From Pseudomonadales bacterium (GTDB lineage Bacteria; Pseudomonadota; Gammaproteobacteria; Pseudomonadales; Azotimanducaceae), in NCBI GenBank assembly GCA_028285415.1, contig JANQPF010000014.1:62001-126000 (forward strand): a DNA stretch of 64,000 nt, written 5' to 3'. Below the pieces are notes generated by a model. The model was not told the origin of the DNA. It saw only the letters and a program-made list of their open reading frames with translations, and made no database searches. Position numbers and translations under genes: made by a program. Shown here piece after piece: positions 1 to 64,000 of this stretch. The stretch's first letter is position 1. Each line of letters starts with the position of its first letter.

Positions 1-72
1 AGAAAAAGCTAAGGTCCGTTGACACGGATTTGATGGTCCGGAAGTTAGGATACCCGCGTTCGCATTGCGGGC

Positions 73-1014
73 ATGAAGCAGTCAGTGAGCCTGCCACAGC
101 GACAAAAATGTTCGTTTACATCACTAAGAAAAATGCGGAGAACCGAATCAGTGAGTATTTCCAAATCCGAAGTAAGCAAGCTATCTAAACTGAGAGAATA
201 CCGCGTTTCCCTAGACACTTTAGCAGCACAAGCGACTCTCCAGGCAGACCAGTTCGGAGGGGGAATGCCACTCAATCAACTGGCCGTTTTTTTTGAAGTT
301 GCTAACGCTCAAGCCCTGGGAAGCTACGCAACAACTACGGACATTCGCCTGAAACTTGAGCTAGATCGGCGTGCTGTATCACGTTACCTATTGTCTTTGG
401 GTGATCAAGGCTACGGCGGCGGCAAAGGCATGGAACTGGTGGAGTTTATTGCCGATACAACCGATCGACGCACAAAGAGAATTGCGTTGACTCGTAAAGG
501 GGAAGAACTAGCTTTGCGCCTGGCACATCAGCTGCGAGAGACAGCAATTAAACATCTCGAGCATATTGAGCATCTTGCTAGCCAGCGCTTCACGGACTGC
601 CTATTTATGCTCGGTGTTGATCGAGAGGCAAAACTAAATGTGTTTGTCGTTCGAAAACCCTACTGCTACGGGCTGTACGCACTCATGCGACAACGTATGT
701 TCTCGGACATAACCAACTACAACACACAGCACGTCGACCTGGTAGTACTGGAACGCCGATTCTCGTTAACCAAAGATGAGATTGATCAAACGCTCGATAA
801 CTTGAAAGCGCTTCGCATAGCCAAGGGCTCTCCTATTGTCGTATGGCTGGCTTCCGACGAAAACCCTAAGAGCACAGCGACAAAGCTGAATCGGCGAGCA
901 AAACAAAAAGGTTATTCTGAAATCATCTCGTTTCACAGCACACGAGCTAGCGCTCTCAAGCAAGTGGGGCTGCCAACTGATTGGACATATCCTGAATTGT
1001 TCCCCTACGACTAA
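73..1014 (+). CDS. MarR-type winged-helix regulator with a long C-terminal extension
   Basis: A 313-residue protein. Residues about 65-165 look like a MarR-type winged helix: a recognition-helix stretch (RRAVSRYLLSLGDQGY) is followed by a wing with the DxTDRRTKRIALTRKGEEL pattern that is characteristic of that family. The last 140 or so residues (from about 170) match no family I recognise and are longer than the short helical C-terminus of a normal MarR protein, so they may carry a ligand or partner-binding domain. The start is uncertain; an ATG lies at 73 and another in-frame ATG lies at 133. It stands alone, read towards the STAS-like gene about 240 bases downstream. Its likely role is a DNA-binding regulator of the island; the ligand and targets are unknown. 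Confidence 0.6.
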   Translation: MKQSVSLPQRQKCSFTSLRKMRRTESVSISKSEVSKLSKLREYRVSLDTLAAQATLQADQFGGGMPLNQLAVFFEVANAQALGSYATTTDIRLKLELDRRAVSRYLLSLGDQGYGGGKGMELVEFIADTTDRRTKRIALTRKGEELALRLAHQLRETAIKHLEHIEHLASQRFTDCLFMLGVDREAKLNVFVVRKPYCYGLYALMRQRMFSDITNYNTQHVDLVVLERRFSLTKDEIDQTLDNLKALRIAKGSPIVVWLASDENPKSTATKLNRRAKQKGYSEIISFHSTRASALKQVGLPTDWTYPELFPYD

Positions 1015-1257
1015 ACACTGCCAGTCAGACTCGGCAGCCGAGTTAACCGAGGCAGCCACAAAACAATTCTCATAGGTCACCTCGCATTACGAAATAGTAA
1101 TACTCTGTCCGATTGCGCCTTGTTCCTAACCTAAGAGCATCCACAGAGTCCCAGCCTAACATTCCTGAAACAATTTCTATCGGAAATTAGTCAACGTTTT
1201 GGCCTGTTTTGTCCTAAGATTGACCGGTTTAAATCCGACGCCAGAGATAGGACATTG

Positions 1258-1614
1258 ATGGTTAGATCCGAACTGATAGCCGATGACAAGGTGTTGGTAC
1301 ATTCTTGTTTCGGTGCTATCACAATCCTCGACATATCAACCGCAATGGTCATTTCAGCTCTTCACCCAAACCTTCCCGTGGTGTGGGACTTCACTGAAAG
1401 TGAGAGTGAAACAAACAACGAACCAATGCTAGAACTGACATCTCCATTTCTGAAGTCAGAGTGGTTTAAGGCATCCGACAAAAAGCGTGCGTTCGTTTTG
1501 GCGAAACCAGAATATCGAACGGCATTTACCGAGAGCATGGGGCGAGCAAGTGCTCCATGGCCATGGGCAGTCTTTCCGACTTTAGACGACGCAGTTATGT
1601 GGGCACTTGACTAG
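1258..1614 (+). CDS. SpoIIAA/STAS-like protein, copy A
   Basis: A protein of 118 residues. The pattern is that of the SpoIIAA-like (STAS/SEC14-type) fold: an early beta strand, a HPNLPVVWDF block near residue 40, a KRAFVL strand near residue 80, and the ending AVFPTLDDAVMWAL, which resembles the 'vF.d.deAl.WL' end of that family. The same blocks (HPNLPV.WDF, KRAF, GR.SAPWPWAVF, M.W) occur in the minus-strand gene at 3769-4161, so the two are paralogues. The ATG at 1258 is preferred over the TTG directly before it. It lies upstream of an XRE/PAS-like gene pair. Function is not known; such folds often bind small lipophilic ligands or act as protein-protein switches, which is inference here. Confidence 0.6.
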   Translation: MVRSELIADDKVLVHSCFGAITILDISTAMVISALHPNLPVVWDFTESESETNNEPMLELTSPFLKSEWFKASDKKRAFVLAKPEYRTAFTESMGRASAPWPWAVFPTLDDAVMWALD

Positions 1615-1690
1615 ACACAATTGGATGAACTTGTCTGCAATTTGTGACAATATCATCACTCCGAGGGGATAATTTCATAGGCCGACCCAC

Positions 1691-1912
1691 ATGGACATGC
1701 CTAAACTTCTCGATTCGTTGCACAGGGAGCTTTCCCGCACCAGCATACAATTACGCAATCTGGAAACTTTTTATAGATACGAGAGCGAAGCTGAAATAGA
1801 TACAGATAGAATTGTCTTTGTGCTTCATGACCTTGCGGCTCGAATCCAGGTCGCAGCCGCAGTGGCAAAACACCTAGAAGATCTGGAGGCAAAACAAACT
1901 CAACGTCACTAG
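1691..1912 (+). CDS. small helical hypothetical protein
   Basis: A protein of 73 residues that appears entirely helical, with heptad-like spacing (LLDSLHRELSRTSIQLRNLE, then AAAVAKHLEDLEAKQ), suggesting a short coiled coil. No family is recognised. The ATG at 1691 has no strong Shine-Dalgarno sequence. It sits between the STAS-like gene and the XRE regulator on the same strand, so co-transcription is possible. It could be a chance frame, but the composition and length are reasonable for a small protein. Confidence 0.4.
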   Translation: MDMPKLLDSLHRELSRTSIQLRNLETFYRYESEAEIDTDRIVFVLHDLAARIQVAAAVAKHLEDLEAKQTQRH

Positions 1913-2166
1913 CGAAAGAGCAGCTTGTTGTGTTGAAGGGTCCATCAACGTCGCATCGACCAGACAATTTTGCACAAGAGAATGTCTTTATTGCAATTCC
2001 AACAAGGCCCTAACAACAGTCAGCGTCACCAGACTCGATCAAAATCGCTCGAGGATTCCGTACAGCTGAAGCCTAGTATCCCCACCTCACTGGTTTGTTG
2101 TGAACAAATACATACACTTTGCCTAGGGGTGGGCCTATCAAATTCGTGCCGAATTAGGGAACTGTA

Positions 2167-2664
2167 ATGCCGACACCACGCTCCGACACCGCCCAACAGA
2201 AGCGACTGGAGCGCGCACATCGATTGAAAGCTGTATGGGAAACAAGGAAGTCCGAACTCGGCCTGATTCAGCGGGACTTAGCCAAACTGCTCGGCTGGGA
2301 GACTCAGGGGGCAGTTGGTCACCTATTCTCCGGGCACACTCCGCTTACCATCGATCTCTTGCTCGACATTTGCGCAATCCTGCAGGTCTCTCCCAACCAA
2401 ATCGTTCCCGAACTCGACACACTCAAGAATTTTGATCTGAATTCAGATGTGTCATACATACAAAGCTTGGACCTGGATCTGCTTGGGATGTGCATCAGTA
2501 CTATTGAAGCTGCGGAGTCGGAACAAAAGATCAGCCTGGGTGAATCAACAAAAAACAAGCTCGTTGAATTTCTCTATGCGGAACTCTCCGGATCAAATAA
2601 GAACCGAAAGACTGCAAAAAAAATGGCTTACAGACTTGTCTCAATTGCTGAGTCATCATCGTGA
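2167..2664 (+). CDS. XRE-type regulator of the XRE/PAS-like pair, island copy
   Basis: A protein of 165 residues. After a basic N-terminus, residues about 30-75 form a Cro/CI helix-turn-helix (QRDLAKLLGWETQGAVGHLFSG, then PLTIDLLLDICAILQVSPNQI). The remaining 90 residues hold a conserved tail containing TKNKLVEFLYAELSGSNKN. A close paralogue lies at 35934-36440 with the same architecture and the same tail (TKNKLVEFLYAELAGSNKN), in GC-rich DNA. It is followed after 30 bases by the PAS-like gene at 2695, and the same gene order recurs at the second copy. The short leaders before both start codons share a TAGGGAA-type ribosome site. I infer that it is a DNA-binding regulator whose partner is the downstream sensor-like protein. 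Confidence 0.75.
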   Translation: MPTPRSDTAQQKRLERAHRLKAVWETRKSELGLIQRDLAKLLGWETQGAVGHLFSGHTPLTIDLLLDICAILQVSPNQIVPELDTLKNFDLNSDVSYIQSLDLDLLGMCISTIEAAESEQKISLGESTKNKLVEFLYAELSGSNKNRKTAKKMAYRLVSIAESSS

Positions 2665-2694
2665 CCAGTTGTCATACTAAAGGGAGCAGCGAAG

Positions 2695-3498
2695 GTGAGC
2701 AGAGAGCCTGCTTCCTCGATACCTAAGAGTCTCGTCAAACCTGATGCAGATATAACTGCACTAATCAACGAAGAAGGCTACGTTCTCAATACAGTACATG
2801 CCCAGTCGTTCGTCGCTATCGTACCGCCCAGCGATGCTATAGGACGACACCTCTCCGATCTCTATAAACCAGTTCCCGAAGAAATACTTCAGTGCTTGGA
2901 GCAGACGTTTGGCGGTAGCGCGCATTGGGCCGCTCTAACCCTCCCAACTGTTTCTGCCATGGGGATCGTTGAGCGTCGATTCGTCGTTGCGTTTGAACCC
3001 TATGAGGCAATCAACAACAAGCAAGTCGCTCTCGTCCGAATGAAACTCCTGACAGACAACACGACTGATGCACTGGAACACGTTGGGAAAACACAAAACG
3101 CCCTCAGAACCAGGGCAAACTATCTCATTTCAGACGAGTTCTCTCTAAATAGTGTCTACATGGATGCCTTGGTTGATGTATCCATGCGGCAATCGGGATT
3201 TGACGCTGCGATTCTGCTAGATGAAGACGGAGTGGTACTCGATGTGTTTAACGTATCAAGTAATCCACCACCGGTACAAAAGGGAGGCAATTTTGTGGAT
3301 TTCCTCAGTCTTTACGATCCTGGATTCCAAGATCGTTGGGACTTTGTGCTCAACCACTGGCAGTACATTAATAGCGTCGAGCAAATCCCGCTACCAGACG
3401 GTTCTGCGATCGCGGTTTTGATAAGATTGCGAGTGACCGACCTAATCGGTCCCAATGGGAAACGCATCATTCAAGTATTTGCTCGGCAGTTAGAATGA
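2695..3498 (+). CDS. PAS-like tandem sensor protein, island copy
   Basis: A protein of 267 residues starting at GTG 2695, with AGGGAGCAGCGAAG just upstream as ribosome site. It reads like two PAS-type modules: one at about 18-115 (DADITALINEEGYVLN ... G.HLSDLYKPVP ... RRFVVAFE) and one at about 150-260 (FDAAILLDEDGVVLDVF ... QVFARQLE), joined by a helical linker (LEHVGKTQNALRTRANYLIS). The phrase 'NEEGYVLN' mirrored by 'DEDGVVLDVF' supports an internal duplication. No kinase, cyclase or output domain is present. The copy at 36460-37290 is strongly similar, including an identical block RANYLISDEFSLNSVY. It follows the XRE gene, so it probably signals to that regulator. The PAS assignment is by pattern only. 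Confidence 0.65.
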   Translation: MSREPASSIPKSLVKPDADITALINEEGYVLNTVHAQSFVAIVPPSDAIGRHLSDLYKPVPEEILQCLEQTFGGSAHWAALTLPTVSAMGIVERRFVVAFEPYEAINNKQVALVRMKLLTDNTTDALEHVGKTQNALRTRANYLISDEFSLNSVYMDALVDVSMRQSGFDAAILLDEDGVVLDVFNVSSNPPPVQKGGNFVDFLSLYDPGFQDRWDFVLNHWQYINSVEQIPLPDGSAIAVLIRLRVTDLIGPNGKRIIQVFARQLE

Positions 3499-3768
3499 TG
3501 CGGTGTAGACACCTAGCGACAACGAGTTCGTCAACACAAACTGAGGCAGCCAAACGACTACAGGGGTTCTACCAACCCGTACCGGCTTTGTGCATGACTA
3601 ATTCGTAATATCTGCCTTAACCTCACAGCGTACTGATGAATTTGCGTAGGGCGTAACTCGGCGTATGACACTCGCTTTTATTTCCCAATTGCCAAACAAA
3701 CCTAGCTCGAACGTTCAGTGTTTTCTTGCATTAACCGAAGAATAGCAATCCACAATACCGAAACAGGA

Positions 3769-4161
3769 CTAAGCGATACGTGGGACCCTTCCTCCTAGAT
3801 CGGTTGTCAGCCAGTGCATTGCATCCACCGGGTCTAAGAATACGGCCCAAGGCCAAGGCGCAGATACACGTCCGAGCACCTGCTCTACGAGGTCATGTTG
3901 GCGGCCGTCCTTAGTGAGAAATGCACGCTTCGCAGTAGATGCGAATACGCGGTTTACCCTCACCCATGCCTTGATTTGGGCAGTCAGGAATTCCAGGGGG
4001 ACGTTAATTTCTCCGTGCCGAAAATCCCAAAGCACCGGCAAGTTTGGATGCGACACTTCAATACAGTCTGTTGCGGCCTCGAGAAGATCGATGAGGCCCA
4101 CGGACCCGAGTGCCCGATTTAGGACTAGGCCGCTGGCTTCAAAATGATAGGTTTGAATCAT
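3769..4161 (-). CDS. SpoIIAA/STAS-like protein, copy B
   Basis: A protein of 130 residues, paralogous to the plus-strand gene at 1258-1614. Shared blocks are HPNLPVLWDF (residues about 38-47), KRAFLT, and GRVSAPWPWAVF followed by AMHWL near the end. It begins with a short beta strand MIQTYHFEASGLVLNRALG, typical of this fold. It is convergent with the PAS-like gene, about 270 bases away. Having two divergent members of one family on either side of the XRE/PAS-like pair suggests that all four genes work together, which is inference. Ligand and function are unknown. Confidence 0.6.
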   Translation of the reverse strand: MIQTYHFEASGLVLNRALGSVGLIDLLEAATDCIEVSHPNLPVLWDFRHGEINVPLEFLTAQIKAWVRVNRVFASTAKRAFLTKDGRQHDLVEQVLGRVSAPWPWAVFLDPVDAMHWLTTDLGGRVPRIA

Positions 4162-4341
4162 GAGACGAATTCTATCGAGTCACGCACGCACCGCAGGCGA
4201 ACTGGGTCACAGTTTTGAAAGTCAGTTTATTCAAAGTGCAGGTAGAGCATCACCGTCGCGGATTCCAACCAACGATCGGAATCGGCGAAATATCAGCGCG
4301 ATGGCGTACTGGCGGACTTCAGCAAACAAGCTAGCGTAGCG

Positions 4342-4389
4342 AAAAAAGTCCGCTTCCGAACAATCCTCCGGAATGGGCATCGGAAGCGG
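4342..4389 (-). terminator. rho-independent terminator-like hairpin (minus strand)
   Basis: Perfect 10-bp inverted repeat CCGCTTCCGA (4350-4359) and TCGGAAGCGG (4380-4389) with a 20-base loop. Read on the minus strand the stem is followed by ACTTTTTT. No coding gene is seen just upstream on that strand, so it may end a small RNA. Confidence 0.45.
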
Positions 4390-4537
4390 CCAAATGCGCT
4401 ACCATGAGGTTGGTAGGCAGTGGAGACTGCCTCATCAATTAGTAGGGAGATTGTGGGCAGCACCATATACAAACATCCTTCTGCCAACTAGTCGCTCAGT
4501 AATTCCCGTAGGCACCTTTCGGTACAGCCTTCGCCGC

Positions 4538-4561
4538 AAAAAAAACCGGCCAATTGGCCGG
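4538..4561 (-). terminator. rho-independent terminator-like hairpin (minus strand)
   Basis: A 16-base perfect palindrome CCGGCCAATTGGCCGG (4546-4561) is preceded on the plus strand by eight A's (4538-4545), so on the minus strand a GC-rich stem is followed by eight T's. An outer pair, CCTTCGCC (4528-4535) with GGCGAAGG (4561-4568), overlaps it and could form an alternative stem. No minus-strand gene precedes it. Confidence 0.5.
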
Positions 4562-5141
4562 GCGAAGGGCTATGCGGCAGGAATCAACTACCTCATTCAG
4601 CTTAGTTGATGTTTATGACGAATCCAGCCTAGACGCTCTTAAGGGACTTCGATGGAGCCTATTAGTTATATTCTAAATCCAGCTCTGACCCTCAACAGAG
4701 TCATTCGATCTTCGGATCTCTAGACCAGGAGAAGTCCGTAAGTCTGCAACCAAACGCCCTTGTGGTGCCTCTTCACCAAAAAACGTCTCAAATTGTCGAC
4801 GAGGTATGTAGGTATCAGTCTAGGTTTCTAACACTGCTATTAACAATGCTCTCATCAGCCCAACTCTGGCCTGCAGAAAGCGCTGTCGTCATACAGACAC
4901 ATAGCGGATTGTTGTAGCTATATTAAGAGCTAGACTTTTCGCTGCAAAGATTCTGCACACTTCGGTCGTGTTTTTAGGACTTCTGCATTGGTGGAAAACT
5001 AACCTGAGTAGTTACAAAATAAGTATATTGTCTCATATACGAGACAGTTTATTGTTCCTTAGACGGGTAAGTTGTGAGACCAATCGCATTGAAATCTGTT
5101 CAACTGTGTAGACTTTCAGCTGTTGGATTTTGGCTATTTGG

Positions 5142-5435
5142 ATGGATTCAATGGCTCGAAGAAAGCTAGATTCTAGTGACTTCAGCGCAAAAAGACGCTC
5201 CCCTAGAGTGTTTGAGCAATCCAACCTGTGGTACTTCCTAACCAGAGAAGGTACACGTGGTCCTTTCCCCGACCGAACGTCAGCTCAAAGAGAGCTGATA
5301 GCCTACGTCGCTACACTTAGATACATAGAGGAAGAGCGAAGTGACCTCCTCCAAGATATCGATACCGAGGATGTCGAGATCATTGAGATGGAGATCCCAA
5401 GATTTTGTGGAGGTGGTGGACCCGCACGGAACTAA
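5142..5435 (+). CDS. DUF6316-like protein
   Basis: A protein of about 97 residues. The central block LWYFLTREGTRGPFPDRTSAQREL resembles, by memory of the family, the WYF.TREG...GPF.SR..AE..L core of DUF6316 proteins, small proteins of unknown function common in Pseudomonadales and relatives. The C-terminus is acidic and ends with a short GGGG run. The start is uncertain: ATG 5142 and ATG 5151 are both possible, and no clear ribosome site separates them. It is upstream of the lipoprotein protease on the same strand, with about 130 bases between. Function unknown. Confidence 0.55.
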   Translation: MDSMARRKLDSSDFSAKRRSPRVFEQSNLWYFLTREGTRGPFPDRTSAQRELIAYVATLRYIEEERSDLLQDIDTEDVEIIEMEIPRFCGGGGPARN

Positions 5436-5563
5436 AAAAGTAGATCTTGTGATCGATGCAGTCACAGGATGATTTTGTCTCAGTTGGAAAAGAGTCTAGA
5501 TGGATCGTTCCTAGTAACCCGGATTGACTAAACAGATATTTCTACGCAACGGAGGGAGGAGAA

Positions 5564-6823
5564 ATGATGAGATGGTTCTTGATTGGATCGCTAATCGTTG
5601 TGTCCGGTTGCTCCACCACAGTGCAACAAGCAACGGTTATGGATGCGATAGAAATTACTGACCCCACCAAAGTCAAGCCGATCGCTATAACCAAAGTCGC
5701 AGCCACCATACGACGCGGAACTGTAGTTGGTAGCCTCAAAGTCGGTGGGTTTTGCGCGGGAAACGAAGAGGTTAAGTGGCGGTCCGGCAACAAGGTATTC
5801 TTAGATAGCGAAGATCTTGTTGACGTGTTCAGAGAAGAACTGGAGGTAAATGGCTGGCCTGTTGTTGGTTCAACGGAAGACCTCTTCCAGGGTTACGACG
5901 TCAGTGGCGCCGAAGTCTTGGTCGCCGCACGGTTGACGGATTTGGAAACGATACTATGTGCACCAATGTCTGGTTTCGGCAATTGGGATACGAAGGGTTC
6001 GATGCGCATGGATGTCGAGTGGCAGATCTACTCCCCTGCTAGAAGATCATTGATTGGCACAATTGAAACAAAGGGTTCAGCAGAGATCACCAAAGCAGGT
6101 GACGACACCTCATATGAGCTTCTCGCGCAATCATTTGGAATTGCGGTAAACAATCTTCTAGCAAGCCCAAAGTTCTTAGGCTTAGTCGAGCGGTCGGAGG
6201 GGCTTATCACTACGCCAACGAGTGTTGGTGCACTAAAAATCGACAACAAGTATCGTAACTACCAAACCTTGGAAGCCGCCATAACCGCCGCAAAGAAGTC
6301 TACTGTGGTGGTTCGAACCGCAAGCAGTCACGGGTCAGGTTTTGCAATCGGCGACGGAAGTTTCGTGTTGACTAACAGCCATGTCGTAGGAGACGCGCAG
6401 ATTGTTAGCTTGGTCACTGAAGGTGGCATTGTTTTGGAAGGAACAGTCTCTAAAGTCTCAAAAGAGAGAGACATTGCGGTAATCACCATCGACGCACTGA
6501 GACTTCCAGCCCTCCATATCAACAGTAGCGTTCCAGGGTCTGGTGCCCAAGTTCTCGCGGTAGGTTCGCCTTTGGGTGAACAACTCACCGGAACGGTTAC
6601 CTCTGGAATCGTAAGCGGGTTGCGTCAAATGGACGGATACAACTGGATCCAGAGTGATGCAGCCATAAGCCCCGGCAACAGTGGAGGGCCTTTGTTAGAC
6701 CAAAATGGCTCCGTAGTTGGAATCGCAACGGCAGGTTTCCAAACTTCAGGTTCTCAGATTGGACTCAATCTGTTTATACCTATCGCAGACGCGTTAGCGT
6801 TTGCTGAACTCCGATTGGAATAG
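5564..6823 (+). CDS. lipoprotein with trypsin-like (HtrA-type) serine protease domain
   Basis: A protein of 419 residues. It starts with a lipoprotein signal (hydrophobic stretch, lipobox VSGC near residue 18), so it is expected to be anchored in an envelope membrane. Residues about 25-225 form a domain I do not recognise. Residues about 240-419 are a trypsin-fold protease with an intact triad: His273 in TNSHVV, Asp303 in RDIAVI and Ser373 in GNSGGPL. There is no PDZ domain after it, unlike DegP or DegS. GGAGGGAGGAG before ATG 5564 is a strong ribosome site. The N-terminal domain may recognise the substrate or a partner. Whether it serves defence, envelope stress or the element itself cannot be told from sequence. 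Confidence 0.8.
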   Translation: MMRWFLIGSLIVVSGCSTTVQQATVMDAIEITDPTKVKPIAITKVAATIRRGTVVGSLKVGGFCAGNEEVKWRSGNKVFLDSEDLVDVFREELEVNGWPVVGSTEDLFQGYDVSGAEVLVAARLTDLETILCAPMSGFGNWDTKGSMRMDVEWQIYSPARRSLIGTIETKGSAEITKAGDDTSYELLAQSFGIAVNNLLASPKFLGLVERSEGLITTPTSVGALKIDNKYRNYQTLEAAITAAKKSTVVVRTASSHGSGFAIGDGSFVLTNSHVVGDAQIVSLVTEGGIVLEGTVSKVSKERDIAVITIDALRLPALHINSSVPGSGAQVLAVGSPLGEQLTGTVTSGIVSGLRQMDGYNWIQSDAAISPGNSGGPLLDQNGSVVGIATAGFQTSGSQIGLNLFIPIADALAFAELRLE

Positions 6824-6874
6824 TTACATATCGAGAGCTGAAGATCGCGGAAGGCCCGAGCTCGGACGTTTATC

Positions 6875-7054
6875 TTGGATCAAGATTCTCACTGCTACCG
6901 CGAAGACACTTTAACCGTCACTGGTTTGCATTTTGCTCCAGCACATGAGCAAACTCGCGCTTTCCTTGACGGCACGAAGCTCAAATTGGAGATCATCAAT
7001 ACCATTCGGGTAAACAAAGAAGTGCGAAAGGCTCTCAACAGTTCTGGCAAGTGA
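6875..7054 (+). CDS. possible small gene or C-terminal gene remnant
   Basis: An open frame of 59 codons from TTG 6875, open further upstream to a stop near 6840. It reads like genuine protein sequence (TVTGLHFAPAHEQTRAFLDG, then LEIINTIRVNKEVRKALN). It lacks an ATG and a clear ribosome site, so it may be the 3' end of a gene whose start has been lost. It lies between the protease gene and the AlpA-like regulator. No family is recognised. Confidence 0.35.
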   Translation: MDQDSHCYREDTLTVTGLHFAPAHEQTRAFLDGTKLKLEIINTIRVNKEVRKALNSSGK

Positions 7055-7141
7055 CCTGCCTATCAACATTTGTTAACCTTGATGTCCCGGGGTTACTTCA
7101 AACCTAGGGACTTCGAAGCTCCCGCTGATTGGGAGACTTCG

Positions 7142-7342
7142 ATGAGAGTGTTGTCCAAAAAACAGGTTCGCGAGTTAGTCTTGTACTCACCGCAACATAT
7201 TGCTCGACTTGAAAAAGCCGGGCTGTTTCCTGAGAGAATTCAGCTTGGCCCAAATCGTGTCGGGTGGTTCGAGCATGAAGTACTGGAGTGGCTCAAAGAG
7301 CGGGCCGACAAACGGAAACACGTCACGGCGCTTCCTAAGTAA
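7142..7342 (+). CDS. AlpA-family phage/element regulator
   Basis: A protein of 66 residues with the AlpA layout: RVLSKKQVRELVLYSPQHIA, then LEKAGLFPERIQLGPNRVGW, then EVLEWLKERA. This is the MerR-like helix-turn-helix family that activates excisionase or integrase genes in prophages and genomic islands. The ATG at 7142 is preferred because it matches the usual family start and has GGGAGA about eight bases upstream; in-frame codons further upstream (TTG 7070, ATG 7082) would add an atypical leader. A strong terminator follows directly at 7351. Confidence 0.75.
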   Translation: MRVLSKKQVRELVLYSPQHIARLEKAGLFPERIQLGPNRVGWFEHEVLEWLKERADKRKHVTALPK

Positions 7343-7350
7343 GCGTCTGG

Positions 7351-7377
7351 AAGCGGGCCTCGGCCCGCTTTCTTTTT
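7351..7377 (+). terminator. rho-independent terminator after the AlpA-like gene
   Basis: GC-rich stem AAGCGGGCC-TC-GGCCCGCTT followed by TCTTTTT. It lies eight bases after the AlpA-like stop codon and just before the end of the convergent XRE gene. Confidence 0.8.
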
Positions 7378-7638
7378 CTACCTATGCAGTTCCTGAGCCA
7401 CGGCTTCCACAAAATGACTTACATCCACGCTCAGAGCATCAGCAATCGCAAAGACCGTATCAAGAGACGGATGTCGCTTCCCTCTTTCCAACATATTGAC
7501 ATACACCAAACTCAAACCGGCATCTGCAGCTACCTGTTCCTGTGACATTCCGCGTTCATTCCGAAAACGCTTCAGTACAATTCCAAACGGCTGCGCGGTC
7601 CGCGCCTGCGAGGGTTGTTGTGCTTTCTTCTTGGCCAC
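7378..7638 (-). CDS. XRE-family repressor-like regulator
   Basis: A protein of 86 residues. After a basic N-terminus, residues about 20-75 form a classic Cro/CI helix-turn-helix (VLKRFRNERGMSQEQVAADA, LSLVYVNMLERGKRHPSLDT). It has no other domain. It is divergent from the membrane protein gene at 7721, and an AT-rich inverted repeat fills the space between them (7675-7701), a normal layout for a repressor controlling itself and its neighbour. Confidence 0.75.
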   Translation of the reverse strand: MAKKKAQQPSQARTAQPFGIVLKRFRNERGMSQEQVAADAGLSLVYVNMLERGKRHPSLDTVFAIADALSVDVSHFVEAVAQELHR

Positions 7639-7674
7639 AGGCCAAGCGTGAACACAAAGCTTTCATTCGGTAAT

Positions 7675-7701
7675 AAACTATAGTATATAAAACTATAGTT
7701 T
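7675..7701. promoter_or_regulatory. candidate operator between divergent genes
   Basis: Perfect inverted repeat AAACTATAG (7675-7683) and CTATAGTTT (7693-7701) with a nine-base AT spacer. It lies between the divergent XRE regulator and the membrane protein gene, so it is a likely binding site for the XRE protein. The function is inferred from position and symmetry. Confidence 0.5.
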
Positions 7702-7720
7702 AACATTTGCAGAGGGAGTT

Positions 7721-8389
7721 GTGACTGAAGCAATTCGCGAGCCAGCGACAAAAAGAAGTTACCTGCCCATCATAGCCCTCGTCGTTGGCACACTTAGTAT
7801 CGTTGTTCCTTTTGCCGGTGTCCTCGCGCTGGTACTGGGCCTCGCTGCATTCGTACAAACACCTTCGCGCAGGTGGATGTCCATCGTTGCCTTGGTACTC
7901 GGCGCTTTGACGACTCTCATCACGCTCTGGGGATTTCTTGCACGTACGGGGGGATTTGAAAGCACTGAAGCGAGTGAATTTCGTTCTCGCATCGAAAGTA
8001 CAATTGCAGAGTGTGACGGAAGGTATTTTGCGATCGCAAAACGACGCAAGGGGGCTGGCAGCTACCGAGAGTTAGTTTCTCTTGAACCATTTCGGTTTGA
8101 GTTGTCCGAACCACACATCGAGATCCAATCAGTAGAAGTCTCGCCCGCTGAGAAAGCAAATGGAGTCACGTGGAAAGGAGCAGCTCTCGTCACAGCGGAT
8201 CGCTATCGTTTTTCTGATGATGCAGAATGGATCAGTCACAAAGAAGGCGGTTCGCCAATCTTCCAAACTGTCAATCGCTACGGCATGCCATTCCAACCAA
8301 CTCTCGTTCGGGTAGTGAAGAAGAATGGAGTGTGGGATTGGGGAGGGCTCCAGGAAGACGTCCCATCCATGAACTGCCCAGGAAGCTAA
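7721..8389 (+). CDS. two-TM membrane protein with soluble C-terminal domain
   Basis: A protein of 222 residues beginning at GTG 7721, with GAGGGAGT just upstream. Two membrane helices lie at about 14-46 (LPIIALVVGTLSIVVPFAGV and following) and 52-72, joined by a short basic loop, an arrangement seen in DUF4190-like proteins. The remaining 150 residues are soluble and carry two cysteines near the ends. No function is recognised. Its divergent XRE neighbour probably regulates it. Confidence 0.55.
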   Translation: MTEAIREPATKRSYLPIIALVVGTLSIVVPFAGVLALVLGLAAFVQTPSRRWMSIVALVLGALTTLITLWGFLARTGGFESTEASEFRSRIESTIAECDGRYFAIAKRRKGAGSYRELVSLEPFRFELSEPHIEIQSVEVSPAEKANGVTWKGAALVTADRYRFSDDAEWISHKEGGSPIFQTVNRYGMPFQPTLVRVVKKNGVWDWGGLQEDVPSMNCPGS

Positions 8390-8396
8390 CTCTGTT

Positions 8397-8588
8397 CTAG
8401 AATCCTTGCTTGCTGATCAACCGCTCCCTGACTTCTTTGAGAAGTTGAATGCGTCGTTGGATATCTACTTCGCGCCCTTCATTGAGGTCCGTAGCGCCAT
8501 CGACAATGAATGGGTCGAATCGGTCCAAGACCGCGATCTCATCTTCAAGCTCTCAGATTCCGTCCTCAATCTCATCAATTCGACCCAT
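8397..8588 (-). pseudogene. small gene interrupted by an in-frame TGA
   Basis: On the minus strand an ATG at 8588 opens a frame of 11 codons (MGRIDEIEDGI), then TGA (8553-8555), then 51 further codons that look like real helical protein (ELEDEIAVLDRFDPFI, then VDIQRRIQLLKEVRERLIS) ending in TAG. No good start codon follows the TGA in frame. The simplest reading is a small coiled-coil protein broken by a nonsense mutation, or by a base error in the assembly. Selenocysteine is unlikely because nothing around it resembles a redox motif. Confidence 0.4.
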
Positions 8589-8655
8589 GTGAGAACTGCT
8601 CGTTTTGCCGTGGCTACCAGTGTACAAGAGTACACGCACAGTTCTTCCGCAAGAA

Positions 8656-8684
8656 GAAAAACCCCATGTTCAAACACGGGGTTT
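8656..8684 (-). terminator. terminator after the DUF2958 gene
   Basis: Stem AAACCCCGTG-loop-CATGGGGTTT followed by TTC on the minus strand. It starts a few bases after the DUF2958 stop codon. Confidence 0.65.
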
Positions 8685-8692
8685 CTAACCAC

Positions 8693-9025
8693 CTACGCAA
8701 GAATTCGTTGGTGACGTCGCGCCTCCTCCGCATACTGCGATAGGCTCTTCTTAGCCTTGAAGTAGCGATCACGCTCGATTCGTGGGAAGCCTTGATATGA
8801 CTCCAGCTCATCGAGTGATACCGAACCCAATTCGGGGAATCCCAAACCGAGGTCACAAAGACCAAAGCACATGCTATCCTCATCCAGTTCAGTGAGTAGC
8901 CACGTGGCACTTCCACCAAAGATCTTGACCACCGGTTCAAAATCGATGGAATGTTCGGGATCTTCCAATTGCCGTTTGTGGTTTTCGCGGAGCTGTTGCT
9001 CCAGTTCTTTCGTCAGTAGTTTCAT
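8693..9025 (-). CDS. DUF2958 domain protein
   Basis: A protein of 110 residues. It begins MKLLTKELEQQL, and its middle holds CFGLCDLGLGFPELGSVSLDELE followed by IERDRYF. This matches the DUF2958 pattern as I know it (MKLLT.EL... then FGL..G...ELG.FSL.EL). The family is frequent on plasmids, integrative elements and phages and has no known biochemical role. It lies at the downstream edge of the transfer block, on the same strand but separated from it by more than 250 bases, so it likely has its own promoter. Confidence 0.75.
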   Translation of the reverse strand: MKLLTKELEQQLRENHKRQLEDPEHSIDFEPVVKIFGGSATWLLTELDEDSMCFGLCDLGLGFPELGSVSLDELESYQGFPRIERDRYFKAKKSLSQYAEEARRHQRILA

Positions 9026-9183
9026 GTAGATTTCCTCGTCGTAAACAAGAGCGCTTATGCGCTCACTTCAGCGTACGACCGGATACACATTCGACTGAGG
9101 ACGGTTAAGTGACCGCGAACGACAACTTTCAAATGCGGATACGCATGCGGTACAAGCATCCCCCTCAGATTAAACACAACTGG

Positions 9184-9262
9184 TTGATTTCACTTTTTAA
9201 ATCAATGCGTTAGCAACCCATCAAGAAAAGTGGCGCCCGCAACAGTCTTTGCTTGCAAAGAC
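9184..9262. promoter_or_regulatory. two inverted repeats upstream of the DUF2958 gene
   Basis: TTGATTT-8-AAATCAA at 9184-9205 and GTCTTTGC-TT-GCAAAGAC at 9245-9262. The second lies just downstream of the Replic_Relax gene and could end its transcript weakly, though no T-run follows. The first may be an operator for the DUF2958 gene. Confidence 0.3.
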
Positions 9263-9282
9263 ACCCACCCTCCGCCCTGTAG

Positions 9283-10302
9283 CTACAAGTGACACAGAAA
9301 GTGCTTATGTCCTTGAGCACTCACCCATGCCTCATCAATACAAGCAGAATTAGGTCCTACGCTGGCCAGCCGTTCACCAAAGACTGGCATTTCTTTGAAA
9401 GCGGCAAATAGAGAACCCGTCTGAGCCGTAACGTCTTCTACAACCGATATCATCTGCGCGATCCGCTCTGGATAGGGTGAGAGCGTGAGGACTGAAAGAT
9501 TCGGAATACCCCACTGTTTCCTGTACGCTTTAGTGGACTCAGCTGTTGCATAAGCCAACACCTTCCTAAAGTAGCTGTGACGCGACAGTGTCTTCGCGCG
9601 AACCGTGTTGGTGTGTTCACACTCGACCGCGTAGAAACGATAGGTTTTCTTGCCATCCACTAGATGCTCAATACCAAATAGGAAATCGGGTTCGAGCTCT
9701 ACCGAATATCGATGCACCCGACCGCCTTTCGAAAACTGCCAACAAACATCTACCGAAAGCTTCGGCTCCTCAGACTGGGCACGATTGAGCACTTCAGCCA
9801 TACTCACAAAATCGAGGTTCGGGTGTCGTTCAAGCCCAAGTCGGATCGACGAAAGCGCTTCACAAATCATCACCCCATGGGAGAAGGGACCTAGCGACTT
9901 GGACACTACCAAGTCAGATTGCGTTGGGAATCCCATACGGACGAGCGCCCTTCTCCCCGCGTCGCTGAGCGTGTAATAACTGGGCGTCGCTCTGAAGAGG
10001 TGGTTACGTCGTTGTTGCTCCGGCCAGTTGAGATACGCACCGCGATCTTGCGTATTCGTTTCATGAAACAGATTGGTCAGCGCATCCCGAAATCGAGGCT
10101 TGGATTTACCACGCACTTCTGGAGGTAATAACGCCCATATCCAATCTGAATTGAGGTATGGCAATTGGGATAGTAGCTTGAGGATTTCGACGTCTCGCCC
10201 TGTGAGCATCTTGTAGCGCCCGGATGAGCTTCGCACACCGCGCACACGTCGACCGTTCGCATCTGTCGTATGTATTCGCTGATTCATGACGAATACATAC
10301 AA
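9283..10302 (-). CDS. Replic_Relax (replication-relaxation) family protein
   Basis: A protein of about 339 residues (an alternative ATG is five codons in). Residues about 30-130 resemble a winged helix (LTGRDVEILKLLSQLPYLNS, then YYTLSDAGRRALV). Residues about 150-310 contain EPDFLFGI followed by FYAVECEHTNT, consistent with the restriction-endonuclease-like part of the Replic_Relax family (PF13814). Members usually sit beside VirD4-type ATPases in mobile elements and are thought to act on DNA at the start of transfer or replication. Here it lies directly downstream of the 713-residue ATPase on the same strand, which fits. It may replace a classical relaxase, as none is visible. Confidence 0.65.
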   Translation of the reverse strand: MYVFVMNQRIHTTDANGRRVRGVRSSSGRYKMLTGRDVEILKLLSQLPYLNSDWIWALLPPEVRGKSKPRFRDALTNLFHETNTQDRGAYLNWPEQQRRNHLFRATPSYYTLSDAGRRALVRMGFPTQSDLVVSKSLGPFSHGVMICEALSSIRLGLERHPNLDFVSMAEVLNRAQSEEPKLSVDVCWQFSKGGRVHRYSVELEPDFLFGIEHLVDGKKTYRFYAVECEHTNTVRAKTLSRHSYFRKVLAYATAESTKAYRKQWGIPNLSVLTLSPYPERIAQMISVVEDVTAQTGSLFAAFKEMPVFGERLASVGPNSACIDEAWVSAQGHKHFLCHL

Positions 10303-10392
10303 CCCTACTGCGATCGCGTAAACGAGCCGTATAGTCAGCAGTGTTGAATAGCGAGTAGCCTTGGATGGCTACGCGCAGGCCAAAATTTTTCG

Positions 10393-12534
10393 CTAGCGTT
10401 CCCAATCTCCATCAATTCCACCATCGTCTTCGCTTGATGGTTCATCGAGAACAGGATCCGGTGAGGTCGCCTCACCTTTCCAGTCGATTCGGTAACAGTA
10501 CGCTTCACGCATATTCTCGATCATCGATCTGTGGTCCTCTTCCGACATACGCGGGCGCTTCTCAAAGTCCGTTTCGGGTACTTTGATGGAAATAGCCTGG
10601 TTCGTCACATCGCGAAAGTATGCGGCGAAGCCGTATTTGGGCTGTTCCACGATGAACCGTGATTCAGTACGCATTGCCTGCGCAAGACTACTAACTCCTT
10701 CAGTAACGTGAGACGCGTACTTTATTGAGGTGTTACTAATCAACGCCCCCTGCACATCGCTGCTAATTTGAGAGAGGTTCTGATGGGCGAGCACCATACC
10801 AAGATTCAAAGCTCGAGCTTGCGCCAGTATTACTGGCAACATTTCGTCACTACGGATGTAGTCTTGGCATTCGTCGATGTAGAAAAACGTTGGGAGGCGC
10901 TCACTCCGAGGTTGTAGCTGTCGCTTCTCCGCCGCCAAGAGCGTTAGCGCGATCATAAACCGACCAAACAACTCCGCACCCTCTTGTTGCATGAGCGCTT
11001 TGCATGTGTTGACGAGAATGACTTTCGCGCTCCCCATTTCCTCGTACATGTTGAGTTTCGTATTCGGCGCAGCAAACATACGGGCCAATGTGCCGATACT
11101 CTTGACTGCGTAAATTCGATTGAGCACTTCTCCTTTTGTCCTTTTGTACGCAGGATCGTTAAATTTACTCTCGAAGAAGCGCTGACCATCACCACTCATT
11201 TTCGAGAGATAGTCTCGGTACGATGTTTCGCCACCGGGTTGTTCCAACAGCGTTGTTAGATCTTCGAGGGTCGCTCCAGGAACTTGGAGCATAAGCTCAA
11301 TCGAAAACCGCAAAAGCGTACTTTGCATGCTGGTCAATTTCGCATCGAGCAACGAGCGGAAGACGTACTCAAGCATCGACTGCGTTGAGTTTTTGAGGAT
11401 TTCTTCATCTCGAAATGACAGCTCCTCAGTGGCGTCACGTGCTAAGAGATCGAAAAGATTGAGGGCTGCTGGATATTGATTGTCCTCGACATCAATGAGC
11501 ACCAACTTTCCTTCAAGGTCCCCACCTGGTCCAAAGCGATCCAGACCTTCGATCCCTTTGATCAGATCTCGCTTACTTTCCATCACAATGACGGAGGCTT
11601 GATCCTTTGCAACTAGATCGAAGTCGCGATCCAACTGGGCGGAAAGTAAGTTGGTCTTGCCTGATCCCGTTGGGGCGATGATCCATTGATGTTCAAATCG
11701 GAGCTTCTGCGGGACACGATACGGAATTCGCGCTTCACAAATCCGGAGCAGAGGTGTGTGCTTCAAATACGCATAGGCGGGATCATCCCCGTCGTACTCC
11801 GTAGGGGGCATCGCTTCTGTTCGTGCATTTTCTGCCGTTGGCTCAAGACCGGAGGCTTCGCACATGTTCCGATTGAGCACCTCTCGTAAGTGTCTAAAAC
11901 AACTCGTGTTGCGCACATCTTCCAAGTAGAACGAAATGTAGAGGTCAGCAATTGCCGGTCGAAGATCGCAAGTCTGAGACAACGGTACTTCAGCGACAAT
12001 GTCCCCCTCTTCGTCATCAAATGTGGGCAGCTGCATCAGGAAATCATGGAAACTGCGTTTGATGACTCGTTGAGCGAGCTGTCGATTGGCTTCGATATCG
12101 TTGTGTTTGGCAATCAGATCGTTGAGCTGATCTCGGTAGCGCGCTCCTTCCAGGGAATTACATATTGCGGGTGGCTTAGCAACCCTGGTTATCACCAAGT
12201 TTTCCAGTTCGAAGAGATCGATAACGACTTGGACCATCTCGTCATAGAGCGCTTCGGGCAGGCTCTCAGGCAAACTACGAACGATTGGCCCACCGAACTC
12301 GATGACTTGATCATGATACGTTTTCTCATCACCGTTGAGCTCGAGCGCTCGTTCATAGAGTTGATTGCACACTTGTTTTGCATGCTCTTCTTTTCGACCC
12401 GGAGAGTTCAAGTAGATGCGGTACCCCGCGTACGCAAGTCCCACTGGAATGAAGAGATACCAGTAGATGACAAAAACACTAAGGAGCACGAGAAAGGCGA
12501 GGACGAAAAAGATCTCGCCAATATTCTTATCCAT
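10393..12534 (-). CDS. VirD4/TraG-like coupling ATPase (large)
   Basis: A protein of 713 residues. Two membrane helices lie at about 8-45. The P-loop APTGSGKT is near residue 287 and the Walker B segment FFYIDECQD near 553, followed by ARALNLGMVLAHQNLSQI, which is typical of type IV secretion DNA-binding or TraM-recognition ATPases. Such proteins bring DNA to a transfer channel. It begins at the base next to the stop of the membrane protein gene (12535-13056) and is followed after about 90 bases by the Replic_Relax gene, so the three form an operon. No VirB-type channel genes are visible. The C-terminal tail is acidic. Confidence 0.8.
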   Translation of the reverse strand: MDKNIGEIFFVLAFLVLLSVFVIYWYLFIPVGLAYAGYRIYLNSPGRKEEHAKQVCNQLYERALELNGDEKTYHDQVIEFGGPIVRSLPESLPEALYDEMVQVVIDLFELENLVITRVAKPPAICNSLEGARYRDQLNDLIAKHNDIEANRQLAQRVIKRSFHDFLMQLPTFDDEEGDIVAEVPLSQTCDLRPAIADLYISFYLEDVRNTSCFRHLREVLNRNMCEASGLEPTAENARTEAMPPTEYDGDDPAYAYLKHTPLLRICEARIPYRVPQKLRFEHQWIIAPTGSGKTNLLSAQLDRDFDLVAKDQASVIVMESKRDLIKGIEGLDRFGPGGDLEGKLVLIDVEDNQYPAALNLFDLLARDATEELSFRDEEILKNSTQSMLEYVFRSLLDAKLTSMQSTLLRFSIELMLQVPGATLEDLTTLLEQPGGETSYRDYLSKMSGDGQRFFESKFNDPAYKRTKGEVLNRIYAVKSIGTLARMFAAPNTKLNMYEEMGSAKVILVNTCKALMQQEGAELFGRFMIALTLLAAEKRQLQPRSERLPTFFYIDECQDYIRSDEMLPVILAQARALNLGMVLAHQNLSQISSDVQGALISNTSIKYASHVTEGVSSLAQAMRTESRFIVEQPKYGFAAYFRDVTNQAISIKVPETDFEKRPRMSEEDHRSMIENMREAYCYRIDWKGEATSPDPVLDEPSSEDDGGIDGDWER

Positions 12535-13056
12535 CTAGAACTCTAGTGTTCTTTTTCCATGCTCATGTTCTTGAACGACGTTTGCTTCAAGAAACTCCTT
12601 GAGCATTGGCAACTTAGATTCAAGCTCTTGTTCGTATGCACGTGCGTCAGCCGGTGTCTCAACGTGATACACGTCAGAAGTTCCTTCTAGCACACTTCGA
12701 ATGGACAACCAGAATCCTTGTGGCCTACTTTCGTAATACGTTCTATCTGAGCTATTCTTCTGTCGAAGCGCATCGAGTGGACGTTCGAGGATGATCCGAT
12801 CCTCAAGCCGATTGCTCTTAATGATGTGTTTTTCCTCTTCCGAGAAATCGATCGCGATACTCACCGTGTGATAACTTTTTTGTGACTTCTGGAATCGAAA
12901 ATAGTCATAGATCACAAAGGGGATGATGAAGAAACCAAGTATTGGAATGACAAGCGACACGATACAGCCAATAACAATCACCCAACCAGGAACCTTTCCA
13001 ACGATAAACGCCTCACCGCCTTGCGGTTGTTCTTCGCGCTCTATTTCCACTCTCAT
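12535..13056 (-). CDS. membrane protein of the transfer operon
   Basis: A protein of 173 residues. A hydrophobic hairpin at about 24-52 (VPGWVIVIGCIVSLVIPILG and following) is followed by a soluble C-terminal part of about 120 residues. No family is recognised. Its stop codon touches the start of the 713-residue ATPase, so the two are translationally linked, which suggests that it supports or anchors that ATPase. A palindrome ACCATATATATGGT lies upstream near 13100. Confidence 0.6.
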   Translation of the reverse strand: MRVEIEREEQPQGGEAFIVGKVPGWVIVIGCIVSLVIPILGFFIIPFVIYDYFRFQKSQKSYHTVSIAIDFSEEEKHIIKSNRLEDRIILERPLDALRQKNSSDRTYYESRPQGFWLSIRSVLEGTSDVYHVETPADARAYEQELESKLPMLKEFLEANVVQEHEHGKRTLEF

Positions 13057-13214
13057 GCCCTACTCCTCCCAACAATTTCCCTCTGCGACTATATATCAAC
13101 TTATTTGACCATATATATGGTATTTGTAAGTCTTAGAAAGGGGCGCGCAAGCTACCTTTCTCAAGTTCGAAAGGTGGCACGCGACAAAATCGAGTATGAG
13201 ATTGGATTGGCTCG

Positions 13215-14411
13215 CTAGCTACGCGCTCTGATACACATCAGGGCTTGCTCTGGACGCAACGTTTCAGCACTGAACGCCTTCGACGGTGCACCGTCAATGA
13301 GTAACCGAAGATAGATTTCATAGTTTGGCAGATTGACGAGGTCTTCTGATCCAAACGTCGGCGCAAATTCTTTCGCAACATATGGCGCGTCCTTACCGCT
13401 CAAACGAAACGAAATAAGTGTTCCGGCGTTCCCAATCACGGCGTATCGGATGTCAGGCTCAATCTGCGAGAGATACTGATTTGCTAGCACCAAACCGACG
13501 CGATACTTGCGCAACTCAGAAATCATGTTGGCAATTGCAAGCGTGGTGAAGTTCTGAAATTCATCAATAAACAGAAAATGATCACCACGCTTGTCTTCAT
13601 CGGTATCGGCACGACTAAATGCCGCTAACCCAATAGTTGTAACGAGGAGTCCGCCGAGTAGCTGAGTGGAGTCTTCTCCAAATCGGCCTTTTGCAAGGTT
13701 AACGAGCAATATCTTTCCACTATCCATAATCTTTCGGAGTGCCAGTGGTTCTTCTGGATCTACCAAGACACGACGCAAAACTGGATCGGCAAGGAATGCG
13801 CCGACTTTGTTCTGTATTGGGACAACAGCATCTGCTCGCAGGCGGTATGAGTATCGTTCGAATTCGTGCTGCCAGAATTCTCGTACTCGGCCGTTGGTGA
13901 TCTGGCCGGATACTTCTTCTCTGAATTGCTTGTCATCAAGGAGACGGAGAATGTCGAGGAGCGTGGAATTCGGTAGATCTAACAAAGCCAATATGGCGTT
14001 ACGGAGGATATGCTCAAGCCGTTGACCCCACGAGTCTTTCCAGGTCTTCTTCAATACCTCTAGCAATCCCGCAGCCGCTAGTGGTCTCCTATCGATCGAT
14101 ACAAATTTGAGCGGATTGTAGCCGTAGGGTTGTTCGGGATCTGCCACGTCAAAATAGACCACATCACCTTTCCGATGCTCGGGCACCCACCGATGGACAC
14201 GTTCAACAAAGTCCCCATGTGGATCAATGAGCGTAAGACCGTAGCCGTTCTCTATGTCCTGGCGAGCAATGGCATCTAGGAGTGTTGTCTTGCCGGCACC
14301 TGTTTTCCCGATCACATACACGTGACTCATGCGATCGGCATACAGGATTCCAAACCGCTTTCGAATGCCGCGCGTATTCGTTTGGGCAAAGTACGCAAGG
14401 TAGTTTTGCAT
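13215..14411 (-). CDS. VirD4/HerA-like type IV secretion ATPase (small)
   Basis: About 398 residues from ATG 14411. The P-loop GKTGAGKT is near residue 35, followed by LTLIDPHGDF. Walker B FLFIDEFQN is near residue 280, followed by RKYRVGLVLANQYLSQI. This is the type IV conjugative-transfer/TraM-recognition family. It has no membrane segment, unlike its larger neighbour. An ATG at 14486 is in frame but lies inside the terminator hairpin of the preceding gene, so the internal ATG is preferred. Two ATPases of one family in one block suggest different steps of DNA transfer, or one for transfer and one for another DNA-pumping job. Confidence 0.75.
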   Translation of the reverse strand: MQNYLAYFAQTNTRGIRKRFGILYADRMSHVYVIGKTGAGKTTLLDAIARQDIENGYGLTLIDPHGDFVERVHRWVPEHRKGDVVYFDVADPEQPYGYNPLKFVSIDRRPLAAAGLLEVLKKTWKDSWGQRLEHILRNAILALLDLPNSTLLDILRLLDDKQFREEVSGQITNGRVREFWQHEFERYSYRLRADAVVPIQNKVGAFLADPVLRRVLVDPEEPLALRKIMDSGKILLVNLAKGRFGEDSTQLLGGLLVTTIGLAAFSRADTDEDKRGDHFLFIDEFQNFTTLAIANMISELRKYRVGLVLANQYLSQIEPDIRYAVIGNAGTLISFRLSGKDAPYVAKEFAPTFGSEDLVNLPNYEIYLRLLIDGAPSKAFSAETLRPEQALMCIRARS

Positions 14412-14472
14412 GTACTCACCGTACCCAGTGTTCCGTTCACACGGGAGAACGGTGAATGTTCCACTGACAGCT

Positions 14473-14500
14473 AAAACGCCTCCCATAAAGGAGGCGTTTT
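14473..14500 (-). terminator. terminator after the RadC-like gene
   Basis: Perfect 11-bp stem AAAACGCCTCC and GGAGGCGTTTT with a six-base loop. It lies two bases beyond the RadC-like stop codon, so the smaller ATPase must have its own promoter or depend on readthrough. Confidence 0.75.
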
Positions 14501-14501
14501 G

Positions 14502-14975
14502 TTACAACAACCCATGTTCCGCAAGACTATACGTCTGCGTACCACCCACCACGACATGGTCCAGCACCCGCACGTCAAACAGTTTGAGAGTCTCAGATAG
14601 TTGATTGGTGAGCGAGATATCCGCTTGGCTTGGTTGAGGGTCTCCCGATGGGTGGTTGTGACACAAAATCACCGCCGCCGCATGTAGATCCAGTGATCTC
14701 CTGGCGACCACACGCGGATACACATTCGATCGATCGATAGTCCCTCTAAACAGCACCTCGAATCCGATTAGGTTGTGCCGAGTGTCCAAGAATAGACAGC
14801 CGAACTGTTCCTGCGCTTGGTTGGCAAGTTTAACGACAATCAGATCCTTCGCATCCTTGGCACCGTCAATCCGAATGCCTCGGACAAACCGAGCGTTAAT
14901 TATTGATTTAGCCCGAGCAAGGATCTGCTCTTCTTCGAGCGATTGGTCGTGCACTTCTTTCGAAGTATTGGACAT
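14502..14975 (-). CDS. radC: RadC-like JAB-domain protein
   Basis: A protein of 157 residues. The JAB/MPN metal motif is complete: an upstream Glu in the GFEVLFRGTIDRS strand, then HNHPSGDPQPSQAD, matching the HxH-x7-S-x2-D signature. It has no N-terminal helix-hairpin-helix domain of chromosomal RadC, which is usual for RadC proteins of mobile elements. Start: ATG 14975 has a strong AAAGGAGG site six bases upstream, while an upstream in-frame ATG at 15020 would overlap the previous gene. The cell role of this family is unsettled. It belongs to the XRE/RuvC-like/RadC operon. Confidence 0.85.
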   Translation of the reverse strand: MSNTSKEVHDQSLEEEQILARAKSIINARFVRGIRIDGAKDAKDLIVVKLANQAQEQFGCLFLDTRHNLIGFEVLFRGTIDRSNVYPRVVARRSLDLHAAAVILCHNHPSGDPQPSQADISLTNQLSETLKLFDVRVLDHVVVGGTQTYSLAEHGLL

Positions 14976-14988
14976 GATGAGTCCTCCT

Positions 14989-15483
14989 TTATGAGTTGAT
15001 GTAGTAGTACGAAAGAGCAAGCGCCGCGGCCTCGAAGATCGCCATAGAGTGATCTTCGTTCATCCATGGCTTTCGATAGCGCGGCATTCGATGCTGCAGC
15101 TCCGGTAGCCACTGGCCTATGGTTTTGGCAATACCAAACTTTTTGGTCGAGCCAAACTGACCGAATACCGCGTGCACTTCGTCCTTGGGTAATCGAGTAA
15201 CGTCAACGCCTTTGAGTGTCGCGAGAATCGCAAGGCTTTCGTTGAGCTTTGCGACACGCTCTCGATTGGTTCCTTCGTCAAACTGCTCCATGACAAGGAG
15301 ATCGGGTTGATAGAACGAAATGAGCGATTCGATGTGACGCTGACATACAACGTCTTTGTTGACGCGCGCTTCCTTAACACCCCAATCGATGATCTTTGTG
15401 GGACCTTCGAAGAGTGCAAATCCAATACCGCGTGAGACCGGCGCAACAGCTAAAACAACGGGAGCTGTTTTGGGTTTTCCCAT
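14989..15483 (-). CDS. RuvC-like RNase H-fold protein lacking the first catalytic Asp
   Basis: A protein of 164 residues. The layout is that of RuvC resolvases: a first strand VLAVAPVSRGIGFALFEG that corresponds to the IDPG.R..G motif, then DLLVMEQFDEG with the conserved Glu, and near the end NEDHSMAIFEAAALA, matching the C-terminal acidic helix. In the first strand, the position of the catalytic Asp is Ala (VAP instead of IDP). Other acidic residues remain. Either the protein is inactive and structural, or it uses other residues. It overlaps the XRE gene upstream by 34 bases, so translation is coupled, and it is followed by the RadC-like gene. Confidence 0.6.
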   Translation of the reverse strand: MGKPKTAPVVLAVAPVSRGIGFALFEGPTKIIDWGVKEARVNKDVVCQRHIESLISFYQPDLLVMEQFDEGTNRERVAKLNESLAILATLKGVDVTRLPKDEVHAVFGQFGSTKKFGIAKTIGQWLPELQHRMPRYRKPWMNEDHSMAIFEAAALALSYYYINS

Positions 15484-15839
15484 ACAACATGGCGTACTTC
15501 TTCGGGCTCAATACCCAATTCGAGACTTTCAAGGAATGCACACTTCTGCCGGAGAAGGACTTCGTTTCCTTCAGTGTCGAGCTGAGACTTCAAGACGAAC
15601 GCACGCCGTTTAACTTGTTTTTCGACCAAGGTATAAATCCCGGGAAATAGCTCGTGGACCGGTACCCGATACACCGCTTGGCAAGCTAGCGCAGTATGTA
15701 GGTTAGGTTCCCTGGTGAGATTCTCGTACCGAGAAACCTTCGCCCCTGAGTGGCAACCGAGAAGAAAGGCAATATCTTCCTGAGAGAAACCAGCCCGTTT
15801 TCGAGCGCTACGTAAGTAGTTGTGAATGAATCGAGACAT
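15450..15839 (-). CDS. XRE-family regulator heading the RuvC-like/RadC operon
   Basis: A protein of 129 residues. Residues about 1-60 form a helix-turn-helix (LRSARKRAGFSQEDIAFLLG, then KVSRYENLTREPNLHTALAC). The C-terminal half (VKRRAFVLKSQLDTEG onward) is unassigned. It overlaps the RuvC-like gene and likely autoregulates the operon. About 290 bases of gene-free DNA lie upstream, enough for its promoter. Confidence 0.7.
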   Translation of the reverse strand: MSRFIHNYLRSARKRAGFSQEDIAFLLGCHSGAKVSRYENLTREPNLHTALACQAVYRVPVHELFPGIYTLVEKQVKRRAFVLKSQLDTEGNEVLLRQKCAFLESLELGIEPEEVRHVVWENPKQLPLF

Positions 15840-16126
15840 AGTGACCTTTGCGGTGCAATCCGCTTAAGGATCGGATCACATCGTCTCCTAGATACTAAAG
15901 AATAAGTAGGTTCTCCCTGAGACGGGATAGTTTGCCGAGTTCGGCACGCTTCGTAGTGGATACCCTAGATATCGTAGTATGCGGCCACAAAGTTACAGCT
16001 TCGTGCACTACACTCTACGTTTGTCTACTTGTCAAGGCACCTCATGCGAGATGTTTCCAGAGATAGCGTTCTTGATCGCTTCTATGTGGTTTAATGGGCA
16101 AATGAGTACACTAAGAGGGAGAGGTT

Positions 16127-16324
16127 ATGTTTGGAGTCGGTCTAACTGAAATTATTGTCATTGCGTTCTACATATCTGTAATCGTCGTGCCCGTTTCAAA
16201 AATTGTTCAAAAAGCTGGCTACTCTGGTTGGTGGTCTGCTTGCGCAATCATTCCACTGTTAAACCTTGTGATGTTGTGGGTTTTCGCATTTTCGAAATGG
16301 CCCTACCAACAAAGCGAAAAGTGA
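16127..16324 (+). CDS. small two-helix membrane protein
   Basis: A protein of 65 residues with two hydrophobic segments (IIVIAFYISVIVVPV and IIPLLNLVMLWVFAF) separated by KAGYSGWWS. The phrase AGYSGWW..... PL.N.VMLW.FAF.KWP recurs in small bacterial membrane proteins related to the DUF805 type. AGAGGGAGAGG lies just before ATG 16127. Function unknown. Confidence 0.6.
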   Translation: MFGVGLTEIIVIAFYISVIVVPVSKIVQKAGYSGWWSACAIIPLLNLVMLWVFAFSKWPYQQSEK

Positions 16325-16411
16325 CAGTCACTTGCCCAAAAGGTTCGTAGTCCGCTGAGCAAACGAAGTCAGGACAAACGATCAGCTTCAGACCATCGAA
16401 CGAGAGAGGTC

Positions 16412-16849
16412 TTAGGTTCGTACAATTTTGAAATTCTCAGCCAACGCAAAGATATGACCGCCGTACGAAGAACACACTTCCAATAGAAGCGCGTCCGGGT
16501 AGTTATCTACGTACCATTCGGCCTTCTGAGTGTAGTCTATCTTGCGCAGGCGATTGAGAAAGAGGCCTCCCCATCCAACTCCATCAGCCTGGTTTTGTGG
16601 TTCAATAGAGAGGCTAGAAATAGGTCGTGCTGTAACTTGCGAGACAATCGTCCCTTCCCACAGACTTAATACGTTTAGCATTAAGACCTCGTCGCCCAAA
16701 ACTAGACTTCTTTCTTTACCCTTACCTGCACTTTCAAAACCCAACCTCATTTGCTTGGTATGCGCAAAGTAACAAAACTCAACCAAGACGCTGTCATGGA
16801 AAGATATTCCGGCCGCGTCCCCGTTCTTACTGAACCTTGGCTCACTCAT
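16412..16849 (-). CDS. candidate partner or immunity protein of the RHS locus
   Basis: A protein of 145 residues with no recognised family, acidic to neutral and without signal or membrane segment. It starts 10 bases after the stop of the RHS core gene, and its ribosome site (GGTGGG) lies at the end of that gene, so the two are one transcription unit. A small cytosolic gene directly after the toxin-end of an RHS gene is the usual position for an immunity protein. That role is inferred only from position. Confidence 0.5.
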   Translation of the reverse strand: MSEPRFSKNGDAAGISFHDSVLVEFCYFAHTKQMRLGFESAGKGKERSLVLGDEVLMLNVLSLWEGTIVSQVTARPISSLSIEPQNQADGVGWGGLFLNRLRKIDYTQKAEWYVDNYPDALLLEVCSSYGGHIFALAENFKIVRT

Positions 16850-16859
16850 CTATTCCCAC

Positions 16860-19800
16860 CTAACCACTTGGAGGCGGAACATTAGGGCCACGAGGAAGAG
16901 GCGGATCACCTGGTCTTGGCAATCGCCCCGGACCCCTATCATCATGGGTTGGTGGTCCGCCGGAATCAGGGCGGCTCCAGTCATGGGCATGATCTCCACT
17001 ACCTACACCAGCTTCGTCTGGATGCCCCGTATCACGATCCGTCTCTGGGTATCCGTCATCGCCATAAGTGCGGCTACCAGTACCTCCTCGAACCGTCGAT
17101 CCGGGCACTCCAGTAAAGGGAGGTTGATTCTCGGGTGTGTCCTCAAACTCAGGATCTCCGTCTGTTGAACAGGAGTCTCCTCCACATTCGTCTCCTGTCA
17201 TCATAATCGACACCCCTGCAACTACAATAGCTTGGCAGGCCATGACCACTACGGCAGCAGCTTCTGCGCAAGCAGGGGTAACCCACGGGAGCAAACACGC
17301 CTGAGCGGCAAGACCGAAAGGATCCTTCGACACTAGCGGGTTGTTTCCCACATAAGCGAATGAGTTGAGTCCGCCGTACAGACCAATCGGGTCACTCTGG
17401 GTATATCTGCCTGTGCTGGGGTCATAGGTTCTGAAGTAGTTGTAGTAGAGACCGCTCTCAGCATCTTCATACTGCCCTGGGAACCGGATCTGCTGGTCAA
17501 TTGTGTTAGTCAAGGTACTAACCCGACCAAACGGTTCGTAGTCAGCAGACCACACAACCTGCTCACTTTCATCACTCAACGACTGCGGCGTCCCCAAGTG
17601 ATCGTTGTGCACAAAGTACATTTCCTCGTTGAGGGTATCAGTGTCATCAATCACAGCCGTCTGCTCACCGTTGGCGTAGACATACTCCCGCACTGTCTGA
17701 CCAGTCGAAGCATCAATTTCGGCGATCAGTTGACCCCCTTGGTCATATACGAAGTGAATGATCTCAGATCCTATTGTCTTGCTTACCCGCTGTCCCATCG
17801 CGTTGTAGGTGTACGTTGCGACCGCCGGCTCATTTACCGTCACGGTGATGACTTCAGAGTCGATAGCACTGTCACCATCCGTGGCCGTGACCGTAACACT
17901 GTACGGGCTGTTGGCAGCATCACCCGTCGCCGGTGTCCAAGAGAGCGTGCCAGTGCCATCACCGTTATCCGTCAGAATGTTGGGGTTGCCCGGCAAGTTA
18001 TTGGTCTGACTCAGCACCAGCGGCGCCGGGCCATCGCTGTCCGTTGCCGTGATTGAGAGTGACAGCTGGAACCCTTCGACAGCACTTTGATTACCAATGG
18101 TCGCCAGCACCGGTGGCTGATTGGTGACCACAGGATCGACAGTCACTGACACCGTTGCTGAATCACTTCCACCATTGCCGTCAGATGCGGTATAGGTGAA
18201 CGTCTCTACGCCTGTGAATCCAGGATCAGGTGTGTAGTCTACGTTCGTACCATTGATGGTCGCTGTCCCACCGTTGCTCGGGGCGCCCACAGAATCAATA
18301 TTCAACGTGTCGAGATCTGCATCAGTATCGTTACCCAGCACAGAGAGCGAGTTGTTTGACGTGCCTTGAGTCACGTTGTAGCTATCGTTCACAGCCACCG
18401 GTGGTGTGTTGGTCGAGTTCACCGTCATGGTGACCGTAGCGGTCTGCTCGTGCCCGGTCGTGCCATCGGTCATTGTGTAGGTGAACGTCTCGTTGCCTAC
18501 GTATCCTGCAGCCGGCGTGTAAAGCACATTCGTACCACTGATGCTCACAGAACCGCCGTTACTGGTCGTGCCGAGGCTTGAGAGGGAGAGCGTATCGCCG
18601 TCAGGATCGGTATCGTTCGCCAAGACCGCCAAGCTGTTGTTGCTCGTGTCTTGATCGACCATGTAGGCATCGTCGTTCGCAACCGGCGGTTGATTCGAAC
18701 CCGACGCAGATACGGTGACGGTCACCTGTGCGGTATCGACGCTGAACGGACGCCCATCCTTGATCTTGTAGGTAAACGTTTCGGTACCAACAAAGCCAGT
18801 TGCGGGTGTATACAGGACGGCATCCTTGGTGCCATTGATGGAGACTGAACCACCCTGGTTTGTACCCCAGACAAAGCTGATCTCCAATGGATCACTGTTG
18901 GGGTCAGTGTCATTCATCATCACGGACAGCGAGTTGTTACTCGAATTTTCGGCCACGCCGAAGCTGTCATTCGCGGCAACCGGAAAGTCATTGTCCGAGA
19001 CCACAATGACGCCCGTGGCATCACCCAGACGACCTGCGGCGTCCGTCACGGTATAGGAGAAATTCACCACCTCATCCTGACCCGAATGCGGTGTGGGTGC
19101 GTCATAGATCAATGCATCCCCTGCTCCATTGACGCTCAAGGTCCCATACGTGCCATTTTGCTGGGCAGTGGTAATCCAGAAGGACTCACTCTCGGTATGG
19201 TAGTCATTGGCCAGCACATCGATGCTGTTGCCTGTGGTTTCGGGGTCAACGAATGCTCTGCTCCACTTTGCTACGGGACCGATGAGCGCGCTTTCCGCAG
19301 GACCTTCCCCCGTGGGGGTATAGCCAGAGTCAGTGGTCAAAACGATCTTGTCGACAATCACCCCGTCTTCACCCATCCACACCCGAACCGCGTGATTCCC
19401 GGTCGAGGGCACATTGATCGTGTGGGAACCGTCCGACCAGTTCGCCTGATTGAGCGGTGTGGGGATGTCGATGTTGTCTGCGTTCGGATCGGCCGCGCCA
19501 TTGAGCCCGACATGGATTTCGTTCGAGTCGGTGGACGGCGCTAAACCGCGCACCCACACATAGTGGGTACCGGTGTGAGCAAACTCCACGCGAAACTCGA
19601 ACCAGGGGCTGTTACCCACAAAGTTCGTTGAGTGCGCGGTGCCGTTGTCGGGGTCTGCCCGTCCCGCTTCATCGTCTGAATAGCCGGGAGCGGCATCGTA
19701 AAGGTACTTCCAGCTAGAACCACCGACTGCCGCGTAGTCATGCGCGTTTTCGACTTCTAGTGAGACAAGGCCTTGAGTGCCCGCGTCTTGCTTGAAGTTT

Positions 19801-19865
19801 GCCGCAGATACCGTGGTTGCGATCAGGGCACTCAGTGCCATCAGTGAGAGTTTGGTGAAGTTCAT
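16860..19865 (-). CDS. secreted protein with Ig-like repeats and RHS core domain
   Basis: A protein of 1001 residues. Residues 1-22 are a signal peptide. Residues about 25-190 look like a beta-sandwich of carbohydrate-binding type. Residues about 200-580 hold four tandem cadherin/Big_9-type repeats, each marked by N.PPVA.ND.Y, a SNNSL.VL.NDTD stretch and TFTYT.TDG. Residues about 585-675 are a further Ig-like unit. From about 680 to 850 lies an RHS core (YVYANGEQTAV, HNDHLGTPQSL, GRYTQSDPIGLYGGLNSFAYVGNNPL). The last 150 residues hold a hydrophobic patch, then a Gly/Pro/Asp-rich tail, with no known toxin domain. It overlaps the upstream RHS gene by four bases (ATGA). It probably forms the second half of one RHS shell. 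Confidence 0.8.
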   Translation of the reverse strand: MNFTKLSLMALSALIATTVSAANFKQDAGTQGLVSLEVENAHDYAAVGGSSWKYLYDAAPGYSDDEAGRADPDNGTAHSTNFVGNSPWFEFRVEFAHTGTHYVWVRGLAPSTDSNEIHVGLNGAADPNADNIDIPTPLNQANWSDGSHTINVPSTGNHAVRVWMGEDGVIVDKIVLTTDSGYTPTGEGPAESALIGPVAKWSRAFVDPETTGNSIDVLANDYHTESESFWITTAQQNGTYGTLSVNGAGDALIYDAPTPHSGQDEVVNFSYTVTDAAGRLGDATGVIVVSDNDFPVAANDSFGVAENSSNNSLSVMMNDTDPNSDPLEISFVWGTNQGGSVSINGTKDAVLYTPATGFVGTETFTYKIKDGRPFSVDTAQVTVTVSASGSNQPPVANDDAYMVDQDTSNNSLAVLANDTDPDGDTLSLSSLGTTSNGGSVSISGTNVLYTPAAGYVGNETFTYTMTDGTTGHEQTATVTMTVNSTNTPPVAVNDSYNVTQGTSNNSLSVLGNDTDADLDTLNIDSVGAPSNGGTATINGTNVDYTPDPGFTGVETFTYTASDGNGGSDSATVSVTVDPVVTNQPPVLATIGNQSAVEGFQLSLSITATDSDGPAPLVLSQTNNLPGNPNILTDNGDGTGTLSWTPATGDAANSPYSVTVTATDGDSAIDSEVITVTVNEPAVATYTYNAMGQRVSKTIGSEIIHFVYDQGGQLIAEIDASTGQTVREYVYANGEQTAVIDDTDTLNEEMYFVHNDHLGTPQSLSDESEQVVWSADYEPFGRVSTLTNTIDQQIRFPGQYEDAESGLYYNYFRTYDPSTGRYTQSDPIGLYGGLNSFAYVGNNPLVSKDPFGLAAQACLLPWVTPACAEAAAVVVMACQAIVVAGVSIMMTGDECGGDSCSTDGDPEFEDTPENQPPFTGVPGSTVRGGTGSRTYGDDGYPETDRDTGHPDEAGVGSGDHAHDWSRPDSGGPPTHDDRGPGRLPRPGDPPLPRGPNVPPPSG

Positions 19866-22800
19866 GGCGTCACCTCCGTCTCAACCAAGCGGTTCCGGTC
19901 GTTGTACTCCAAGTCTAATCCTGGCCCCGACCCGCGATCATCGATGACCACATTGCCTTGGGCATCGTAGGTGAACACGCGAAGGTCACCGGCTTCATCC
20001 ACCGACAGCAGCCGGTTGCTGGTTGTCGCATAGGTGTAAGTCAGCACATCCGTACTGTTGATGGTCTTGACGGTGCGATTACCAACCTCGTCATAGCTGT
20101 AGTCAAACGTACCATAGACGCCTACAGCCTGAGTCAGTCGATAGAGGCTGTCATAGGTAAACGTCTGACTCCGCGTACCGTCCAGCGCATTCGTGATGCC
20201 GGTGATGTTGTTGACCGGGTTGTAGAGGTAGTCACGGTCGATCACACCGGCACTGCCTGAGGTTGTGACCAGGAGATCTGTGATCCGGTAGTCCGAGTCA
20301 AAAACCCTCGATGCGGTACTGCCATTGCCGAACGTCCAACCATCGGCCGGACCAAACGGCAGATAGGTGATGCTGGTCGCAACATTCTCTGTCGCACTCC
20401 CCGAATCCGTTTGGGTGGTCACCGTGTCAACGCGACCCAAAACATCACGCCCGTAGTTCACGATGCGGCCGCTCGGATAGGTCACGGTCAGGACGTTGTC
20501 AGCAAGATCGTACGTGTAGCTCGTGACGTAGGAGGCCGCACCAATGACCCGGGTTTCGGTCAAAACATTGCCCCGGTCGTCATAGGTGTAGCTCGTACTG
20601 CCCGACTCATCCGTCATGGAGGTTAGCCGCCCTTCTCCGTTCGTGCCGGTGTCGTAGGTATAGGTGATGTTCTCTGCCGTACTGGCCGGGTAAGTCACGC
20701 TGGTGAGGCGGCTCAGTCCGTCATACGCCATCTGCGCCACCACACCCCGCGCATCGGTGGTTTGCGTGCGGTTACCGGCAGCATCGTAAAGATGGACGCT
20801 GATACCGGCATCGGCACTGTCTTCCTGGATCAGATTGTCCAGACCATCGTAGATGAAGCTCGTGATGATGCCTCTGGGATCGGTGACCTGGGTCAGATTG
20901 TCCCGGTCGTCGTAGTCGTAATCCGCACTATTGAGATCCGGGTCGGTGACGCTGATGAGACGGTCCAAGGCGTCGAAAGACTGTGTGGTTGTGTCCAGGA
21001 GCGCGTCTTCAATCCCGTCCAAATTGTCATTGAGGTCATAGTCATACGAGGTGGTCTGGCTTTGCGCGCCAATGTCTTCTCGCAGCCGGGAGAGTTCGTC
21101 GAAGAGCCGGGTTTGGGTTTTGACGATGACGGACGCGCTGTTCCGAATGGTTTCTCCGGTGCGATTACCGGCATTGTCGAGCGTGTACTCAATGCGCTCA
21201 CCCAGATTGTTTTCGATGGCTACCAAACGATGGGCGTTGTCGTATTCGTAATCTAGCGAACTGCCATTAGGCAGCGTCACAGAGGTCAGCTGACTGGCAT
21301 CATCATACGAGAAAGAGGTGACGGCATTGCCTTGGCTCGATTCCACGGTACTACTCGTAAGACGGCCTCGTTCATCATAGGCGAGCACCGTATCGACACC
21401 GTTTGGATCTTCGATTCGCGTAGGTAGCCCACGCGTATCCCGAGAGACAATGGTCGTGACATGGCCTTCGGCATTCGTGGTAGTCGCCAGATCTCCATTA
21501 GCGTCGTAGGTGAAATTGGTGGTATCTCCGGTCCGAGGACCGTCTATGGAAGTCACGAGTCCAAATGTGGGGTGATACGTGTAGGTCCACACGCGAGTGT
21601 TGCCGTTGGTTGAGTATGGAATCGATTGGGTTTGGGTGTCGGTAATCGTACGTGTGAGCAACCGCCCTTCGCTGTCGTAGGTCATGTCGACGGTCTGACC
21701 TGGACGAACGATCTGTGTCGGCACTCTGAGCGTCGCGTGCCAGGTCGTTGTGGTTGTACGAGCATCTGAAGTACCCGAAGCTTCTGTTTTGCTCTCTACC
21801 AGACCCCGACTGTTATACGTGAAATCCGTGATGTTGCCGTTGTTGTCCGTCTGTGTATCGACGAATCCATTGGCGTCATACGTTGAAGCCATAGTCGTGG
21901 CCGCGCACAGCGTTGTGGCTTGCCCATCAACGCTGCTCACTTTACGAATGCCATTTTCTGTCACAAAGGTGTATATCGCTTGCTTGCTGAGCTCGTTGGT
22001 AACAGTGACCGTTCCGTCTGTGTTGTACGCCACCGAAGTCGCTTCGACGTTGCCAGCCCGTTCACTGAGCGTGGCCCTACCCTCACTATCGTAAGCATAG
22101 GTGGTATACCTCACACCTAGCTCATCAGTGATGCCTGTTACTAGAGCGTTATCGTTGATGTCTTCGTAGTGATACTGAATCTGTGGATTGTCAGTTGAGG
22201 TACCAGGGGTATCGTCGGGAAAGGTGACAAACTCCAGCATCCCGTTAACGTCATAGTCATACGTGTAGACGTTACCAGCAGGATCCGTGAGCGAAGCCAC
22301 GCGATCACTGGCGTCGCGCGTTAGCGTAAGCACACGCCCGGAGAAGTGGGTAACGGAAGACAAGAGTCCCAAGGTATAGCTTAGCGTGATTGACTGTCCA
22401 TCCCGATTGGTAATGGAGAGTAGCTGACCGTCCCCGTTGTAGACTTCTACCCGATCATCGGGATACACCACCGTCCACTCATCTGTGGTGCCATCGTGCG
22501 ACAACGCTGTCTTGATATCAGACAATGGTTCCCAAATATCATCCGTAAAGTTGGTTTCGTAAAACGAAATCCCTCGACCATCGGCTTGCCAGACCCGCGT
22601 ATGAATCCCATTGACAAACTCAAGGTGCTGTTGGTAATTGAAACGCCACACGCCATCGAGTGCGTTGTACGCACGTTTCCATGCGAGAGGGAACACGCCT
22701 CCCCCGCGATAGTCAGTGAATTCGAGGTACTTGTTCCCAGAACCGAAATAGATCGGGCTTGAACTTCTAGGAGTAACGGACCCCGGTCCGCCAGGTCCAT

Positions 22801-23293
22801 CACAGGGAAATGGCCCCTGTGATGCCGGATCATTTTGGACCGTATCGTCCACACATAGTCCATTTTGCAGCCTCTGACCGGTGGGACAGGTGGGGTTGTC
22901 AAACGCTAGGCATACGGAACATTCAACCGGAGATCCATCGAGACACAGCCCTGCTCCTGGCGGGCTGACCATGTAAGCCCAAAAGGTATAGGTTTGGGGC
23001 GCATGGGCATCCACCATCGCTTGATAACGGGAGTGGCAGGCATGAGACTCTGAGTTGGGAGATCCTCCAGCGAAGACCGCACCGGGTTCTGAGAGCATAC
23101 CGTCCGCGCACGCGGATGGGTTCGTAAGATTTGGTGGATCCGCAACCTCGATGATGCCAACACCAGCGCAGTCTGCGGCAAAAGACGGTGCTACAGCCAT
23201 CAGAAACGGGCTCAGTACCAACATCGAAATGAGCCTTCTCATCCCGATGCACGGCTGTGAGGCTGATGTCGAACGTGAGGTGTAGTTCCCCAT
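19862..23293 (-). CDS. secreted RHS/YD-repeat protein
   Basis: A protein of 1143 residues. A signal peptide ends near residue 39 (SFAADCAG); the ATG at 23293 has an AGAAGGA site, and ATG 23242 would give a shorter signal. Residues about 40-150 are Cys-rich. Residues about 170-260 look like the DUF6531 entry module of RHS proteins (FTDYRGGGVFPLAWKRAYNA). From there to the end run many YD repeats (YDANGDLATTTNAEGH, YDERGRLTSSTV, YDDRGNVLTETR and others). It lacks the RHS core and a toxin end; these are on the next gene, which overlaps it by four bases. Splitting the shell in two genes is unusual. Confidence 0.85.
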   Translation of the reverse strand: MGNYTSRSTSASQPCIGMRRLISMLVLSPFLMAVAPSFAADCAGVGIIEVADPPNLTNPSACADGMLSEPGAVFAGGSPNSESHACHSRYQAMVDAHAPQTYTFWAYMVSPPGAGLCLDGSPVECSVCLAFDNPTCPTGQRLQNGLCVDDTVQNDPASQGPFPCDGPGGPGSVTPRSSSPIYFGSGNKYLEFTDYRGGGVFPLAWKRAYNALDGVWRFNYQQHLEFVNGIHTRVWQADGRGISFYETNFTDDIWEPLSDIKTALSHDGTTDEWTVVYPDDRVEVYNGDGQLLSITNRDGQSITLSYTLGLLSSVTHFSGRVLTLTRDASDRVASLTDPAGNVYTYDYDVNGMLEFVTFPDDTPGTSTDNPQIQYHYEDINDNALVTGITDELGVRYTTYAYDSEGRATLSERAGNVEATSVAYNTDGTVTVTNELSKQAIYTFVTENGIRKVSSVDGQATTLCAATTMASTYDANGFVDTQTDNNGNITDFTYNSRGLVESKTEASGTSDARTTTTTWHATLRVPTQIVRPGQTVDMTYDSEGRLLTRTITDTQTQSIPYSTNGNTRVWTYTYHPTFGLVTSIDGPRTGDTTNFTYDANGDLATTTNAEGHVTTIVSRDTRGLPTRIEDPNGVDTVLAYDERGRLTSSTVESSQGNAVTSFSYDDASQLTSVTLPNGSSLDYEYDNAHRLVAIENNLGERIEYTLDNAGNRTGETIRNSASVIVKTQTRLFDELSRLREDIGAQSQTTSYDYDLNDNLDGIEDALLDTTTQSFDALDRLISVTDPDLNSADYDYDDRDNLTQVTDPRGIITSFIYDGLDNLIQEDSADAGISVHLYDAAGNRTQTTDARGVVAQMAYDGLSRLTSVTYPASTAENITYTYDTGTNGEGRLTSMTDESGSTSYTYDDRGNVLTETRVIGAASYVTSYTYDLADNVLTVTYPSGRIVNYGRDVLGRVDTVTTQTDSGSATENVATSITYLPFGPADGWTFGNGSTASRVFDSDYRITDLLVTTSGSAGVIDRDYLYNPVNNITGITNALDGTRSQTFTYDSLYRLTQAVGVYGTFDYSYDEVGNRTVKTINSTDVLTYTYATTSNRLLSVDEAGDLRVFTYDAQGNVVIDDRGSGPGLDLEYNDRNRLVETEVTP

Positions 23294-23514
23294 AACTCAA
23301 ATCCTTCTGAAGTGATTCCCTAACAAACCACCAAACGTGATCTGCGGCACATAGCGTACCAGGAGAAGACTAGAGCAAACGGATTGCGGCTGTCCAGATT
23401 TTTGTGGCGTCGAAAAGAAAAAGGGACTACGTAATTCCCCTTAGCACAAATGTTCTTTTGTATTTGGATATCATCCGGTAACGTATTGATCTATCCATCG
23501 CACAGGGAAGTCGA

Positions 23515-23796
23515 ATGAAAAGAACACTTTTGTCGCTATCTATCATCACACTCGCCCCCCTTGCCTACGCTGAATGCGAGGGTGATGCTTGCGAACACAT
23601 GCGTATCCAGCAAACTGAAACTTGCGTAGAGATCGAAAACACTCACACGAGCCAGGACATCGTCGTGCGCTCTATGGATGAGGCCCAAGACTACCAGTGG
23701 ACAGTCCCTGCAAACGGTACGACGGAAGCGGTAACAGATGACGGGGTCTGTCCCTCGGATTGGTATCGCGTCGGTCAAATCGCTCAGTTTGAATAG
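23515..23796 (+). CDS. small secreted cysteine-containing protein
   Basis: A protein of 93 residues. The first 19 residues are a clear signal peptide (KRTLLSLSIITLAPLAYA, then ECEG). The mature part has four cysteines (CEGDAC ... ETCVEI ... DGVC), which could form two disulfide bonds in the periplasm. AGGGAAG lies before the ATG. It is divergent from the RHS pair and could belong to the same function, but no family is recognised. Confidence 0.6.
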   Translation: MKRTLLSLSIITLAPLAYAECEGDACEHMRIQQTETCVEIENTHTSQDIVVRSMDEAQDYQWTVPANGTTEAVTDDGVCPSDWYRVGQIAQFE

Positions 23797-24827
23797 AACC
23801 GAAGATGGCGGGGCGTCGCGACGACGTTGGACTGTCTTGGCTCCGAGATGCGCACGTTCATTGGATTAGTCCCTCGTTGCCACGCCTAGATTCATTCGAT
23901 AGCCCTCCTAAGATTGAAGGACTTCCGGGAAAGATCTCTCAGAAGTCCAATCATGCTAGTGAAGCGAGTCCGAAAGAAAGCAGTTATGTTTTCTGCGCCT
24001 ACCACCTGGAAAAGGGTGGACGAGAAAAATTGTAGGCTTGGGACTCAACTTTTATTTGACGCTGTCCGCACAACATTGCGAGTCTACCAATCGTTGTTCA
24101 AAGGGTTTTTATCAATGTGGCGAATCTGAGTAGGACGACTTTCTTGTCTACACACAGCATGTACGGTCGGATGCGAACGTCACTTTGCGGCTAGGAACTC
24201 TATTCTTTGCCAACTGAAATCTCCCGTACCACCTAGTTCTGTTGAGTCTTGCGGATGCCACTGTAGAATCCCATGACACGAGGCGTATGAAAGATAATCC
24301 GAATTGCAGCGCTAATACAGTTAGCTGAGGGTTCACGATGAAACAGTACGGCATTTCCGAGAACAAAAGAATCCAACAGTATTAAAACCACAATCTGCAA
24401 TTAGCAGTAGTTTTCGGTTAGAAGCAACATATCCGAAGCCTACAGATCACTGCGCGACTGGATCCATCTATCCGGGATTCGCATCGACAATGAAGTACTA
24501 GAACCCCAATCGCGTCACTCTAACCTCAATTCGTCGTAACAGATGAACACACTTCATGTTCGGCCCGATGGTTATGACAGCTAATCCTACCGAATACCGG
24601 ATTGTCCGTGTCGAGGCCCTGCCTTGGGCTCTTTCCACCACCTGGGTCTGGTATCAGAAATTGGCGTGTGTCCATTCGAGGAGGATTCTAGTTTTTATCT
24701 TCGCTCATAGCGATATTGCAGCTCTAGTCAATTCTTCCGGTCTACTTTGTAGACGTTTGAAAGCGTACCGTCTTCATATTGGTCGAATGTTTATCAGTAC
24801 AAGCACAATGCAACATTGATCTTAAGT
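23797..24827. other. 1-kb stretch without a supported gene
   Basis: I see no credible gene here. Several short open frames exist on both strands, but none has a ribosome site, a family motif or convincing composition. A short inverted repeat GGACTTC...GAAGTCC occurs near 23928-23952. The stretch separates the RHS part from the integration module and may be decayed DNA. Confidence 0.4.
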
Positions 24828-25022
24828 ATGGAACAGCCCATCGAATTGCTTACTGTTCCGGAAGCAGCAAAGCTACTTTGTATCTCTCCAATTGGTGTTC
24901 GTCGTATTCTCGCGAGAGGAAGTCTCCGGCACTATAAGATAGGAGGGTGTGTTCGTATTGCACGAGCCGATATCGTTGAGTACTTAGAAACAGTTTCGAA
25001 GTTCAAACCAAAAAACAAGTAA
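24828..25022 (+). CDS. excisionase-type helix-turn-helix protein
   Basis: A protein of 64 residues. It reads LLTVPEAAKLLCISPIGVRR, then ILARGSLRHYKIGGCVRIAR and ADIVEYLE, the standard pattern of the small MerR-like DNA-binding/excisionase family (HTH_17). The ATG at 24828 is the natural start. It is followed by a strong terminator and lies about 450 bases from the convergent tyrosine integrase, so it is likely its directionality factor. Confidence 0.75.
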   Translation: MEQPIELLTVPEAAKLLCISPIGVRRILARGSLRHYKIGGCVRIARADIVEYLETVSKFKPKNK

Positions 25023-25043
25023 TCGAAGCTGACAAAGCAGCGC

Positions 25044-25075
25044 AAAAGAACACACTGTTCGTGTGTTCTTTTGTC
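25044..25075 (+). terminator. terminator after the excisionase-type gene
   Basis: Perfect 12-bp stem AAAAGAACACAC and GTGTGTTCTTTT with a five-base loop. The U-run is inside the arm, so it can work on both strands. Confidence 0.75.
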
Positions 25076-25280
25076 AAGGCTAGACAACCGACTAGACAGT
25101 TGCAACTTCAATCTACCGTGCTCTTTCATTGATAAACTTTGAAGAGTTGGTTGCCCACCGGTTGCCTAGAACCTAGCTATTTCCTGATATCGACCGCTTC
25201 TTAATGATATCAAGTGATCAGAAGGACTTTGAAAAGTCTGAAAATCTGAATTCAATTGATACCGCATGTTCATTCAATTC

Positions 25281-25304
25281 AGGGTTCAAATCCCTCATCG
25301 CCCA
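25281..25304 (+). repeat. tRNA 3'-end-like fragment, candidate attachment site
   Basis: AGGGTTCAAATCCCT forms a T-arm with the usual TTCAAAT loop, followed by CATCGCCCA, which looks like the 3' half of an acceptor stem (as in tRNAs starting GGGCGAU, for example tRNA-Val). No 5' tRNA half precedes it, and the sequence does not continue to CCA. It lies 160 bases from the integrase end, the normal place for an att site. No second copy is found in the window. The surrounding 25076-25466 holds no gene. Confidence 0.45.
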
Positions 25305-25466
25305 CAGTCAGGCTCTAGTAAGCCATCTCCCAAACTGATTCCGAAGGTTGGGAAATCCCTTGGATTCTCTTGCTTTTACATCCTCTCTTTGGTTCACCAT
25401 TCAATCAACGCCAGTAGAACTGGTGACAAAGAGCAAGTGTTGCCCGTATGTTGCCCAAGATGAAGG

Positions 25467-26609
25467 CTACGCTGCCTTACTTGTTGAGGGTGCAAATGGT
25501 GTTTGCATCACCTGAGTGACTGAATATAGCGATTCTTGGGAGAGGTGCGCATAGCGCATTGTCACCTTTAAATCCGTATGTCCAAGGAGTTTCTGAATGA
25601 CAATAATGGGAACTCCTTTCATAGCTAAGTGTGATGCAAAGGTGTGTCGAAGAACGTGACAGGTAACCACACGCAAACGAGCGAGATTACATCCTACAGC
25701 AATCTTTCTATTAAGAACCCGCCCTTCGAACATTTGTCCGTCCACACCGAATACAAAGCCTTCTTCTCGTTGCCGTCTCTTAAGCAATTCGACCACGTCA
25801 TCAGATAACGGTACGGATCGTACGCTGTTGCCTTTGGGAGATAGCAGTTCATTGGTCACAGAGCATCTGTTGTGCCTGACTAGTACGGTTTTTTTGTCCA
25901 ACTGAACATCTTGCCATCGAAGGGCCTCAAGCTCTCCCCGACGAAGACCCGTTTTCAGGGCGGTATAAACAATGTCGTACCAAATGCCCTCGAGATTTGA
26001 TAAGAGACGGTCACACTCTTCTTTCGACAGAAAATCAAAGTGCGTTGGGGCTAGTTTCAATGGAGTGATTTCGGGGATCTTTTCGATTCCGATCCATTTC
26101 TTCGCGTCACGCAAGCACTTACCTAGTACCCCGAGTTCGCTGTTTATAGTCTTGTTAGACATACCTGACCTTACTCGCTCTAACTTGTACTTCTCAACTT
26201 CTAAAGTCGCTATGTCTCCAATGGGGTTAGCTCCAAAAGTTGGTATCAGCAGCCGATCTAAGATTCCCCGAGTTTTCTTAGCCATAGAAGGTTTGTTGTG
26301 GACCTCTACGTGCGTCGCAAACCAAAGCTCAGCGAATTCTCGAAAGGATTGAGTCGTTTCTACAGGCTCTTCGATCTCTTCCCCTTCCGCCAACTTCCGC
26401 CTTAGAGACATCTCAAATTTGCGAGCACCTTCCTTCGTATTCTCGGGGCTCTTTTTCCTATAGCGCTTTTTATTGTGGGTTATGTCCACCCACCAGGAGT
26501 TTCTAATCTTTCTTTGTGCCATATCTATTTTAGCAAACCATTCTCCAACTACCCCACGGAAGCGCGCTCCAAACCATCCAATAGGTCTGACCGAATAATC
26601 CGAATACAT
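25467..26609 (-). CDS. tyrosine site-specific integrase
   Basis: A protein of 380 residues (an in-frame ATG at 26522 would remove 29). Residues about 30-90 look like an Arm-binding domain (WWVDITHNKKRYRKKSP), 100-190 like a core-binding SAM-like domain, and 215-370 are catalytic: first Arg in TGLRRGELEAL, HxxR box in CHVLRHTFASHL, and GHTDLKVTMRYAHLS with the second His and the nucleophile Tyr. This is the type used by islands and phages that integrate at tRNA genes. GGAGAG lies upstream of ATG 26609. Inverted repeats at 26656-26706 are candidate control sites. Confidence 0.9.
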   Translation of the reverse strand: MYSDYSVRPIGWFGARFRGVVGEWFAKIDMAQRKIRNSWWVDITHNKKRYRKKSPENTKEGARKFEMSLRRKLAEGEEIEEPVETTQSFREFAELWFATHVEVHNKPSMAKKTRGILDRLLIPTFGANPIGDIATLEVEKYKLERVRSGMSNKTINSELGVLGKCLRDAKKWIGIEKIPEITPLKLAPTHFDFLSKEECDRLLSNLEGIWYDIVYTALKTGLRRGELEALRWQDVQLDKKTVLVRHNRCSVTNELLSPKGNSVRSVPLSDDVVELLKRRQREEGFVFGVDGQMFEGRVLNRKIAVGCNLARLRVVTCHVLRHTFASHLAMKGVPIIVIQKLLGHTDLKVTMRYAHLSQESLYSVTQVMQTPFAPSTSKAA

Positions 26610-26655
26610 CCGAGACTACTCTCCACGATCAACGGGTTGACGTATGGGATACATG

Positions 26656-26706
26656 GTCGCGATCAATGGGGCGCGACTTTATCGATCTCTATGAGATCAA
26701 TAGAGA
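26656..26706. promoter_or_regulatory. inverted repeats upstream of the integrase
   Basis: GTCGCG-10-CGCGAC (about 26656-26677) and TCTCTAT-7-ATAGAGA (26686-26706), both within 100 bases of the integrase start. They are plausible operators or directional binding sites for an excisionase-type protein. Position and symmetry are the only evidence. Confidence 0.35.
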
Positions 26707-26798
26707 CGGGAGACTAGGTTTGTTATTGCTGTGAAAGAGCACCGTTCGGCGACCAATACCAGGTCACCTACATACACCCTAACATATTGTATTAGTTG

Positions 26799-27020
26799 TT
26801 AAGGACACGGGGCCAAGGCCTTGACTTCCACCCTGTTGGGACAGTGTGGCCCTCTAAAGAAAAATCTCAAAGCACGGGGATGTTGTCTAACTCGGCTAGC
26901 TTCTGGGACTGTGTCAATGAATGGCACAACGCGTTGCTCACCGTCAATCAGAACCGCGCGGTGTGCACCCCACTTCCAACTTGCAGAAGCCGTACTATAT
27001 GAGTGCTCTGCCTGCCAATC
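26799..27020 (-). pseudogene. in-frame 3' extension of the TIR gene beyond its stop codon
   Basis: After the TAG of the TIR gene (27021-27023), the same reading frame stays open for 73 codons to TAA at 26799. The text looks like protein (ASWKWGAHRAVLIDGEQRVV, then EASRVRQHPRALRFFFRG). The decayed second copy at 31994-32327 has a sense codon (TTG) where this gene has TAG and continues with related sequence. I infer that the TIR protein was once longer and was shortened by a nonsense mutation. Confidence 0.45.
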
Positions 27021-27923
27021 CTAATTTGCGAGCGGTTGTATGAATTGTTCCCACAAGTAACTCGCAGCCTGCTCGCTATTCATAGATTTGTCAGCCCGAC
27101 CGGTTGCGTAGCTACCAAATCCACTTGCTTCCCAGCTCAACTTGTCCCTAGAAACAGTGACCCAATCGTTGTACGAGTTATCGTCATCAATTTGGGCGAA
27201 GCTCGAGCTGTAGGAGATTTGCTCTCCATTCGATGGGCCGCCCAACCAGACTTTACACTGAGCCCTTCGTTCACCCGAGACAAACGCGTAACACGTAAAC
27301 TTGGCTGCATGTATGTCATTTATCTCGGCATCGATGTGCTCGTGCTGCGACAGCTGCAATACTCCTTCGGCAAAGTAGTCCCGGATCTCTTTGAATCCTG
27401 ACTGCACGAATCGGTGCCGCTCAAGCTCTGTTGGTTTCCTGGCTAGTTCCGGTTGGCGGATATTTCTGATGTTTGCAGTCTGCGTTGGCAATACTAGATC
27501 TGAAGCGTGACCAAGTAGCGAATCGATGTCATTCACAAGTCGATCGCTGTCATCAGGCCATATCATGTATAGCTTGTCATTTATTAGCGGGTACTTTTCG
27601 ATAACTCCAGCACGCTCTTGCGGAGTACCAACGAGCAATGGCAACACCCTTGATGTTCCAGAGCCCGCCTCTAGATTGAGAGCTGCGTTAAACTCTCGTT
27701 GTGGCCAGGGTTTTGTTAGGAAGCTTGAGCTCAGAACAACAATTACGTAGTGCGACTGCCTGAGGCCCTCATTTACCTTGTCAGGGAGACTATCTCCCCA
27801 CCTGATTTCGTTCTGATCCAGCCAACAGTTAATCCCGTTTTCCTGCAATAATTCTACAAGAGGAACCGCAACATCTTCCCTGTCCGAAGATGCGTGGCAA
27901 ACAAAGACATCAAATTCCATCAA
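27021..27923 (-). CDS. TIR-domain effector
   Basis: A protein of 300 residues. Residues 1-130 form a TIR domain: DVFVCHASSDRED, then CWLDQNEIRWGDSLPDKVNEGL, SHYVIVVLSSSFL and KPWPQREFNAAL, with Glu77 at the position of the catalytic Glu of NAD-cleaving TIR proteins. Residues about 165-300 form an unassigned C-terminal domain, probably for sensing or partner binding. Bacterial TIR proteins usually act as abortive-infection effectors that consume NAD or make signal nucleotides. It starts 9 bases after the 151-residue gene upstream. The frame continues past the stop, so this protein may be shorter than its ancestor. The TIR domain itself is intact. Confidence 0.8.
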   Translation of the reverse strand: MMEFDVFVCHASSDREDVAVPLVELLQENGINCWLDQNEIRWGDSLPDKVNEGLRQSHYVIVVLSSSFLTKPWPQREFNAALNLEAGSGTSRVLPLLVGTPQERAGVIEKYPLINDKLYMIWPDDSDRLVNDIDSLLGHASDLVLPTQTANIRNIRQPELARKPTELERHRFVQSGFKEIRDYFAEGVLQLSQHEHIDAEINDIHAAKFTCYAFVSGERRAQCKVWLGGPSNGEQISYSSSFAQIDDDNSYNDWVTVSRDKLSWEASGFGSYATGRADKSMNSEQAASYLWEQFIQPLAN

Positions 27924-27932
27924 TCAATCGAC

Positions 27933-28388
27933 CTATACGCTCTTGTACTGCAGCGCTACTTTTGACAGGTATGCGGATGCTAGTTCGTCCGTAAACTCGA
28001 TAATGAACCCTCTCTCGTGTAGCGGATAGCGACCGTCATACTTTGCTTCCAGAGATTTCCGCACGTTTCCGAAGTCGTCAAAAAACCACCTTAATAAAAG
28101 CTCGCGGGATTCCTGCGAGCCAACCCGAACAGCTTGGGAAACCTCCAAAACTCCGATTTCGGTAGAGAAATGGTCATCATGGGCAGCCATCTCGAATGAG
28201 ATGTGAAATTCTTGACCAAAAGCCCTCAGGCGGCAGCTGCATTCGTCCAGTATTTCGAAAACAACACCAGGGTAAAACTCGCTGGCGTTCAAAGAATCCG
28301 TGCATAGGCGCGAAAAGTCGCCGAATCTAGCTTGAAAATGGGAAAACCGTTCCAGACCCATCCGAAACGGGTTCTGTCGTTTGTACAT
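27933..28388 (-). CDS. hypothetical partner of the TIR gene
   Basis: A protein of 151 residues with no recognised family, no signal and no membrane segment. It is rich in aromatic residues with several paired cysteines (DECSCRLRAF). Its stop lies 9 bases before the TIR start on the same strand, so the two are very likely one operon. In TIR-type defence loci the companion gene is often the sensor or the regulator. That role is inferred from context only. Confidence 0.5.
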   Translation of the reverse strand: MYKRQNPFRMGLERFSHFQARFGDFSRLCTDSLNASEFYPGVVFEILDECSCRLRAFGQEFHISFEMAAHDDHFSTEIGVLEVSQAVRVGSQESRELLLRWFFDDFGNVRKSLEAKYDGRYPLHERGFIIEFTDELASAYLSKVALQYKSV

Positions 28389-28479
28389 ACCACTACTTCC
28401 GCTTTATCGCACCATGACAGGTTTTCGTTCTAGCCATCGTGCACCGATCATTCTAAGTGGTCAAACGAGAGGTTTCAGC

Positions 28480-28727
28480 CGCGCTGTGGGGAGACCCGTT
28501 TTTTAGGCAGATGTCGTCGCCGTGTCTTCTACACCGCGCCCGGCCAGCTAGTGCAACTCCCGCTCGTGTCTTATTCCGCACTACATGAAAATGGAAGCTA
28601 CGTCTGCGACAAGTGCAAGCGTAGGTTTCGGACGACGCTACGAAAGAGAAAGCAAATCGGCCTGGTGGCAGAAATCGACAACGCACTGAATTCTGGTCCC
28701 GCAAAGGCCAGATATATGCACGCGTAG
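28480..28727 (+). pseudogene. zinc-ribbon protein fragment
   Basis: A plus-strand frame open from a stop near 28434 to TAG at 28727, without an ATG. It encodes PRCGETRFLGRCRRRVFYTA and later GSYVCDKCKRRFRTTLRKRK, i.e. two Cys pairs of zinc-ribbon type separated by about 40 residues, ending NALNSGPAKARYMHA. The internal GTG at 28551 could give a 58-residue protein. More likely the 5' part of the gene is lost. The Cys pattern argues against chance. The rest of the gap 28389-28801 holds nothing I can support. Confidence 0.35.
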
Positions 28728-28801
28728 GCTTATGTCTCTCGCGGTCACATTAGTATCGGTCGAACATAGGTCGTGGGTTTGATTACGCGCCGCCTGTCCG
28801 G

Positions 28802-29434
28802 TCAAGGTGGTGGAGCAACAACCCCCGGCTCCATCGGAGAGCTTTCATTGGAACTGCTGCTGTAGACCGCATACCAACCTGCAAGGGCAGTCGCCATTGC
28901 AGCAACACCCATAATTACCCGCCACCGCCGAATGCTCTTTTTTTCTAGTAGTTCTTCAAGACGCTTTTGTGCGAGACGCTCTTCTCGCGAAACAATCGAT
29001 TTACGCGTTTCGCTTAAGAAGCGCGCGAATCGATTTTGAATTCTGTCGAGGACGTCGGTCATCTCATCACGCAATCGGTGAGATTCGAGAAAGTCTCGAT
29101 CCTCACCGAGTTCACTGAGCCGGTTGTCTGTCAGCGTTGTTGGCTCGTCTAGTTCAACCTCTACTCGCCGCAGTTGGTCAATCTCACCGTGGATTTCGGC
29201 AAGAACGATTGCGGCGGAAATGCGTTCCGCTCGAACCGCGTGATCCCATCCTTCGTCGAGTAATGACTGAAACTGAGATTCCGGCACGTCATCTAGTGCA
29301 ATGACAGTATTTTGTGCGACTTCTACGAGGGTTTCCGGGTGGTCAAAAACCGCACGCAGACCGAGCGATTTGTACGCAGCAATTCGTTTCACTACGTGCA
29401 ATGTATACGTCGCGAGTTCGTCCTTACTCCCCAT
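28802..29434 (-). CDS. coiled-coil protein with C-terminal membrane anchor
   Basis: About 210 residues from ATG 29434 (an upstream in-frame start at 29485 is less natural). Residues about 25-170 are helical and charged, with long Arg/Glu-rich runs (RFARFLSETRKSIVSREERL, KRLEELLEKKSIRR). One membrane helix follows near the C-terminus (VIMGVAAMATALAGWYAVY), then a short Ser/Pro tail. No family is recognised. It is the last gene of a minus-strand run of small orphan genes. Confidence 0.5.
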   Translation of the reverse strand: MGSKDELATYTLHVVKRIAAYKSLGLRAVFDHPETLVEVAQNTVIALDDVPESQFQSLLDEGWDHAVRAERISAAIVLAEIHGEIDQLRRVEVELDEPTTLTDNRLSELGEDRDFLESHRLRDEMTDVLDRIQNRFARFLSETRKSIVSREERLAQKRLEELLEKKSIRRWRVIMGVAAMATALAGWYAVYSSSSNESSPMEPGVVAPPP

Positions 29435-29512
29435 GTTCACAAAAAAAACTGGCCTACGTTGCGTAGCGCCAGTACAAGCCCCCAAACTAGTTACTTCATT
29501 ACGCGCTGGTTT

Positions 29513-29791
29513 TTACCGCGCTTCTTCTTTCCTACGCAATTCTTTCCTACGCAATTCGTTGTATCGAGCATTTACTTGCGCTTCGGAGAGGCGCGCTCGA
29601 TCTAGCGACTCTTTTAGACATTTGAGCTCGCGCGCCCGACGACGATCCTCCGGCAGACTCTCGAACCAGGCGTTGTCTTCCCTGTATTTTTCGACGCAAC
29701 GGTCCGCCGCCGCATCACTTGATGCGCGCGTAGCTTCGTTGATGAGGGATGAAAGACCAAGCAATTTCGCGAACCAGTACATCCACTGCAT
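29513..29791 (-). CDS. small hypothetical protein with charged C-terminal repeats
   Basis: A protein of 92 residues from ATG 29791, which has a strong AAGGAGGT site four bases upstream (an in-frame ATG at 29818 would precede that site). The N-terminus is hydrophobic (WMYWFAKLLGLSSL). The C-terminus is charged and contains a duplicated ELRRKELRRKE, encoded by two tandem copies of a 15-base unit. No family is recognised. It is co-directional with the gene at 28802. Confidence 0.5.
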   Translation of the reverse strand: MQWMYWFAKLLGLSSLINEATRASSDAAADRCVEKYREDNAWFESLPEDRRRARELKCLKESLDRARLSEAQVNARYNELRRKELRRKEEAR

Positions 29792-29845
29792 GACCACCTC
29801 CTTATTGCCATTTTTCATAATAAATATACCATAAATAGCAACTAG

Positions 29846-30130
29846 TTATAATCCATCACTTTTTGACGGCCCTGATCCTTGGTCATTCTGAGATTCCGGG
29901 TGCACTGAGGCCGGATCAACAGTTACTGATGCGACGCCGGTGCGTCGCTCTGCTTGCCCTTGTTCGAGCCAGCGCACCTTGCTCTGGAGGCTTTCTAGGA
30001 GCACACTTCCGGCTAACCTGCTATCCGATACCACCGATTTCGACATGAGCGGGCCACTAAGTTCCCTTAGCCGGTCCATCAAAGCCAGAATCTCATCAGC
30101 AGCGGCATGTATTGTTATTTTACTTGACAT
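29846..30130 (-). CDS. small hypothetical protein
   Basis: About 94 residues from ATG 30130. The first 65 are helical (KITIHAAADEILALMDRLRE, then SVLLESLQSKVRWLEQGQAE). The remainder is a Ser/Pro/Gly-rich, probably disordered tail. No family is recognised. It is co-directional with the neighbouring small genes and separated from the upstream cluster by the terminator at 30245-30273. Confidence 0.4.
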   Translation of the reverse strand: MSSKITIHAAADEILALMDRLRELSGPLMSKSVVSDSRLAGSVLLESLQSKVRWLEQGQAERRTGVASVTVDPASVHPESQNDQGSGPSKSDGL

Positions 30131-30244
30131 GGAACATTGTGTGACACAATGAGTTAAAGTGGTCGCAAGTGTAGCAAACCGCGCGGTTATTGCGAACTCA
30201 TGTGTTGTGCTCACAGTTGGATGGTTATGCACGCACAGCTGATC

Positions 30245-30273
30245 AAAAAAAGAGGCTCAGAAAACCTGAGCCT
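30245..30273 (-). terminator. terminator after the GAF-like operon
   Basis: Stem AGGCTCAG and CTGAGCCT (30253-30260 and 30266-30273) with a five-base loop, followed on the minus strand by CTTTTTTT. It lies just after the small gene ending at 30280. Confidence 0.8.
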
Positions 30274-30279
30274 TCGCAC

Positions 30280-30447
30280 CTACTCGGCGCGTCGAGCCGC
30301 TTCCTTTTCTTGCCATGTCGCGACAATGACTTTCTGAACTCGCGGATCAATTCCAATCTGTTGAATTCTTCGGTGTTGCCCATTTCCATTTGACCCACCG
30401 GACTTACTTTTCGTTTTGCTGTCATTCGAAGTTTTGGATTTACTCAT
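30280..30447 (-). CDS. small basic protein coupled to the GAF-like gene
   Basis: A protein of 55 residues. It starts at ATG 30447 within the last codons of the upstream gene, with AAGGAG eight bases before it inside that gene. The N-terminal half is Ser/Lys/Asn/Gly-rich (MSKSKTSNDSKTKSKSGG) and the second half is helical (DPRVQKVIVATWQEKEAARR). The overlap and own ribosome site argue for a real gene. Function unknown. Confidence 0.5.
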   Translation of the reverse strand: MSKSKTSNDSKTKSKSGGSNGNGQHRRIQQIGIDPRVQKVIVATWQEKEAARRAE

Positions 30448-31501
30448 CTGTGATTTCTCCTTCATTCAAAATGAGCGAGTGGGCTTGATGAAACAACGGT
30501 GAATCAGCAAACACACCAGCGTCGGCAAATAGACTGAGGATTCCGTCGATCGTATCCGACGATCGACAGTAGTTCTGCGCGATCACGCCATACAGCGACA
30601 ACAAGCTCGCGAACAAGCCGATTACGCCAGTGTCTTCTTTACCGTTGAAATAGTTGGCATGTCGATGATCGAGACAGAGGAATCCGTAGTTAAGCCCCTC
30701 ATACGAACCCTGATCGACTCTAAGGATGTCAACCAATCCCCCACTCACATCATAGTAATTCAGAGTGATTGGAAGAATCATGGTGGACTTGTAACAAGAC
30801 GCGATATCGAGGTGATCGCCTTGAGTCGGCTCCCAACAGTCTTCCCATTCTCGATCGTCCGGATTCCGCAACAAGTGGTAACCGACTCGGTGCTTCAATT
30901 TGTGTTTGAAGCGTGACTTTCGGTCTTCTTTCAGCCGCTTATTTTTGTACCGATTTTTCTTCCACTCAGTTGGAATATCGTTGCAGAGAAAGGGGCATCC
31001 CTTTTCGATTACCGATACGAACCCAGTATTCAACTGGTAGGCGAACGGTGTATTTATATTCCGACTTTTGTATCGGTACAGATCACTGATTGTTCGCTGG
31101 TGCTCGTCGAATGCTTTGACGCAGATTCGGGGCGGACCAAACTTACACCTCCCATCTATCTCGAAGTAATGCTCCAAGCGCGTCGAGATAAACTCGGCGG
31201 CGCCCTCAAATCCACGCCCGATGTGGTTGAAAAGATCTTCTGCTAGTTGGCGCATACGTTTGAGTGACGCTAGCTCCTCACTCGCTCCAGCATGAGACTC
31301 AAACTGTTTTCGCAGCTGCCTATGCTTGTCGGCGGCTACGAGGGAGAAGTCAACGAAGTCATGTTGAAACTGAGCGATCAAGCTAGACAGGTTGTTCAAG
31401 TGGGCATTCGCTTGCGAAGAGCTCGCACCGCGTTTGAATCCTCCGGCTACCGCACCAAGAGCCTCAAGCTCATCGGAGAGCGAGAGGTCGAACCTCACCA
31501 C
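30440..31501 (-). CDS. uncharacterised protein with a GAF-like region
   Basis: A protein of 353 residues starting at GTG 31501, directly after the stop of the small HTH gene. Residues about 40-120 are helical. Residues about 130-310 contain KSTMILPITLN and later LNYGFLCLDH, then a helix GVIGLFASLLSLYG, which resembles the core of a GAF sensor domain with an insertion of very basic sequence (about 175-210). No output domain is seen. The HTH gene, this gene and the 55-residue gene form one operon closed by a terminator. It may be a sensor of an undescribed defence or regulatory unit. The GAF idea is by pattern only. Confidence 0.5.
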   Translation of the reverse strand: MVRFDLSLSDELEALGAVAGGFKRGASSSQANAHLNNLSSLIAQFQHDFVDFSLVAADKHRQLRKQFESHAGASEELASLKRMRQLAEDLFNHIGRGFEGAAEFISTRLEHYFEIDGRCKFGPPRICVKAFDEHQRTISDLYRYKSRNINTPFAYQLNTGFVSVIEKGCPFLCNDIPTEWKKNRYKNKRLKEDRKSRFKHKLKHRVGYHLLRNPDDREWEDCWEPTQGDHLDIASCYKSTMILPITLNYYDVSGGLVDILRVDQGSYEGLNYGFLCLDHRHANYFNGKEDTGVIGLFASLLSLYGVIAQNYCRSSDTIDGILSLFADAGVFADSPLFHQAHSLILNEGEITDE

Positions 31502-31705
31502 TTAGTCCGGGACCACACTTTTGGCAAAGGCGTGGACAGCTGCCCTCCCAGCTTCGTCGTAGACAAGCTGACCACTACTTTCTATCCGCAGCGGCTTGGG
31601 GATTTTGTCGGCTTCAGCCCAACGCTTGAGTGTTTGCGCAGATTTGGATACTTCCTGAGCCAACTCGGCTCGAGTCCAATACTTAACACCATCTATCTCT
31701 ATCAA
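31502..31705 (-). CDS. MerR-like small helix-turn-helix protein
   Basis: A protein of 67 residues. It reads GVKYWTRAELAQEVSKSAQT, LKRWAEADKIPKPLRIESSG and LVYDEAGRAAVHAF, a MerR-type DNA-binding domain of the small stand-alone kind. Its stop codon touches the start of the GAF-like gene. About 290 bases of gene-free, AT-rich DNA with a short ACACGTGT palindrome lie upstream and probably hold the promoter of this operon. Confidence 0.65.
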   Translation of the reverse strand: MIEIDGVKYWTRAELAQEVSKSAQTLKRWAEADKIPKPLRIESSGQLVYDEAGRAAVHAFAKSVVPD

Positions 31706-31993
31706 TGTACACCTGCTATCACATCTGTCTGTATTAAACCATGTGGCATTACACGTGTATAGACATGTACGAACACCCTATATCAAAAGCTATCAAATCC
31801 AAACAACACCTCACATGACTAGAAACCAACCACATGAGAAACGAATCTGAATAACTTCGAACCCGACGCTTTTGTTGAAAACAGATGGCTGTTACTGGCT
31901 GCTGCATCCTACAGCCACGTATGGTGAGGTGGTGACGTAGTGAATTAATCGCAGTTCATTTTCTTTGAGCTGGCGTATTCGGAGTTCGAAAAG

Positions 31994-32327
31994 AGATGTT
32001 TTCCAAGTCGGCGAGCTTTTGCGAGTGACAATCAAATGACACGATCGTTGCTACCCAACACGGTGTACGCCCAACTTCCAACCACAGGAAGCAAGTGTTC
32101 TATCTGCCTATCCAAATCTCCAAGCGCTTGCATGAACTGCTCCCACAAGTATCTCGCAGCTGCTCGCTGTTCATGGATGTGTCAACCCGACCATCCGCGT
32201 AGAGATATGATTCAGAAATTGATCTATCCAAGCAGACGTCTGTAAAAAAACCTTTGGCGTTTTCAAGTCGTCCAAATCGTAAGCCTACGTGGGCACCCAT
32301 TGGAACTAAGAAGGTACAAAAGACCAC
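31994..32327 (-). pseudogene. decayed copy of the TIR gene C-terminal region
   Basis: On the minus strand this DNA encodes YLYADGRVDTSMNSEQ and then, after a one-base deletion, AARYLWEQFMQALGDLDRQ and IEHLLPVVGSWAYTVLG. These match YATGRADKSMNSEQ and AASYLWEQFIQPLAN of the TIR gene and its in-frame extension. The match is also plain in the DNA, around 32095-32205 against 27007-27115. The N-terminal TIR domain is missing. It is a degraded paralogue, not a recent duplicate. The rest of 31706-32503 shows no intact gene. Confidence 0.6.
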
Positions 32328-32503
32328 ACATTGTGTCTGTGGGATTGAGCACCGTCTGAATGTAGGATTTCTCCCAATACGGCTTGTCGTCCCTCAATCC
32401 TATGAAGTAGACGGCTCGCAGGCATTACTTCGAACCAAGGAGAAGGGTGTAATCGTGCAGTACGATTAGCGTGAAGCGGGAACTAACATAGCACCAGTTA
32501 CTG

Positions 32504-32743
32504 CTAGTGACCCTCTTGGAGTCCAACTACCTGACCGAACAAACGATATGGCTGTTTGGGTACCAACGAACAACCATCAATCGTAGATTCAAGCGTTAAC
32601 AGCTGTTCACTCTCGCTCTCTACAACCTCTACGGTACACGTTCTTTCCGACAGTCGATTTGCTGGCTTGCCCGTCACTTCAACTACCCAGCCGGCCGGAG
32701 GGATCCAGTTTGACGTCGTTACGTTGCCTCCTTTGGCGATCAC
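32504..32743 (-). CDS. small hypothetical protein, possibly 5'-truncated
   Basis: A protein of 79 residues from GTG 32743. The same frame is open for about 12 more codons upstream (RSEEARDRFESV) before a stop, and those also look coding, so the true start may have been lost. The protein is beta-rich (WIPPAGWVVEVTGKPANR, then CTVEVVESESEQLLTLES). No family is recognised. It lies downstream of the AAA/TOPRIM gene on the same strand with a 155-base gap. Confidence 0.4.
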   Translation of the reverse strand: MIAKGGNVTTSNWIPPAGWVVEVTGKPANRLSERTCTVEVVESESEQLLTLESTIDGCSLVPKQPYRLFGQVVGLQEGH

Positions 32744-32898
32744 GCTCTCGAACCGGTCCCGCGCCTCTTCGCTTCTGATCTAACACGAACATTACGTGCT
32801 AGCCTGGATTCGCGAATAAGCCTTCTTTGCGCGTACAAAACTTCGCACTGATGAAGAAATCTAGCTAGGTTGTTGAAGTTACCGCGAGTGTCGAATTA

Positions 32899-34719
32899 CT
32901 ACATCCCCTGAAAGAGCTTCTGCAACTCTTCTAGTTCACGCAAATCTGTTTCTAGGACGGTATCTACGTACGCATCTCGAATCCGAAGCTGGTCTTCTTT
33001 AAGAAGTTCGCCGCAAACTCGCGCGAAAATGTGTTTACCTTGGAATGTTTTCACCCACTCGCCGCTATCAATTTGACCGGATAGTCTTTCTCGTTCGTTT
33101 CGGAGCCACGACTCCATCTTATCCCGGCTGATTGATTCCATGAGTTCATTACCATTGATGCTAATCGCTTCAACCAGTTCGTTCTCTATTTGATCTATTG
33201 TTTTAGCGTCGATCGATTTAACGCTTGGAATTCTCAGGAAATGATTGAGTGCCAGGTGCTCCTTGAAATTCTGACACAAGTTGTAACCAATCGAATTCCG
33301 AGCAATTTCGGTTATCTTCTCCGAAAGAAGGTGACCACTAAGCTCAGGAATTGTCCTTGTCAGATAAAGCTTTTCGGCAACCAGAAGCAAAATCGACGGC
33401 TCAAGGAAGTAGTTTTCTATGTGCCTTCGTTTCAAACACCGAATTCGACCATTTCGCTCTAGATTCTCAATTTGCTCAGTCGTTAAACCATCACGGTCAC
33501 GAATCATGTAGAGGTCGACTCCGAAAATAGCGTTGCGAATTTGCTCCTCAACAGAATTCAAAGCCATTACTGTTTGGACCGATCCCGCTGGCACAACACG
33601 GATCTCGGGATCAACCGTTTGCGCAATCTTTTGGTAGGTCATCCGATCGATACTGGACGCTTCTCCTTCAACAAACGCGATTTTCTTACCCACAGCGAAT
33701 TGACCAAGGTTTTGCCCAATGAGCGGTATCAGGTCTCTGTGCTCAGTATCAAGATCACTCAGTTTATGTCCCTGGTTTGATCCGTCTTGAACCGTATCAA
33801 TGAAGTACACGTTACCGGTTGAGTAGTACGTGGAAATCAGGTCGGCAGAATGGGTAAAGAAAATAAATTGGTTTGTGTGATCGCCAACCTTCTTTAGAGA
33901 TTCAATGAGTTTGAACGCAAGGGTCGGGTGAAGGTGTAGTTCTGGCTCATCTACCAGGATCACAGAGTGACGGATCTCTTTTCGAGCCACATCAAATAGG
34001 ACTTTTATAACTTCCTGCTCACCTGAACTGAGTGCGCCAAAGTTCAACGTCTGACCCGTTACATCTTTGTAATGAAACTCTTTTGGCGATGCCGGATCAA
34101 TGTCGAGTAATTCCTTGCCTGGGAGGGCATCTGCAAAAATAGCCTTGTACTTGTCCAACGGATTAGGGAATTTTGCGAGCACTTCATGTCCGGCGAGATC
34201 AGGACTTTTTTGAACCATCTCCGCAATTTTCTTTTCCCGAGCAGCTGTTTTCTGGTGAATGTAATTCATGAAATCCTGCCAGCGATTAGTGAAAGAATTG
34301 AAGTAGTAGTTCGCTGGCGCTTCAGCGTCGTCAGGGTCTCCACCGAGCCAATTTACGGGGTTGTATTTTAAAGTCTGAACGCTTCGATCCGAGTCAATTT
34401 GAACCAGTGACCCCACGTAGCGACCTAATCCGTACTTCCTGGAGCTAATGTAGTTGTGCAATCGATCGTTGCGCTCGCCCTGATTAACGCTGATGCTTTC
34501 TGCACCGAAATACTTTTCGTCTTCTTCTTCTGGACGCGTTGCTTGGACGGTGATGTCCATTTGGCCACCGCCACTTTGGACAGCTCCAACAAGTGCTTGC
34601 TTCAGTCTGGTCTTACCCGATCCGTTTGCGCCTGCGATAATCACAGTGCTACCGAGGTTCTCGAGATTTATGTACTTTATTGGCGGGTAATCCCTTAACC
34701 CGAAAGATGCTATTTTCAT
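32899..34719 (-). CDS. AAA ATPase fused to TOPRIM/DUF4435-like domain
   Basis: A protein of 606 residues. The N-terminal 340 residues are an ABC/SMC-type ATPase of the AAA_15/OLD kind: P-loop GANGSGKT at 30-37, signature LSSGEQEV near 230, Walker B VILVDEPELHLHP near 254, then FIFFTHS. From about 345 there is a TOPRIM-like part: FVEGE near 350, DLYMIRDRDG near 400, then RRHIENYFLEP, the pattern I associate with DUF4435. ATPase plus TOPRIM nuclease combinations occur in OLD, Gabija and PARIS defence systems; a single chain with DUF4435 is closest to fused PARIS-like proteins. It stands alone with its own upstream inverted repeat. An anti-phage role is inference. Confidence 0.7.
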   Translation of the reverse strand: MKIASFGLRDYPPIKYINLENLGSTVIIAGANGSGKTRLKQALVGAVQSGGGQMDITVQATRPEEEDEKYFGAESISVNQGERNDRLHNYISSRKYGLGRYVGSLVQIDSDRSVQTLKYNPVNWLGGDPDDAEAPANYYFNSFTNRWQDFMNYIHQKTAAREKKIAEMVQKSPDLAGHEVLAKFPNPLDKYKAIFADALPGKELLDIDPASPKEFHYKDVTGQTLNFGALSSGEQEVIKVLFDVARKEIRHSVILVDEPELHLHPTLAFKLIESLKKVGDHTNQFIFFTHSADLISTYYSTGNVYFIDTVQDGSNQGHKLSDLDTEHRDLIPLIGQNLGQFAVGKKIAFVEGEASSIDRMTYQKIAQTVDPEIRVVPAGSVQTVMALNSVEEQIRNAIFGVDLYMIRDRDGLTTEQIENLERNGRIRCLKRRHIENYFLEPSILLLVAEKLYLTRTIPELSGHLLSEKITEIARNSIGYNLCQNFKEHLALNHFLRIPSVKSIDAKTIDQIENELVEAISINGNELMESISRDKMESWLRNERERLSGQIDSGEWVKTFQGKHIFARVCGELLKEDQLRIRDAYVDTVLETDLRELEELQKLFQGM

Positions 34720-34772
34720 GCTTCTGTTTCGAATGAATCGAACATAAACAGAATAGCAGATAACTATATATT

Positions 34773-34787
34773 CATACAGGCTGTATG
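34773..34787. promoter_or_regulatory. perfect inverted repeat upstream of the AAA/TOPRIM gene
   Basis: CATACAG-G-CTGTATG, about 55 bases upstream of the ATPase start in AT-rich DNA. A likely operator for a dimeric regulator. No cognate regulator is adjacent. Confidence 0.4.
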
Positions 34788-34813
34788 TTTAACCAGAATT
34801 GGTAAACTTCGGC

Positions 34814-34836
34814 TTGTACACCAATTTGTACACCAA
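34814..34836 (+). repeat. tandem 11-bp direct repeat near the island edge
   Basis: TTGTACACCAA occurs twice (34814-34824 and 34826-34836). It lies 50 bases before the first tRNA-Ser-like 20-mer, so it could be a recombinase or excisionase arm site. It could also be chance. Confidence 0.35.
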
Positions 34837-34889
34837 ACGTTCGATCCCCGTTTTTATTTCAATATAATCAATACGTTAGCGAAATGCGT

Positions 34890-35350
34890 GACTCCTACCT
34901 CTTCCGCCAATCGGGCTGCAATACCATCGGACACGTAACCGCCACTCGTGCTGATGAGCAGTTGGGAGTCGAAGAGTTTATTCCCAAGCGTCTCGGGCCT
35001 TGGCCCCAAGGCCAAGGCCAGCTTGGGAGTAAACTCGTTGGAGCTCGGCGCATGCGCCGAGATCGGACTCCTACCTCTTCCGCCAGCTAATCCTGCAGCC
35101 CCTACGATCCGGTTACCCTAGAAAGCACGTCAACCTTTCCGAGTCGAAGAGTTTTGCGCAGCAAAACTCCAAGAGCTCGGCCTCAAGGCCGAGATCAGAC
35201 GCCTACCTCTTCCGCCAGCTAATCCAGCAGCCCCTACGGTCCGGTTACCCTATAAAGTACGTCACCCTCTCCGAGTCGAAGAGTTTTGCGCAGCAAAACT
35301 CGCTAGAGCTCGGCCTCAAGGCCGAGATCAGACGCCTACCTCTTCCGCCA
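34890..35350 (+). repeat. array of tRNA-Ser-type 3' ends with hairpins (island right edge)
   Basis: A 20-mer ending TACCTCTTCCGCCA appears at 34890-34909, 35066-35085, 35198-35217 and 35331-35350 (first two GACTCC, last two GACGCC at the start). It equals the T-loop end, T-stem, acceptor 3' half and GCCA of a tRNA whose acceptor stem would begin GGAAGAG, as in tRNA-Ser. Copies 2 to 4 are spaced 132 and 133 bases, with similar spacers. Each spacer carries a hairpin of the GAGTTTTGC-GCA-GCAAAACTC type and one of the CTCGGCC-TCAA-GGCCGAG type; the first spacer has different sequence but keeps both stems. No 5' tRNA part is present. GC-rich chromosome begins right after, so this is likely the attachment end of the island. 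Confidence 0.7.
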
Positions 35351-35409
35351 ACAACAGGGAGAATAATTCGGAGTAGTGCAATCTCGCCAAGACTAGAGGC
35401 TCTGCTCCC

Positions 35410-35610
35410 CTAAAGCCCCACCAGCCACATCATTGCGCCCCCGAACACAAGATATCCCGCCAGGGAGCGGCGGGAAGCGCGGCTGAGCATGGCGTTGGCG
35501 GTGTCATCGCTCGTGTAACGTCTGGCGGGGCCGCCAAGGCACTGGGGGCGCTTTACGGTGCTCACTACCAACACAACGCTGGCAATGAACAGATAGTAGC
35601 TATACGGCAT
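35410..35610 (-). CDS. small membrane protein, second of a coupled pair
   Basis: A protein of 66 residues with a helix at each end (YYLFIASVVLVVST and LAGYLVFGGAMMWLVGL) and a basic middle. It starts at ATG 35610 inside the last codons of the 44-residue gene upstream (GATGCCGTATAG overlap), so it is translationally coupled. No family is recognised. Confidence 0.5.
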   Translation of the reverse strand: MPYSYYLFIASVVLVVSTVKRPQCLGGPARRYTSDDTANAMLSRASRRSLAGYLVFGGAMMWLVGL

Positions 35611-35734
35611 CCGAAAGCCGTTCGCGAAGTGCCTCGAGTTCGATGACTCGCAAACCTTCTTCGCGCTGCCATTGAAACGACTTCCACCAGAACCACAATG
35701 TGGTGCCTATCAGCGTCCAATGTAACCAATCCAT
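35600..35734 (-). CDS. very small membrane protein, first of a coupled pair
   Basis: A 44-residue frame. It begins MDWLHWTLIGTTLWFWWKSF, a short Trp-rich membrane helix, followed by a charged helix (REEGLRVIELEALRERLSDA). GGAGG lies six bases before ATG 35734. Its end overlaps the start of the 66-residue gene. The ribosome site, the overlap and the composition support a real gene. It is divergent from the XRE/PAS-like pair at 35934. Confidence 0.5.
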   Translation of the reverse strand: MDWLHWTLIGTTLWFWWKSFQWQREEGLRVIELEALRERLSDAV

Positions 35735-35933
35735 GCAATCCTCCGGGTCTCTTGCTGCGCGCAGCAATGGTGAAGAACAACCATGGCCGCTCTCCTGACG
35801 CTCAGTTTAAGTTGCTCCGTCAGCTGGCTTTGTGACCCAGTTATCCAACGGCCCGAAACAGCCAACAGGTAGCATGAGGCTTGATCGCCTATTTGGTATA
35901 CACTCGTCCCACGGTTCACTATAGGGAATAGTC

Positions 35934-36440
35934 ATGCCAGCACCACGCTCAAAAACCGTAAAGAAGAAACAGCAAGCACGGGCAGATCGCTTGAGAACCA
36001 TCTGGGAGCGCAAAAAAGGCGATCTCGGCCTACTGCAGAAGGACGTTGCGAAACGGCTGGGATGGAAAACCCAGGGCGCAGTGGGGCACGTGTTGTCGGG
36101 GGCAACCCCGCTGACCATCGATCTGCTGCTGCAGATGTGCGAGATATTGAAGGTACCGCCTGCCTCGATCGTGCCTGAACTGGCCGAGCTGCAGAAATAC
36201 GACGACAAGATCCGCGAAACCGCCACATCGCAGATTCGCAACGTCGATCTGGGCCTCCTCGGCAACTGCATAAAAACCGTCGAAGACGCCGAGCGGGCGC
36301 AGAGCACGGAGCTTCCCGAACACACGAAAAACAAGCTGGTCGAGTTCCTCTACGCGGAGCTTGCCGGATCGAATAAAAACCCCCAGGCGGTTCAGGAGAT
36401 GGCACATCGCCTGCTCGCCATCGCCGCGCCCTCCGCGTAG
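35934..36440 (+). CDS. XRE-type regulator of the XRE/PAS-like pair, chromosomal copy
   Basis: A protein of 168 residues. It has a Lys/Arg-rich start (KTVKKKQQARADRLRTIWE), a Cro/CI helix-turn-helix at about 30-75 (LQKDVAKRLGWKTQGAVGHV, PLTIDLLLQMCEILKVPP) and the conserved tail TKNKLVEFLYAELAGSNKN. The paralogue in the island is at 2167-2664. This copy is GC-rich like its chromosomal surroundings and lies about 580 bases past the last tRNA-Ser-like repeat. The PAS-like gene follows after 19 bases. I infer that it is the resident version of the module. Confidence 0.75.
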   Translation: MPAPRSKTVKKKQQARADRLRTIWERKKGDLGLLQKDVAKRLGWKTQGAVGHVLSGATPLTIDLLLQMCEILKVPPASIVPELAELQKYDDKIRETATSQIRNVDLGLLGNCIKTVEDAERAQSTELPEHTKNKLVEFLYAELAGSNKNPQAVQEMAHRLLAIAAPSA

Positions 36441-36459
36441 CAGCCAACCAGGCCACACA

Positions 36460-37290
36460 GTGACGGATAAGCCCAAGCCCATACCCCTCATACCGAAGGA
36501 CCTGATCAAGTCAGACGCGGACATTACCGCCCTGGTCAACGAACACGGGTACATACTGAATTGTGTCTATGCAACCGCGTTTGCACCGCTCATCCCGGTC
36601 AACGACGTGGTTGGCAAACATCTGTCCGAGCTCTATCGACCCGTGCCCGGAGAAATTCTCAGCAGCCTGGAACGGGCGTTCGAAGGCGAAGCGCACTGGA
36701 CCGCCATCACCCTGCCAACCCCGACGCCGGTTGGGACCATCGACAGACGATTTGTGGTGGCGTACGAAACGCACGACAACATCGACGGGAATCAAGTGGT
36801 GCTCGTGCGTATGAAACTGCTCTCAGACGACATTACCGAGGCCCTCGAGCACGTCGGGACAACGCAGAACTCTTTGCGGGAACGGGCCAACTATCTGATC
36901 TCCGACGAGTTCTCTTTGAACAGCGTGTACCTGGACGCGCTGATCGACGTGACAATGCGAGAAACGGGATTTGATGCGACCATACTGCTGGACGAAGACG
37001 GCGTTGTGCTCGACGTGTTCAGTCTCGCCAACACGCCCCCCGCGGTTCCCGAAGGCGCAAACTTCATCGAATTCCTGACCTCATTCGACCCCGGCTTTCA
37101 AGAACGCTGGGACTTTCTGCTCAATCAATGGCAGTACATCAACGCGATCGAACAGATACCCATGCCGGGTGGCTCGGATATTGCGATGTTGATCCGGGTC
37201 AGAGTAACAAAGCTTCAAACGCCCGAGGGCAAGCGGGTTGTGCAGGTTTTCGCCAGCAAACTGGACCCGGGCATGCCAGACGACTCATAA
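36460..37290 (+). CDS. PAS-like tandem sensor protein, chromosomal copy
   Basis: A protein of 276 residues starting at GTG 36460, 19 bases after the XRE stop. An in-frame ATG at 36361 lies inside the XRE gene and is unlikely. Two PAS-like modules are visible at about 20-120 (SDADITALVNEHGYILN ... ELYRPVPGEIL) and 155-265 (TILLDEDGVVLDVF ... RVVQVFASKLD), linked by a helix and the invariant block RANYLISDEFSLNSVY. It is similar along its whole length to the island copy at 2695-3498. There is no enzymatic or output domain. It likely senses a signal and acts on the XRE partner. Confidence 0.65.
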   Translation: MTDKPKPIPLIPKDLIKSDADITALVNEHGYILNCVYATAFAPLIPVNDVVGKHLSELYRPVPGEILSSLERAFEGEAHWTAITLPTPTPVGTIDRRFVVAYETHDNIDGNQVVLVRMKLLSDDITEALEHVGTTQNSLRERANYLISDEFSLNSVYLDALIDVTMRETGFDATILLDEDGVVLDVFSLANTPPAVPEGANFIEFLTSFDPGFQERWDFLLNQWQYINAIEQIPMPGGSDIAMLIRVRVTKLQTPEGKRVVQVFASKLDPGMPDDS

Positions 37291-37309
37291 ACGTTGGACC
37301 GACGTACGC

Positions 37310-37588
37310 CTAGCCTTTGTACTTCTGGCCTGTCACGTCTTCAGCCGTGGAGCGGGCGAGCAGCGGCAGGACGGCGCGCAGGACATCCTCCGTCAGCGTA
37401 TCATCGTCCACAAAATCAATGTCCCCCAGCCTGACCGGCCGCATCACGTTGCCGATGAATACCTGCATGATCTTCGCGACGGGCAGCCATCTCCACTTGC
37501 AGATCTGCTCCCCCGCCTCGTTGTACCAGGCGCCCCCCTCATCCAGGTTGTAATCTCCCGACAATGGCGGACAGTGTTTGATGAGCAT
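37310..37588 (-). CDS. hypothetical protein, convergent with the PAS-like gene
   Basis: About 92 residues from ATG 37588 (GGGGAG just upstream). The frame is open further, to 37762, but that stretch is less protein-like. The sequence GDYNLDEGGAWYNEAGEQIC, then WLPVAKIMQVFIGN and DDDTLTEDVLRAVLPLLA looks like a compact alpha/beta domain. No family is recognised. It ends 20 bases from the PAS-like gene, tail to tail. Confidence 0.5.
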   Translation of the reverse strand: MLIKHCPPLSGDYNLDEGGAWYNEAGEQICKWRWLPVAKIMQVFIGNVMRPVRLGDIDFVDDDTLTEDVLRAVLPLLARSTAEDVTGQKYKG

Positions 37589-37748
37589 GCTTCTCCCCAG
37601 GAACTTCATTGCATCGACGCGTGCGCTTGCGACATGACCATTCCATAATATATGTTGACCATTGTCTAGTGGCACGCAACGTGCCCTGCCGGTGTTCTCG
37701 CCGAGCGGGTTTGCGTCACTCATCCAGAAACAGGGCGGTGAAACACAC

Positions 37749-37988
37749 ATGTCGAATTCCAACCCGCAAACCGAGACGGGACAACACGGTGGGTTTCACT
37801 ACGAGATCCAGGACGGCTGTGTCAACGTTTACGTCAGTGAAGGCTCAGGCAGCGCATTGAAGACCTTTTTCATTGGTGAAGATGCCTCCTTCATCGAGGC
37901 TCACCGCATCGCGAGAGCGCGAATTGATGAGCATCAGGAGGAGCTCTGGCGGATCGATCGAGAGCGACGTGCTCACAGACGAGAATAG
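37749..37988 (+). CDS. small hypothetical protein
   Basis: A protein of 79 residues from ATG 37749, with AGGGCGGTG upstream. It has a beta-rich start (GGFHYEIQDGCVNVYVSEGS) and a basic helical end (EAHRIARARIDEHQEELWRI). No family is recognised. It stands alone on the plus strand. Confidence 0.5.
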   Translation: MSNSNPQTETGQHGGFHYEIQDGCVNVYVSEGSGSALKTFFIGEDASFIEAHRIARARIDEHQEELWRIDRERRAHRRE

Positions 37989-38115
37989 GCGGCCATACCC
38001 CGTCTGAACAACTGGTGAGCTAACCGGCGATCTGCAATACATCCTGGTTACGTTTGACGCACATTCTGTCCGCTCCCGAGGTGCATACTCCGCGCTTACC
38101 AGAAGGAGTAACACC

Positions 38116-38328
38116 ATGCACAAGTGCCCGTTTCACAGCGAGAGCACCGGCATCGAGGCGGAAGGTGAAATCAACAACATCAAGTGCCCGGCCTGTGGCG
38201 AATACCGCATTTCCAACGTTGCCCTCGAACAGATCGCCAGGCTTGACTCACCCCCAAGCGGCTGGCAGGACATCGTGGCACGCGGCCGATTGATCAGCAC
38301 ACGGGACACACGCCTGCTGAACGCCTGA
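38116..38328 (+). CDS. small zinc-ribbon-like protein
   Basis: A protein of 70 residues with a strong AGAAGGAG site before the ATG. It carries HKCPFHSES at the start and NNIKCPACGEYRIS in the middle, so one CxxC pair and a Cys/His pair could hold one zinc ion. The rest is a short helix. No named family is recognised. The resemblance to small rubredoxin-like zinc ribbons is general. Confidence 0.55.
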   Translation: MHKCPFHSESTGIEAEGEINNIKCPACGEYRISNVALEQIARLDSPPSGWQDIVARGRLISTRDTRLLNA

Positions 38329-38385
38329 CGTTGTTCCGCGCAGCCAAAGCTGCGAGGCTTGCGGATTGCCACCCGGGGTCCGCTC

Positions 38386-39729
38386 ATGAGTCTCGACATC
38401 AGCAGTCTCGATGCGCTGCACGACACGCTCACGCGCCTTTCGACAAGTTTCGACACGCTGCCGAACCACGACGCGGACACCCTCGATGACGCCGGCCGCG
38501 AAGTGCTGGCGCAAGTCGCTGAACGGCTGACCAACAACTACCCCTACCACCACCCACTTTACGCGGGCCAGATGCTGAAGCCGCCGCATCCGCTGGCGCG
38601 CACGGCTTATCAACTTGCCATGTGGTTGAATCCGAACAACCACGCGTTGGACGGCGGCCGCGCGAGCTCCGCCATGGAGAAAGAAGCGGTGGCTGACCTC
38701 GCCCGCATGTTCGGTTGGACCGAATCTCTGGGCCACCTCTGCGGCGGTGGGACCATGGCCAATCTGGAAGCCCTCTGGGTGGCAGGACAACGACGGCCCG
38801 GAACGATCCTGGCCTCCAGTCAAGCGCATTACACACATGGCCGTATCAGCGGCGTGCTGGGACTCGATTTCGCCGCCGTGCCGGTGGACCCACGGGGTGC
38901 CATGGACGTGACGGCACTCGAGCGGACGCTGGCTTCAGGTGGTGTCGGCACCGTGGTAGCAACTCTGGGTACAACCGGTTTCGGCGCAGTCGATCCCCTG
39001 CCGGAGATCCTTACGCTACGCGATAAATATGAATTTCGGCTCCACATCGACGCCGCCTACGGCGGCTACTTCGCTCTGGCGGACAACCTGGACGACGCCG
39101 CTCGCGCGGCGTTTGCGAGCGCGGGAGAAGCAGATTCGATTGTCATCGACCCGCACAAACACGGGTTGCAGCCTTACGGCTGCGGCTGCGTGCTCTTTGC
39201 AGACCCCGACGTCGGGCGCCTGTATCAGCACGATTCGCCCTACACCTACTTCACCTCGAACGAGCTGCATCTGGGCGAGATCACCCTGGAATGCTCACGC
39301 GCGGGCGCGTCAGCGGTTGCGCTCTGGGCAACCCACCGGCTGCTGCCCCCGGTGCGCGGCGGCCAATTTGCGGAAAACCTGAGCCGCTGCCGCACAGCGG
39401 CGCTCGGGCTCTATCAATACATCGACAAGAGCCCCGACTACCTGCCCGTGATGGCGCCAGCGCTGGACATTGTTGTGTGGGCGCCCCAAGGCGCAAGCAC
39501 CAGCGCCATCTCGGCGAGGTCCGAGGCACTGTTTGACGCCGCGGCCGGACGCGATCTACATCTGGCGCTTTTGGGCGTCCCGGTCGACATCGCCCGGGCA
39601 CACTGGTGCGATACGGTCAGGTACGACACCGAGACGGTCGTCTGCCTGCGTTCCACCTTGATGAAGCCGGAGCACGCCACCTGGCTGCCGGAAATCGAGG
39701 GTATCCTGACTCACCTGGCTCGCCGCTGA
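38386..39729 (+). CDS. PLP-dependent group II decarboxylase family enzyme
   Basis: A protein of 447 residues from ATG 38386. It belongs to the glutamate/aromatic amino acid decarboxylase fold: an early NYPYHHPLYAGQM block, a HLCGGGTMANLEAL cofactor segment, GTTGFGAVDPL, HIDAAYGGYF and the lysine motif DPHKHGLQPYGCG, whose Lys binds pyridoxal phosphate. Length and order fit the family. The substrate cannot be set; members act on Glu, Asp, aromatic amino acids or cysteine sulfinate, and some are lyases or aminotransferase-like. It stands alone on the strand, with 120 bases before the M48 gene. Confidence 0.8.
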   Translation: MSLDISSLDALHDTLTRLSTSFDTLPNHDADTLDDAGREVLAQVAERLTNNYPYHHPLYAGQMLKPPHPLARTAYQLAMWLNPNNHALDGGRASSAMEKEAVADLARMFGWTESLGHLCGGGTMANLEALWVAGQRRPGTILASSQAHYTHGRISGVLGLDFAAVPVDPRGAMDVTALERTLASGGVGTVVATLGTTGFGAVDPLPEILTLRDKYEFRLHIDAAYGGYFALADNLDDAARAAFASAGEADSIVIDPHKHGLQPYGCGCVLFADPDVGRLYQHDSPYTYFTSNELHLGEITLECSRAGASAVALWATHRLLPPVRGGQFAENLSRCRTAALGLYQYIDKSPDYLPVMAPALDIVVWAPQGASTSAISARSEALFDAAAGRDLHLALLGVPVDIARAHWCDTVRYDTETVVCLRSTLMKPEHATWLPEIEGILTHLARR

Positions 39730-39852
39730 CGAGAAAGGCAAAAAAATTGCCACTCGCTGAGCCGCAGATGGGCCGGTGTTGTGATGCGCCCGACACAATC
39801 CCCGCGTCAAACCTGAAAGAATGGGCGAATCCACCGCCGGGTACGACGCAGC

Positions 39853-42237
39853 ATGTCAGCAGGGGACAGCGATCACATAGATACCTTTCGGGTCCGCACC
39901 GTCGGGCTGCGCTCGGCTGATCTTGACATAGCGACCGTCACGGCCGGCCTGGCCGAGCAATTCAAGCTGGAACCCAAACGCGCCCGCGCCATCATCAAGG
40001 GCCGCGTGGTTGCCAAAGAGGTCAGTGCGGAAAAGGCGCGCGCGCTGAAAACGAAGCTGCTCAAAATCGGCGTTGTTGCCAAAGTAGAAAAAAGCGACGC
40101 TGAGCTGCCCAAGGAGAACGACACCTACACCCCCAACATCGATCGCTATCTCACGGGATTTTCTCGTCACGCCAGCGGCATCGATCGCGATCTGCGCTAC
40201 CGTTTGCTGGCAACGGCCATGATTTTCGGCGCCATTGTGGTGCCGGCCCTGTATTTTGCCATGCTCGCAGGCCTCGGGGTTGGCATGTGGCAGTACGCGG
40301 TGCACGTGCCCGTTCACAAGAGCTTCGGCGGCATCCTGCTGTGGATCACGCCACTGCTCACGGGCTTACTGATCTGCGTGTTCATGCTGCGCCCGATTTT
40401 TGTATCCGCCCACCGCCACACGCGCATGCAGCTCAACCAGAGCCAGGCGCCGCAGCTCTTTGAGCTGGTGCGGCGCATCAGCGAGGCCACCGGCACGCCC
40501 GCCCCGGAGGCCATTTACGTCGACTGCGAAGCCAACGCTTACGTGACTTCCGCAGCAGGCCTCAAGGGTTATCTGAAAAAGCGTCTGGAGCTGACCATCG
40601 GCATGCCGTTGATTTACGGCATGAACACGCTGCAGCTGTCGAGCGTGCTGGCGCACGAATTCGGTCACTTCAGTCAGAGTTTCGAAATGTTCACCTCAGG
40701 CCTCGTCAACCGCGTCAACAGCTGGATGGGTACCTGTGGCTGGCAGAAAGACCCGCTGGAGGTGCGCCTCGAGCAGTGGTGCGAAGAAGGCAAAGCCGGC
40801 TTTTTCGATTTTGCCATTGTCGTGGCGCTCTGGAGCATTCGCGGGGTGAGCTGGCTCTTCCGCAAGCTATACGATTTGAATCTGCGACTGACGCAAAGCC
40901 TCTCTCAACAAATGGAATTCAACGCCGACGACCACGCCGTGCAGGTGGTCGGCAGCAACGTGTTCGTGGGACTCTCCACCCGGGTGCGGGAGTTGCTGCA
41001 CGGCGAGAGCATGGCGTGGTACGCCAATCAGGGCGCGTACAACGAGAACAGACTGTTCGAAAACCTGCCGGCAGCCGCCGCCGCTTACGCGGACACGCTC
41101 ACCGAAGACATGAAGGCGCAGATACAACAGGAGATCGAGGCCCACACGACCGAATACTGGTCAAGCCACCCGGCGGATCGTGAACGCATCGATCGCGCCA
41201 AAGCACATGACATTGCCGACCTCCCCGGCGGAGACATTCCGGCAACGAGCCTCTTCGCCGACAGCGACAAACTTGCCATGCAGGTGACGCTGCAGACCTA
41301 TACTCGCGATCGCGGCCTCAAAGATGCGGGTCAGTGCGTGGTCGGCAACCAGGTCATTCTCGACATACACAAACACCAGGACGACAGCGCCAACGCGATC
41401 GAGGCCTTTCTCGGCGACGCGTACAACGGGCGCATCTGCCGCTTCGAAGAAAAGCTCGTCAACGCCCCGGAAATGCCGGCCGCCCCCGGGGTACTGGCCA
41501 ATATCAACGAAGAAAAACGCCGCCGCCTGGACGATCTCTTTCTCTCTTCGATTTACTCCAACGCCGGGGTGGTCTTCGAGCCCGGCACCTGGGACATCGA
41601 CGATCACACGGCGGACGCGCTCGATGCCGAGATGCGGAAGTGCGCCGCCGAGCAACGTGAGGCTGAGAACAAGGTAGCGAGCGTGGATGCGGCACTTCAG
41701 CACCGTATCCAGACCGCCATGACCACCGTTGCGCAGCATCATCGGGAACGCGCTACCTTCCTCTACGGCTGGCTTGTGCAGTCGTCGAGATGGGCTGAAG
41801 ACGTGGACGCCCTGAGCCGACATGGCGCGGTGCTGAACGCGCTGCTGCAGACGCTGTCTGAGCACGAAGCACCGGCGCTGGCCCGTACTCTGGAAGATTA
41901 TCGATCGCATGCCATAGAGGTGGTGAACCGCCTTTGCGTACGCCTCGGGCGCATGCCGAACCCGCTGCCGGATCACGACGAGGCGAACGACACGCCCGAA
42001 CTCACCCGGCGGGACAGCCGCGCTAAATCCTCACACTCCGCGGCGGACTTCCTGGCCACCTGGGGTGTAGCTGAGCTCGGCAAAGACGACCACGCGAGCC
42101 ACGTCCTGGACGTGGCTGGCAATACCCGCAACGGGATCTTCTTTCTGTACCACCGCGTGCTGGGTGAATTGAGCCAGTACTGCGTCAACAGCGCCGCTGC
42201 CAGCGCGCCGCCAGAGATCAAAGCCAAAGCCAGCTGA
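39853..42237 (+). CDS. M48-family membrane metalloprotease
   Basis: A protein of 794 residues. The first 100 or so are cytosolic and basic, perhaps a separate domain. Two membrane helices lie at about 117-145 and 160-182. The protease region follows, with HEFGH at 268-272 (zinc HExxH motif) and, after a further hydrophobic stretch (FFDFAIVVALWSI), MEFNADDHAVQ, the third-ligand region of M48 proteases. A long C-terminal part of about 400 residues is soluble. This is far longer than HtpX (about 290), so it is one of the large M48 proteins of unknown role, perhaps in envelope quality control. Confidence 0.8.
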   Translation: MSAGDSDHIDTFRVRTVGLRSADLDIATVTAGLAEQFKLEPKRARAIIKGRVVAKEVSAEKARALKTKLLKIGVVAKVEKSDAELPKENDTYTPNIDRYLTGFSRHASGIDRDLRYRLLATAMIFGAIVVPALYFAMLAGLGVGMWQYAVHVPVHKSFGGILLWITPLLTGLLICVFMLRPIFVSAHRHTRMQLNQSQAPQLFELVRRISEATGTPAPEAIYVDCEANAYVTSAAGLKGYLKKRLELTIGMPLIYGMNTLQLSSVLAHEFGHFSQSFEMFTSGLVNRVNSWMGTCGWQKDPLEVRLEQWCEEGKAGFFDFAIVVALWSIRGVSWLFRKLYDLNLRLTQSLSQQMEFNADDHAVQVVGSNVFVGLSTRVRELLHGESMAWYANQGAYNENRLFENLPAAAAAYADTLTEDMKAQIQQEIEAHTTEYWSSHPADRERIDRAKAHDIADLPGGDIPATSLFADSDKLAMQVTLQTYTRDRGLKDAGQCVVGNQVILDIHKHQDDSANAIEAFLGDAYNGRICRFEEKLVNAPEMPAAPGVLANINEEKRRRLDDLFLSSIYSNAGVVFEPGTWDIDDHTADALDAEMRKCAAEQREAENKVASVDAALQHRIQTAMTTVAQHHRERATFLYGWLVQSSRWAEDVDALSRHGAVLNALLQTLSEHEAPALARTLEDYRSHAIEVVNRLCVRLGRMPNPLPDHDEANDTPELTRRDSRAKSSHSAADFLATWGVAELGKDDHASHVLDVAGNTRNGIFFLYHRVLGELSQYCVNSAAASAPPEIKAKAS

Positions 42238-42330
42238 CACGGATCAACTGCGCTACGCCCGTTCAGAGCAACAAATCTTACGCTGGCGCTGAACCCGCGA
42301 AACGCTTATGGTTGCCCGCCCCAAAAACGC

Positions 42331-43428
42331 TTGAGGGCAAATTTGAGCGCGGTACAGACCATTACGCTGCCAGGCACCCTGACCATGAAACATGGCGAGC
42401 TTGCGCAACCGACGCTGGCGTTCGAGACCTGGGGTGAACTCAACGCCCAGGCAGACAACTGTGTGCTGATCTTCACGGGTCTATCGCCGTCAGCGCACGC
42501 CGCGTCCTCTACCGAGGACCCCTCTGCCGGCTGGTGGGAGGACATGCTCGGCTCCGCCAAGCCTCTCGACAGCGACCGCTACTTCATCATCTGCATCAAC
42601 TCGCTCGGCAGCTGTTTCGGCAGCACCGGACCCGCAAGCGTCAATCCCGCCAGCGGCGCACCGTATCGCCTCAGCTTTCCCGTGCTCACCGTCGAAGACA
42701 TCGCGTGCGCTGCGGAACACGTGCTGGATCACTTCGGCGTCAACCGCGTGCATACGGTGATCGGCTCTTCGATGGGCGGCATGACGGCGCTGGCGTTTAC
42801 CCTGCTGCACCCCGAACGCTCGCGCCGCCTGGTTTCGATTTCCGCGGCAGCGCGCAGCATGCCGTTTTCGATCGCGCTGCGTTCGCTGCAGCGTGAGATG
42901 ATCCGCACGGACCCCGTATGGAACAACGGCAACTACGATCTCGACGGCGACGGCCCCATCAGCGGCATGCGCCTGGCCCGTAAGCTCGGCATGATCACTT
43001 ACCGTTCGGCGGCGGAGTGGGCGGAGCGTTTCGGCCGCGAACGGGCGCCGGATTTCGGCGAGGCGGACAATCCGTTTGGCATCGACTTCGAGGTCGAGTC
43101 GTATCTGGAAAGCCACGCCAACCGCTTCATCGGCAGCTTCGACGCCAATTGTTATCTCTATCTGTCGCGCGCGATGGATCTCTTCGATGCCGCCGATCAG
43201 GGCGGCAGCCTGGACGCGGCGTTTGCCCGCCTCGAGCTCGAAAGCGCGCTCATCATCGGTGTAGAGACGGATTTCCTGTTCCCCATACACCAGCAGGAAG
43301 AGCTGGCACTGGCGCTGGATCAGCACGTATCCGATGTGACCTTCACCCGGATGGCATCCATGCAGGGACACGATTCGTTCCTCGTCGACATGGACCGCTT
43401 CCGCCCGGCCATTGCGGACTATTTCTGA
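42331..43428 (+). CDS. metX: MetX-type homoserine/serine O-acyltransferase
   Basis: A protein of up to 365 residues of the alpha/beta-hydrolase MetX family. Features are LGSCFGSTGPASVNP, the nucleophile elbow GSSMGGM with Ser near residue 147, VETDFLFPI with the acid, and MQGHDSFLVD with the catalytic His. The start is unsure: TTG 42331 and TTG 42343 precede the first ATG at 42385, which would cut into the domain. MetX proteins transfer acetyl or succinyl groups to homoserine in methionine synthesis; some act on serine in cysteine synthesis, and the sequence alone does not decide. Its end overlaps the convergent DsbA-like gene by 10 bases. Confidence 0.8.
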   Translation: MRANLSAVQTITLPGTLTMKHGELAQPTLAFETWGELNAQADNCVLIFTGLSPSAHAASSTEDPSAGWWEDMLGSAKPLDSDRYFIICINSLGSCFGSTGPASVNPASGAPYRLSFPVLTVEDIACAAEHVLDHFGVNRVHTVIGSSMGGMTALAFTLLHPERSRRLVSISAAARSMPFSIALRSLQREMIRTDPVWNNGNYDLDGDGPISGMRLARKLGMITYRSAAEWAERFGRERAPDFGEADNPFGIDFEVESYLESHANRFIGSFDANCYLYLSRAMDLFDAADQGGSLDAAFARLELESALIIGVETDFLFPIHQQEELALALDQHVSDVTFTRMASMQGHDSFLVDMDRFRPAIADYF

Positions 43429-44018
43429 GCGGCCAGCAGGCTCTGCATCATTTCCGCATCAACGTAGCCACCCGCGAGCAGGCTGAGGCCGCGCTCATCG
43501 TCGATGAGCAGGCTCGGCATCGCGTTGGTGCCGAAGGCACCGGCGTTCTCGAATTGAAAGCGCACCCGCTCCGTGAGGCCGGGATCACCCACGCGTGCGG
43601 CAAAGTCGGAGACAGCATAAGACTCAGCGATACCCGACAGCAGCTCGAGGTCGCTGATGCTCTCACCGTGCACGAAAAACCGCTGCTGCAGCTCGTGGAG
43701 CAGCGCAAACGGCGGCGCTGCATGATCCTCCCGCCAGGCCTCGAGCAGGAGACAGGGCAACACGGAGTTGTGTACATACGCCTCGGGTAAGGCAAAACCG
43801 AACGCCTGACCGGTGGTCGCCTCCACTTCCTGCCAGAGTTTCATCAGATAGCGTCGACCATAGTCGCCGATGGGCTGAGTACCGTGCGTGTTGATCCCGC
43901 CGAGCATCAGGTCGAACTCGAATGATTCCTCCAGCGCCGCTCGCGCGCCTTCGAAGTCCCGCGCCATGCCCCAGCACCAGGAACACATCGGATCCGACAC
44001 CAGCACCACCCGCTTCAT
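43419..44018 (-). CDS. DsbA-family thioredoxin-fold protein
   Basis: A protein of 199 residues. It starts VVLVSDPMCSWCWGMAR, a thioredoxin fold with a CSWC active site of the FrnE/DsbA-like cytosolic type. The rest is the helical insertion and ends with a cis-Pro region, FGTNAMPSLLID. No signal peptide is present, so it acts in the cytosol. It overlaps the SelD fusion by four bases (ATGA), so the two are co-translated. This suggests a link to selenium or thiol chemistry. Confidence 0.75.
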   Translation of the reverse strand: MKRVVLVSDPMCSWCWGMARDFEGARAALEESFEFDLMLGGINTHGTQPIGDYGRRYLMKLWQEVEATTGQAFGFALPEAYVHNSVLPCLLLEAWREDHAAPPFALLHELQQRFFVHGESISDLELLSGIAESYAVSDFAARVGDPGLTERVRFQFENAGAFGTNAMPSLLIDDERGLSLLAGGYVDAEMMQSLLAAQK

Positions 44019-46150
44019 GTGCCAATGCTCCAGCGTCCATCGCCGCTGACGGCGCCGAATTCGTGTGCGTCATAGCCCGCAGCTGCCAGCGCCTGCAGAC
44101 AATCCGCGGCGTGCGCGGCCGGTACGCTCATCAACAAGCCACCGGATGTCTGGGGGTCGGCCAGCAGACGCAGGCGTGGATTGTCCGGGAGCACACCCTG
44201 CAGCGTGAAATCCTCGAGCGCACCCTCGTTGGCGGACTGCAGGGAACTCGATACTTCTGTAATCAGCACTTCCGCGCCGGGCAGAATCGGCACGCGCGCA
44301 AGCTCGACCACCGCGCCGCGCCCTGCAGCGCGCAGCATTTCACCCAGATGACCGGCTAAACCGAAGCCGGTGATGTCGGTGAGCGCGCTTGCTTCGTGAT
44401 CGAGAGCAATTGGCACCGCAGCGGCATTGCTGACGTCCATCATCGCAAGCGTCGCGGCAAGCGCCGGCGCCGACGCCTTACCCTGCATCGCCGCTGCGAG
44501 CACAACGCCCGTACCCAGCGGCTTGGTCAGGATCAAACGGTCACCTTCGCCAGCGCCGCCTTTCAGGAGCGTACGCGGACCCGGCTGGGCTGTCACCGAC
44601 AAGCCCACGCTGAGCTCGGCACCCTCTGCAGAATGGCCACCGGCAAGCACAACGCCGTGTTCCTCCAGCACGTCGGCAACGCCACGCATCACCTGAAAAA
44701 TGTCCTCTTCCATCATGGCTTCGGCCATCAGCGGCACGGTGACGAGCGCCAGCGCGGAAACCGGCATCGCCGCCATGGCAAACACGTCGTTCAAACTATG
44801 CAGCGCAGCAACGCGCCCGAAGAGGTACGGGTCGTCGACCATGGCACGAAAACCGTCGACGGTCATCACCACCTGCTCACGGCCGTGGGCAACGATGGCG
44901 GCGTCATCGCCGATACCCTGCACCAATCTTGCGTCCGTCTGCTCCGGCAGGCGGGCCAATACGCGGCGGAGCGGATCCGCGGCGAGCTTCGCGCCGCAGC
45001 CGCCACAACGCATGTCGTGATCCGGCATGTCGGCAGCGAGCGCGGCGGGCACCGTCACGCGCGGCGGCTGCATCTCAGGCAGCTGGTTGAATTTGTCCAT
45101 GAAGCGACGATCGATTCGATCTTTCAGCCACCACCAGAAGCGGCCGCTTGCCGACCACAAGCCGCGACTGGCAATGGCGCTGCCGTCTCCGGTGCCAAGC
45201 AGCGCCAGATGGCGCGCCTGTGCCCGATAGCGCTTCGGCGGCTCTTCGCGGACCGCGCGGCGTAGATTGTCCGTCAGGTATGGGCCCGCGCGCACGGCGT
45301 AAACGCCGGACTTGGGGCGTTCCTGGCCAACCAGCTGCGCGATGTCACCCGCGGCAAAGACGTTGGGGTGCGAGACGCTGCGAAGGTATTCATCGACGCT
45401 CACAAACCCCTGCTCGTCGACGGCCAGGCCACAGTTCGCGAGCCACTCGGGTGCAGCGACGTTTGTCACCCACAGCACGTGGTCAGCGGCAATCCCTGCG
45501 CCATCCAGGAGTTCGAGATGATTGTCATGGCGCGCCTCCACGCGCCCCTGCGTCCAGCCGATCGAACGCTCACGCAGCGCCGCGACAACGCGGCGCACCG
45601 CCCCGCTGTCGTGACCCGGCATCAGCGCCTGGCCGATGAGGTCGATGTGCACACCGGCCGGCAACACGGCGCGCGCGGCCAGCGCAAGCTCCACCCCACC
45701 GGCGCCGCCGCCGACGATCACAAGCCGCTCGCCGGCCCGAATGTCGCGGGTGAGTACCTGCCATTTCGGTAAAAAGCGACTGATCGGCTTGACGGTCACC
45801 GCTCCTTCGTAGGGCGCGACGGGTTGCGCACCGATATTGATACTCAGATGATCGAAACGCAGAGGGGGCCGGTTGCTGAAGTGCACTTCCCCTCGTTCGA
45901 GATCAAGGCCATCAGCCTCTGCGTAGATCAGGCGCGCGCCGGCAACCCGGGCGAGCGGTGCCAGCTTGATGTGGATCTCGTCCGCATCGTATGCGCCGCT
46001 GATGCAGCCTGGCAGCATGCCCGAGTAAGGGGTATCGAAGGTAGGGGTAATCAGCGTCAGCCGCACGCCGGGTTCAGGCCGCATGCCAAATGACTTCAGC
46101 ACTTGCACGTGGCTGTGGCCACCACCGAGCAAAACCAGGTCGCGGACCAT
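44015..46150 (-). CDS. selD: SelD fused to an NADH dehydrogenase-like FAD domain
   Basis: About 711 residues from ATG 46150 (ATG 46177 is also possible). Residues about 1-360 are a pyridine nucleotide-disulfide oxidoreductase: DLVLLGGGHSHVQVL at the start, IVGGGAGGVELALA near 150 and FAAGDIAQ near 280. Residues about 375-711 are selenide water dikinase, with MRCGGCGAK (Cys at the active site), IGDDAAIV, GGHSAEGAELSVG and DITGFGLAGHLGEML. Such fusions are known; SelD makes selenophosphate for selenocysteine or selenouridine. No SelA, SelB or SelU gene is in the window. The DsbA-like gene follows with overlap. Confidence 0.85.
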   Translation of the reverse strand: MVRDLVLLGGGHSHVQVLKSFGMRPEPGVRLTLITPTFDTPYSGMLPGCISGAYDADEIHIKLAPLARVAGARLIYAEADGLDLERGEVHFSNRPPLRFDHLSINIGAQPVAPYEGAVTVKPISRFLPKWQVLTRDIRAGERLVIVGGGAGGVELALAARAVLPAGVHIDLIGQALMPGHDSGAVRRVVAALRERSIGWTQGRVEARHDNHLELLDGAGIAADHVLWVTNVAAPEWLANCGLAVDEQGFVSVDEYLRSVSHPNVFAAGDIAQLVGQERPKSGVYAVRAGPYLTDNLRRAVREEPPKRYRAQARHLALLGTGDGSAIASRGLWSASGRFWWWLKDRIDRRFMDKFNQLPEMQPPRVTVPAALAADMPDHDMRCGGCGAKLAADPLRRVLARLPEQTDARLVQGIGDDAAIVAHGREQVVMTVDGFRAMVDDPYLFGRVAALHSLNDVFAMAAMPVSALALVTVPLMAEAMMEEDIFQVMRGVADVLEEHGVVLAGGHSAEGAELSVGLSVTAQPGPRTLLKGGAGEGDRLILTKPLGTGVVLAAAMQGKASAPALAATLAMMDVSNAAAVPIALDHEASALTDITGFGLAGHLGEMLRAAGRGAVVELARVPILPGAEVLITEVSSSLQSANEGALEDFTLQGVLPDNPRLRLLADPQTSGGLLMSVPAAHAADCLQALAAAGYDAHEFGAVSGDGRWSIGT

Positions 46151-46204
46151 CGGAAGGTCAGCGGCTCCGCTCAACATCGGGATGTCGGGTGAAAAATGAA
46201 GGGC

Positions 46205-46501
46205 CTAATCGTCCAGGTCGAAGTCGAGGTAGTCGAGATCCTCATGCATCTGACGTTTTTCCATGCGCTCCTCGATGGCGCGGCGAATTTCCAGCGACCG
46301 GGCATTCTGTTCCTTGCTGCTGATTTCGACGACGGTTTCGATTTCGTCGTCTACACCATCTTCCGCGTCGCTCTCGAACTCGTCCAGATCGGATGCCGGT
46401 AGCTCGTCGTCGGAATCAGAGAATTCGTCTTCCGCCTCTGCAGCCTCCTCGTCACCGCCTTCCAGCTCATCACCCAGGCGATCTTCATCGCTCGTGGTCA
46501 A
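46205..46501 (-). CDS. acidic PA3496-family-like protein
   Basis: A protein of 98 residues starting at TTG 46501, with AAGGGGAC upstream. It is very acidic (long Asp/Glu runs over residues 5-60) and ends with a helix IRRAIEERMEKRQMHEDLDY. The end resembles the ARR.IE...EERR...EL motif of small PA3496-type proteins of Gammaproteobacteria, named putative envelope integrity proteins. It is downstream of the YeiH-type gene on the same strand. Confidence 0.5.
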   Translation of the reverse strand: MTTSDEDRLGDELEGGDEEAAEAEDEFSDSDDELPASDLDEFESDAEDGVDDEIETVVEISSKEQNARSLEIRRAIEERMEKRQMHEDLDYLDFDLDD

Positions 46502-46598
46502 CTAAAGTCCCCTTAGTTACAACCGAAGATCATGCACCCATTGGCGGCTTTTTACGGCCGAGGACGGACCGCTGTCAAGCGGCAGATAAAGAAAAAAT

Positions 46599-46688
46599 TC
46601 AGACGAAAAGGGGAAGGAGCAGATAGGCGCAGAACACACCCACTGCCAGAAGGCTCAAACGGTCGAAACTGGTCTTCAGAACGGTCAT
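46599..46688 (-). CDS. possible 29-residue membrane peptide
   Basis: A frame encoding MTVLKTSFDRLSLLAVGVFC and nine further residues (AYLLLPLFV): a single membrane helix after a short basic start. No strong ribosome site is seen. It lies downstream of the YeiH-type gene on the same strand. It may be real, as small membrane peptides often look like this, but the evidence is thin. Confidence 0.3.
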   Translation of the reverse strand: MTVLKTSFDRLSLLAVGVFCAYLLLPLFV

Positions 46689-46760
46689 GCGTCAACCATA
46701 GCCAGCGCACCCGGATTTGGGAAAGACCATCTATCAATATGGTTATAGCAACTCGTCTGG

Positions 46761-47753
46761 TTAGAGATAAATCACCAGAAGCAGCGCCAGGGGCGCGACA
46801 CAGAGCCACAATCCGACCCCGAAGAGCAGTGTCCGCGCCGATAGCTGTCGCACGGTAGCGCGGTCGATCTGGAGTCCAATCAGGCACAGCGCCAGTACCA
46901 GCAAAGACTTACTTGTCAAACTCAACCCGTCCAGCAGGGTTTGCGGCATCTCAACCAGTGAACTGCACGCCGCAGCCCCAACGAAGAGCAGCACAAACCC
47001 GGGCACCCTGAGTTTTGCCTCGCGGCTCCGGTAGATCAGACTGACGGCAAACGCGAGCGGGATGAGCCACAGTGTCCGGCCAAGCTTCACCGTTGTCGCC
47101 ACATGGGCCGCCTCTTCACCGTAAATTGCGGCGGTGGCGACTACGGAGCTTGTGTCATGAATCGCAAGCGCAACCCAGGCGCCAAAAGTTTCCTGCGATA
47201 GCGCCAGCGCCTGCCCGATATAAGGAAACGTGAAGAGCGCTACGGCGTTGAGCAGAAAGACCAGCGCCGTACAGACGGCAAACTCGTGCGCCCGGGCATT
47301 GACCAGCGGTGCCAGAGTGGCAATGGCCGTGCCGCCACAAATGGCGGTACCGGAGGTGAGCAGCAGCGGCTCCTGGCTCGGCTGTTCACCACCCTCGCCA
47401 TCCACACCCTCGCCGCGTCGGTAAAACCATGCGGCGCACCAGCCGAGCGCGAGGGTAGTCAGGACATAGAGCGCAACCGTCCACCCGTACTCGGCAGACA
47501 CGCCGACGAGGCGGTCCGCACCGAGGGTAAATCCCAGCAGGACAATGGCCGTCTGCAGCGCCAATGATCCAAGGCGTTGCGATGCGGGTACCGGATTGAC
47601 GTCGAGCAGGAGCCGCACGGCGAGCCCTCCCAGCAGCGCCACGGCCGGGTTTCGCAGGTACAGTCCCGCGGCGAGCGTGGTGGCCAGTCCCAACCAGGCA
47701 CCGACGGTGCGAGTGTTAGATACGAGGCGCGTCGTGTCGTCAGTGGCCGCCAT
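46761..47753 (-). CDS. YeiH-family putative sulfate/sulfite exporter
   Basis: A protein of 330 residues, nearly all membrane helices (about ten). Conserved elements are LLLTSGTAICGGTAIATLAP in the middle and WVALAIHDTSSVVATAA, both hallmarks of the Cons_hypoth698/YeiH family, annotated as putative sulfate or sulfite exporters. It begins within the last 14 bases of the MBL-fold gene, so they are one operon. The combination suggests removal of oxidised sulfur made from persulfides. The substrate is inferred. Confidence 0.75.
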   Translation of the reverse strand: MAATDDTTRLVSNTRTVGAWLGLATTLAAGLYLRNPAVALLGGLAVRLLLDVNPVPASQRLGSLALQTAIVLLGFTLGADRLVGVSAEYGWTVALYVLTTLALGWCAAWFYRRGEGVDGEGGEQPSQEPLLLTSGTAICGGTAIATLAPLVNARAHEFAVCTALVFLLNAVALFTFPYIGQALALSQETFGAWVALAIHDTSSVVATAAIYGEEAAHVATTVKLGRTLWLIPLAFAVSLIYRSREAKLRVPGFVLLFVGAAACSSLVEMPQTLLDGLSLTSKSLLVLALCLIGLQIDRATVRQLSARTLLFGVGLWLCVAPLALLLVIYL

Positions 47754-48540
47754 GCGGTGCGCTGGCAGCCACCAGCGTTTGAATGCCGGAAAGGCTCATG
47801 CAACGCAGATTAGCCGGAATGGCGATAGCGGACCAGCGCGGTTCGTCGAGCTTGGCGTCACGCGTGGTGCGCATGACCACAAATTCTTCCAGCGGTACTG
47901 CAGCACCCACGTGGACGTTCTGCGCTTTCTCCTCGGCAACGGTGGTGACGAAGCGATGTCGCCGTCCTTCCCCACCGTAGTCGTGGCAGACATACAGACG
48001 GGTTTCGTTCGGCAGCGCCAGGATCTTTTGAATCGAGGCGTAGAGCCGCACCGGGCAGCCACCGGGAAAATCACACCGCGCGGTGCCGGTATCCGGCATG
48101 AAGAGGGTGTCACCCACGAACACAAAGTCATTGAACTGATAGCTGACGCACCCCGGCGTATGACCCGGCGTAGCGATGACCCGGGCGCAGGCATGACCCA
48201 GACACAGCTTGTCCCCGTCGTTGACGAGTCGGTCGAAGCCCGACACGTCAGGCGTGTCGGCGCCGATGACCGTCTGCGCGCAGAGCAGGTGCTGCTTTAA
48301 ATAGCCTGCCGCGCTCGGCCGGTCCGCATGCACATGGGTTTCCAGGATCCAGCGCACCGTGAAGCGCTGCGCCTGCACCCAGTCGAGCATGAGATCTGCA
48401 CAGTTGGTATTGATGGACTGGTCATCGCCAAGGCCCAGAGCGGGGTCCACGATGGCGCAGATGGCCGATTCAGGGTTGGCGACGATGAAGCTGTATGAGC
48501 CGGAGGCGGCTTCGAAGAACGGATGTACGGTCAGACTCAT
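47740..48540 (-). CDS. MBL-fold hydrolase, persulfide dioxygenase-like
   Basis: About 266 residues from ATG 48540. It has ETHVHADRPSAAGYL, ATPGHTPGCVSYQ and FVGDTLFMPDTGTARCDFPGG, which align with ETHE1/Blh-type persulfide dioxygenases (HVHADH.SA, GHT.G, GDTLF). In the first motif the last His is Arg (HADR instead of HADH). In ETHE1-type enzymes the iron is held by the first His, the GHT His and the GDT Asp, all present here, so activity is possible. It overlaps the YeiH-type gene, supporting a sulfur role. An Lrp regulator is divergent from it. Confidence 0.7.
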   Translation of the reverse strand: MSLTVHPFFEAASGSYSFIVANPESAICAIVDPALGLGDDQSINTNCADLMLDWVQAQRFTVRWILETHVHADRPSAAGYLKQHLLCAQTVIGADTPDVSGFDRLVNDGDKLCLGHACARVIATPGHTPGCVSYQFNDFVFVGDTLFMPDTGTARCDFPGGCPVRLYASIQKILALPNETRLYVCHDYGGEGRRHRFVTTVAEEKAQNVHVGAAVPLEEFVVMRTTRDAKLDEPRWSAIAIPANLRCMSLSGIQTLVAASAPHGGH

Positions 48541-48646
48541 ACCTGAATCATAGCCGGGTGCGCGACAATTTCTTCTCAAATCCTTTAACAATCGACGAAA
48601 TAACCGTAATATTTTCCCATTCTATCAATATTTATTGGAATATTTT
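48541..48646. promoter_or_regulatory. divergent promoter region with AT-rich symmetric site
   Basis: The 106 bases between the MBL-fold gene and the Lrp gene are AT-rich and include AATATT-6-AATATT (48627-48632 and 48639-48644). Lrp proteins commonly bind such sites and regulate themselves and a divergent operon, so this is the likely control region of both. Confidence 0.45.
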
Positions 48647-49117
48647 TTGAGTCTCGATCGATTTGACCGTCGCATCCTCCAGCAGCTGCAGGATGATGCG
48701 GACATCGCCGTTGCCCCGCTTGCTGAACAGATTGGGCTGTCGACCAACGCCTGCTGGCGGCGCATCAAACGACTCGAAGAGGCCGGCTACATCAGACGAC
48801 GGGTGGCGCTCCTCAACGAGCGCTCGCTGGATCTGAACCTCACGGTATTCGTTTCGGTGAAAACCAACGAGCACAACGATCGCTGGCTCAAGCAGTTTGC
48901 CGAGGGTGTGAAAGCGCTGCCGGAAGTGGTCGAGTTTTACCGTATGAGCGGCGACACGGACTATCTGTTGAAAATCGTCGCGCGGGACATCGACGACTAC
49001 GACCGGGTCTACAAGAAGCTGATTGCCGTTGCACCCATGCACGATGTGTCTTCTTCCTTCGCAATGGAACGCATCAAATCTTCGACCGCCCTGCCGCTGG
49101 ATCACCTGCCGAGCTAA
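48647..49117 (+). CDS. Lrp/AsnC-family regulator
   Basis: A protein of 156 residues from TTG 48647, giving SLDRFDRRILQQLQDDADIA; TTG 48635 would add four. Residues 1-60 are the winged-helix part (LSTNACWRRIKRLEEAGYIR), and 65-150 are the RAM ligand domain (TVFVSVKTNEH, FYRMSGDTDYLLKIVA). Family members sense amino acids. It is divergent from the MBL/YeiH sulfur operon, which suggests control of sulfur amino acid breakdown. The amidohydrolase gene follows after 3 bases and may be co-transcribed. Confidence 0.85.
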   Translation: MSLDRFDRRILQQLQDDADIAVAPLAEQIGLSTNACWRRIKRLEEAGYIRRRVALLNERSLDLNLTVFVSVKTNEHNDRWLKQFAEGVKALPEVVEFYRMSGDTDYLLKIVARDIDDYDRVYKKLIAVAPMHDVSSSFAMERIKSSTALPLDHLPS

Positions 49118-49120
49118 ACC

Positions 49121-50224
49121 ATGAAAAAAGCGCTGACCTACCTCCTCGTTGCATTTCTCGTCAGCTGGCTCGCCTGGCGCCTGTGGCCCACGCCGGACCA
49201 GCCGGACACCACCTCCAACTACCTCGACATGCACGTCCACACCGCGGGGCTCGGTTATGGCGAATCCGGCGCGTTCATCAATGAACAGATGGCAGGCAGC
49301 TACAAGTTTCCCATCTATCTCTGGTCCATGGGCGTCACCGAAGACGAGCTGGTCGAGGAAGGTGACGGCATTGTGATCAAAAAACTCGCCCAACGGGTGC
49401 GCAACTCGTCGCGCGTATCGAGCGCCGTCATCCTGGCCATGGACGGGGTCATCGATGCCAACGGCACACTCGACCGGGATCGCACGCAGATCTACGTCCC
49501 CAACGACTTCGTCGCTCGTGAGGTAGCCCGGTATCCGGAGCTCGAGTTCGGCGCGAGCGTCAATCCGGCGCGGCCGGACGCCATCGAACGCCTGCGGCAG
49601 GTCAAGCAGGACGGCGCCCTGCTCATCAAATGGATCCCGAACATCATGCTGATTGACCCCGCCGATCCGGCCCACACCGAATTTTACCGGGAGATGGCGC
49701 GCCTGCGCCTGCCGCTGCTTTCCCACGCCGGCCAGGAGCGCAGCTTTGCGGGTGCCGAGGATCTCTACGGCGATCCGATGCGGCTGCGGCTGCCGCTCGA
49801 GCTGGGGGTGACGGTAATTGCGGCACATATCGCAACAACCGGCGAGATTGAGGGCGAAGCCAATTTTGAGCGCTTCCTGCGGCTCTTTCCCGAATACCCG
49901 AACCTCTATACCGAGGTCAGCAGTCTGACCCAGGTCAACAAGCTGAACTATCTGGCACGCGCCCTGGAAATACCCGCACTGCACGAACGCATGCTGTACG
50001 GCACCGATTGGCCGCTGCAGTTCTTTCCGCTGGTATCTCCGATGTATCACGCAAATCACATCGGCGTCGACCGGGCTCGACAAATCAGCACGATCGAACA
50101 GGTATGGGATCGGGACGTTGCGCTCAAAGAGGCACTGGGCGTGCCGCACGCCGCGTTCAACCGCAGCCGGGCCCTTCTCATGGCGCCCGTTTCGCAATCC
50201 GAAATTGATATAGTCACGCCCTGA
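49121..50224 (+). CDS. membrane-anchored amidohydrolase
   Basis: A protein of 367 residues. Residues 5-22 are a signal anchor (TYLLVAFLVSWLAWRLWP). The rest is a TIM-barrel of the amidohydrolase-2 family: DMHVHTAG near residue 36 for metal binding, LLSHAGQE, VIAAHIATTGE and near the end LYGTDWPLQF with the last Asp. It would act at the outer face of the inner membrane. The substrate is unknown; relatives include decarboxylases and lactonases. It starts three bases after the Lrp stop. Confidence 0.75.
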   Translation: MKKALTYLLVAFLVSWLAWRLWPTPDQPDTTSNYLDMHVHTAGLGYGESGAFINEQMAGSYKFPIYLWSMGVTEDELVEEGDGIVIKKLAQRVRNSSRVSSAVILAMDGVIDANGTLDRDRTQIYVPNDFVAREVARYPELEFGASVNPARPDAIERLRQVKQDGALLIKWIPNIMLIDPADPAHTEFYREMARLRLPLLSHAGQERSFAGAEDLYGDPMRLRLPLELGVTVIAAHIATTGEIEGEANFERFLRLFPEYPNLYTEVSSLTQVNKLNYLARALEIPALHERMLYGTDWPLQFFPLVSPMYHANHIGVDRARQISTIEQVWDRDVALKEALGVPHAAFNRSRALLMAPVSQSEIDIVTP

Positions 50225-50243
50225 ATCAGGACTTGAGCTGTCG

Positions 50244-51341
50244 ATGATCCGTTGCGCCACCATTGCGTTGTTTGTCATGACCGGCGCTTTGCCATCTCCA
50301 CTACTCGCGGCTGAAGCGGGCATTGCACCAGGCCTCGAGCTCTCCGCCGTCGTGCGGGTTCGCGTCGCGCGCGTAGAGCCGGTTGCCGTAGGCGGCAGCA
50401 GCATTGCCACGGGTGTGGTTGCAGCCTATCGAAAAGCCACTGTGTCAGCCGAAGTGCCCGGACGCATCATCGGGCGTCTCGCCGAGCCAGGCACGCAGGC
50501 GCAGGCTGGCGCAACGCTCGTGCACATCGACGCGGACCGCCTGCAGCTGCAGGTACGCCAGGCGAAGGCGTTAGCAAGAGCGCGACGCGTGGACGCTGAA
50601 CATGCCCAACACGAATATCAACGCGGACAGCGGTTGTTTGTGCGTAAGGTCATCAGCGAAGACACGGTGGACGACCTGCGCTTCGCTGATCAGCGTGCTC
50701 AGGCGCAGCTGCAGGCCGCGCTGGTCGAGGTGGCGAGCGCGGAGCGCAACCTGCGCGATGCCAGCGTCACCGCGCCGTTCGACGGACAGATTGAGCACGT
50801 CCACGTCCAGGTGGGCGACTACGTCAATCCGGGCCAGCCCATCGTCACGCAGACCGATTTTTCGAAAGCCCGCCTCATCGCGGGGGTTTCCGGCAGCGAT
50901 ACCAATCACCTGAGCGTTGGCGATACCGCAACCGTCGCTTTTGACGATCTTGGCGGCAGCACCGTGCAGGCGCGGATCACGAGCGTCGGACGCATCAAGG
51001 AACAGCCGAGCGGCACGTATCCGGTAGAGCTCGAGCTCGAAGGACTCATCGCCTCACGGCTACGGGAGGGTATGGTTGCAAACATTGCCTGGCAGCACGG
51101 CGACAGGCCGGGCTCAGGTATCAGCATGCCGGCTGCCGCGCTGATACGCCGCAGCGGCCAGATTGGCGCTTACGTGATCGAAGACAACATTGCCGAGCTG
51201 CGGAACCTGCGCATCGGCAAGAGTGACGGCCGCCGCGTGGAGGTGCTGTCGGGCCTCGCCGTGGGCGAAGAAGTTGTCATTGAAGGTCAGTTTGCGTTGC
51301 GAGACGGGGCCCGGGTCGAAGTCGAACGCTACGGATCCTGA
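50244..51341 (+). CDS. RND efflux periplasmic adaptor (HlyD/MFP)
   Basis: A protein of 365 residues. A signal peptide ends near residue 23 (SPLLAAEAG). A lipoyl/biotinyl half occurs at about 45-95 (VSAEVPGRIIGRLAEPGTQAQ), then a helical hairpin of alternating Gln/Ala/Arg at 95-155, the second lipoyl half (VTAPFDGQIEHVHVQVGDYV) and beta-barrel. This is the standard adaptor of tripartite pumps. It is followed after six bases by the permease. No outer-membrane channel gene is present nearby. Confidence 0.85.
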   Translation: MIRCATIALFVMTGALPSPLLAAEAGIAPGLELSAVVRVRVARVEPVAVGGSSIATGVVAAYRKATVSAEVPGRIIGRLAEPGTQAQAGATLVHIDADRLQLQVRQAKALARARRVDAEHAQHEYQRGQRLFVRKVISEDTVDDLRFADQRAQAQLQAALVEVASAERNLRDASVTAPFDGQIEHVHVQVGDYVNPGQPIVTQTDFSKARLIAGVSGSDTNHLSVGDTATVAFDDLGGSTVQARITSVGRIKEQPSGTYPVELELEGLIASRLREGMVANIAWQHGDRPGSGISMPAAALIRRSGQIGAYVIEDNIAELRNLRIGKSDGRRVEVLSGLAVGEEVVIEGQFALRDGARVEVERYGS

Positions 51342-51347
51342 TCGCGC

Positions 51348-54300
51348 ATGATCCGTTTCTTCGTCGAACGCAAACTGATGGTCAACGTCATCGCCCTGAC
51401 GCTGGTGGTGCTCGCCATCTACTTTGTGTCCGGCGTCCCCCGGGAATACCTCCCGAGCATTGATATGCCCCAGGTGACGGTGGTCGCCAAGCTGCCCGGT
51501 GCGTCCGCGCGCGATATGGAAACCAAGGTCACAATCCCTATCGAAGAGGCCATCGATACCGTCGATGGCGTGGACGAATACACCACAACCATTTCCGACA
51601 GCGTTTCCGTCACGAACATCGATCTCTACATCGACAGCACCGAGGAGCAGGTGACAACCGCCATGCAGGACCTGCGTGACGCAATTGACGGCATAACCGA
51701 CTTTCCGCCCGAAATGGAAGACGAACCGACCCTGACCCGCTTCAACCCGGGTAAGTGGTCATTTGTCGAGATTGCGCTCTCGGGTCCCATGGACACGTTG
51801 GTACCGCTGTCCAGGCAGCTCGAGCGCAAGATCGAGCGGTTGCCCGACGTTTCACGGGTGACCATTGTCGGCCTGCAGGATCCCGAGGTGCGGGTGCTCG
51901 TGGACCCCAACAAAGCCAACGCCCACGGCATCACGGTGCTCGATGTCGTCAGTGCGGTTCAGCGCCGCAACGTTTCGTCCACCGGTGCGGTACTGGAAAC
52001 CGCTGCCGAGCGTAAACAGGTCATGGTATGGAGCCGATACGAGGACCCCATCGACGTTGGAAACACCATTGTGGCGTCACAGCCCGGCGTGGGTGTCGTG
52101 CGTATCAGTGACATCGCCAGAGTGGAGCGCAGCCGCGAGGACACGGGCCTCATCACGCACACGAACGGCGAGCCGGGACTCTCGCTGGTAATCACGAAAC
52201 GCGAGAACAGCGATCAGCTCGACGCGATCGCTCAAGTCCGCGACCTCATGGCCGGGCAGACGCTGCCGCCGGAAGTCTCGTTCGAGTATGTCAACGACCG
52301 CACGTTCTACACCAGCAACCGGCTGGCGGTCATGAGCAGCAACGGCCTCATGGGCGGCGTGCTGGTGGCGGTGATTCTCTTCGCGTTCATGCGACGCGAA
52401 TCGGCCACCTGGGTGCTGGCGGGCATACCCATCGTGTTCTGCGGCTCGCTCATTCTGCTGCCGTTTCTCGGCATGACGCTCAATCTCTTCACGCTGACCG
52501 GACTGGTCATTGTGCTCGGCATGGTGGTGGACGACGCCGTTGTGGTGGCTGAGAACATCGTCTCAAACCGCGAGCGCGGGCTTGGTCCCACCGAAGCTGC
52601 GGTGACCGGCGCACAGGAAATGGTCAAGCCGGTGTTTGCCGCGGCACTGACCACCATGCTCGCCTTCGGCCCCATTGTTGCCATGGGCGGCATGCCCGGC
52701 AAAGTCATGTGGCAGATCCCGGCAATGGTCGTGCTGGTGCTGATCTTCTCGCTCATCGAGTCTTTCTGCGTGCTGCCCGCACACATGTCCCACGTGAGCA
52801 GCAGCAGCGACCACGGACGGCGCAAATTTGTCGTCGAGCTGGAGCGCCGCTACCGCCGCGCGCTGCGCTTTTCCCTCCGCCACCGCTGGCTCATTCTGAC
52901 CATCGCGGCGGCGGCGTTTTTCACCATCATTGCCGTCATCCGCCCCCTCGTACCCTTCGTGCAGTTCCCGCAAACCGACGCGCGCCTCCTGTTCGTCAAG
53001 GTCAGCACGCCGATCGGCACGCCGCTCGAACAGACCGAGGCGGTGGCAACCGATCTGCAGCGTCAGATCCGCACCCTGACGGCAGACGACTTCCGTGCAA
53101 TCACCGCACGCATTGGTCATCAAGACGTCGCCGGTGGTGACAAGGAGCGTGGCGAGGCGGAGAACGAGGCCCTCCTGACAATCGTGTTCAAGGATCTCGA
53201 CCGGCGCTACACCAACCAGCAGTGGATCCAGGTGCTGAACCAGAATCTCGCCATCCCCGAAGGTGTCCAACTGACGCTGCAGTCGGAGTACATTGGACCG
53301 CCTACCGATCAGCCGGTTACCGTCCACATCGAATCCAACGATGATGATACGCGGCGTGCGGTGGCGCTCGACGTGTACGAGTACATCCGCGCAAGCTCCG
53401 GCACGACGGAAGTACAGGTGGACGAACGGCGCGGCACGCCGAAACTCGATCTGAATTTGAACTACGAAAAGCTCGCGCTCCTCGGCCTCGATCCACAAAC
53501 GGTTTCGCTGACCGTGCAGGCTTCCTTCTTCGGGATCGAAGCATCCGAGCATAGAGACATGGAGGACACTACCGAGCTGCGGGTGCAGTTCGACCCGGCC
53601 GCGCGCGGGGATCTGAACGCGTTTCTGGATACACCGGTGCGGGCCAACAACGGCGCTCTGGTCCCTCTGCGCGACGTGGTGAATCCGATCGAGACGCCGG
53701 GTATGGACAGGATCTACCACCGCGACGGTTATCGGACCTCTACCGTACGCGCAAGCTTTACACCCGACTCCCCCTACACCGCTCTCTCGTACGCCGCGGA
53801 GCTCGAACGGGAGGTGCTGCCCCGATTTGCCGGCATCGAGGGGCTCGAGGTGCTGATCGGCGGTGAGGCCAAAGATACGCAGGAAGTCACCGGCGAGCTT
53901 GCCACCGTAGCCGTTCTGGTGGTGCTTGGCATCGGTGTCGTCATCTGGATACTGCTGGGCTCGCTGCTCGAAGCGGTGTTTGTGCTGGTTGTCATTCCGT
54001 TCGCCGCCGCGGGCGTCATTCTCGCGTTTTTTGTTCACGGCCTGGATCTGTCCATGACGGCAATGATCGGCGCAATTGGTCTTGCCGGTGTGGTGGTCAA
54101 CGCTTCGATTGTGATGATTGATGCCATCCACCGGCATATGGATCGCGACCGCGGCGCTCGCGACCCGGTCGAGATCATGCAGGACGCCGTTGTCTCCCGC
54201 CTGCGGCCTATTCTCGTCACAACGCTCACTACTCTGGGCGGCGTCATGCCCACCGCGTACGGCATCGGCGGCTACGATACAATCGTCAGCCCCATGTCCG

Positions 54301-54461
54301 TGGCGATCGGCTGGGGGCTCTTGTTCTCGACCGGCGTGACCTTGTTTGTCGTACCTGTGCTTTTCAGCATCGCCCAGGACATCAACCATCGATTCAAGCG
54401 CGGTAATCCGCAAGACCATATCAGCCGCGAAGAGTTAGCGGATCTGGTCGCAAAAACATAA
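51348..54461 (+). CDS. RND efflux permease, HAE1/AcrB type
   Basis: A protein of 1037 residues with the standard twelve-helix architecture. The first helix follows IRFFVERKLMVNVIALTLVV; large periplasmic loops lie at about 35-330 and 560-860. Helix 4 carries GMVVDDAVVVAEN, the Asp pair needed for proton flow, and the region near 960 gives AMIGAIGLAGVVVNASIVMI. Length is usual for the family. It works with the adaptor just upstream as a proton-driven exporter. The substrate is unknown. The two HCCA isomerase-like genes follow closely and may act on the same compounds. Confidence 0.9.
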   Translation: MIRFFVERKLMVNVIALTLVVLAIYFVSGVPREYLPSIDMPQVTVVAKLPGASARDMETKVTIPIEEAIDTVDGVDEYTTTISDSVSVTNIDLYIDSTEEQVTTAMQDLRDAIDGITDFPPEMEDEPTLTRFNPGKWSFVEIALSGPMDTLVPLSRQLERKIERLPDVSRVTIVGLQDPEVRVLVDPNKANAHGITVLDVVSAVQRRNVSSTGAVLETAAERKQVMVWSRYEDPIDVGNTIVASQPGVGVVRISDIARVERSREDTGLITHTNGEPGLSLVITKRENSDQLDAIAQVRDLMAGQTLPPEVSFEYVNDRTFYTSNRLAVMSSNGLMGGVLVAVILFAFMRRESATWVLAGIPIVFCGSLILLPFLGMTLNLFTLTGLVIVLGMVVDDAVVVAENIVSNRERGLGPTEAAVTGAQEMVKPVFAAALTTMLAFGPIVAMGGMPGKVMWQIPAMVVLVLIFSLIESFCVLPAHMSHVSSSSDHGRRKFVVELERRYRRALRFSLRHRWLILTIAAAAFFTIIAVIRPLVPFVQFPQTDARLLFVKVSTPIGTPLEQTEAVATDLQRQIRTLTADDFRAITARIGHQDVAGGDKERGEAENEALLTIVFKDLDRRYTNQQWIQVLNQNLAIPEGVQLTLQSEYIGPPTDQPVTVHIESNDDDTRRAVALDVYEYIRASSGTTEVQVDERRGTPKLDLNLNYEKLALLGLDPQTVSLTVQASFFGIEASEHRDMEDTTELRVQFDPAARGDLNAFLDTPVRANNGALVPLRDVVNPIETPGMDRIYHRDGYRTSTVRASFTPDSPYTALSYAAELEREVLPRFAGIEGLEVLIGGEAKDTQEVTGELATVAVLVVLGIGVVIWILLGSLLEAVFVLVVIPFAAAGVILAFFVHGLDLSMTAMIGAIGLAGVVVNASIVMIDAIHRHMDRDRGARDPVEIMQDAVVSRLRPILVTTLTTLGGVMPTAYGIGGYDTIVSPMSVAIGWGLLFSTGVTLFVVPVLFSIAQDINHRFKRGNPQDHISREELADLVAKT

Positions 54462-54482
54462 ACGGAAACACAAACGCAAGTT

Positions 54483-55163
54483 ATGAAAAGCAACGTGAAC
54501 CCACTGACGAGCGATGCGCCTCTGATCGTCTACGTGGACATCAAAAGCCCATATGCCTTTGTCGCCATAGAACCGACGCTGCGCATGGAGCGGGATCTGG
54601 GCCTGGAGTTCGACTGGCGGCCGCTGACCCTGGATATCCCAAGCTATCTCGGCTCCGCGCGCAAGAAAGCCGGGAAAGTCGTCAAGAGCAACCGGAGCCA
54701 GTCGCAGTGGAGCGGCATCAAGTACGCCTATCGCGACGCCCGGCGTTATGCCGAGCGTCAGGGTCACATTCTGAAAGGCACCGAAAAGATCTGGGATTCG
54801 AGCATCGCCAACATCGGCATCAGCTGGACGGCGGCACACGCGCGCTCCCGTCTTGCCGCTTACTTCGAAGCCGTCTACCCGCCCTTCTGGCGGCGCGAGC
54901 TGGATATCGAAGACGTCGCCGTGGTCAGCGACTGCCTCGAACAAGCTGGCGTGCCGACAGAAGGGTTTGCCGCATACAACGAAGGGCCCGGGCGTGAAGC
55001 GCACGACGATTTGCAGGCCACGCTGCATCCTGCCGGTATCTACGGTGTGCCTACGTTTGTCATCGACGGCAAGATCTTCTTCGGCCGTGAACACCTGCCA
55101 CACGTGCGCTGGCTGCTGAGCGACCGCGCAGGCCCGGCACCCGACATCGCCTACGAGATCTGA
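54483..55163 (+). CDS. HCCA isomerase/kappa GST-like DsbA-fold protein 1
   Basis: A protein of 226 residues with a thioredoxin fold of the 2-hydroxychromene-2-carboxylate isomerase type. It starts LIVYVDIKSPYAFVAIEPT, with Ser at the active position instead of the Cys of DsbA, and ends GVPTFVIDGKIFFGREHLPH with the cis-Pro loop. Such enzymes use glutathione to isomerise aromatic breakdown products. It lies 21 bases after the RND permease and 2 bases before a paralogue. Confidence 0.75.
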   Translation: MKSNVNPLTSDAPLIVYVDIKSPYAFVAIEPTLRMERDLGLEFDWRPLTLDIPSYLGSARKKAGKVVKSNRSQSQWSGIKYAYRDARRYAERQGHILKGTEKIWDSSIANIGISWTAAHARSRLAAYFEAVYPPFWRRELDIEDVAVVSDCLEQAGVPTEGFAAYNEGPGREAHDDLQATLHPAGIYGVPTFVIDGKIFFGREHLPHVRWLLSDRAGPAPDIAYEI

Positions 55164-55165
55164 CC

Positions 55166-55744
55166 ATGGATCTGCGTATTTACATCGACTTCAAATCGCC
55201 GACCGCCTACCTCGCCATGCAGCCAACCCTCGCGCTTCTGGACGCGCTACCCGATTGCCGGGCTCTCTGGCTGCCTTTCGACGCGCGTCAGCGCGCCGTT
55301 CCCGCGGCCAAGCCGAACGAGAACCGCAGCGAATCCCATTTCCGAGTGCGCGCTGAGGTCCGTCAGGCAACACACCTCTACTACGCCGAGGTGCAGGACG
55401 TGCCCATGTCGTTTACCGAAGAGCCGGGCGAGACCACCCTGGCTCTGGCCGCAATGATGCACTGCCAGCCGTTGCCTTTGCCTTTCATTGCCGCCGCGTT
55501 CCAGGCGTACTGGCGGGATCAAGCGAACCTGAACGACCCGGCGATCGTCAACACGCTGCTGGAAGCGAGCCAATCAGGTCCGGAGGACTTCAACGCCGGG
55601 GCCATGCTCGAGGAACTCGAGACTGTCAGGGCCGAGGCGCAGGAACTTGGGGTCATCGACACGCCGGCTTACATTGTGGACGGGCAGCTTTTCATCGGCC
55701 GCGAACATCTGCCCTGGATTGGAGAACTCTTGAGGGCGGCCTAG
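55166..55744 (+). CDS. HCCA isomerase/kappa GST-like DsbA-fold protein 2
   Basis: A protein of 192 residues, paralogue of the previous gene. The start IYIDFKSPTAYLAMQPTLAL again has Ser near the active position, and the end is IDTPAYIVDGQLFIGREHLPW. Tandem copies suggest a heterodimer or two substrates. Its last four bases overlap the convergent DUF2807-like gene. Confidence 0.7.
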   Translation: MDLRIYIDFKSPTAYLAMQPTLALLDALPDCRALWLPFDARQRAVPAAKPNENRSESHFRVRAEVRQATHLYYAEVQDVPMSFTEEPGETTLALAAMMHCQPLPLPFIAAAFQAYWRDQANLNDPAIVNTLLEASQSGPEDFNAGAMLEELETVRAEAQELGVIDTPAYIVDGQLFIGREHLPWIGELLRAA

Positions 55745-56454
55745 GACGCGGGCGCTACGCTGGCAGGCGCTTCAGCATCGACGCTGAGATCTGGATCCCC
55801 GGTATACACCACCTGCGCGTTACCCCGGGCGCGGGCATTCAAGTGCGCAGTCGCCCAGACAGCAATCTCAGTCTCGCCGGATGCTTTGACGCCAACCGTC
55901 TGCACGCGCAGGCTTGCAGCGTCCACACGAGTGCGGCCGGTGGCGTCCAGGGTCAATTCAGCGGCGCTACCCGCGAGCGCTATTCTGCTGTCACCGGCAG
56001 CCAGGAGCTGCACGTCACCGACCTGCATGTCCGCCATGCTGATGGCACCCCGTCCGGATGCGCGGACGTCGAGGTCCGTTGCATTGAATCCTTTGCCGGC
56101 CAGCGCGCTGCTGCCATAGACGGCCAGGCGTTCTATCGGCGCTGCCGTCTCACCCAGATCGGCGGCCACCTCGCCCAGCAGTTCCAGCGCGCGCAACTCT
56201 GGACAGCCGACCTCCACGCTGATGCCGCTGCCCTCGATGCTCACGCGGCTCGATTCGTGCGTCACTCCGGCATCTGCAACTGCCTGACGATCACCGCGAA
56301 TTCGCACCATCGGTAGATCCATATCCACCAGACGCATTTCCGCGACACCGGTAACTTTGACTTCCTCGCACCCATCCAGAAGGACGGTGCGTTCCTCAGC
56401 CGGGCTGCAGGCGACGCTACCCGCGACACTCATGAGAAACAGCAGGCGTTTCAT
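55741..56454 (-). CDS. DUF2807-like (head GIN) lipoprotein
   Basis: A protein of 237 residues. It has a short signal and a lipobox-like SVACS near residue 16. The rest is a beta-helix of repeated short strands (LDVRASGRGAISMADMQVGD, LTLDATGRTRVDAASLRVQT), the pattern of DUF2807/putative auto-transporter adhesin head GIN domains. It is likely envelope-anchored. It overlaps the VOC gene by four bases (ATGA), as the last gene of that operon. Role unknown. Confidence 0.65.
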   Translation of the reverse strand: MKRLLFLMSVAGSVACSPAEERTVLLDGCEEVKVTGVAEMRLVDMDLPMVRIRGDRQAVADAGVTHESSRVSIEGSGISVEVGCPELRALELLGEVAADLGETAAPIERLAVYGSSALAGKGFNATDLDVRASGRGAISMADMQVGDVQLLAAGDSRIALAGSAAELTLDATGRTRVDAASLRVQTVGVKASGETEIAVWATAHLNARARGNAQVVYTGDPDLSVDAEAPASVAPAS

Positions 56455-56858
56455 TCCGCGTAGGTAACGAATTCCACCCAGTTGCCGTCCGGGTCTTCGA
56501 CCATGCCGATGGTGACGCCCGGGCGCGCTTCGGTGAGCGGCACGACCACCTTGACGCCGGCAGTTTCACACGCGGCCATGATGTCCGCGAGATTGTCGAC
56601 CCGCATGGTCCAGTAACGGTAACCCGCCGCCGCCGCGATCGGTCCTGGCGGCGGTGTCTGTTCCGGCGCAGGATCCGGCACGACAACCTTGATCAGGCTG
56701 TCGCCACACCAGAGTCGGTACATCGTTCCACCCATGGGGAACGGCGTGCTGGGCTCTTCCCGGAACCCGAGCAGGTCCCGGTAGAAACCGAGCATGGCGT
56801 CGCCGTTTGCCGTGACAATACCGAGATCGATGGCGCCTTTCGTGAGACTGACTTGCAC
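56451..56858 (-). CDS. VOC-family (glyoxalase/dioxygenase fold) protein
   Basis: A protein of 135 residues starting at GTG 56858. It has two beta-alpha-beta-beta-beta units: FYRDLLGFREEPSTPFPMGG in the first and YRYWTMRVDNLADIMAACET, then GMVEDPDGNWVEFVTY in the second, typical of VOC proteins with a metal Glu near the end. The substrate is unknown. It lies 9 bases after the cyclophilin stop and overlaps the DUF2807-like gene. Confidence 0.8.
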   Translation of the reverse strand: MQVSLTKGAIDLGIVTANGDAMLGFYRDLLGFREEPSTPFPMGGTMYRLWCGDSLIKVVVPDPAPEQTPPPGPIAAAAGYRYWTMRVDNLADIMAACETAGVKVVVPLTEARPGVTIGMVEDPDGNWVEFVTYAE

Positions 56859-56867
56859 GTGCGCCTC

Positions 56868-57368
56868 CTAGCCGCCGAGGACCGAGTTCCATTCCGCCAC
56901 TTCCGGTACGGCCGCGAGCAGTTCACTGGCATCGCCTTCGATCGTGACGCTCTGAATGGCGTCACCCTGCGCTATGGCGTTGACGACGTCCTGGTCCGCG
57001 TCACCCTGCACCGCGCCGAAGATGGTGTGCGCATCGTCGAGCCAGGGCGTAGGTACGTGTGTGATGAAAAACTGCGAGCCGTTGGTACCCGGTCCGGCGT
57101 TAGCCATGGAGAACTTGCCGGGCGCATCATGACGTAGCTCGGGGACAAACTCATCGCCAAACTTATACCCGGGTCCGCCCGTTCCCGTGCCCTGCGGACA
57201 ACCGCCTTGAATCATGAAATCGGCGATGACACGGTGGAATTTCAGACCATCGTAGTACCCGCGCTGAGCGAGGTTTACAAAATTGGCGACGGTCATTGGC
57301 GTCTTGTCAGGATAAAGATCCAATCGAATGGTGCCCTTGTCCGTCTCCATTACAGCAACGAGTGACAT
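56868..57368 (-). CDS. ppi: cyclophilin-type peptidyl-prolyl isomerase
   Basis: A protein of 166 residues from ATG 57368. It has [57 protein letters not shown] and [11 protein letters not shown], the full cyclophilin signature with the catalytic Arg in FHR. No signal peptide, so it is a cytosolic fold helper. The C-terminal 25 residues are a little longer than PpiB. GGGAGAAAC precedes the start. Confidence 0.9.
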
Positions 57369-57429
57369 AGTTTCTCCCTTGTTTTTCGTAGATCGCGTTC
57401 GCGTTGACGCGGTTGTGTTCGAAGAGCGA

Positions 57430-57825
57430 CTACTGCCAACCGCCAAGCAGTGCGCCCATCACCACGCTGTAGACGACGCGGTATCCGGCCTGAATGATAA
57501 ACAATCGCAGGCCCCAGCCACAGAAGGCCGTGTCCGAAGCCATCGCCGTTGCGATGAAACCGATGCCGGTGACCAGACCCAGCAGCGCGCCGGGAATCCA
57601 GCCCTGAATGCTCAAGGCGTGAACCAGCCAGGCAAGGGTAATGGCCGTCAGCAGCGCCGTGAAAAAGCTGATCACGAACGGGCTTGCCGAGGGCTCGATC
57701 TCGTCTTCGGTCTTACCGATGGCTGCCAGCCACGCTTTGCCGAAGAGCGGGCCATACCACAGTCCACCGAGCACAAAAGCCAGCACCGTGGCGACCAGCA
57801 CGGCCCACCAGTTGAACATGTCCAT
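57430..57825 (-). CDS. DUF1761 membrane protein
   Basis: A protein of 131 residues with four membrane helices. It begins [20 protein letters not shown] followed by YGPLFGKAW, a hallmark of DUF1761, and has [15 protein letters not shown] in the third helix. The family has no known function. It is co-directional with the nitroreductase upstream (15 bases). Confidence 0.75.
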
Positions 57826-57840
57826 CAGGTCTCCCCCCGT

Positions 57841-58503
57841 CTATTCCCAGTTTTCCCCAAATCGATCCGCGAAGCAGAGTTTGCCCACCGGGCGTCGCGA
57901 GATCGGGCCGTGCCCGCCAAGCACCGGATAGCCGATGGGCATGACCGCGCAGGTGTACCAGCCGTCCGGGATGTGCAGGAGTGCTTTCATGGCGTCTTCT
58001 TCGTAGCAGAGCAGCGTCGTCAGCGTGCAGCCGATACCCTCGCTGACACAAGCCAGCATCGCGTTCTGCACAGCCGGATACACCGAACCGCCGCCCACCA
58101 CCGAGGTGCGCGGCAATTGCGCGTCGGTGATGGCCATGTGATCCGGATTGAAACAGACCACAAGAATCACCGGCGCCTCACCCATGTGCTCGCCCAGATG
58201 ATCACAGGCATCAAGCATCCGTTCGCGCTTCGCCCGCGCCTCTCCGGTCATCGACTCGACGCCGGCGCGGGCGTTCTGGCCGTACGTTGCCCACTGCGGT
58301 CGGTAGAGATCTCCCACCGCGCGTCTGAGCTCAGGCTCGCGCACGACGACAAACCGCCATGGCTGCACGTTGCCGCCGCTCGGCGCCCACGCAGCAGCCT
58401 GCAGAATGCGCTCCAGCACATCATCGGGAATGGGGTCGGGCTTCAGACGGCGCACAGCCCGCAGGGTGCTCATGGCCTCGTAAAGGGACAGCGATTCAGC
58501 CAC
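57841..58503 (-). CDS. nitroreductase-family flavoprotein
   Basis: A protein of 220 residues. It starts LYEAMSTLRAVRRLKPDPIP, then AAAWAPSGGNVQPWRFVVV, the FMN-binding pattern of nitroreductases, and ends with VMPIGYPVLGGHGPISRRPV. It should form an FMN dimer and reduce a nitro, quinone or enone compound with NAD(P)H. It overlaps the alpha/beta hydrolase by 8 bases, so they are one operon. Confidence 0.85.
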   Translation of the reverse strand: MAESLSLYEAMSTLRAVRRLKPDPIPDDVLERILQAAAWAPSGGNVQPWRFVVVREPELRRAVGDLYRPQWATYGQNARAGVESMTGEARAKRERMLDACDHLGEHMGEAPVILVVCFNPDHMAITDAQLPRTSVVGGGSVYPAVQNAMLACVSEGIGCTLTTLLCYEEDAMKALLHIPDGWYTCAVMPIGYPVLGGHGPISRRPVGKLCFADRFGENWE

Positions 58504-59212
58504 TGTGCGTACCCAGGAACTCGGCGAACGCGGTCATGGCAGCATCGCGGGCTGCACCCTCTTTCCAGTCTTCGATGTAAGTGGCATGCGGTGCGGTACT
58601 GGCAACAAGATCCGAAGACGATGCCGGGTGATACAGATCGTTACCCTTAAGGACCAGCAGCGGCGTTTCGACAGTTTGCACAAACTCAGCATCGACGTTG
58701 AAGAGCACTTTGTCGCCGCCGTACATGTTTTCCCGAAAACCCTGCCAATCACCGGCTTCACCCATCGATGCTTTCAGCGGCTCCGCCCAGTCATCAAACA
58801 TCGCGTAAAACGCATCCTGGTTGTCATCTCTTCCGATGGTTTGAAACAAAGTCGCCGACGCAACTCTCTGCGGCGCTGCCTGGATGAGGCCGAGACAGTA
58901 CGGCCCGCCAATGCACATGCCGGCAACGTGAAATCGATCGATGCCAAGGTGATCCATGAGCCCGAGCTGATCCGCGGTGTACGTATGCCAGCCGTCATCG
59001 GCAGAGACGGGTGCGGTGCTTTGCCCCGCGTTGCGCTGGTCCATGGCAATCACGCGGTAACTGCCTTGCAGCTGCTCAATCGGGTTCCAGGGCGTGTTGT
59101 CCCAGAAGCTGATGGCCGAGCGCATACCGCCGGGCGCTATCAACAGCAATGGAAAGCCGCTGCCGCTTTCTTCGTAGTAAATCTGCGCGCCGTTGCGCTC
59201 ATAGGTAGGCAT
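58496..59212 (-). CDS. alpha/beta hydrolase with a Cys nucleophile
   Basis: A protein of 238 residues. PLLLIAPGGMRSAISFWDN holds the oxyanion area. The nucleophile elbow is HVAGMCIGGPYC, with Cys100 where most members have Ser. The acid is in LLVLKGNDLYHPA and a His lies in APHATYIEDW. A Cys at this position is known in dienelactone hydrolases, which open ring lactones made during aromatic breakdown, and this fits the neighbouring oxygenases. It overlaps the nitroreductase and follows the PNPOx-like gene by 20 bases. Confidence 0.8.
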   Translation of the reverse strand: MPTYERNGAQIYYEESGSGFPLLLIAPGGMRSAISFWDNTPWNPIEQLQGSYRVIAMDQRNAGQSTAPVSADDGWHTYTADQLGLMDHLGIDRFHVAGMCIGGPYCLGLIQAAPQRVASATLFQTIGRDDNQDAFYAMFDDWAEPLKASMGEAGDWQGFRENMYGGDKVLFNVDAEFVQTVETPLLVLKGNDLYHPASSSDLVASTAPHATYIEDWKEGAARDAAMTAFAEFLGTHSG

Positions 59213-59232
59213 GCCATTCTCCTCCCGGCTCG

Positions 59233-59808
59233 TTAATCCGTCTGACTGCGCCGTTCCAGCTCGCGTTTGAGACGGACCGTGTCGCTTTCCAGGGGCTCGG
59301 CAAGCTCCGCTGGATCCAGCTCACCCAGGCTGTGCGCGCGCATCTTGGCGCCATCGTACGTAATCCACTTTTCCGGAACGACCTCGAGCACAATCCGCAG
59401 CGGTGAGTCGAGAAACTCCTGGAAGTTCTGCGCCTCCGCGGGTTCCGGACGGAGCGCGCGGGCGAAATCCGGATAAAACCAGTCTTTGGTTTCGCGATCC
59501 TCATGGATGACACACTTGCCTTTGATGGTGACGGTTTTGCCGGGTCCCATGCTCGTCCCCGTGCTGGTCACTACAATCGAAACCTGGGGATTGCGCCGCA
59601 CGGCGCTGATTCGATGCCGGTGCGCCCCCGCCGTCAGCCACACGCGCCCGTCGCGCCAGATGTACGACATGATAACCCCCATCGGCCAGCTGTCCTTAGT
59701 GCACCAGTTGAAGACACATTCGCGCTGTTCGAGCAGCAGTGCCTCCTGATCCTCAGGATTCAATCGGTACACTGAAACCAGTTCGTAGTTGTCGATGTCT
59801 TCCGCCAT
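59233..59808 (-). CDS. pyridoxamine 5'-phosphate oxidase-like flavoprotein
   Basis: A protein of 191 residues from ATG 59808 (the open frame upstream is not coding). The split-barrel pattern is CVFNWCTKDSWPMGVIMSYI, VWLTAGAHRHRISAVRRNPQ and VTIKGKCVIHED, typical of the PNPOx-like family that binds FMN or F420. The substrate is unknown. It lies 17 bases after the SDR gene, in the same operon. Confidence 0.75.
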   Translation of the reverse strand: MAEDIDNYELVSVYRLNPEDQEALLLEQRECVFNWCTKDSWPMGVIMSYIWRDGRVWLTAGAHRHRISAVRRNPQVSIVVTSTGTSMGPGKTVTIKGKCVIHEDRETKDWFYPDFARALRPEPAEAQNFQEFLDSPLRIVLEVVPEKWITYDGAKMRAHSLGELDPAELAEPLESDTVRLKRELERRSQTD

Positions 59809-59825
59809 GCTTTCTCCTGTCTGTA

Positions 59826-60587
59826 TCAGCGCGCGCAATGCCCGCCGTCGATGGTAACGATGGTACCCGTGGTATTGGCCGATCGGGGGCTCGCCAGAAA
59901 CGCCACCATGTCGGCAATGTGCTCCGGCTGACCCGGTGGATAACGCGGATCCCACAGCTCCTGCCAACGTTCGGCATCTCCCCAGCGTTTCTCCGCCATG
60001 CTGCGCTGCAGGGTCTCCAGGCGCTCGGTGACAATTTGACCGGGGTTCACGCCCACGACGCGGATGTTGTCCTTGCGGCTGGTACCGCCAAGGGCCCGGG
60101 TCAACGCCATCAGTGCCGCGTTGCCACCTGCACCTGCGGCATAGCCCGCGCTCGGCCGCTCGCCGCCGGCGCCTATCACGTTGATGATGACACCACCGCG
60201 CCCGCGCATGTGGTCATACACCGCGCGGCACATGTTGATGTAGCCAAACACTTTCAAATCCCACGCCTCACGCCAGGTGGCTTCATCCACGTCTGCGAGG
60301 CTCCCGGCCGGAATGGCGCCGGCGTTGTTGACGAGAATGTCGAGGCCACGCGACGCCTCACAGAGCTCACCAACCTGGAGCGAGTCGCTCAAATCCGCCG
60401 CGGTGGTCGACACCGCCACGTTCGCGTTATCGCGAATCCGCGCCTCGGCAGCCGCAAGATCTTCCGCCGAGCGGGCAACGAGGTGCACGTCGCAGCCTTC
60501 ATCAGCCAGCCGTTCAGCACAGGCCAGGCCAATACCTTTCGAAGCGCCCGTAATCAGAGCGCGTTTTCCCGTAAGCTCGAGATCCAT
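59826..60587 (-). CDS. short-chain dehydrogenase/reductase (SDR)
   Basis: A protein of 253 residues from ATG 60587, with GGGGAGG upstream. The cofactor motif is ALITGASKGIGLACA and NNAGA follows near residue 90. In the active-site region the usual Tyr-xxx-Lys is changed: INVIGAGGERPSAGYAAGAGGNAAL has Tyr but Gly/Ala where Lys would be expected, so catalysis may be altered. The end TTGTIVTIDGGHCA is standard. It heads the minus-strand operon and is divergent from the 2OG oxygenase. A much longer open frame on this strand is a shadow. Confidence 0.8.
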   Translation of the reverse strand: MDLELTGKRALITGASKGIGLACAERLADEGCDVHLVARSAEDLAAAEARIRDNANVAVSTTAADLSDSLQVGELCEASRGLDILVNNAGAIPAGSLADVDEATWREAWDLKVFGYINMCRAVYDHMRGRGGVIINVIGAGGERPSAGYAAGAGGNAALMALTRALGGTSRKDNIRVVGVNPGQIVTERLETLQRSMAEKRWGDAERWQELWDPRYPPGQPEHIADMVAFLASPRSANTTGTIVTIDGGHCAR

Positions 60588-60647
60588 GATGCCTCCCCAA
60601 CCGCTACTGTAGCACTGTTCCCTACCCCGGCGCGGTATAATAGCGTC

Positions 60648-61565
60648 ATGAGTATTCCAATCCTGGACCTGCAGTCGCTGCAGCGTGAAGCCCTGGACAA
60701 GGCCTGCCGGGAATGGGGCTTCTTTGCCCTGCGCGGCCATGACGTCGCCGCCGATCTCGTCGCGTCTGCACTCACCCGGACGCGCGAGTTCTTCAGCACG
60801 CCGCTTGCCGAGAAAAACCACATTCGCCGTTCGGCGTCGAATCCCTGGGGGTTCTACGACGCCGAGCTCACGAAAAACCGGCGGGACTGGAAAGAAATTC
60901 TCGACATTGGTCCGGCGATCAGCACCGCAAGAATGTCCGACGCCCGCACGCAGTGGCCGGCGCTGCCTGGTTTCGAATCGTGTCTGACCGAGTTGCAGAA
61001 CGCCATGCACGCGGTTGCCCTGGAGCTGGTGAGCGCGCTGGGTGAGGCGCTCGGCAGCACGGCGGATCTGCGCGCACCTTTCGTAGAGCATACGAGCTTT
61101 CTCCGCCTCAACTACTACCCCACCTGCCCGGATCCGGCGCCTGCAGACGCAGATTTCACCCCGGCTGAGGGACAGCTTGGCATCAGTCATCACACCGATG
61201 CGGGGGCGGTGACCGTGCTCCTGCAGGATGCGCAGCCCGGCCTGCAGGTCTATCGTGACAACCGCTGGCATCTGGTGGAGCCGTTCGCCGATGCGTTCAT
61301 CATCAACATCGGCGACATTGTCCAGGTGTGGTCGAACGACCGGTACCGGGCACCGCTGCACCGGGTCCTCGCCAACGGCAGCGTGGATCGCATCAGCATT
61401 CCCTACTTTCTGAATCCCGCATACGACTATGACTACGCGCCGCTGACGGACGCGAGCCCCCGCTATCGCCCCATCAACTGGGGTGAGTTTCGTGAGGGCC
61501 GCATGGCCGGTGACTACGCCGACTATGGGCAGGAGATTCAGATCAGCGACTTCGCGCTGGCGTGA
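60648..61565 (+). CDS. 2OG-Fe(II) oxygenase, isopenicillin N synthase-like
   Basis: A protein of 305 residues from ATG 60648. It has the N-terminal DIOX region (IPILDLQSLQREALDKACRE, WGFFALRGH) and the jelly-roll core. The iron ligands are His182 and Asp184 in HHTDAG and His238 in PLHRV; Arg248 in RISIPYF binds 2-oxoglutarate. It would hydroxylate or desaturate a small molecule. It is divergent from the SDR and is followed by the Rieske oxygenase, which suggests a shared catabolic or biosynthetic path. Confidence 0.85.
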   Translation: MSIPILDLQSLQREALDKACREWGFFALRGHDVAADLVASALTRTREFFSTPLAEKNHIRRSASNPWGFYDAELTKNRRDWKEILDIGPAISTARMSDARTQWPALPGFESCLTELQNAMHAVALELVSALGEALGSTADLRAPFVEHTSFLRLNYYPTCPDPAPADADFTPAEGQLGISHHTDAGAVTVLLQDAQPGLQVYRDNRWHLVEPFADAFIINIGDIVQVWSNDRYRAPLHRVLANGSVDRISIPYFLNPAYDYDYAPLTDASPRYRPINWGEFREGRMAGDYADYGQEIQISDFALA

Positions 61566-61625
61566 GGTCTTGCAAACCGTCAGCTTTGACGGTTTCATAC
61601 CCGGACACCTTTTAGCGGACAGGTC

Positions 61626-61841
61626 ATGCCGAGACTGCAACATCCCATGAACGGGGCCATGTACACCGTGCGCGCCGACGGACTGGTCGAAGTGGAGAAC
61701 AACGGACTGACAGGTGTCTTTACCTGGGACGGGCGCCACGACAGTGGGGAGCTGACCTACGCCGACCCGCACATGCTCGTCTGGCTGGCAGGGCCGCAGC
61801 TGCCCGATGCCGCCGACGACGGACGCAAGCACCGCGGCTGA
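61626..61841 (+). CDS. small hypothetical protein before the Rieske gene
   Basis: A protein of 71 residues. It is beta-rich (MYTVRADGLVEVENNGLTGV, FTWDGRHDSGELTYADPHML) and ends basic. No family is recognised. It lies 14 bases before the Rieske oxygenase on the same strand, so it is likely co-translated with it. It may be a small accessory protein. Confidence 0.6.
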   Translation: MPRLQHPMNGAMYTVRADGLVEVENNGLTGVFTWDGRHDSGELTYADPHMLVWLAGPQLPDAADDGRKHRG

Positions 61842-61855
61842 ACCAAGGAACAAAC

Positions 61856-63196
61856 ATGTCAAGCACAGCAGAATCCATCGACCGCTCAGCGGGCATCAGC
61901 TACCAGGAACTCATCAGCCGCGACGTCGTGCCGCCACCGGACGCGCTGACGCTCGAAAGCCCCTACGAGTCCGATCTGACCTCAGTGCCGGTTACGCGCT
62001 ACGCCGATCCGGCCTTCCACGAGCTGGAAATGGAAAAGCTCTGGCCCCGGGTCTGGCAGATGGCGTGCCGCGAGGAAGAGATACCCACGGTCGGCGACTA
62101 CATCGTCTATGAGTTAGGGCGTTTTTCGATTCTCGTCGTGCGCACCAGCGAAGGCATCCGCGCGCACCACAACGTCTGCCGTCACCGCGGCCGACGCTTG
62201 AAAGACTTCGATGGTCACGCGGCCAACTTCATCTGCCCGTTTCACGGCTTCAGCTGGAATCTGGACGGCAGCGCCCGCGGCGTCACTTCCGACTGGGACT
62301 TCCCCCACGTCGATAAAAAGGACTTTGCACTCAGTCCGGTGAAAACGGGAACCTGGGGCGGCTGGGTCTTCGTCAACATGGATATGGACGCGGAACCGCT
62401 CGACGAATTCCTCAAAGACCTCGCAGCACAGTTCGACTACTGGAAGCCCGCGGAGCGTTACGTCGAGGCGCACGTCGGCAAAGTCATGAAGTGCAACTGG
62501 AAAGCCTGCCAGGAAGCGTTCATGGAAGCTTTCCACGTCATCACCACCCATCCGCAGCTCCTGGCGGGGATTGGCGATGAGAATACGCAATATGACGCGT
62601 GGGGAAATCTGTCACGCGCAATCACCCCGAACGCAACGCCGAGCCCCCACATCAAGTGGGACCCGACCGAGCAGGACATGCTCGAGGCGGTATCCATGCG
62701 CGATCTCGACGGCCCGGAGATGCCGGTCCTTCCCGATGGACTGACCGCGCGCGCGGCGATGGCCGCTGGCATGCGCGCCGGCATGCAGCAGATTGTGGGT
62801 GACGACGTGGTGCTTTCCGACGCTGAACTCTCCGACAGCATCTACTACACGCAGTTTCCCAATTTCCACCCCTGGGGTGGCATGAACCGTATCGTTTACC
62901 GGTTCCGCCCGTGGCAGGACCGTCATGACCGCTGCCTCATGGAGTGCTACTACCTGAGCCCGTTCCAGGGTGAACGACCCGATCCGGCACCGCTGCATCT
63001 GCTCGGGGAGGACGAGCCCTGGACCGACGCGCCGGAGCTCGGCATGCTGGCGAAGGTGTTTACCCAGGACACATTCAACCTGCCCCAGGTGCAGAAAGGG
63101 CTCGAGTCCGCCCAGTTCGACGAGGTGGTGTTCGCCAACTACCAGGAAACGAAGCTACGGCATTTCCACGATCTTCTGAGTGAGTGGATCAAGTAG
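61856..63196 (+). CDS. Rieske-type ring-hydroxylating oxygenase, alpha subunit
   Basis: A protein of 446 residues. The Rieske cluster is HNVCRHRGRRL and ICPFHGFSWNL, i.e. Cys108, His110, Cys127 and His130. The catalytic domain has EAFMEAFHVITTHPQL with the Asn/Glu/His ligand area for mononuclear iron. Length fits the alpha subunit; no beta subunit, ferredoxin or reductase gene is nearby. It likely starts the attack on an aromatic or alicyclic compound or a modified amine. The tautomerase-like gene follows after 9 bases. Confidence 0.85.
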   Translation: MSSTAESIDRSAGISYQELISRDVVPPPDALTLESPYESDLTSVPVTRYADPAFHELEMEKLWPRVWQMACREEEIPTVGDYIVYELGRFSILVVRTSEGIRAHHNVCRHRGRRLKDFDGHAANFICPFHGFSWNLDGSARGVTSDWDFPHVDKKDFALSPVKTGTWGGWVFVNMDMDAEPLDEFLKDLAAQFDYWKPAERYVEAHVGKVMKCNWKACQEAFMEAFHVITTHPQLLAGIGDENTQYDAWGNLSRAITPNATPSPHIKWDPTEQDMLEAVSMRDLDGPEMPVLPDGLTARAAMAAGMRAGMQQIVGDDVVLSDAELSDSIYYTQFPNFHPWGGMNRIVYRFRPWQDRHDRCLMECYYLSPFQGERPDPAPLHLLGEDEPWTDAPELGMLAKVFTQDTFNLPQVQKGLESAQFDEVVFANYQETKLRHFHDLLSEWIK

Positions 63197-63205
63197 GCGT
63201 GCGCC

Positions 63206-63562
63206 ATGCCGATCCTCGACATTGAGATTGTCGGCGAGCTCGAGGAGACCCCGGACCTGGCGCAGCGTCTGGCAGACGCTGCGGGTGCGGCGCTGGATTC
63301 GCCCCCGCAGGGTACCTGGATCACGCTGCATCTCGTTGCGGCCGAGCACTACGCAGAGAACGGCGGCGCAACCGAGGGCCCACCCGTCATCGTCAGACTG
63401 CTGCAAGCTGAACCGCTGACAGGTAACGCGCTCGAGACGCAGCTTCGCGCCCTGACGACGTCAATCGCAGAACTGCTGCATCGCCCCGTCGAGAACGTGC
63501 ACATCATTGTCGAGCCACCGGCAGCGGGCCGTGTCTCGTTCGGCGGCAGCCTGCGGAAATGA
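63206..63562 (+). CDS. tautomerase-superfamily-like protein
   Basis: A protein of 118 residues. Pro follows the initiator Met (MPILDIEIVGELEETPDLAQ), as in 4-oxalocrotonate tautomerase and MIF-type proteins in which this Pro is catalytic. It has two beta-alpha-beta halves, with RPVENVHIIVEPPAAGRVSFGG at the end. Such proteins act in aromatic ring-cleavage paths, consistent with the Rieske neighbour. The substrate is unknown. Confidence 0.65.
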   Translation: MPILDIEIVGELEETPDLAQRLADAAGAALDSPPQGTWITLHLVAAEHYAENGGATEGPPVIVRLLQAEPLTGNALETQLRALTTSIAELLHRPVENVHIIVEPPAAGRVSFGGSLRK

Positions 63563-63563
63563 A

Positions 63564-63586
63564 AACGGCGCCGTGCAGGCGCCGTT
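63564..63586 (-). terminator. hairpin between convergent genes
   Basis: Perfect 9-bp stem AACGGCGCC and GGCGCCGTT with a short loop. On the minus strand it is followed by TTTC, so it can end the P450 transcript, and it also stands directly after the tautomerase-like gene. Confidence 0.6.
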
Positions 63587-63604
63587 GGCGAAGCTCAGTT
63601 CGAG

Positions 63605-64000
63605 CTAGATCGGATGCAGCTTCACCGGCAGATGCAGGTAGCCGTTGACGAAGCCGGACGGCGTGCGCACCTCTTTGCCCACAACTTCCACCATGTGGAA
63701 GCGTTTCTGAATCTCCTCCCAGAGAATTCTGAGCTGCATTTCCGCCAGGCGATTACCCATGCAACGGTGCAGGCCGAAACCAAAAGAAAGATGCTGACGC
63801 GCACGCGGGCGGTCGATGATGAATTCGTTCGGCTGATCGATCGCGCGCTCGTCGCGGTTACCCGAGACGTACCACATGCACACCTTGTCGCCTTTCTTCA
63901 TCTGCTGCCCGCGGAACTCGAAGTCCTGCGTCAGCGTACGCCGCATGTGAGCCAGCGGCGTCACCCAGCGAATGATCTCGGAGACCATGTTGGGGATGAC
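63605..64000 (-). CDS. cytochrome P450, C-terminal part (CYP153-like), cut by the window edge
   Basis: The frame runs off the right edge, so only the last 131 residues are seen. It has the PERF-region arginine (SGNRDERAI), and the heme motif [10 protein letters not shown] with the Cys ligand, followed by [15 protein letters not shown]. The latter phrase is typical of CYP153-type alkane and fatty-acid hydroxylases. It would hydroxylate a hydrophobic substrate with electrons from a ferredoxin. It is convergent with the Rieske/tautomerase-like operon. Confidence 0.85.

What the first reader, a model, noticed from the sequence alone, without database searches (positions are those of the whole stretch)
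2167..3498. An uncharacterised XRE / PAS-like gene pair present both in the island and just outside it
The pair at 2167-3498 recurs at 35934-37290 with the same order, the same short spacing, the same GTG start of the second gene and strong similarity along both proteins (identical blocks RANYLISDEFSLNSVY, LDEDGVVLDVF, near-identical TKNKLVEFLYAEL tail). The island copy is AT-rich and the outer copy GC-rich, so they diverged long ago or came from different hosts. The second protein has two PAS-like units and no output domain, so the XRE partner is the natural output. A resident and a carried copy suggest cross-talk or mimicry between island and host.
Basis: partly seen in the sequence, partly recalled or inferred. 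Interest (0 to 1): 0.75.

Follow-up and report, generated by a model that had tools for sequence, protein, structure and literature searches.

The report
Paired repressor–PAS sensor at selC island
A rare two-gene switch, a repressor-like DNA-binding protein and a separate two-PAS sensor protein, sits once inside a large mobile island and once just beyond its edge, which makes cross-regulation between island and host worth testing, although no function has been shown.

Summary
The pair at 2167-3498 recurs at 35934-37290 with 57% and 64% protein identity. Profile and protein searches find only these two copies in the genome, and no other frames match at E <= 1e-8 between the 96.9 kb island part of the contig and the next 49 kb. 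A moderate AlphaFold model shows two PAS folds joined by helices; nearest solved structure PpsR. The XRE protein has a lambda-CI-type half and no detected S24 domain.

The family is small: four loci found, both genes adjacent in 4 of 4, three lineages. The island sits at tRNA-Sec (selC): intact tRNA, integrase and selB on contig C4, and four copies of the tRNA's last 20 bases at window 34890-35350. Copy 2 lies 583 bp beyond the last repeat, in a segment not found beside the next core gene in 17 relatives' stretches: accessory, not "resident".

Best reading: a CI-type repressor whose input is a separate PAS-PAS protein (inferred). Cross-talk is possible (invariant recognition-helix core), but no shared operator was found.

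The parts
2167..2664 (+). Island copy, gene 1: XRE protein, lambda-CI-type HTH half plus a C-terminal half, 165 aa
   Evidence: HTH_3 E 3.7e-8; lambda CI, E 1.2e-8 alone and 1.7e-10 by profile
2695..3498 (+). Island copy, gene 2: PAS-helix-PAS protein, 267 aa, GTG start, 30 nt after gene 1
   Evidence: fold inferred from its 64% identical paralogue
34890..34909 (+). att-like repeat 1: exact copy of the 20 bases at the 3' end of this genome's tRNA-Sec (C4), edge of the island
   Evidence: 4 matches in the window with up to 3 mismatches; 0 of 100 shuffles reach 4
35066..35085 (+). att-like repeat 2 (exact)
35198..35217 (+). att-like repeat 3 (1 mismatch)
35331..35350 (+). att-like repeat 4 (1 mismatch)
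35934..36440 (+). Outer copy, gene 1: XRE protein, 168 aa, 583 bp beyond the last att-like repeat
   Evidence: HTH_3 E 2.1e-6
36460..37290 (+). Outer copy, gene 2: PAS-helix-PAS protein, 276 aa, GTG start, 19 nt after gene 1
   Evidence: AlphaFold pLDDT 68, two PAS folds; Foldseek best hit PpsR E 5.1e-9
42331..43428 (+). First gene right of the island that is conserved in the genus; marks where core sequence resumes

Best explanation
The pair is a two-gene regulatory module. The XRE protein binds DNA with a lambda-CI-type headpiece and most likely represses its own promoter and a few island genes. It lacks the self-cleaving S24 domain of CI/LexA, so its signal would come from its operon partner: a soluble PAS-helix-PAS protein that senses a small molecule, redox state or protein and docks on the XRE C-terminal half to change its oligomeric state or DNA binding. 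Copy 1 rides in a selC-inserted island of at least about 100 kb. Copy 2 is a diverged, still constrained copy in an accessory segment beside the island, probably left by or captured from an earlier element at the same hotspot. Shown: gene pair, adjacency, island edges, divergence. Predicted: folds. Inferred: repression, docking, sensing, and the origin of copy 2.
For: XRE profile matches lambda CI over its residues 5-82 (E 1.7e-10; all 7 distinct PDB sequences found are CI or CI constructs). In phages 19 records match, none over 80% of the query; the 8 listed lie within residues 7-113 and 5 of these 8 are annotated as CI or prophage repressors. No S24, kinase, receiver or protease domain at E <= 1. 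PAS-helix-PAS model with PpsR on top; in PpsR the inter-PAS linker takes part in oligomerisation and binds AppA (PMC3949515, passages). Both genes adjacent, same order and strand, in 4 of 4 loci. In the genus XRE is in 2 of 40 genomes and PAS in the same 2 of 37. Purifying selection: dS saturated or 4.6, dN 0.26-0.46 between diverged copies. Pairwise identities of the two genes rank alike. Only frames shared across the island edge.
Against: No operator shared by the copies (0 shared 11-mers; shuffles give 0.1 on average); best upstream palindromes are reached by 12, 35, 44 and 36 of 100 base shuffles for copy 1, copy 2, G030 and G424; two candidate palindromes of copy 1 recur no more than chance in the window. 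No expression or binding data. PAS_4 is under the Pfam cut-off (19 against 23.1 bits) in copy 2 and absent in copy 1. TM-scores of the listed PDB matches, normalised by the query, are low (0.24-0.43). The XRE model is poor (pLDDT 58; no PDB match at E <= 0.001). No cofactor site identified. G424 and the island copy are nearly identical, so co-occurrence rests on three lineages.
Confidence: 0.5

Rival explanations
1. Copy 2 is the island's counterpart in a control loop: island and flank copies bind the same operators, so the outer copy represses or pre-sets the island (immunity or cross-talk).
For: Recognition-helix core T46-H52 and following T58-L64 invariant in 3 of 3 aligned XRE proteins; C-terminal tail 16/19 identical between the two window copies; only frames shared across the island edge.
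Against: No shared sequence motif upstream of copy 1, copy 2 and G030 (0 shared 11-mers with up to 2 mismatches in 150 bp; shuffles 0.1 on average). The same module occurs in G030 between TetR and TerB genes, on a 16.8 kb contig whose only DNA match to the window is the PAS gene. The proteins differ at 36-43% of positions.
Confidence: 0.25
2. Copy 2 is merely a fossil of an older selC element or an independent acquisition, with no functional link to copy 1.
For: Four att-like repeats suggest repeated insertion or duplication; copy 2 segment not seen at the core gene in 17 relatives' stretches; intermediate GC.
Against: Both ORFs of copy 2 are intact and constrained. No att-like repeat to the right of copy 2 in the window within 3 mismatches.
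Confidence: 0.45
3. The pair is a toxin-antitoxin-like module with XRE as antitoxin.
For: Small XRE gene followed by a partner gene; a weak antitoxin hit (couple_hipB) for copy 1, 16 bits against a cut-off of 71.65.
Against: Partner is modelled as two PAS domains and has no toxin match; no PADLOC hit at E <= 0.001 for P0001 or P0002 (copy 2 not given).
Confidence: 0.04

Closest known systems
PpsR/CrtJ (PAS-HTH repressor) with AppA
   Same: PAS, helical linker, PAS arrangement; best Foldseek hits 4hh3, 4hh2, 4l9g; PAS domains govern a repressor
   Different: Here DNA binding is in a separate XRE protein; PpsR carries its own HTH and three PAS domains (PMC3949515, passages); sequence identity in the structural alignments 13-16%
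Lambda-type CI repressors
   Same: N-terminal DNA-binding half aligns over about 78 residues
   Different: No S24 self-cleaving domain found; the C-terminal part beyond about residue 121 matched nothing outside the four loci in the matches listed by the searches run
ImmR/ImmA and Stl-type island switches (mechanisms recalled; Stl and ImmR seen only as weak Foldseek hits)
   Same: XRE repressor of a mobile element that takes its signal from another protein
   Different: Partner is a PAS protein, not a metalloprotease (ImmA) or a dUTPase (Stl); Foldseek hits at E 0.25 (Stl) and 3.4 (ImmR) to a poor model

Membership tests
XRE / HTH_3 regulators | HTH_3 domain above Pfam gathering score | tested here: met
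   33.7 and 28.1 bits against 23
CI/LexA repressors | C-terminal S24 self-cleaving domain | tested here: not met
   no S24 match in P0001 or P0003 at E <= 1
PAS superfamily | PAS fold | tested here: met
   two PAS folds in the model of P0004; 205 PDB matches at E <= 0.001, of which the 50 listed are mostly PAS or related sensor proteins; model confidence moderate (pLDDT 68)
PAS superfamily | Pfam PAS model above gathering score | tested here: not met
   PAS_4 19 bits against 23.1 in P0004, none in P0002
PpsR/CrtJ | HTH in the same chain as the PAS domains | tested here: not met
   no HTH match in P0002 or P0004; the HTH is in the neighbouring gene
ImmR/ImmA switches | metalloprotease partner | tested here: not met
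   no protease match in P0002 or P0004
Two-component systems | histidine kinase and receiver domains | tested here: not met
   none in either gene
Type II toxin-antitoxin | toxin domain in the partner | tested here: not met
   no such match in P0002 or P0004; P0002 none in PADLOC
XRE-PAS switch as proposed | physical contact between the two proteins | not testable with these tools
   no complex prediction on hand

The most novel reading that the evidence does not exclude
A split-repressor immunity system: a CI-type headpiece and a detached PAS-PAS sensor, carried by a selC island and matched by a diverged copy just outside its att site, so that the outer copy senses the environment and decides whether the island's copy lets the island express or move.
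Probability: 0.12. Interest if true: 0.75.

Novelty: new variant of a known kind. Interest (0 to 1): 0.42.

Why it matters
If the PAS protein controls the XRE repressor, this is a way of switching a mobile island by an environmental signal rather than by DNA damage and repressor self-cleavage. The two copies, one on each side of the island edge, would make island-host cross-regulation directly testable in a simple reporter strain.

Tried and rejected
Chimeric contig: rejected as unlikely. The low-GC part of C21 ends at copies of the tRNA-Sec 3' end, and contig C4 shows the other side: an intact tRNA-Sec with the same exact 20 bases, a GC step, an integrase on the low-GC side and SelB and SelA on the high-GC side. 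C4 and C21 are not joined by sequence, so the island size (about 97 + 3.5 kb) assumes one element and is a lower bound.

Resident core copy: rejected. Toxin-antitoxin and two-component readings: rejected. Shared operator: looked for, not found. Promoter and terminator scans were near chance level. No Rfam family reaches threshold in the window. Sequence searches of the second protein gave nothing in plasmids, phages, IMG/VR or the PDB; a first genome-contig scan with P0004 alone confirmed none, the second with the alignment gave two. Full-length XRE relatives were not found in the order sample: of 6 of 390 genomes with a match, the own genome is one and the 5 others match within residues 9-117. 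In plasmids 4 records match the HTH half (42-49% of the query). One weak PAS hit (G682, E 7.8e-5, 22 bits, profile 32-134) in the phylum search was not followed. One IMG/VR locus (L067) matches residues 32-77 of the XRE only and was not read. Viral structure library: 8 matches at E <= 0.001, headed by a phage histidine kinase, taken as ordinary PAS similarity. Literature: three searches for XRE-PAS pairs returned 0, 1 and 1 papers; that paper (PMC8314537) was seen as a listing only. 'Not in print' is claimed only for those searches.

Whether the MAG labelled Rhodospirillales (G424) truly carries the island or holds a misbinned contig was not settled. Window 1-38000 matched only its contig 9.

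Full report
Observation. The two gene pairs are real. Copy 1 is an XRE gene at 2167-2664 and a GTG-started gene at 2695-3498; copy 2 is 35934-36440 and GTG 36460-37290. The XRE proteins are 57% identical over 168 columns and the partners 64% over 264. The second protein of copy 1, and a profile of the XRE proteins, each find exactly these two places in the window's own genome at E <= 0.01. Comparing 567 stop-to-stop frames (60 aa or more) of the first 96.9 kb of the contig with 435 of the next 49 kb gives four matches at E <= 1e-8: the two genes and two out-of-frame readings over the XRE gene. So this is not a general duplication.

What the proteins are. The XRE protein carries an HTH_3 domain (33.7 and 28.1 bits against a cut-off of 23). 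A profile search of the PDB finds 7 distinct sequences, all lambda CI or CI constructs, E 1.7e-10 to 3.5e-5, within profile positions 7-85. Among phage records 19 match copy 2's XRE, none over 80% of the query; the 8 listed lie within residues 7-113, and 5 of the 8 are annotated as CI or prophage repressors. No S24 domain was found at E <= 1. The C-terminal half is predicted as helices, but the model is poor (pLDDT 58) and has no PDB match at E <= 0.001.

The second protein has no confident Pfam domain: PAS_4 is below its cut-off in copy 2 and absent in copy 1. AlphaFold from three sequences gives a moderate model (pLDDT 68, pTM 0.50) of two alpha/beta domains joined by helices of low confidence. 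Foldseek against the PDB gives 205 matches at E <= 0.001, headed by PpsR (E 5.1e-9), with LOV-HK, MmoS, FixL, DosP, NifL and ARNT-type PAS proteins among the 50 listed. TM-scores of the listed matches normalised by the query are low (0.24-0.43), which I read as different domain orientation; the PAS reading rests on the fold of the domains.

Distribution. The last is 97-98% identical in protein to the island copy, so there are three lineages. The GTG start of gene 2 holds for three of four; G030 has TTG or ATG. Counts, own genome included unless said: PAS protein in 2 of 58 relatives; PAS profile in 1 of 390 of the order (own only), in 2 of 398 of the phylum, the second a weak partial hit, and in 1 of 198 in the search around G424, G424 itself. 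XRE profile in 2 of 40 of the genus and 6 of 390 of the order, where the 5 others match within residues 9-117. None for the PAS protein in plasmids, phages or IMG/VR. The genome contigs and IMG/VR scans use short peptide patterns and can miss distant members. The sample codes PL25a and IP29b occur in a coral-skeleton metagenome paper (PMC9868349, passages; the two bins themselves were not seen there), so coral skeleton is the probable source of those two MAGs; the origin of the window was not told.

Divergence and selection. Among copy 1 (with its near-twin in G424), copy 2 and G030, synonymous sites are saturated (dS infinite, or 4.6 in one comparison) while corrected dN is 0.26-0.46. Copy 1 against G424 gives dN 0.008-0.012 and dS 0.04-0.06. 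The pairwise identities of XRE and PAS rank in the same order (58/63, 56/59, 52/55%), as for genes that travel together, but three lineages cannot prove co-evolution. Between the window copies the inter-PAS linker is the most conserved part (36/47, against 61/107 and 65/98 for the PAS domains). This does not hold clearly for G030: the linker is 29/47 and 28/47, the first PAS domain 67/107 and 65/107.

The island and its edge. From the first base of the contig to about window 34.9 kb the GC is mostly 46-53%, with a richer stretch (up to 0.57) around window 17-23 kb; further right it is mostly 60-65%, with 51-62% in the first 3 kb beyond the edge. The edge carries four copies of GACTCCTACCTCTTCCGCCA at 34890, 35066, 35198 and 35331 (two exact, two with one mismatch; 0 of 100 shuffles reach four). 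These 20 bases are exactly the 3' end, plus one base, of this genome's intact tRNA-Sec on contig C4 (tRNA at 3568-3660, 20-mer at 3567-3586), and of the tRNA-Sec of relative G030. On its 3' side C4 has 3.5 kb of 49-52% GC DNA with a 419-aa phage-type integrase (Phage_int_M 9.3e-31, Arm-DNA-bind_3 4.5e-19, Phage_integrase 5e-7); on its 5' side lie SelB (Beta-barrel_SelB 1.3e-22, SelB-wing_3 5.8e-16) and SelA (1e-141) in GC-rich DNA. This is the usual anatomy of a tRNA-inserted element. The window part also holds a phage integrase (25467-26609), a HerA/TrwB-like ATPase (13215-14486), a RadC-type and an AlpA-type protein. Papers on islands at selC in other bacteria appear in a search listing (none read). 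At least about 100 kb is implied if both ends belong to one element.

Copy 2 begins 583 bp beyond the last repeat. The next gene that is conserved in the genus begins at 42331. In G025 a copy of the 20-mer lies 34 bases before the start of the alignment to that gene. In G006, G018 and G003 an intact tRNA-Sec lies 6.0, 5.4 and 4.0 kb upstream of it. In the other 14 of the 17 stretches no tRNA-Sec was found, five of them having under 5 kb upstream, so the place is not shown to be next to selC in every relative. In none of the 17 stretches, 12 with at least 7 kb upstream, was the pair, the decarboxylase (38359-39729) or the M48 peptidase (39853-42237) found at E <= 1e-5. So copy 2 sits in accessory DNA beside the island.

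How it most likely works. A CI-type repressor without a cleavage domain needs another input; the neighbouring PAS-PAS protein is the obvious one. In PpsR, PAS domains and the helical linker between them set the oligomeric state of the repressor, and the linker is the AppA site (PMC3949515, passages). By analogy the XRE C-terminal half would dock on the PAS protein. This step is inference. Cross-talk between the copies is allowed by the invariant recognition-helix core, but not supported by the upstream sequences: no common motif, and palindromes at chance level against base shuffles.

Verdict. A real, rare, well-conserved two-gene module in and beside a selC island, built of known parts in an arrangement that my three literature searches did not show. 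The strong form of the claim, that island and host copies talk to each other, is open.

Noticed in passing
1255-1614 (+) and 3769-4161 (-): Two small paralogous proteins (31% identity, E 4e-19) flank the island pair on either side; neither has a Pfam or NCBIfam match at E <= 0.01.
   Followed up: partly
L011 / G424 contig 9 (42,923 bases): A contig of a 1.3 Mb MAG labelled Rhodospirillales is 92.7-96.9% identical to the island contig over its longer matching pieces, with large unmatched stretches between: transfer between distant hosts or a misbinned contig.
   Followed up: partly
35040-35350: Tandem units of about 132 bases, each ending in a tRNA-Sec 3' end copy and holding GC-rich palindromes: repeated insertion scars or duplicated attachment sites.
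   Followed up: partly
27021-27923 (-) and 32899-34719 (-): A TIR-domain protein and an AAA_21/AAA_15 ATPase with partial matches to ThsB-like and AriAB/PtuA defence models; possible defence genes near the island edge.
   Followed up: no
16860-23293 (-): Two large adjoining genes with cadherin-like, Big_9 and RHS repeats, in DNA richer in GC (up to 0.57) than most of the island.
   Followed up: no
25467-26609 (-): A second phage-type integrase inside the island besides the one next to tRNA-Sec on contig C4, so the island may be composite.
   Followed up: no
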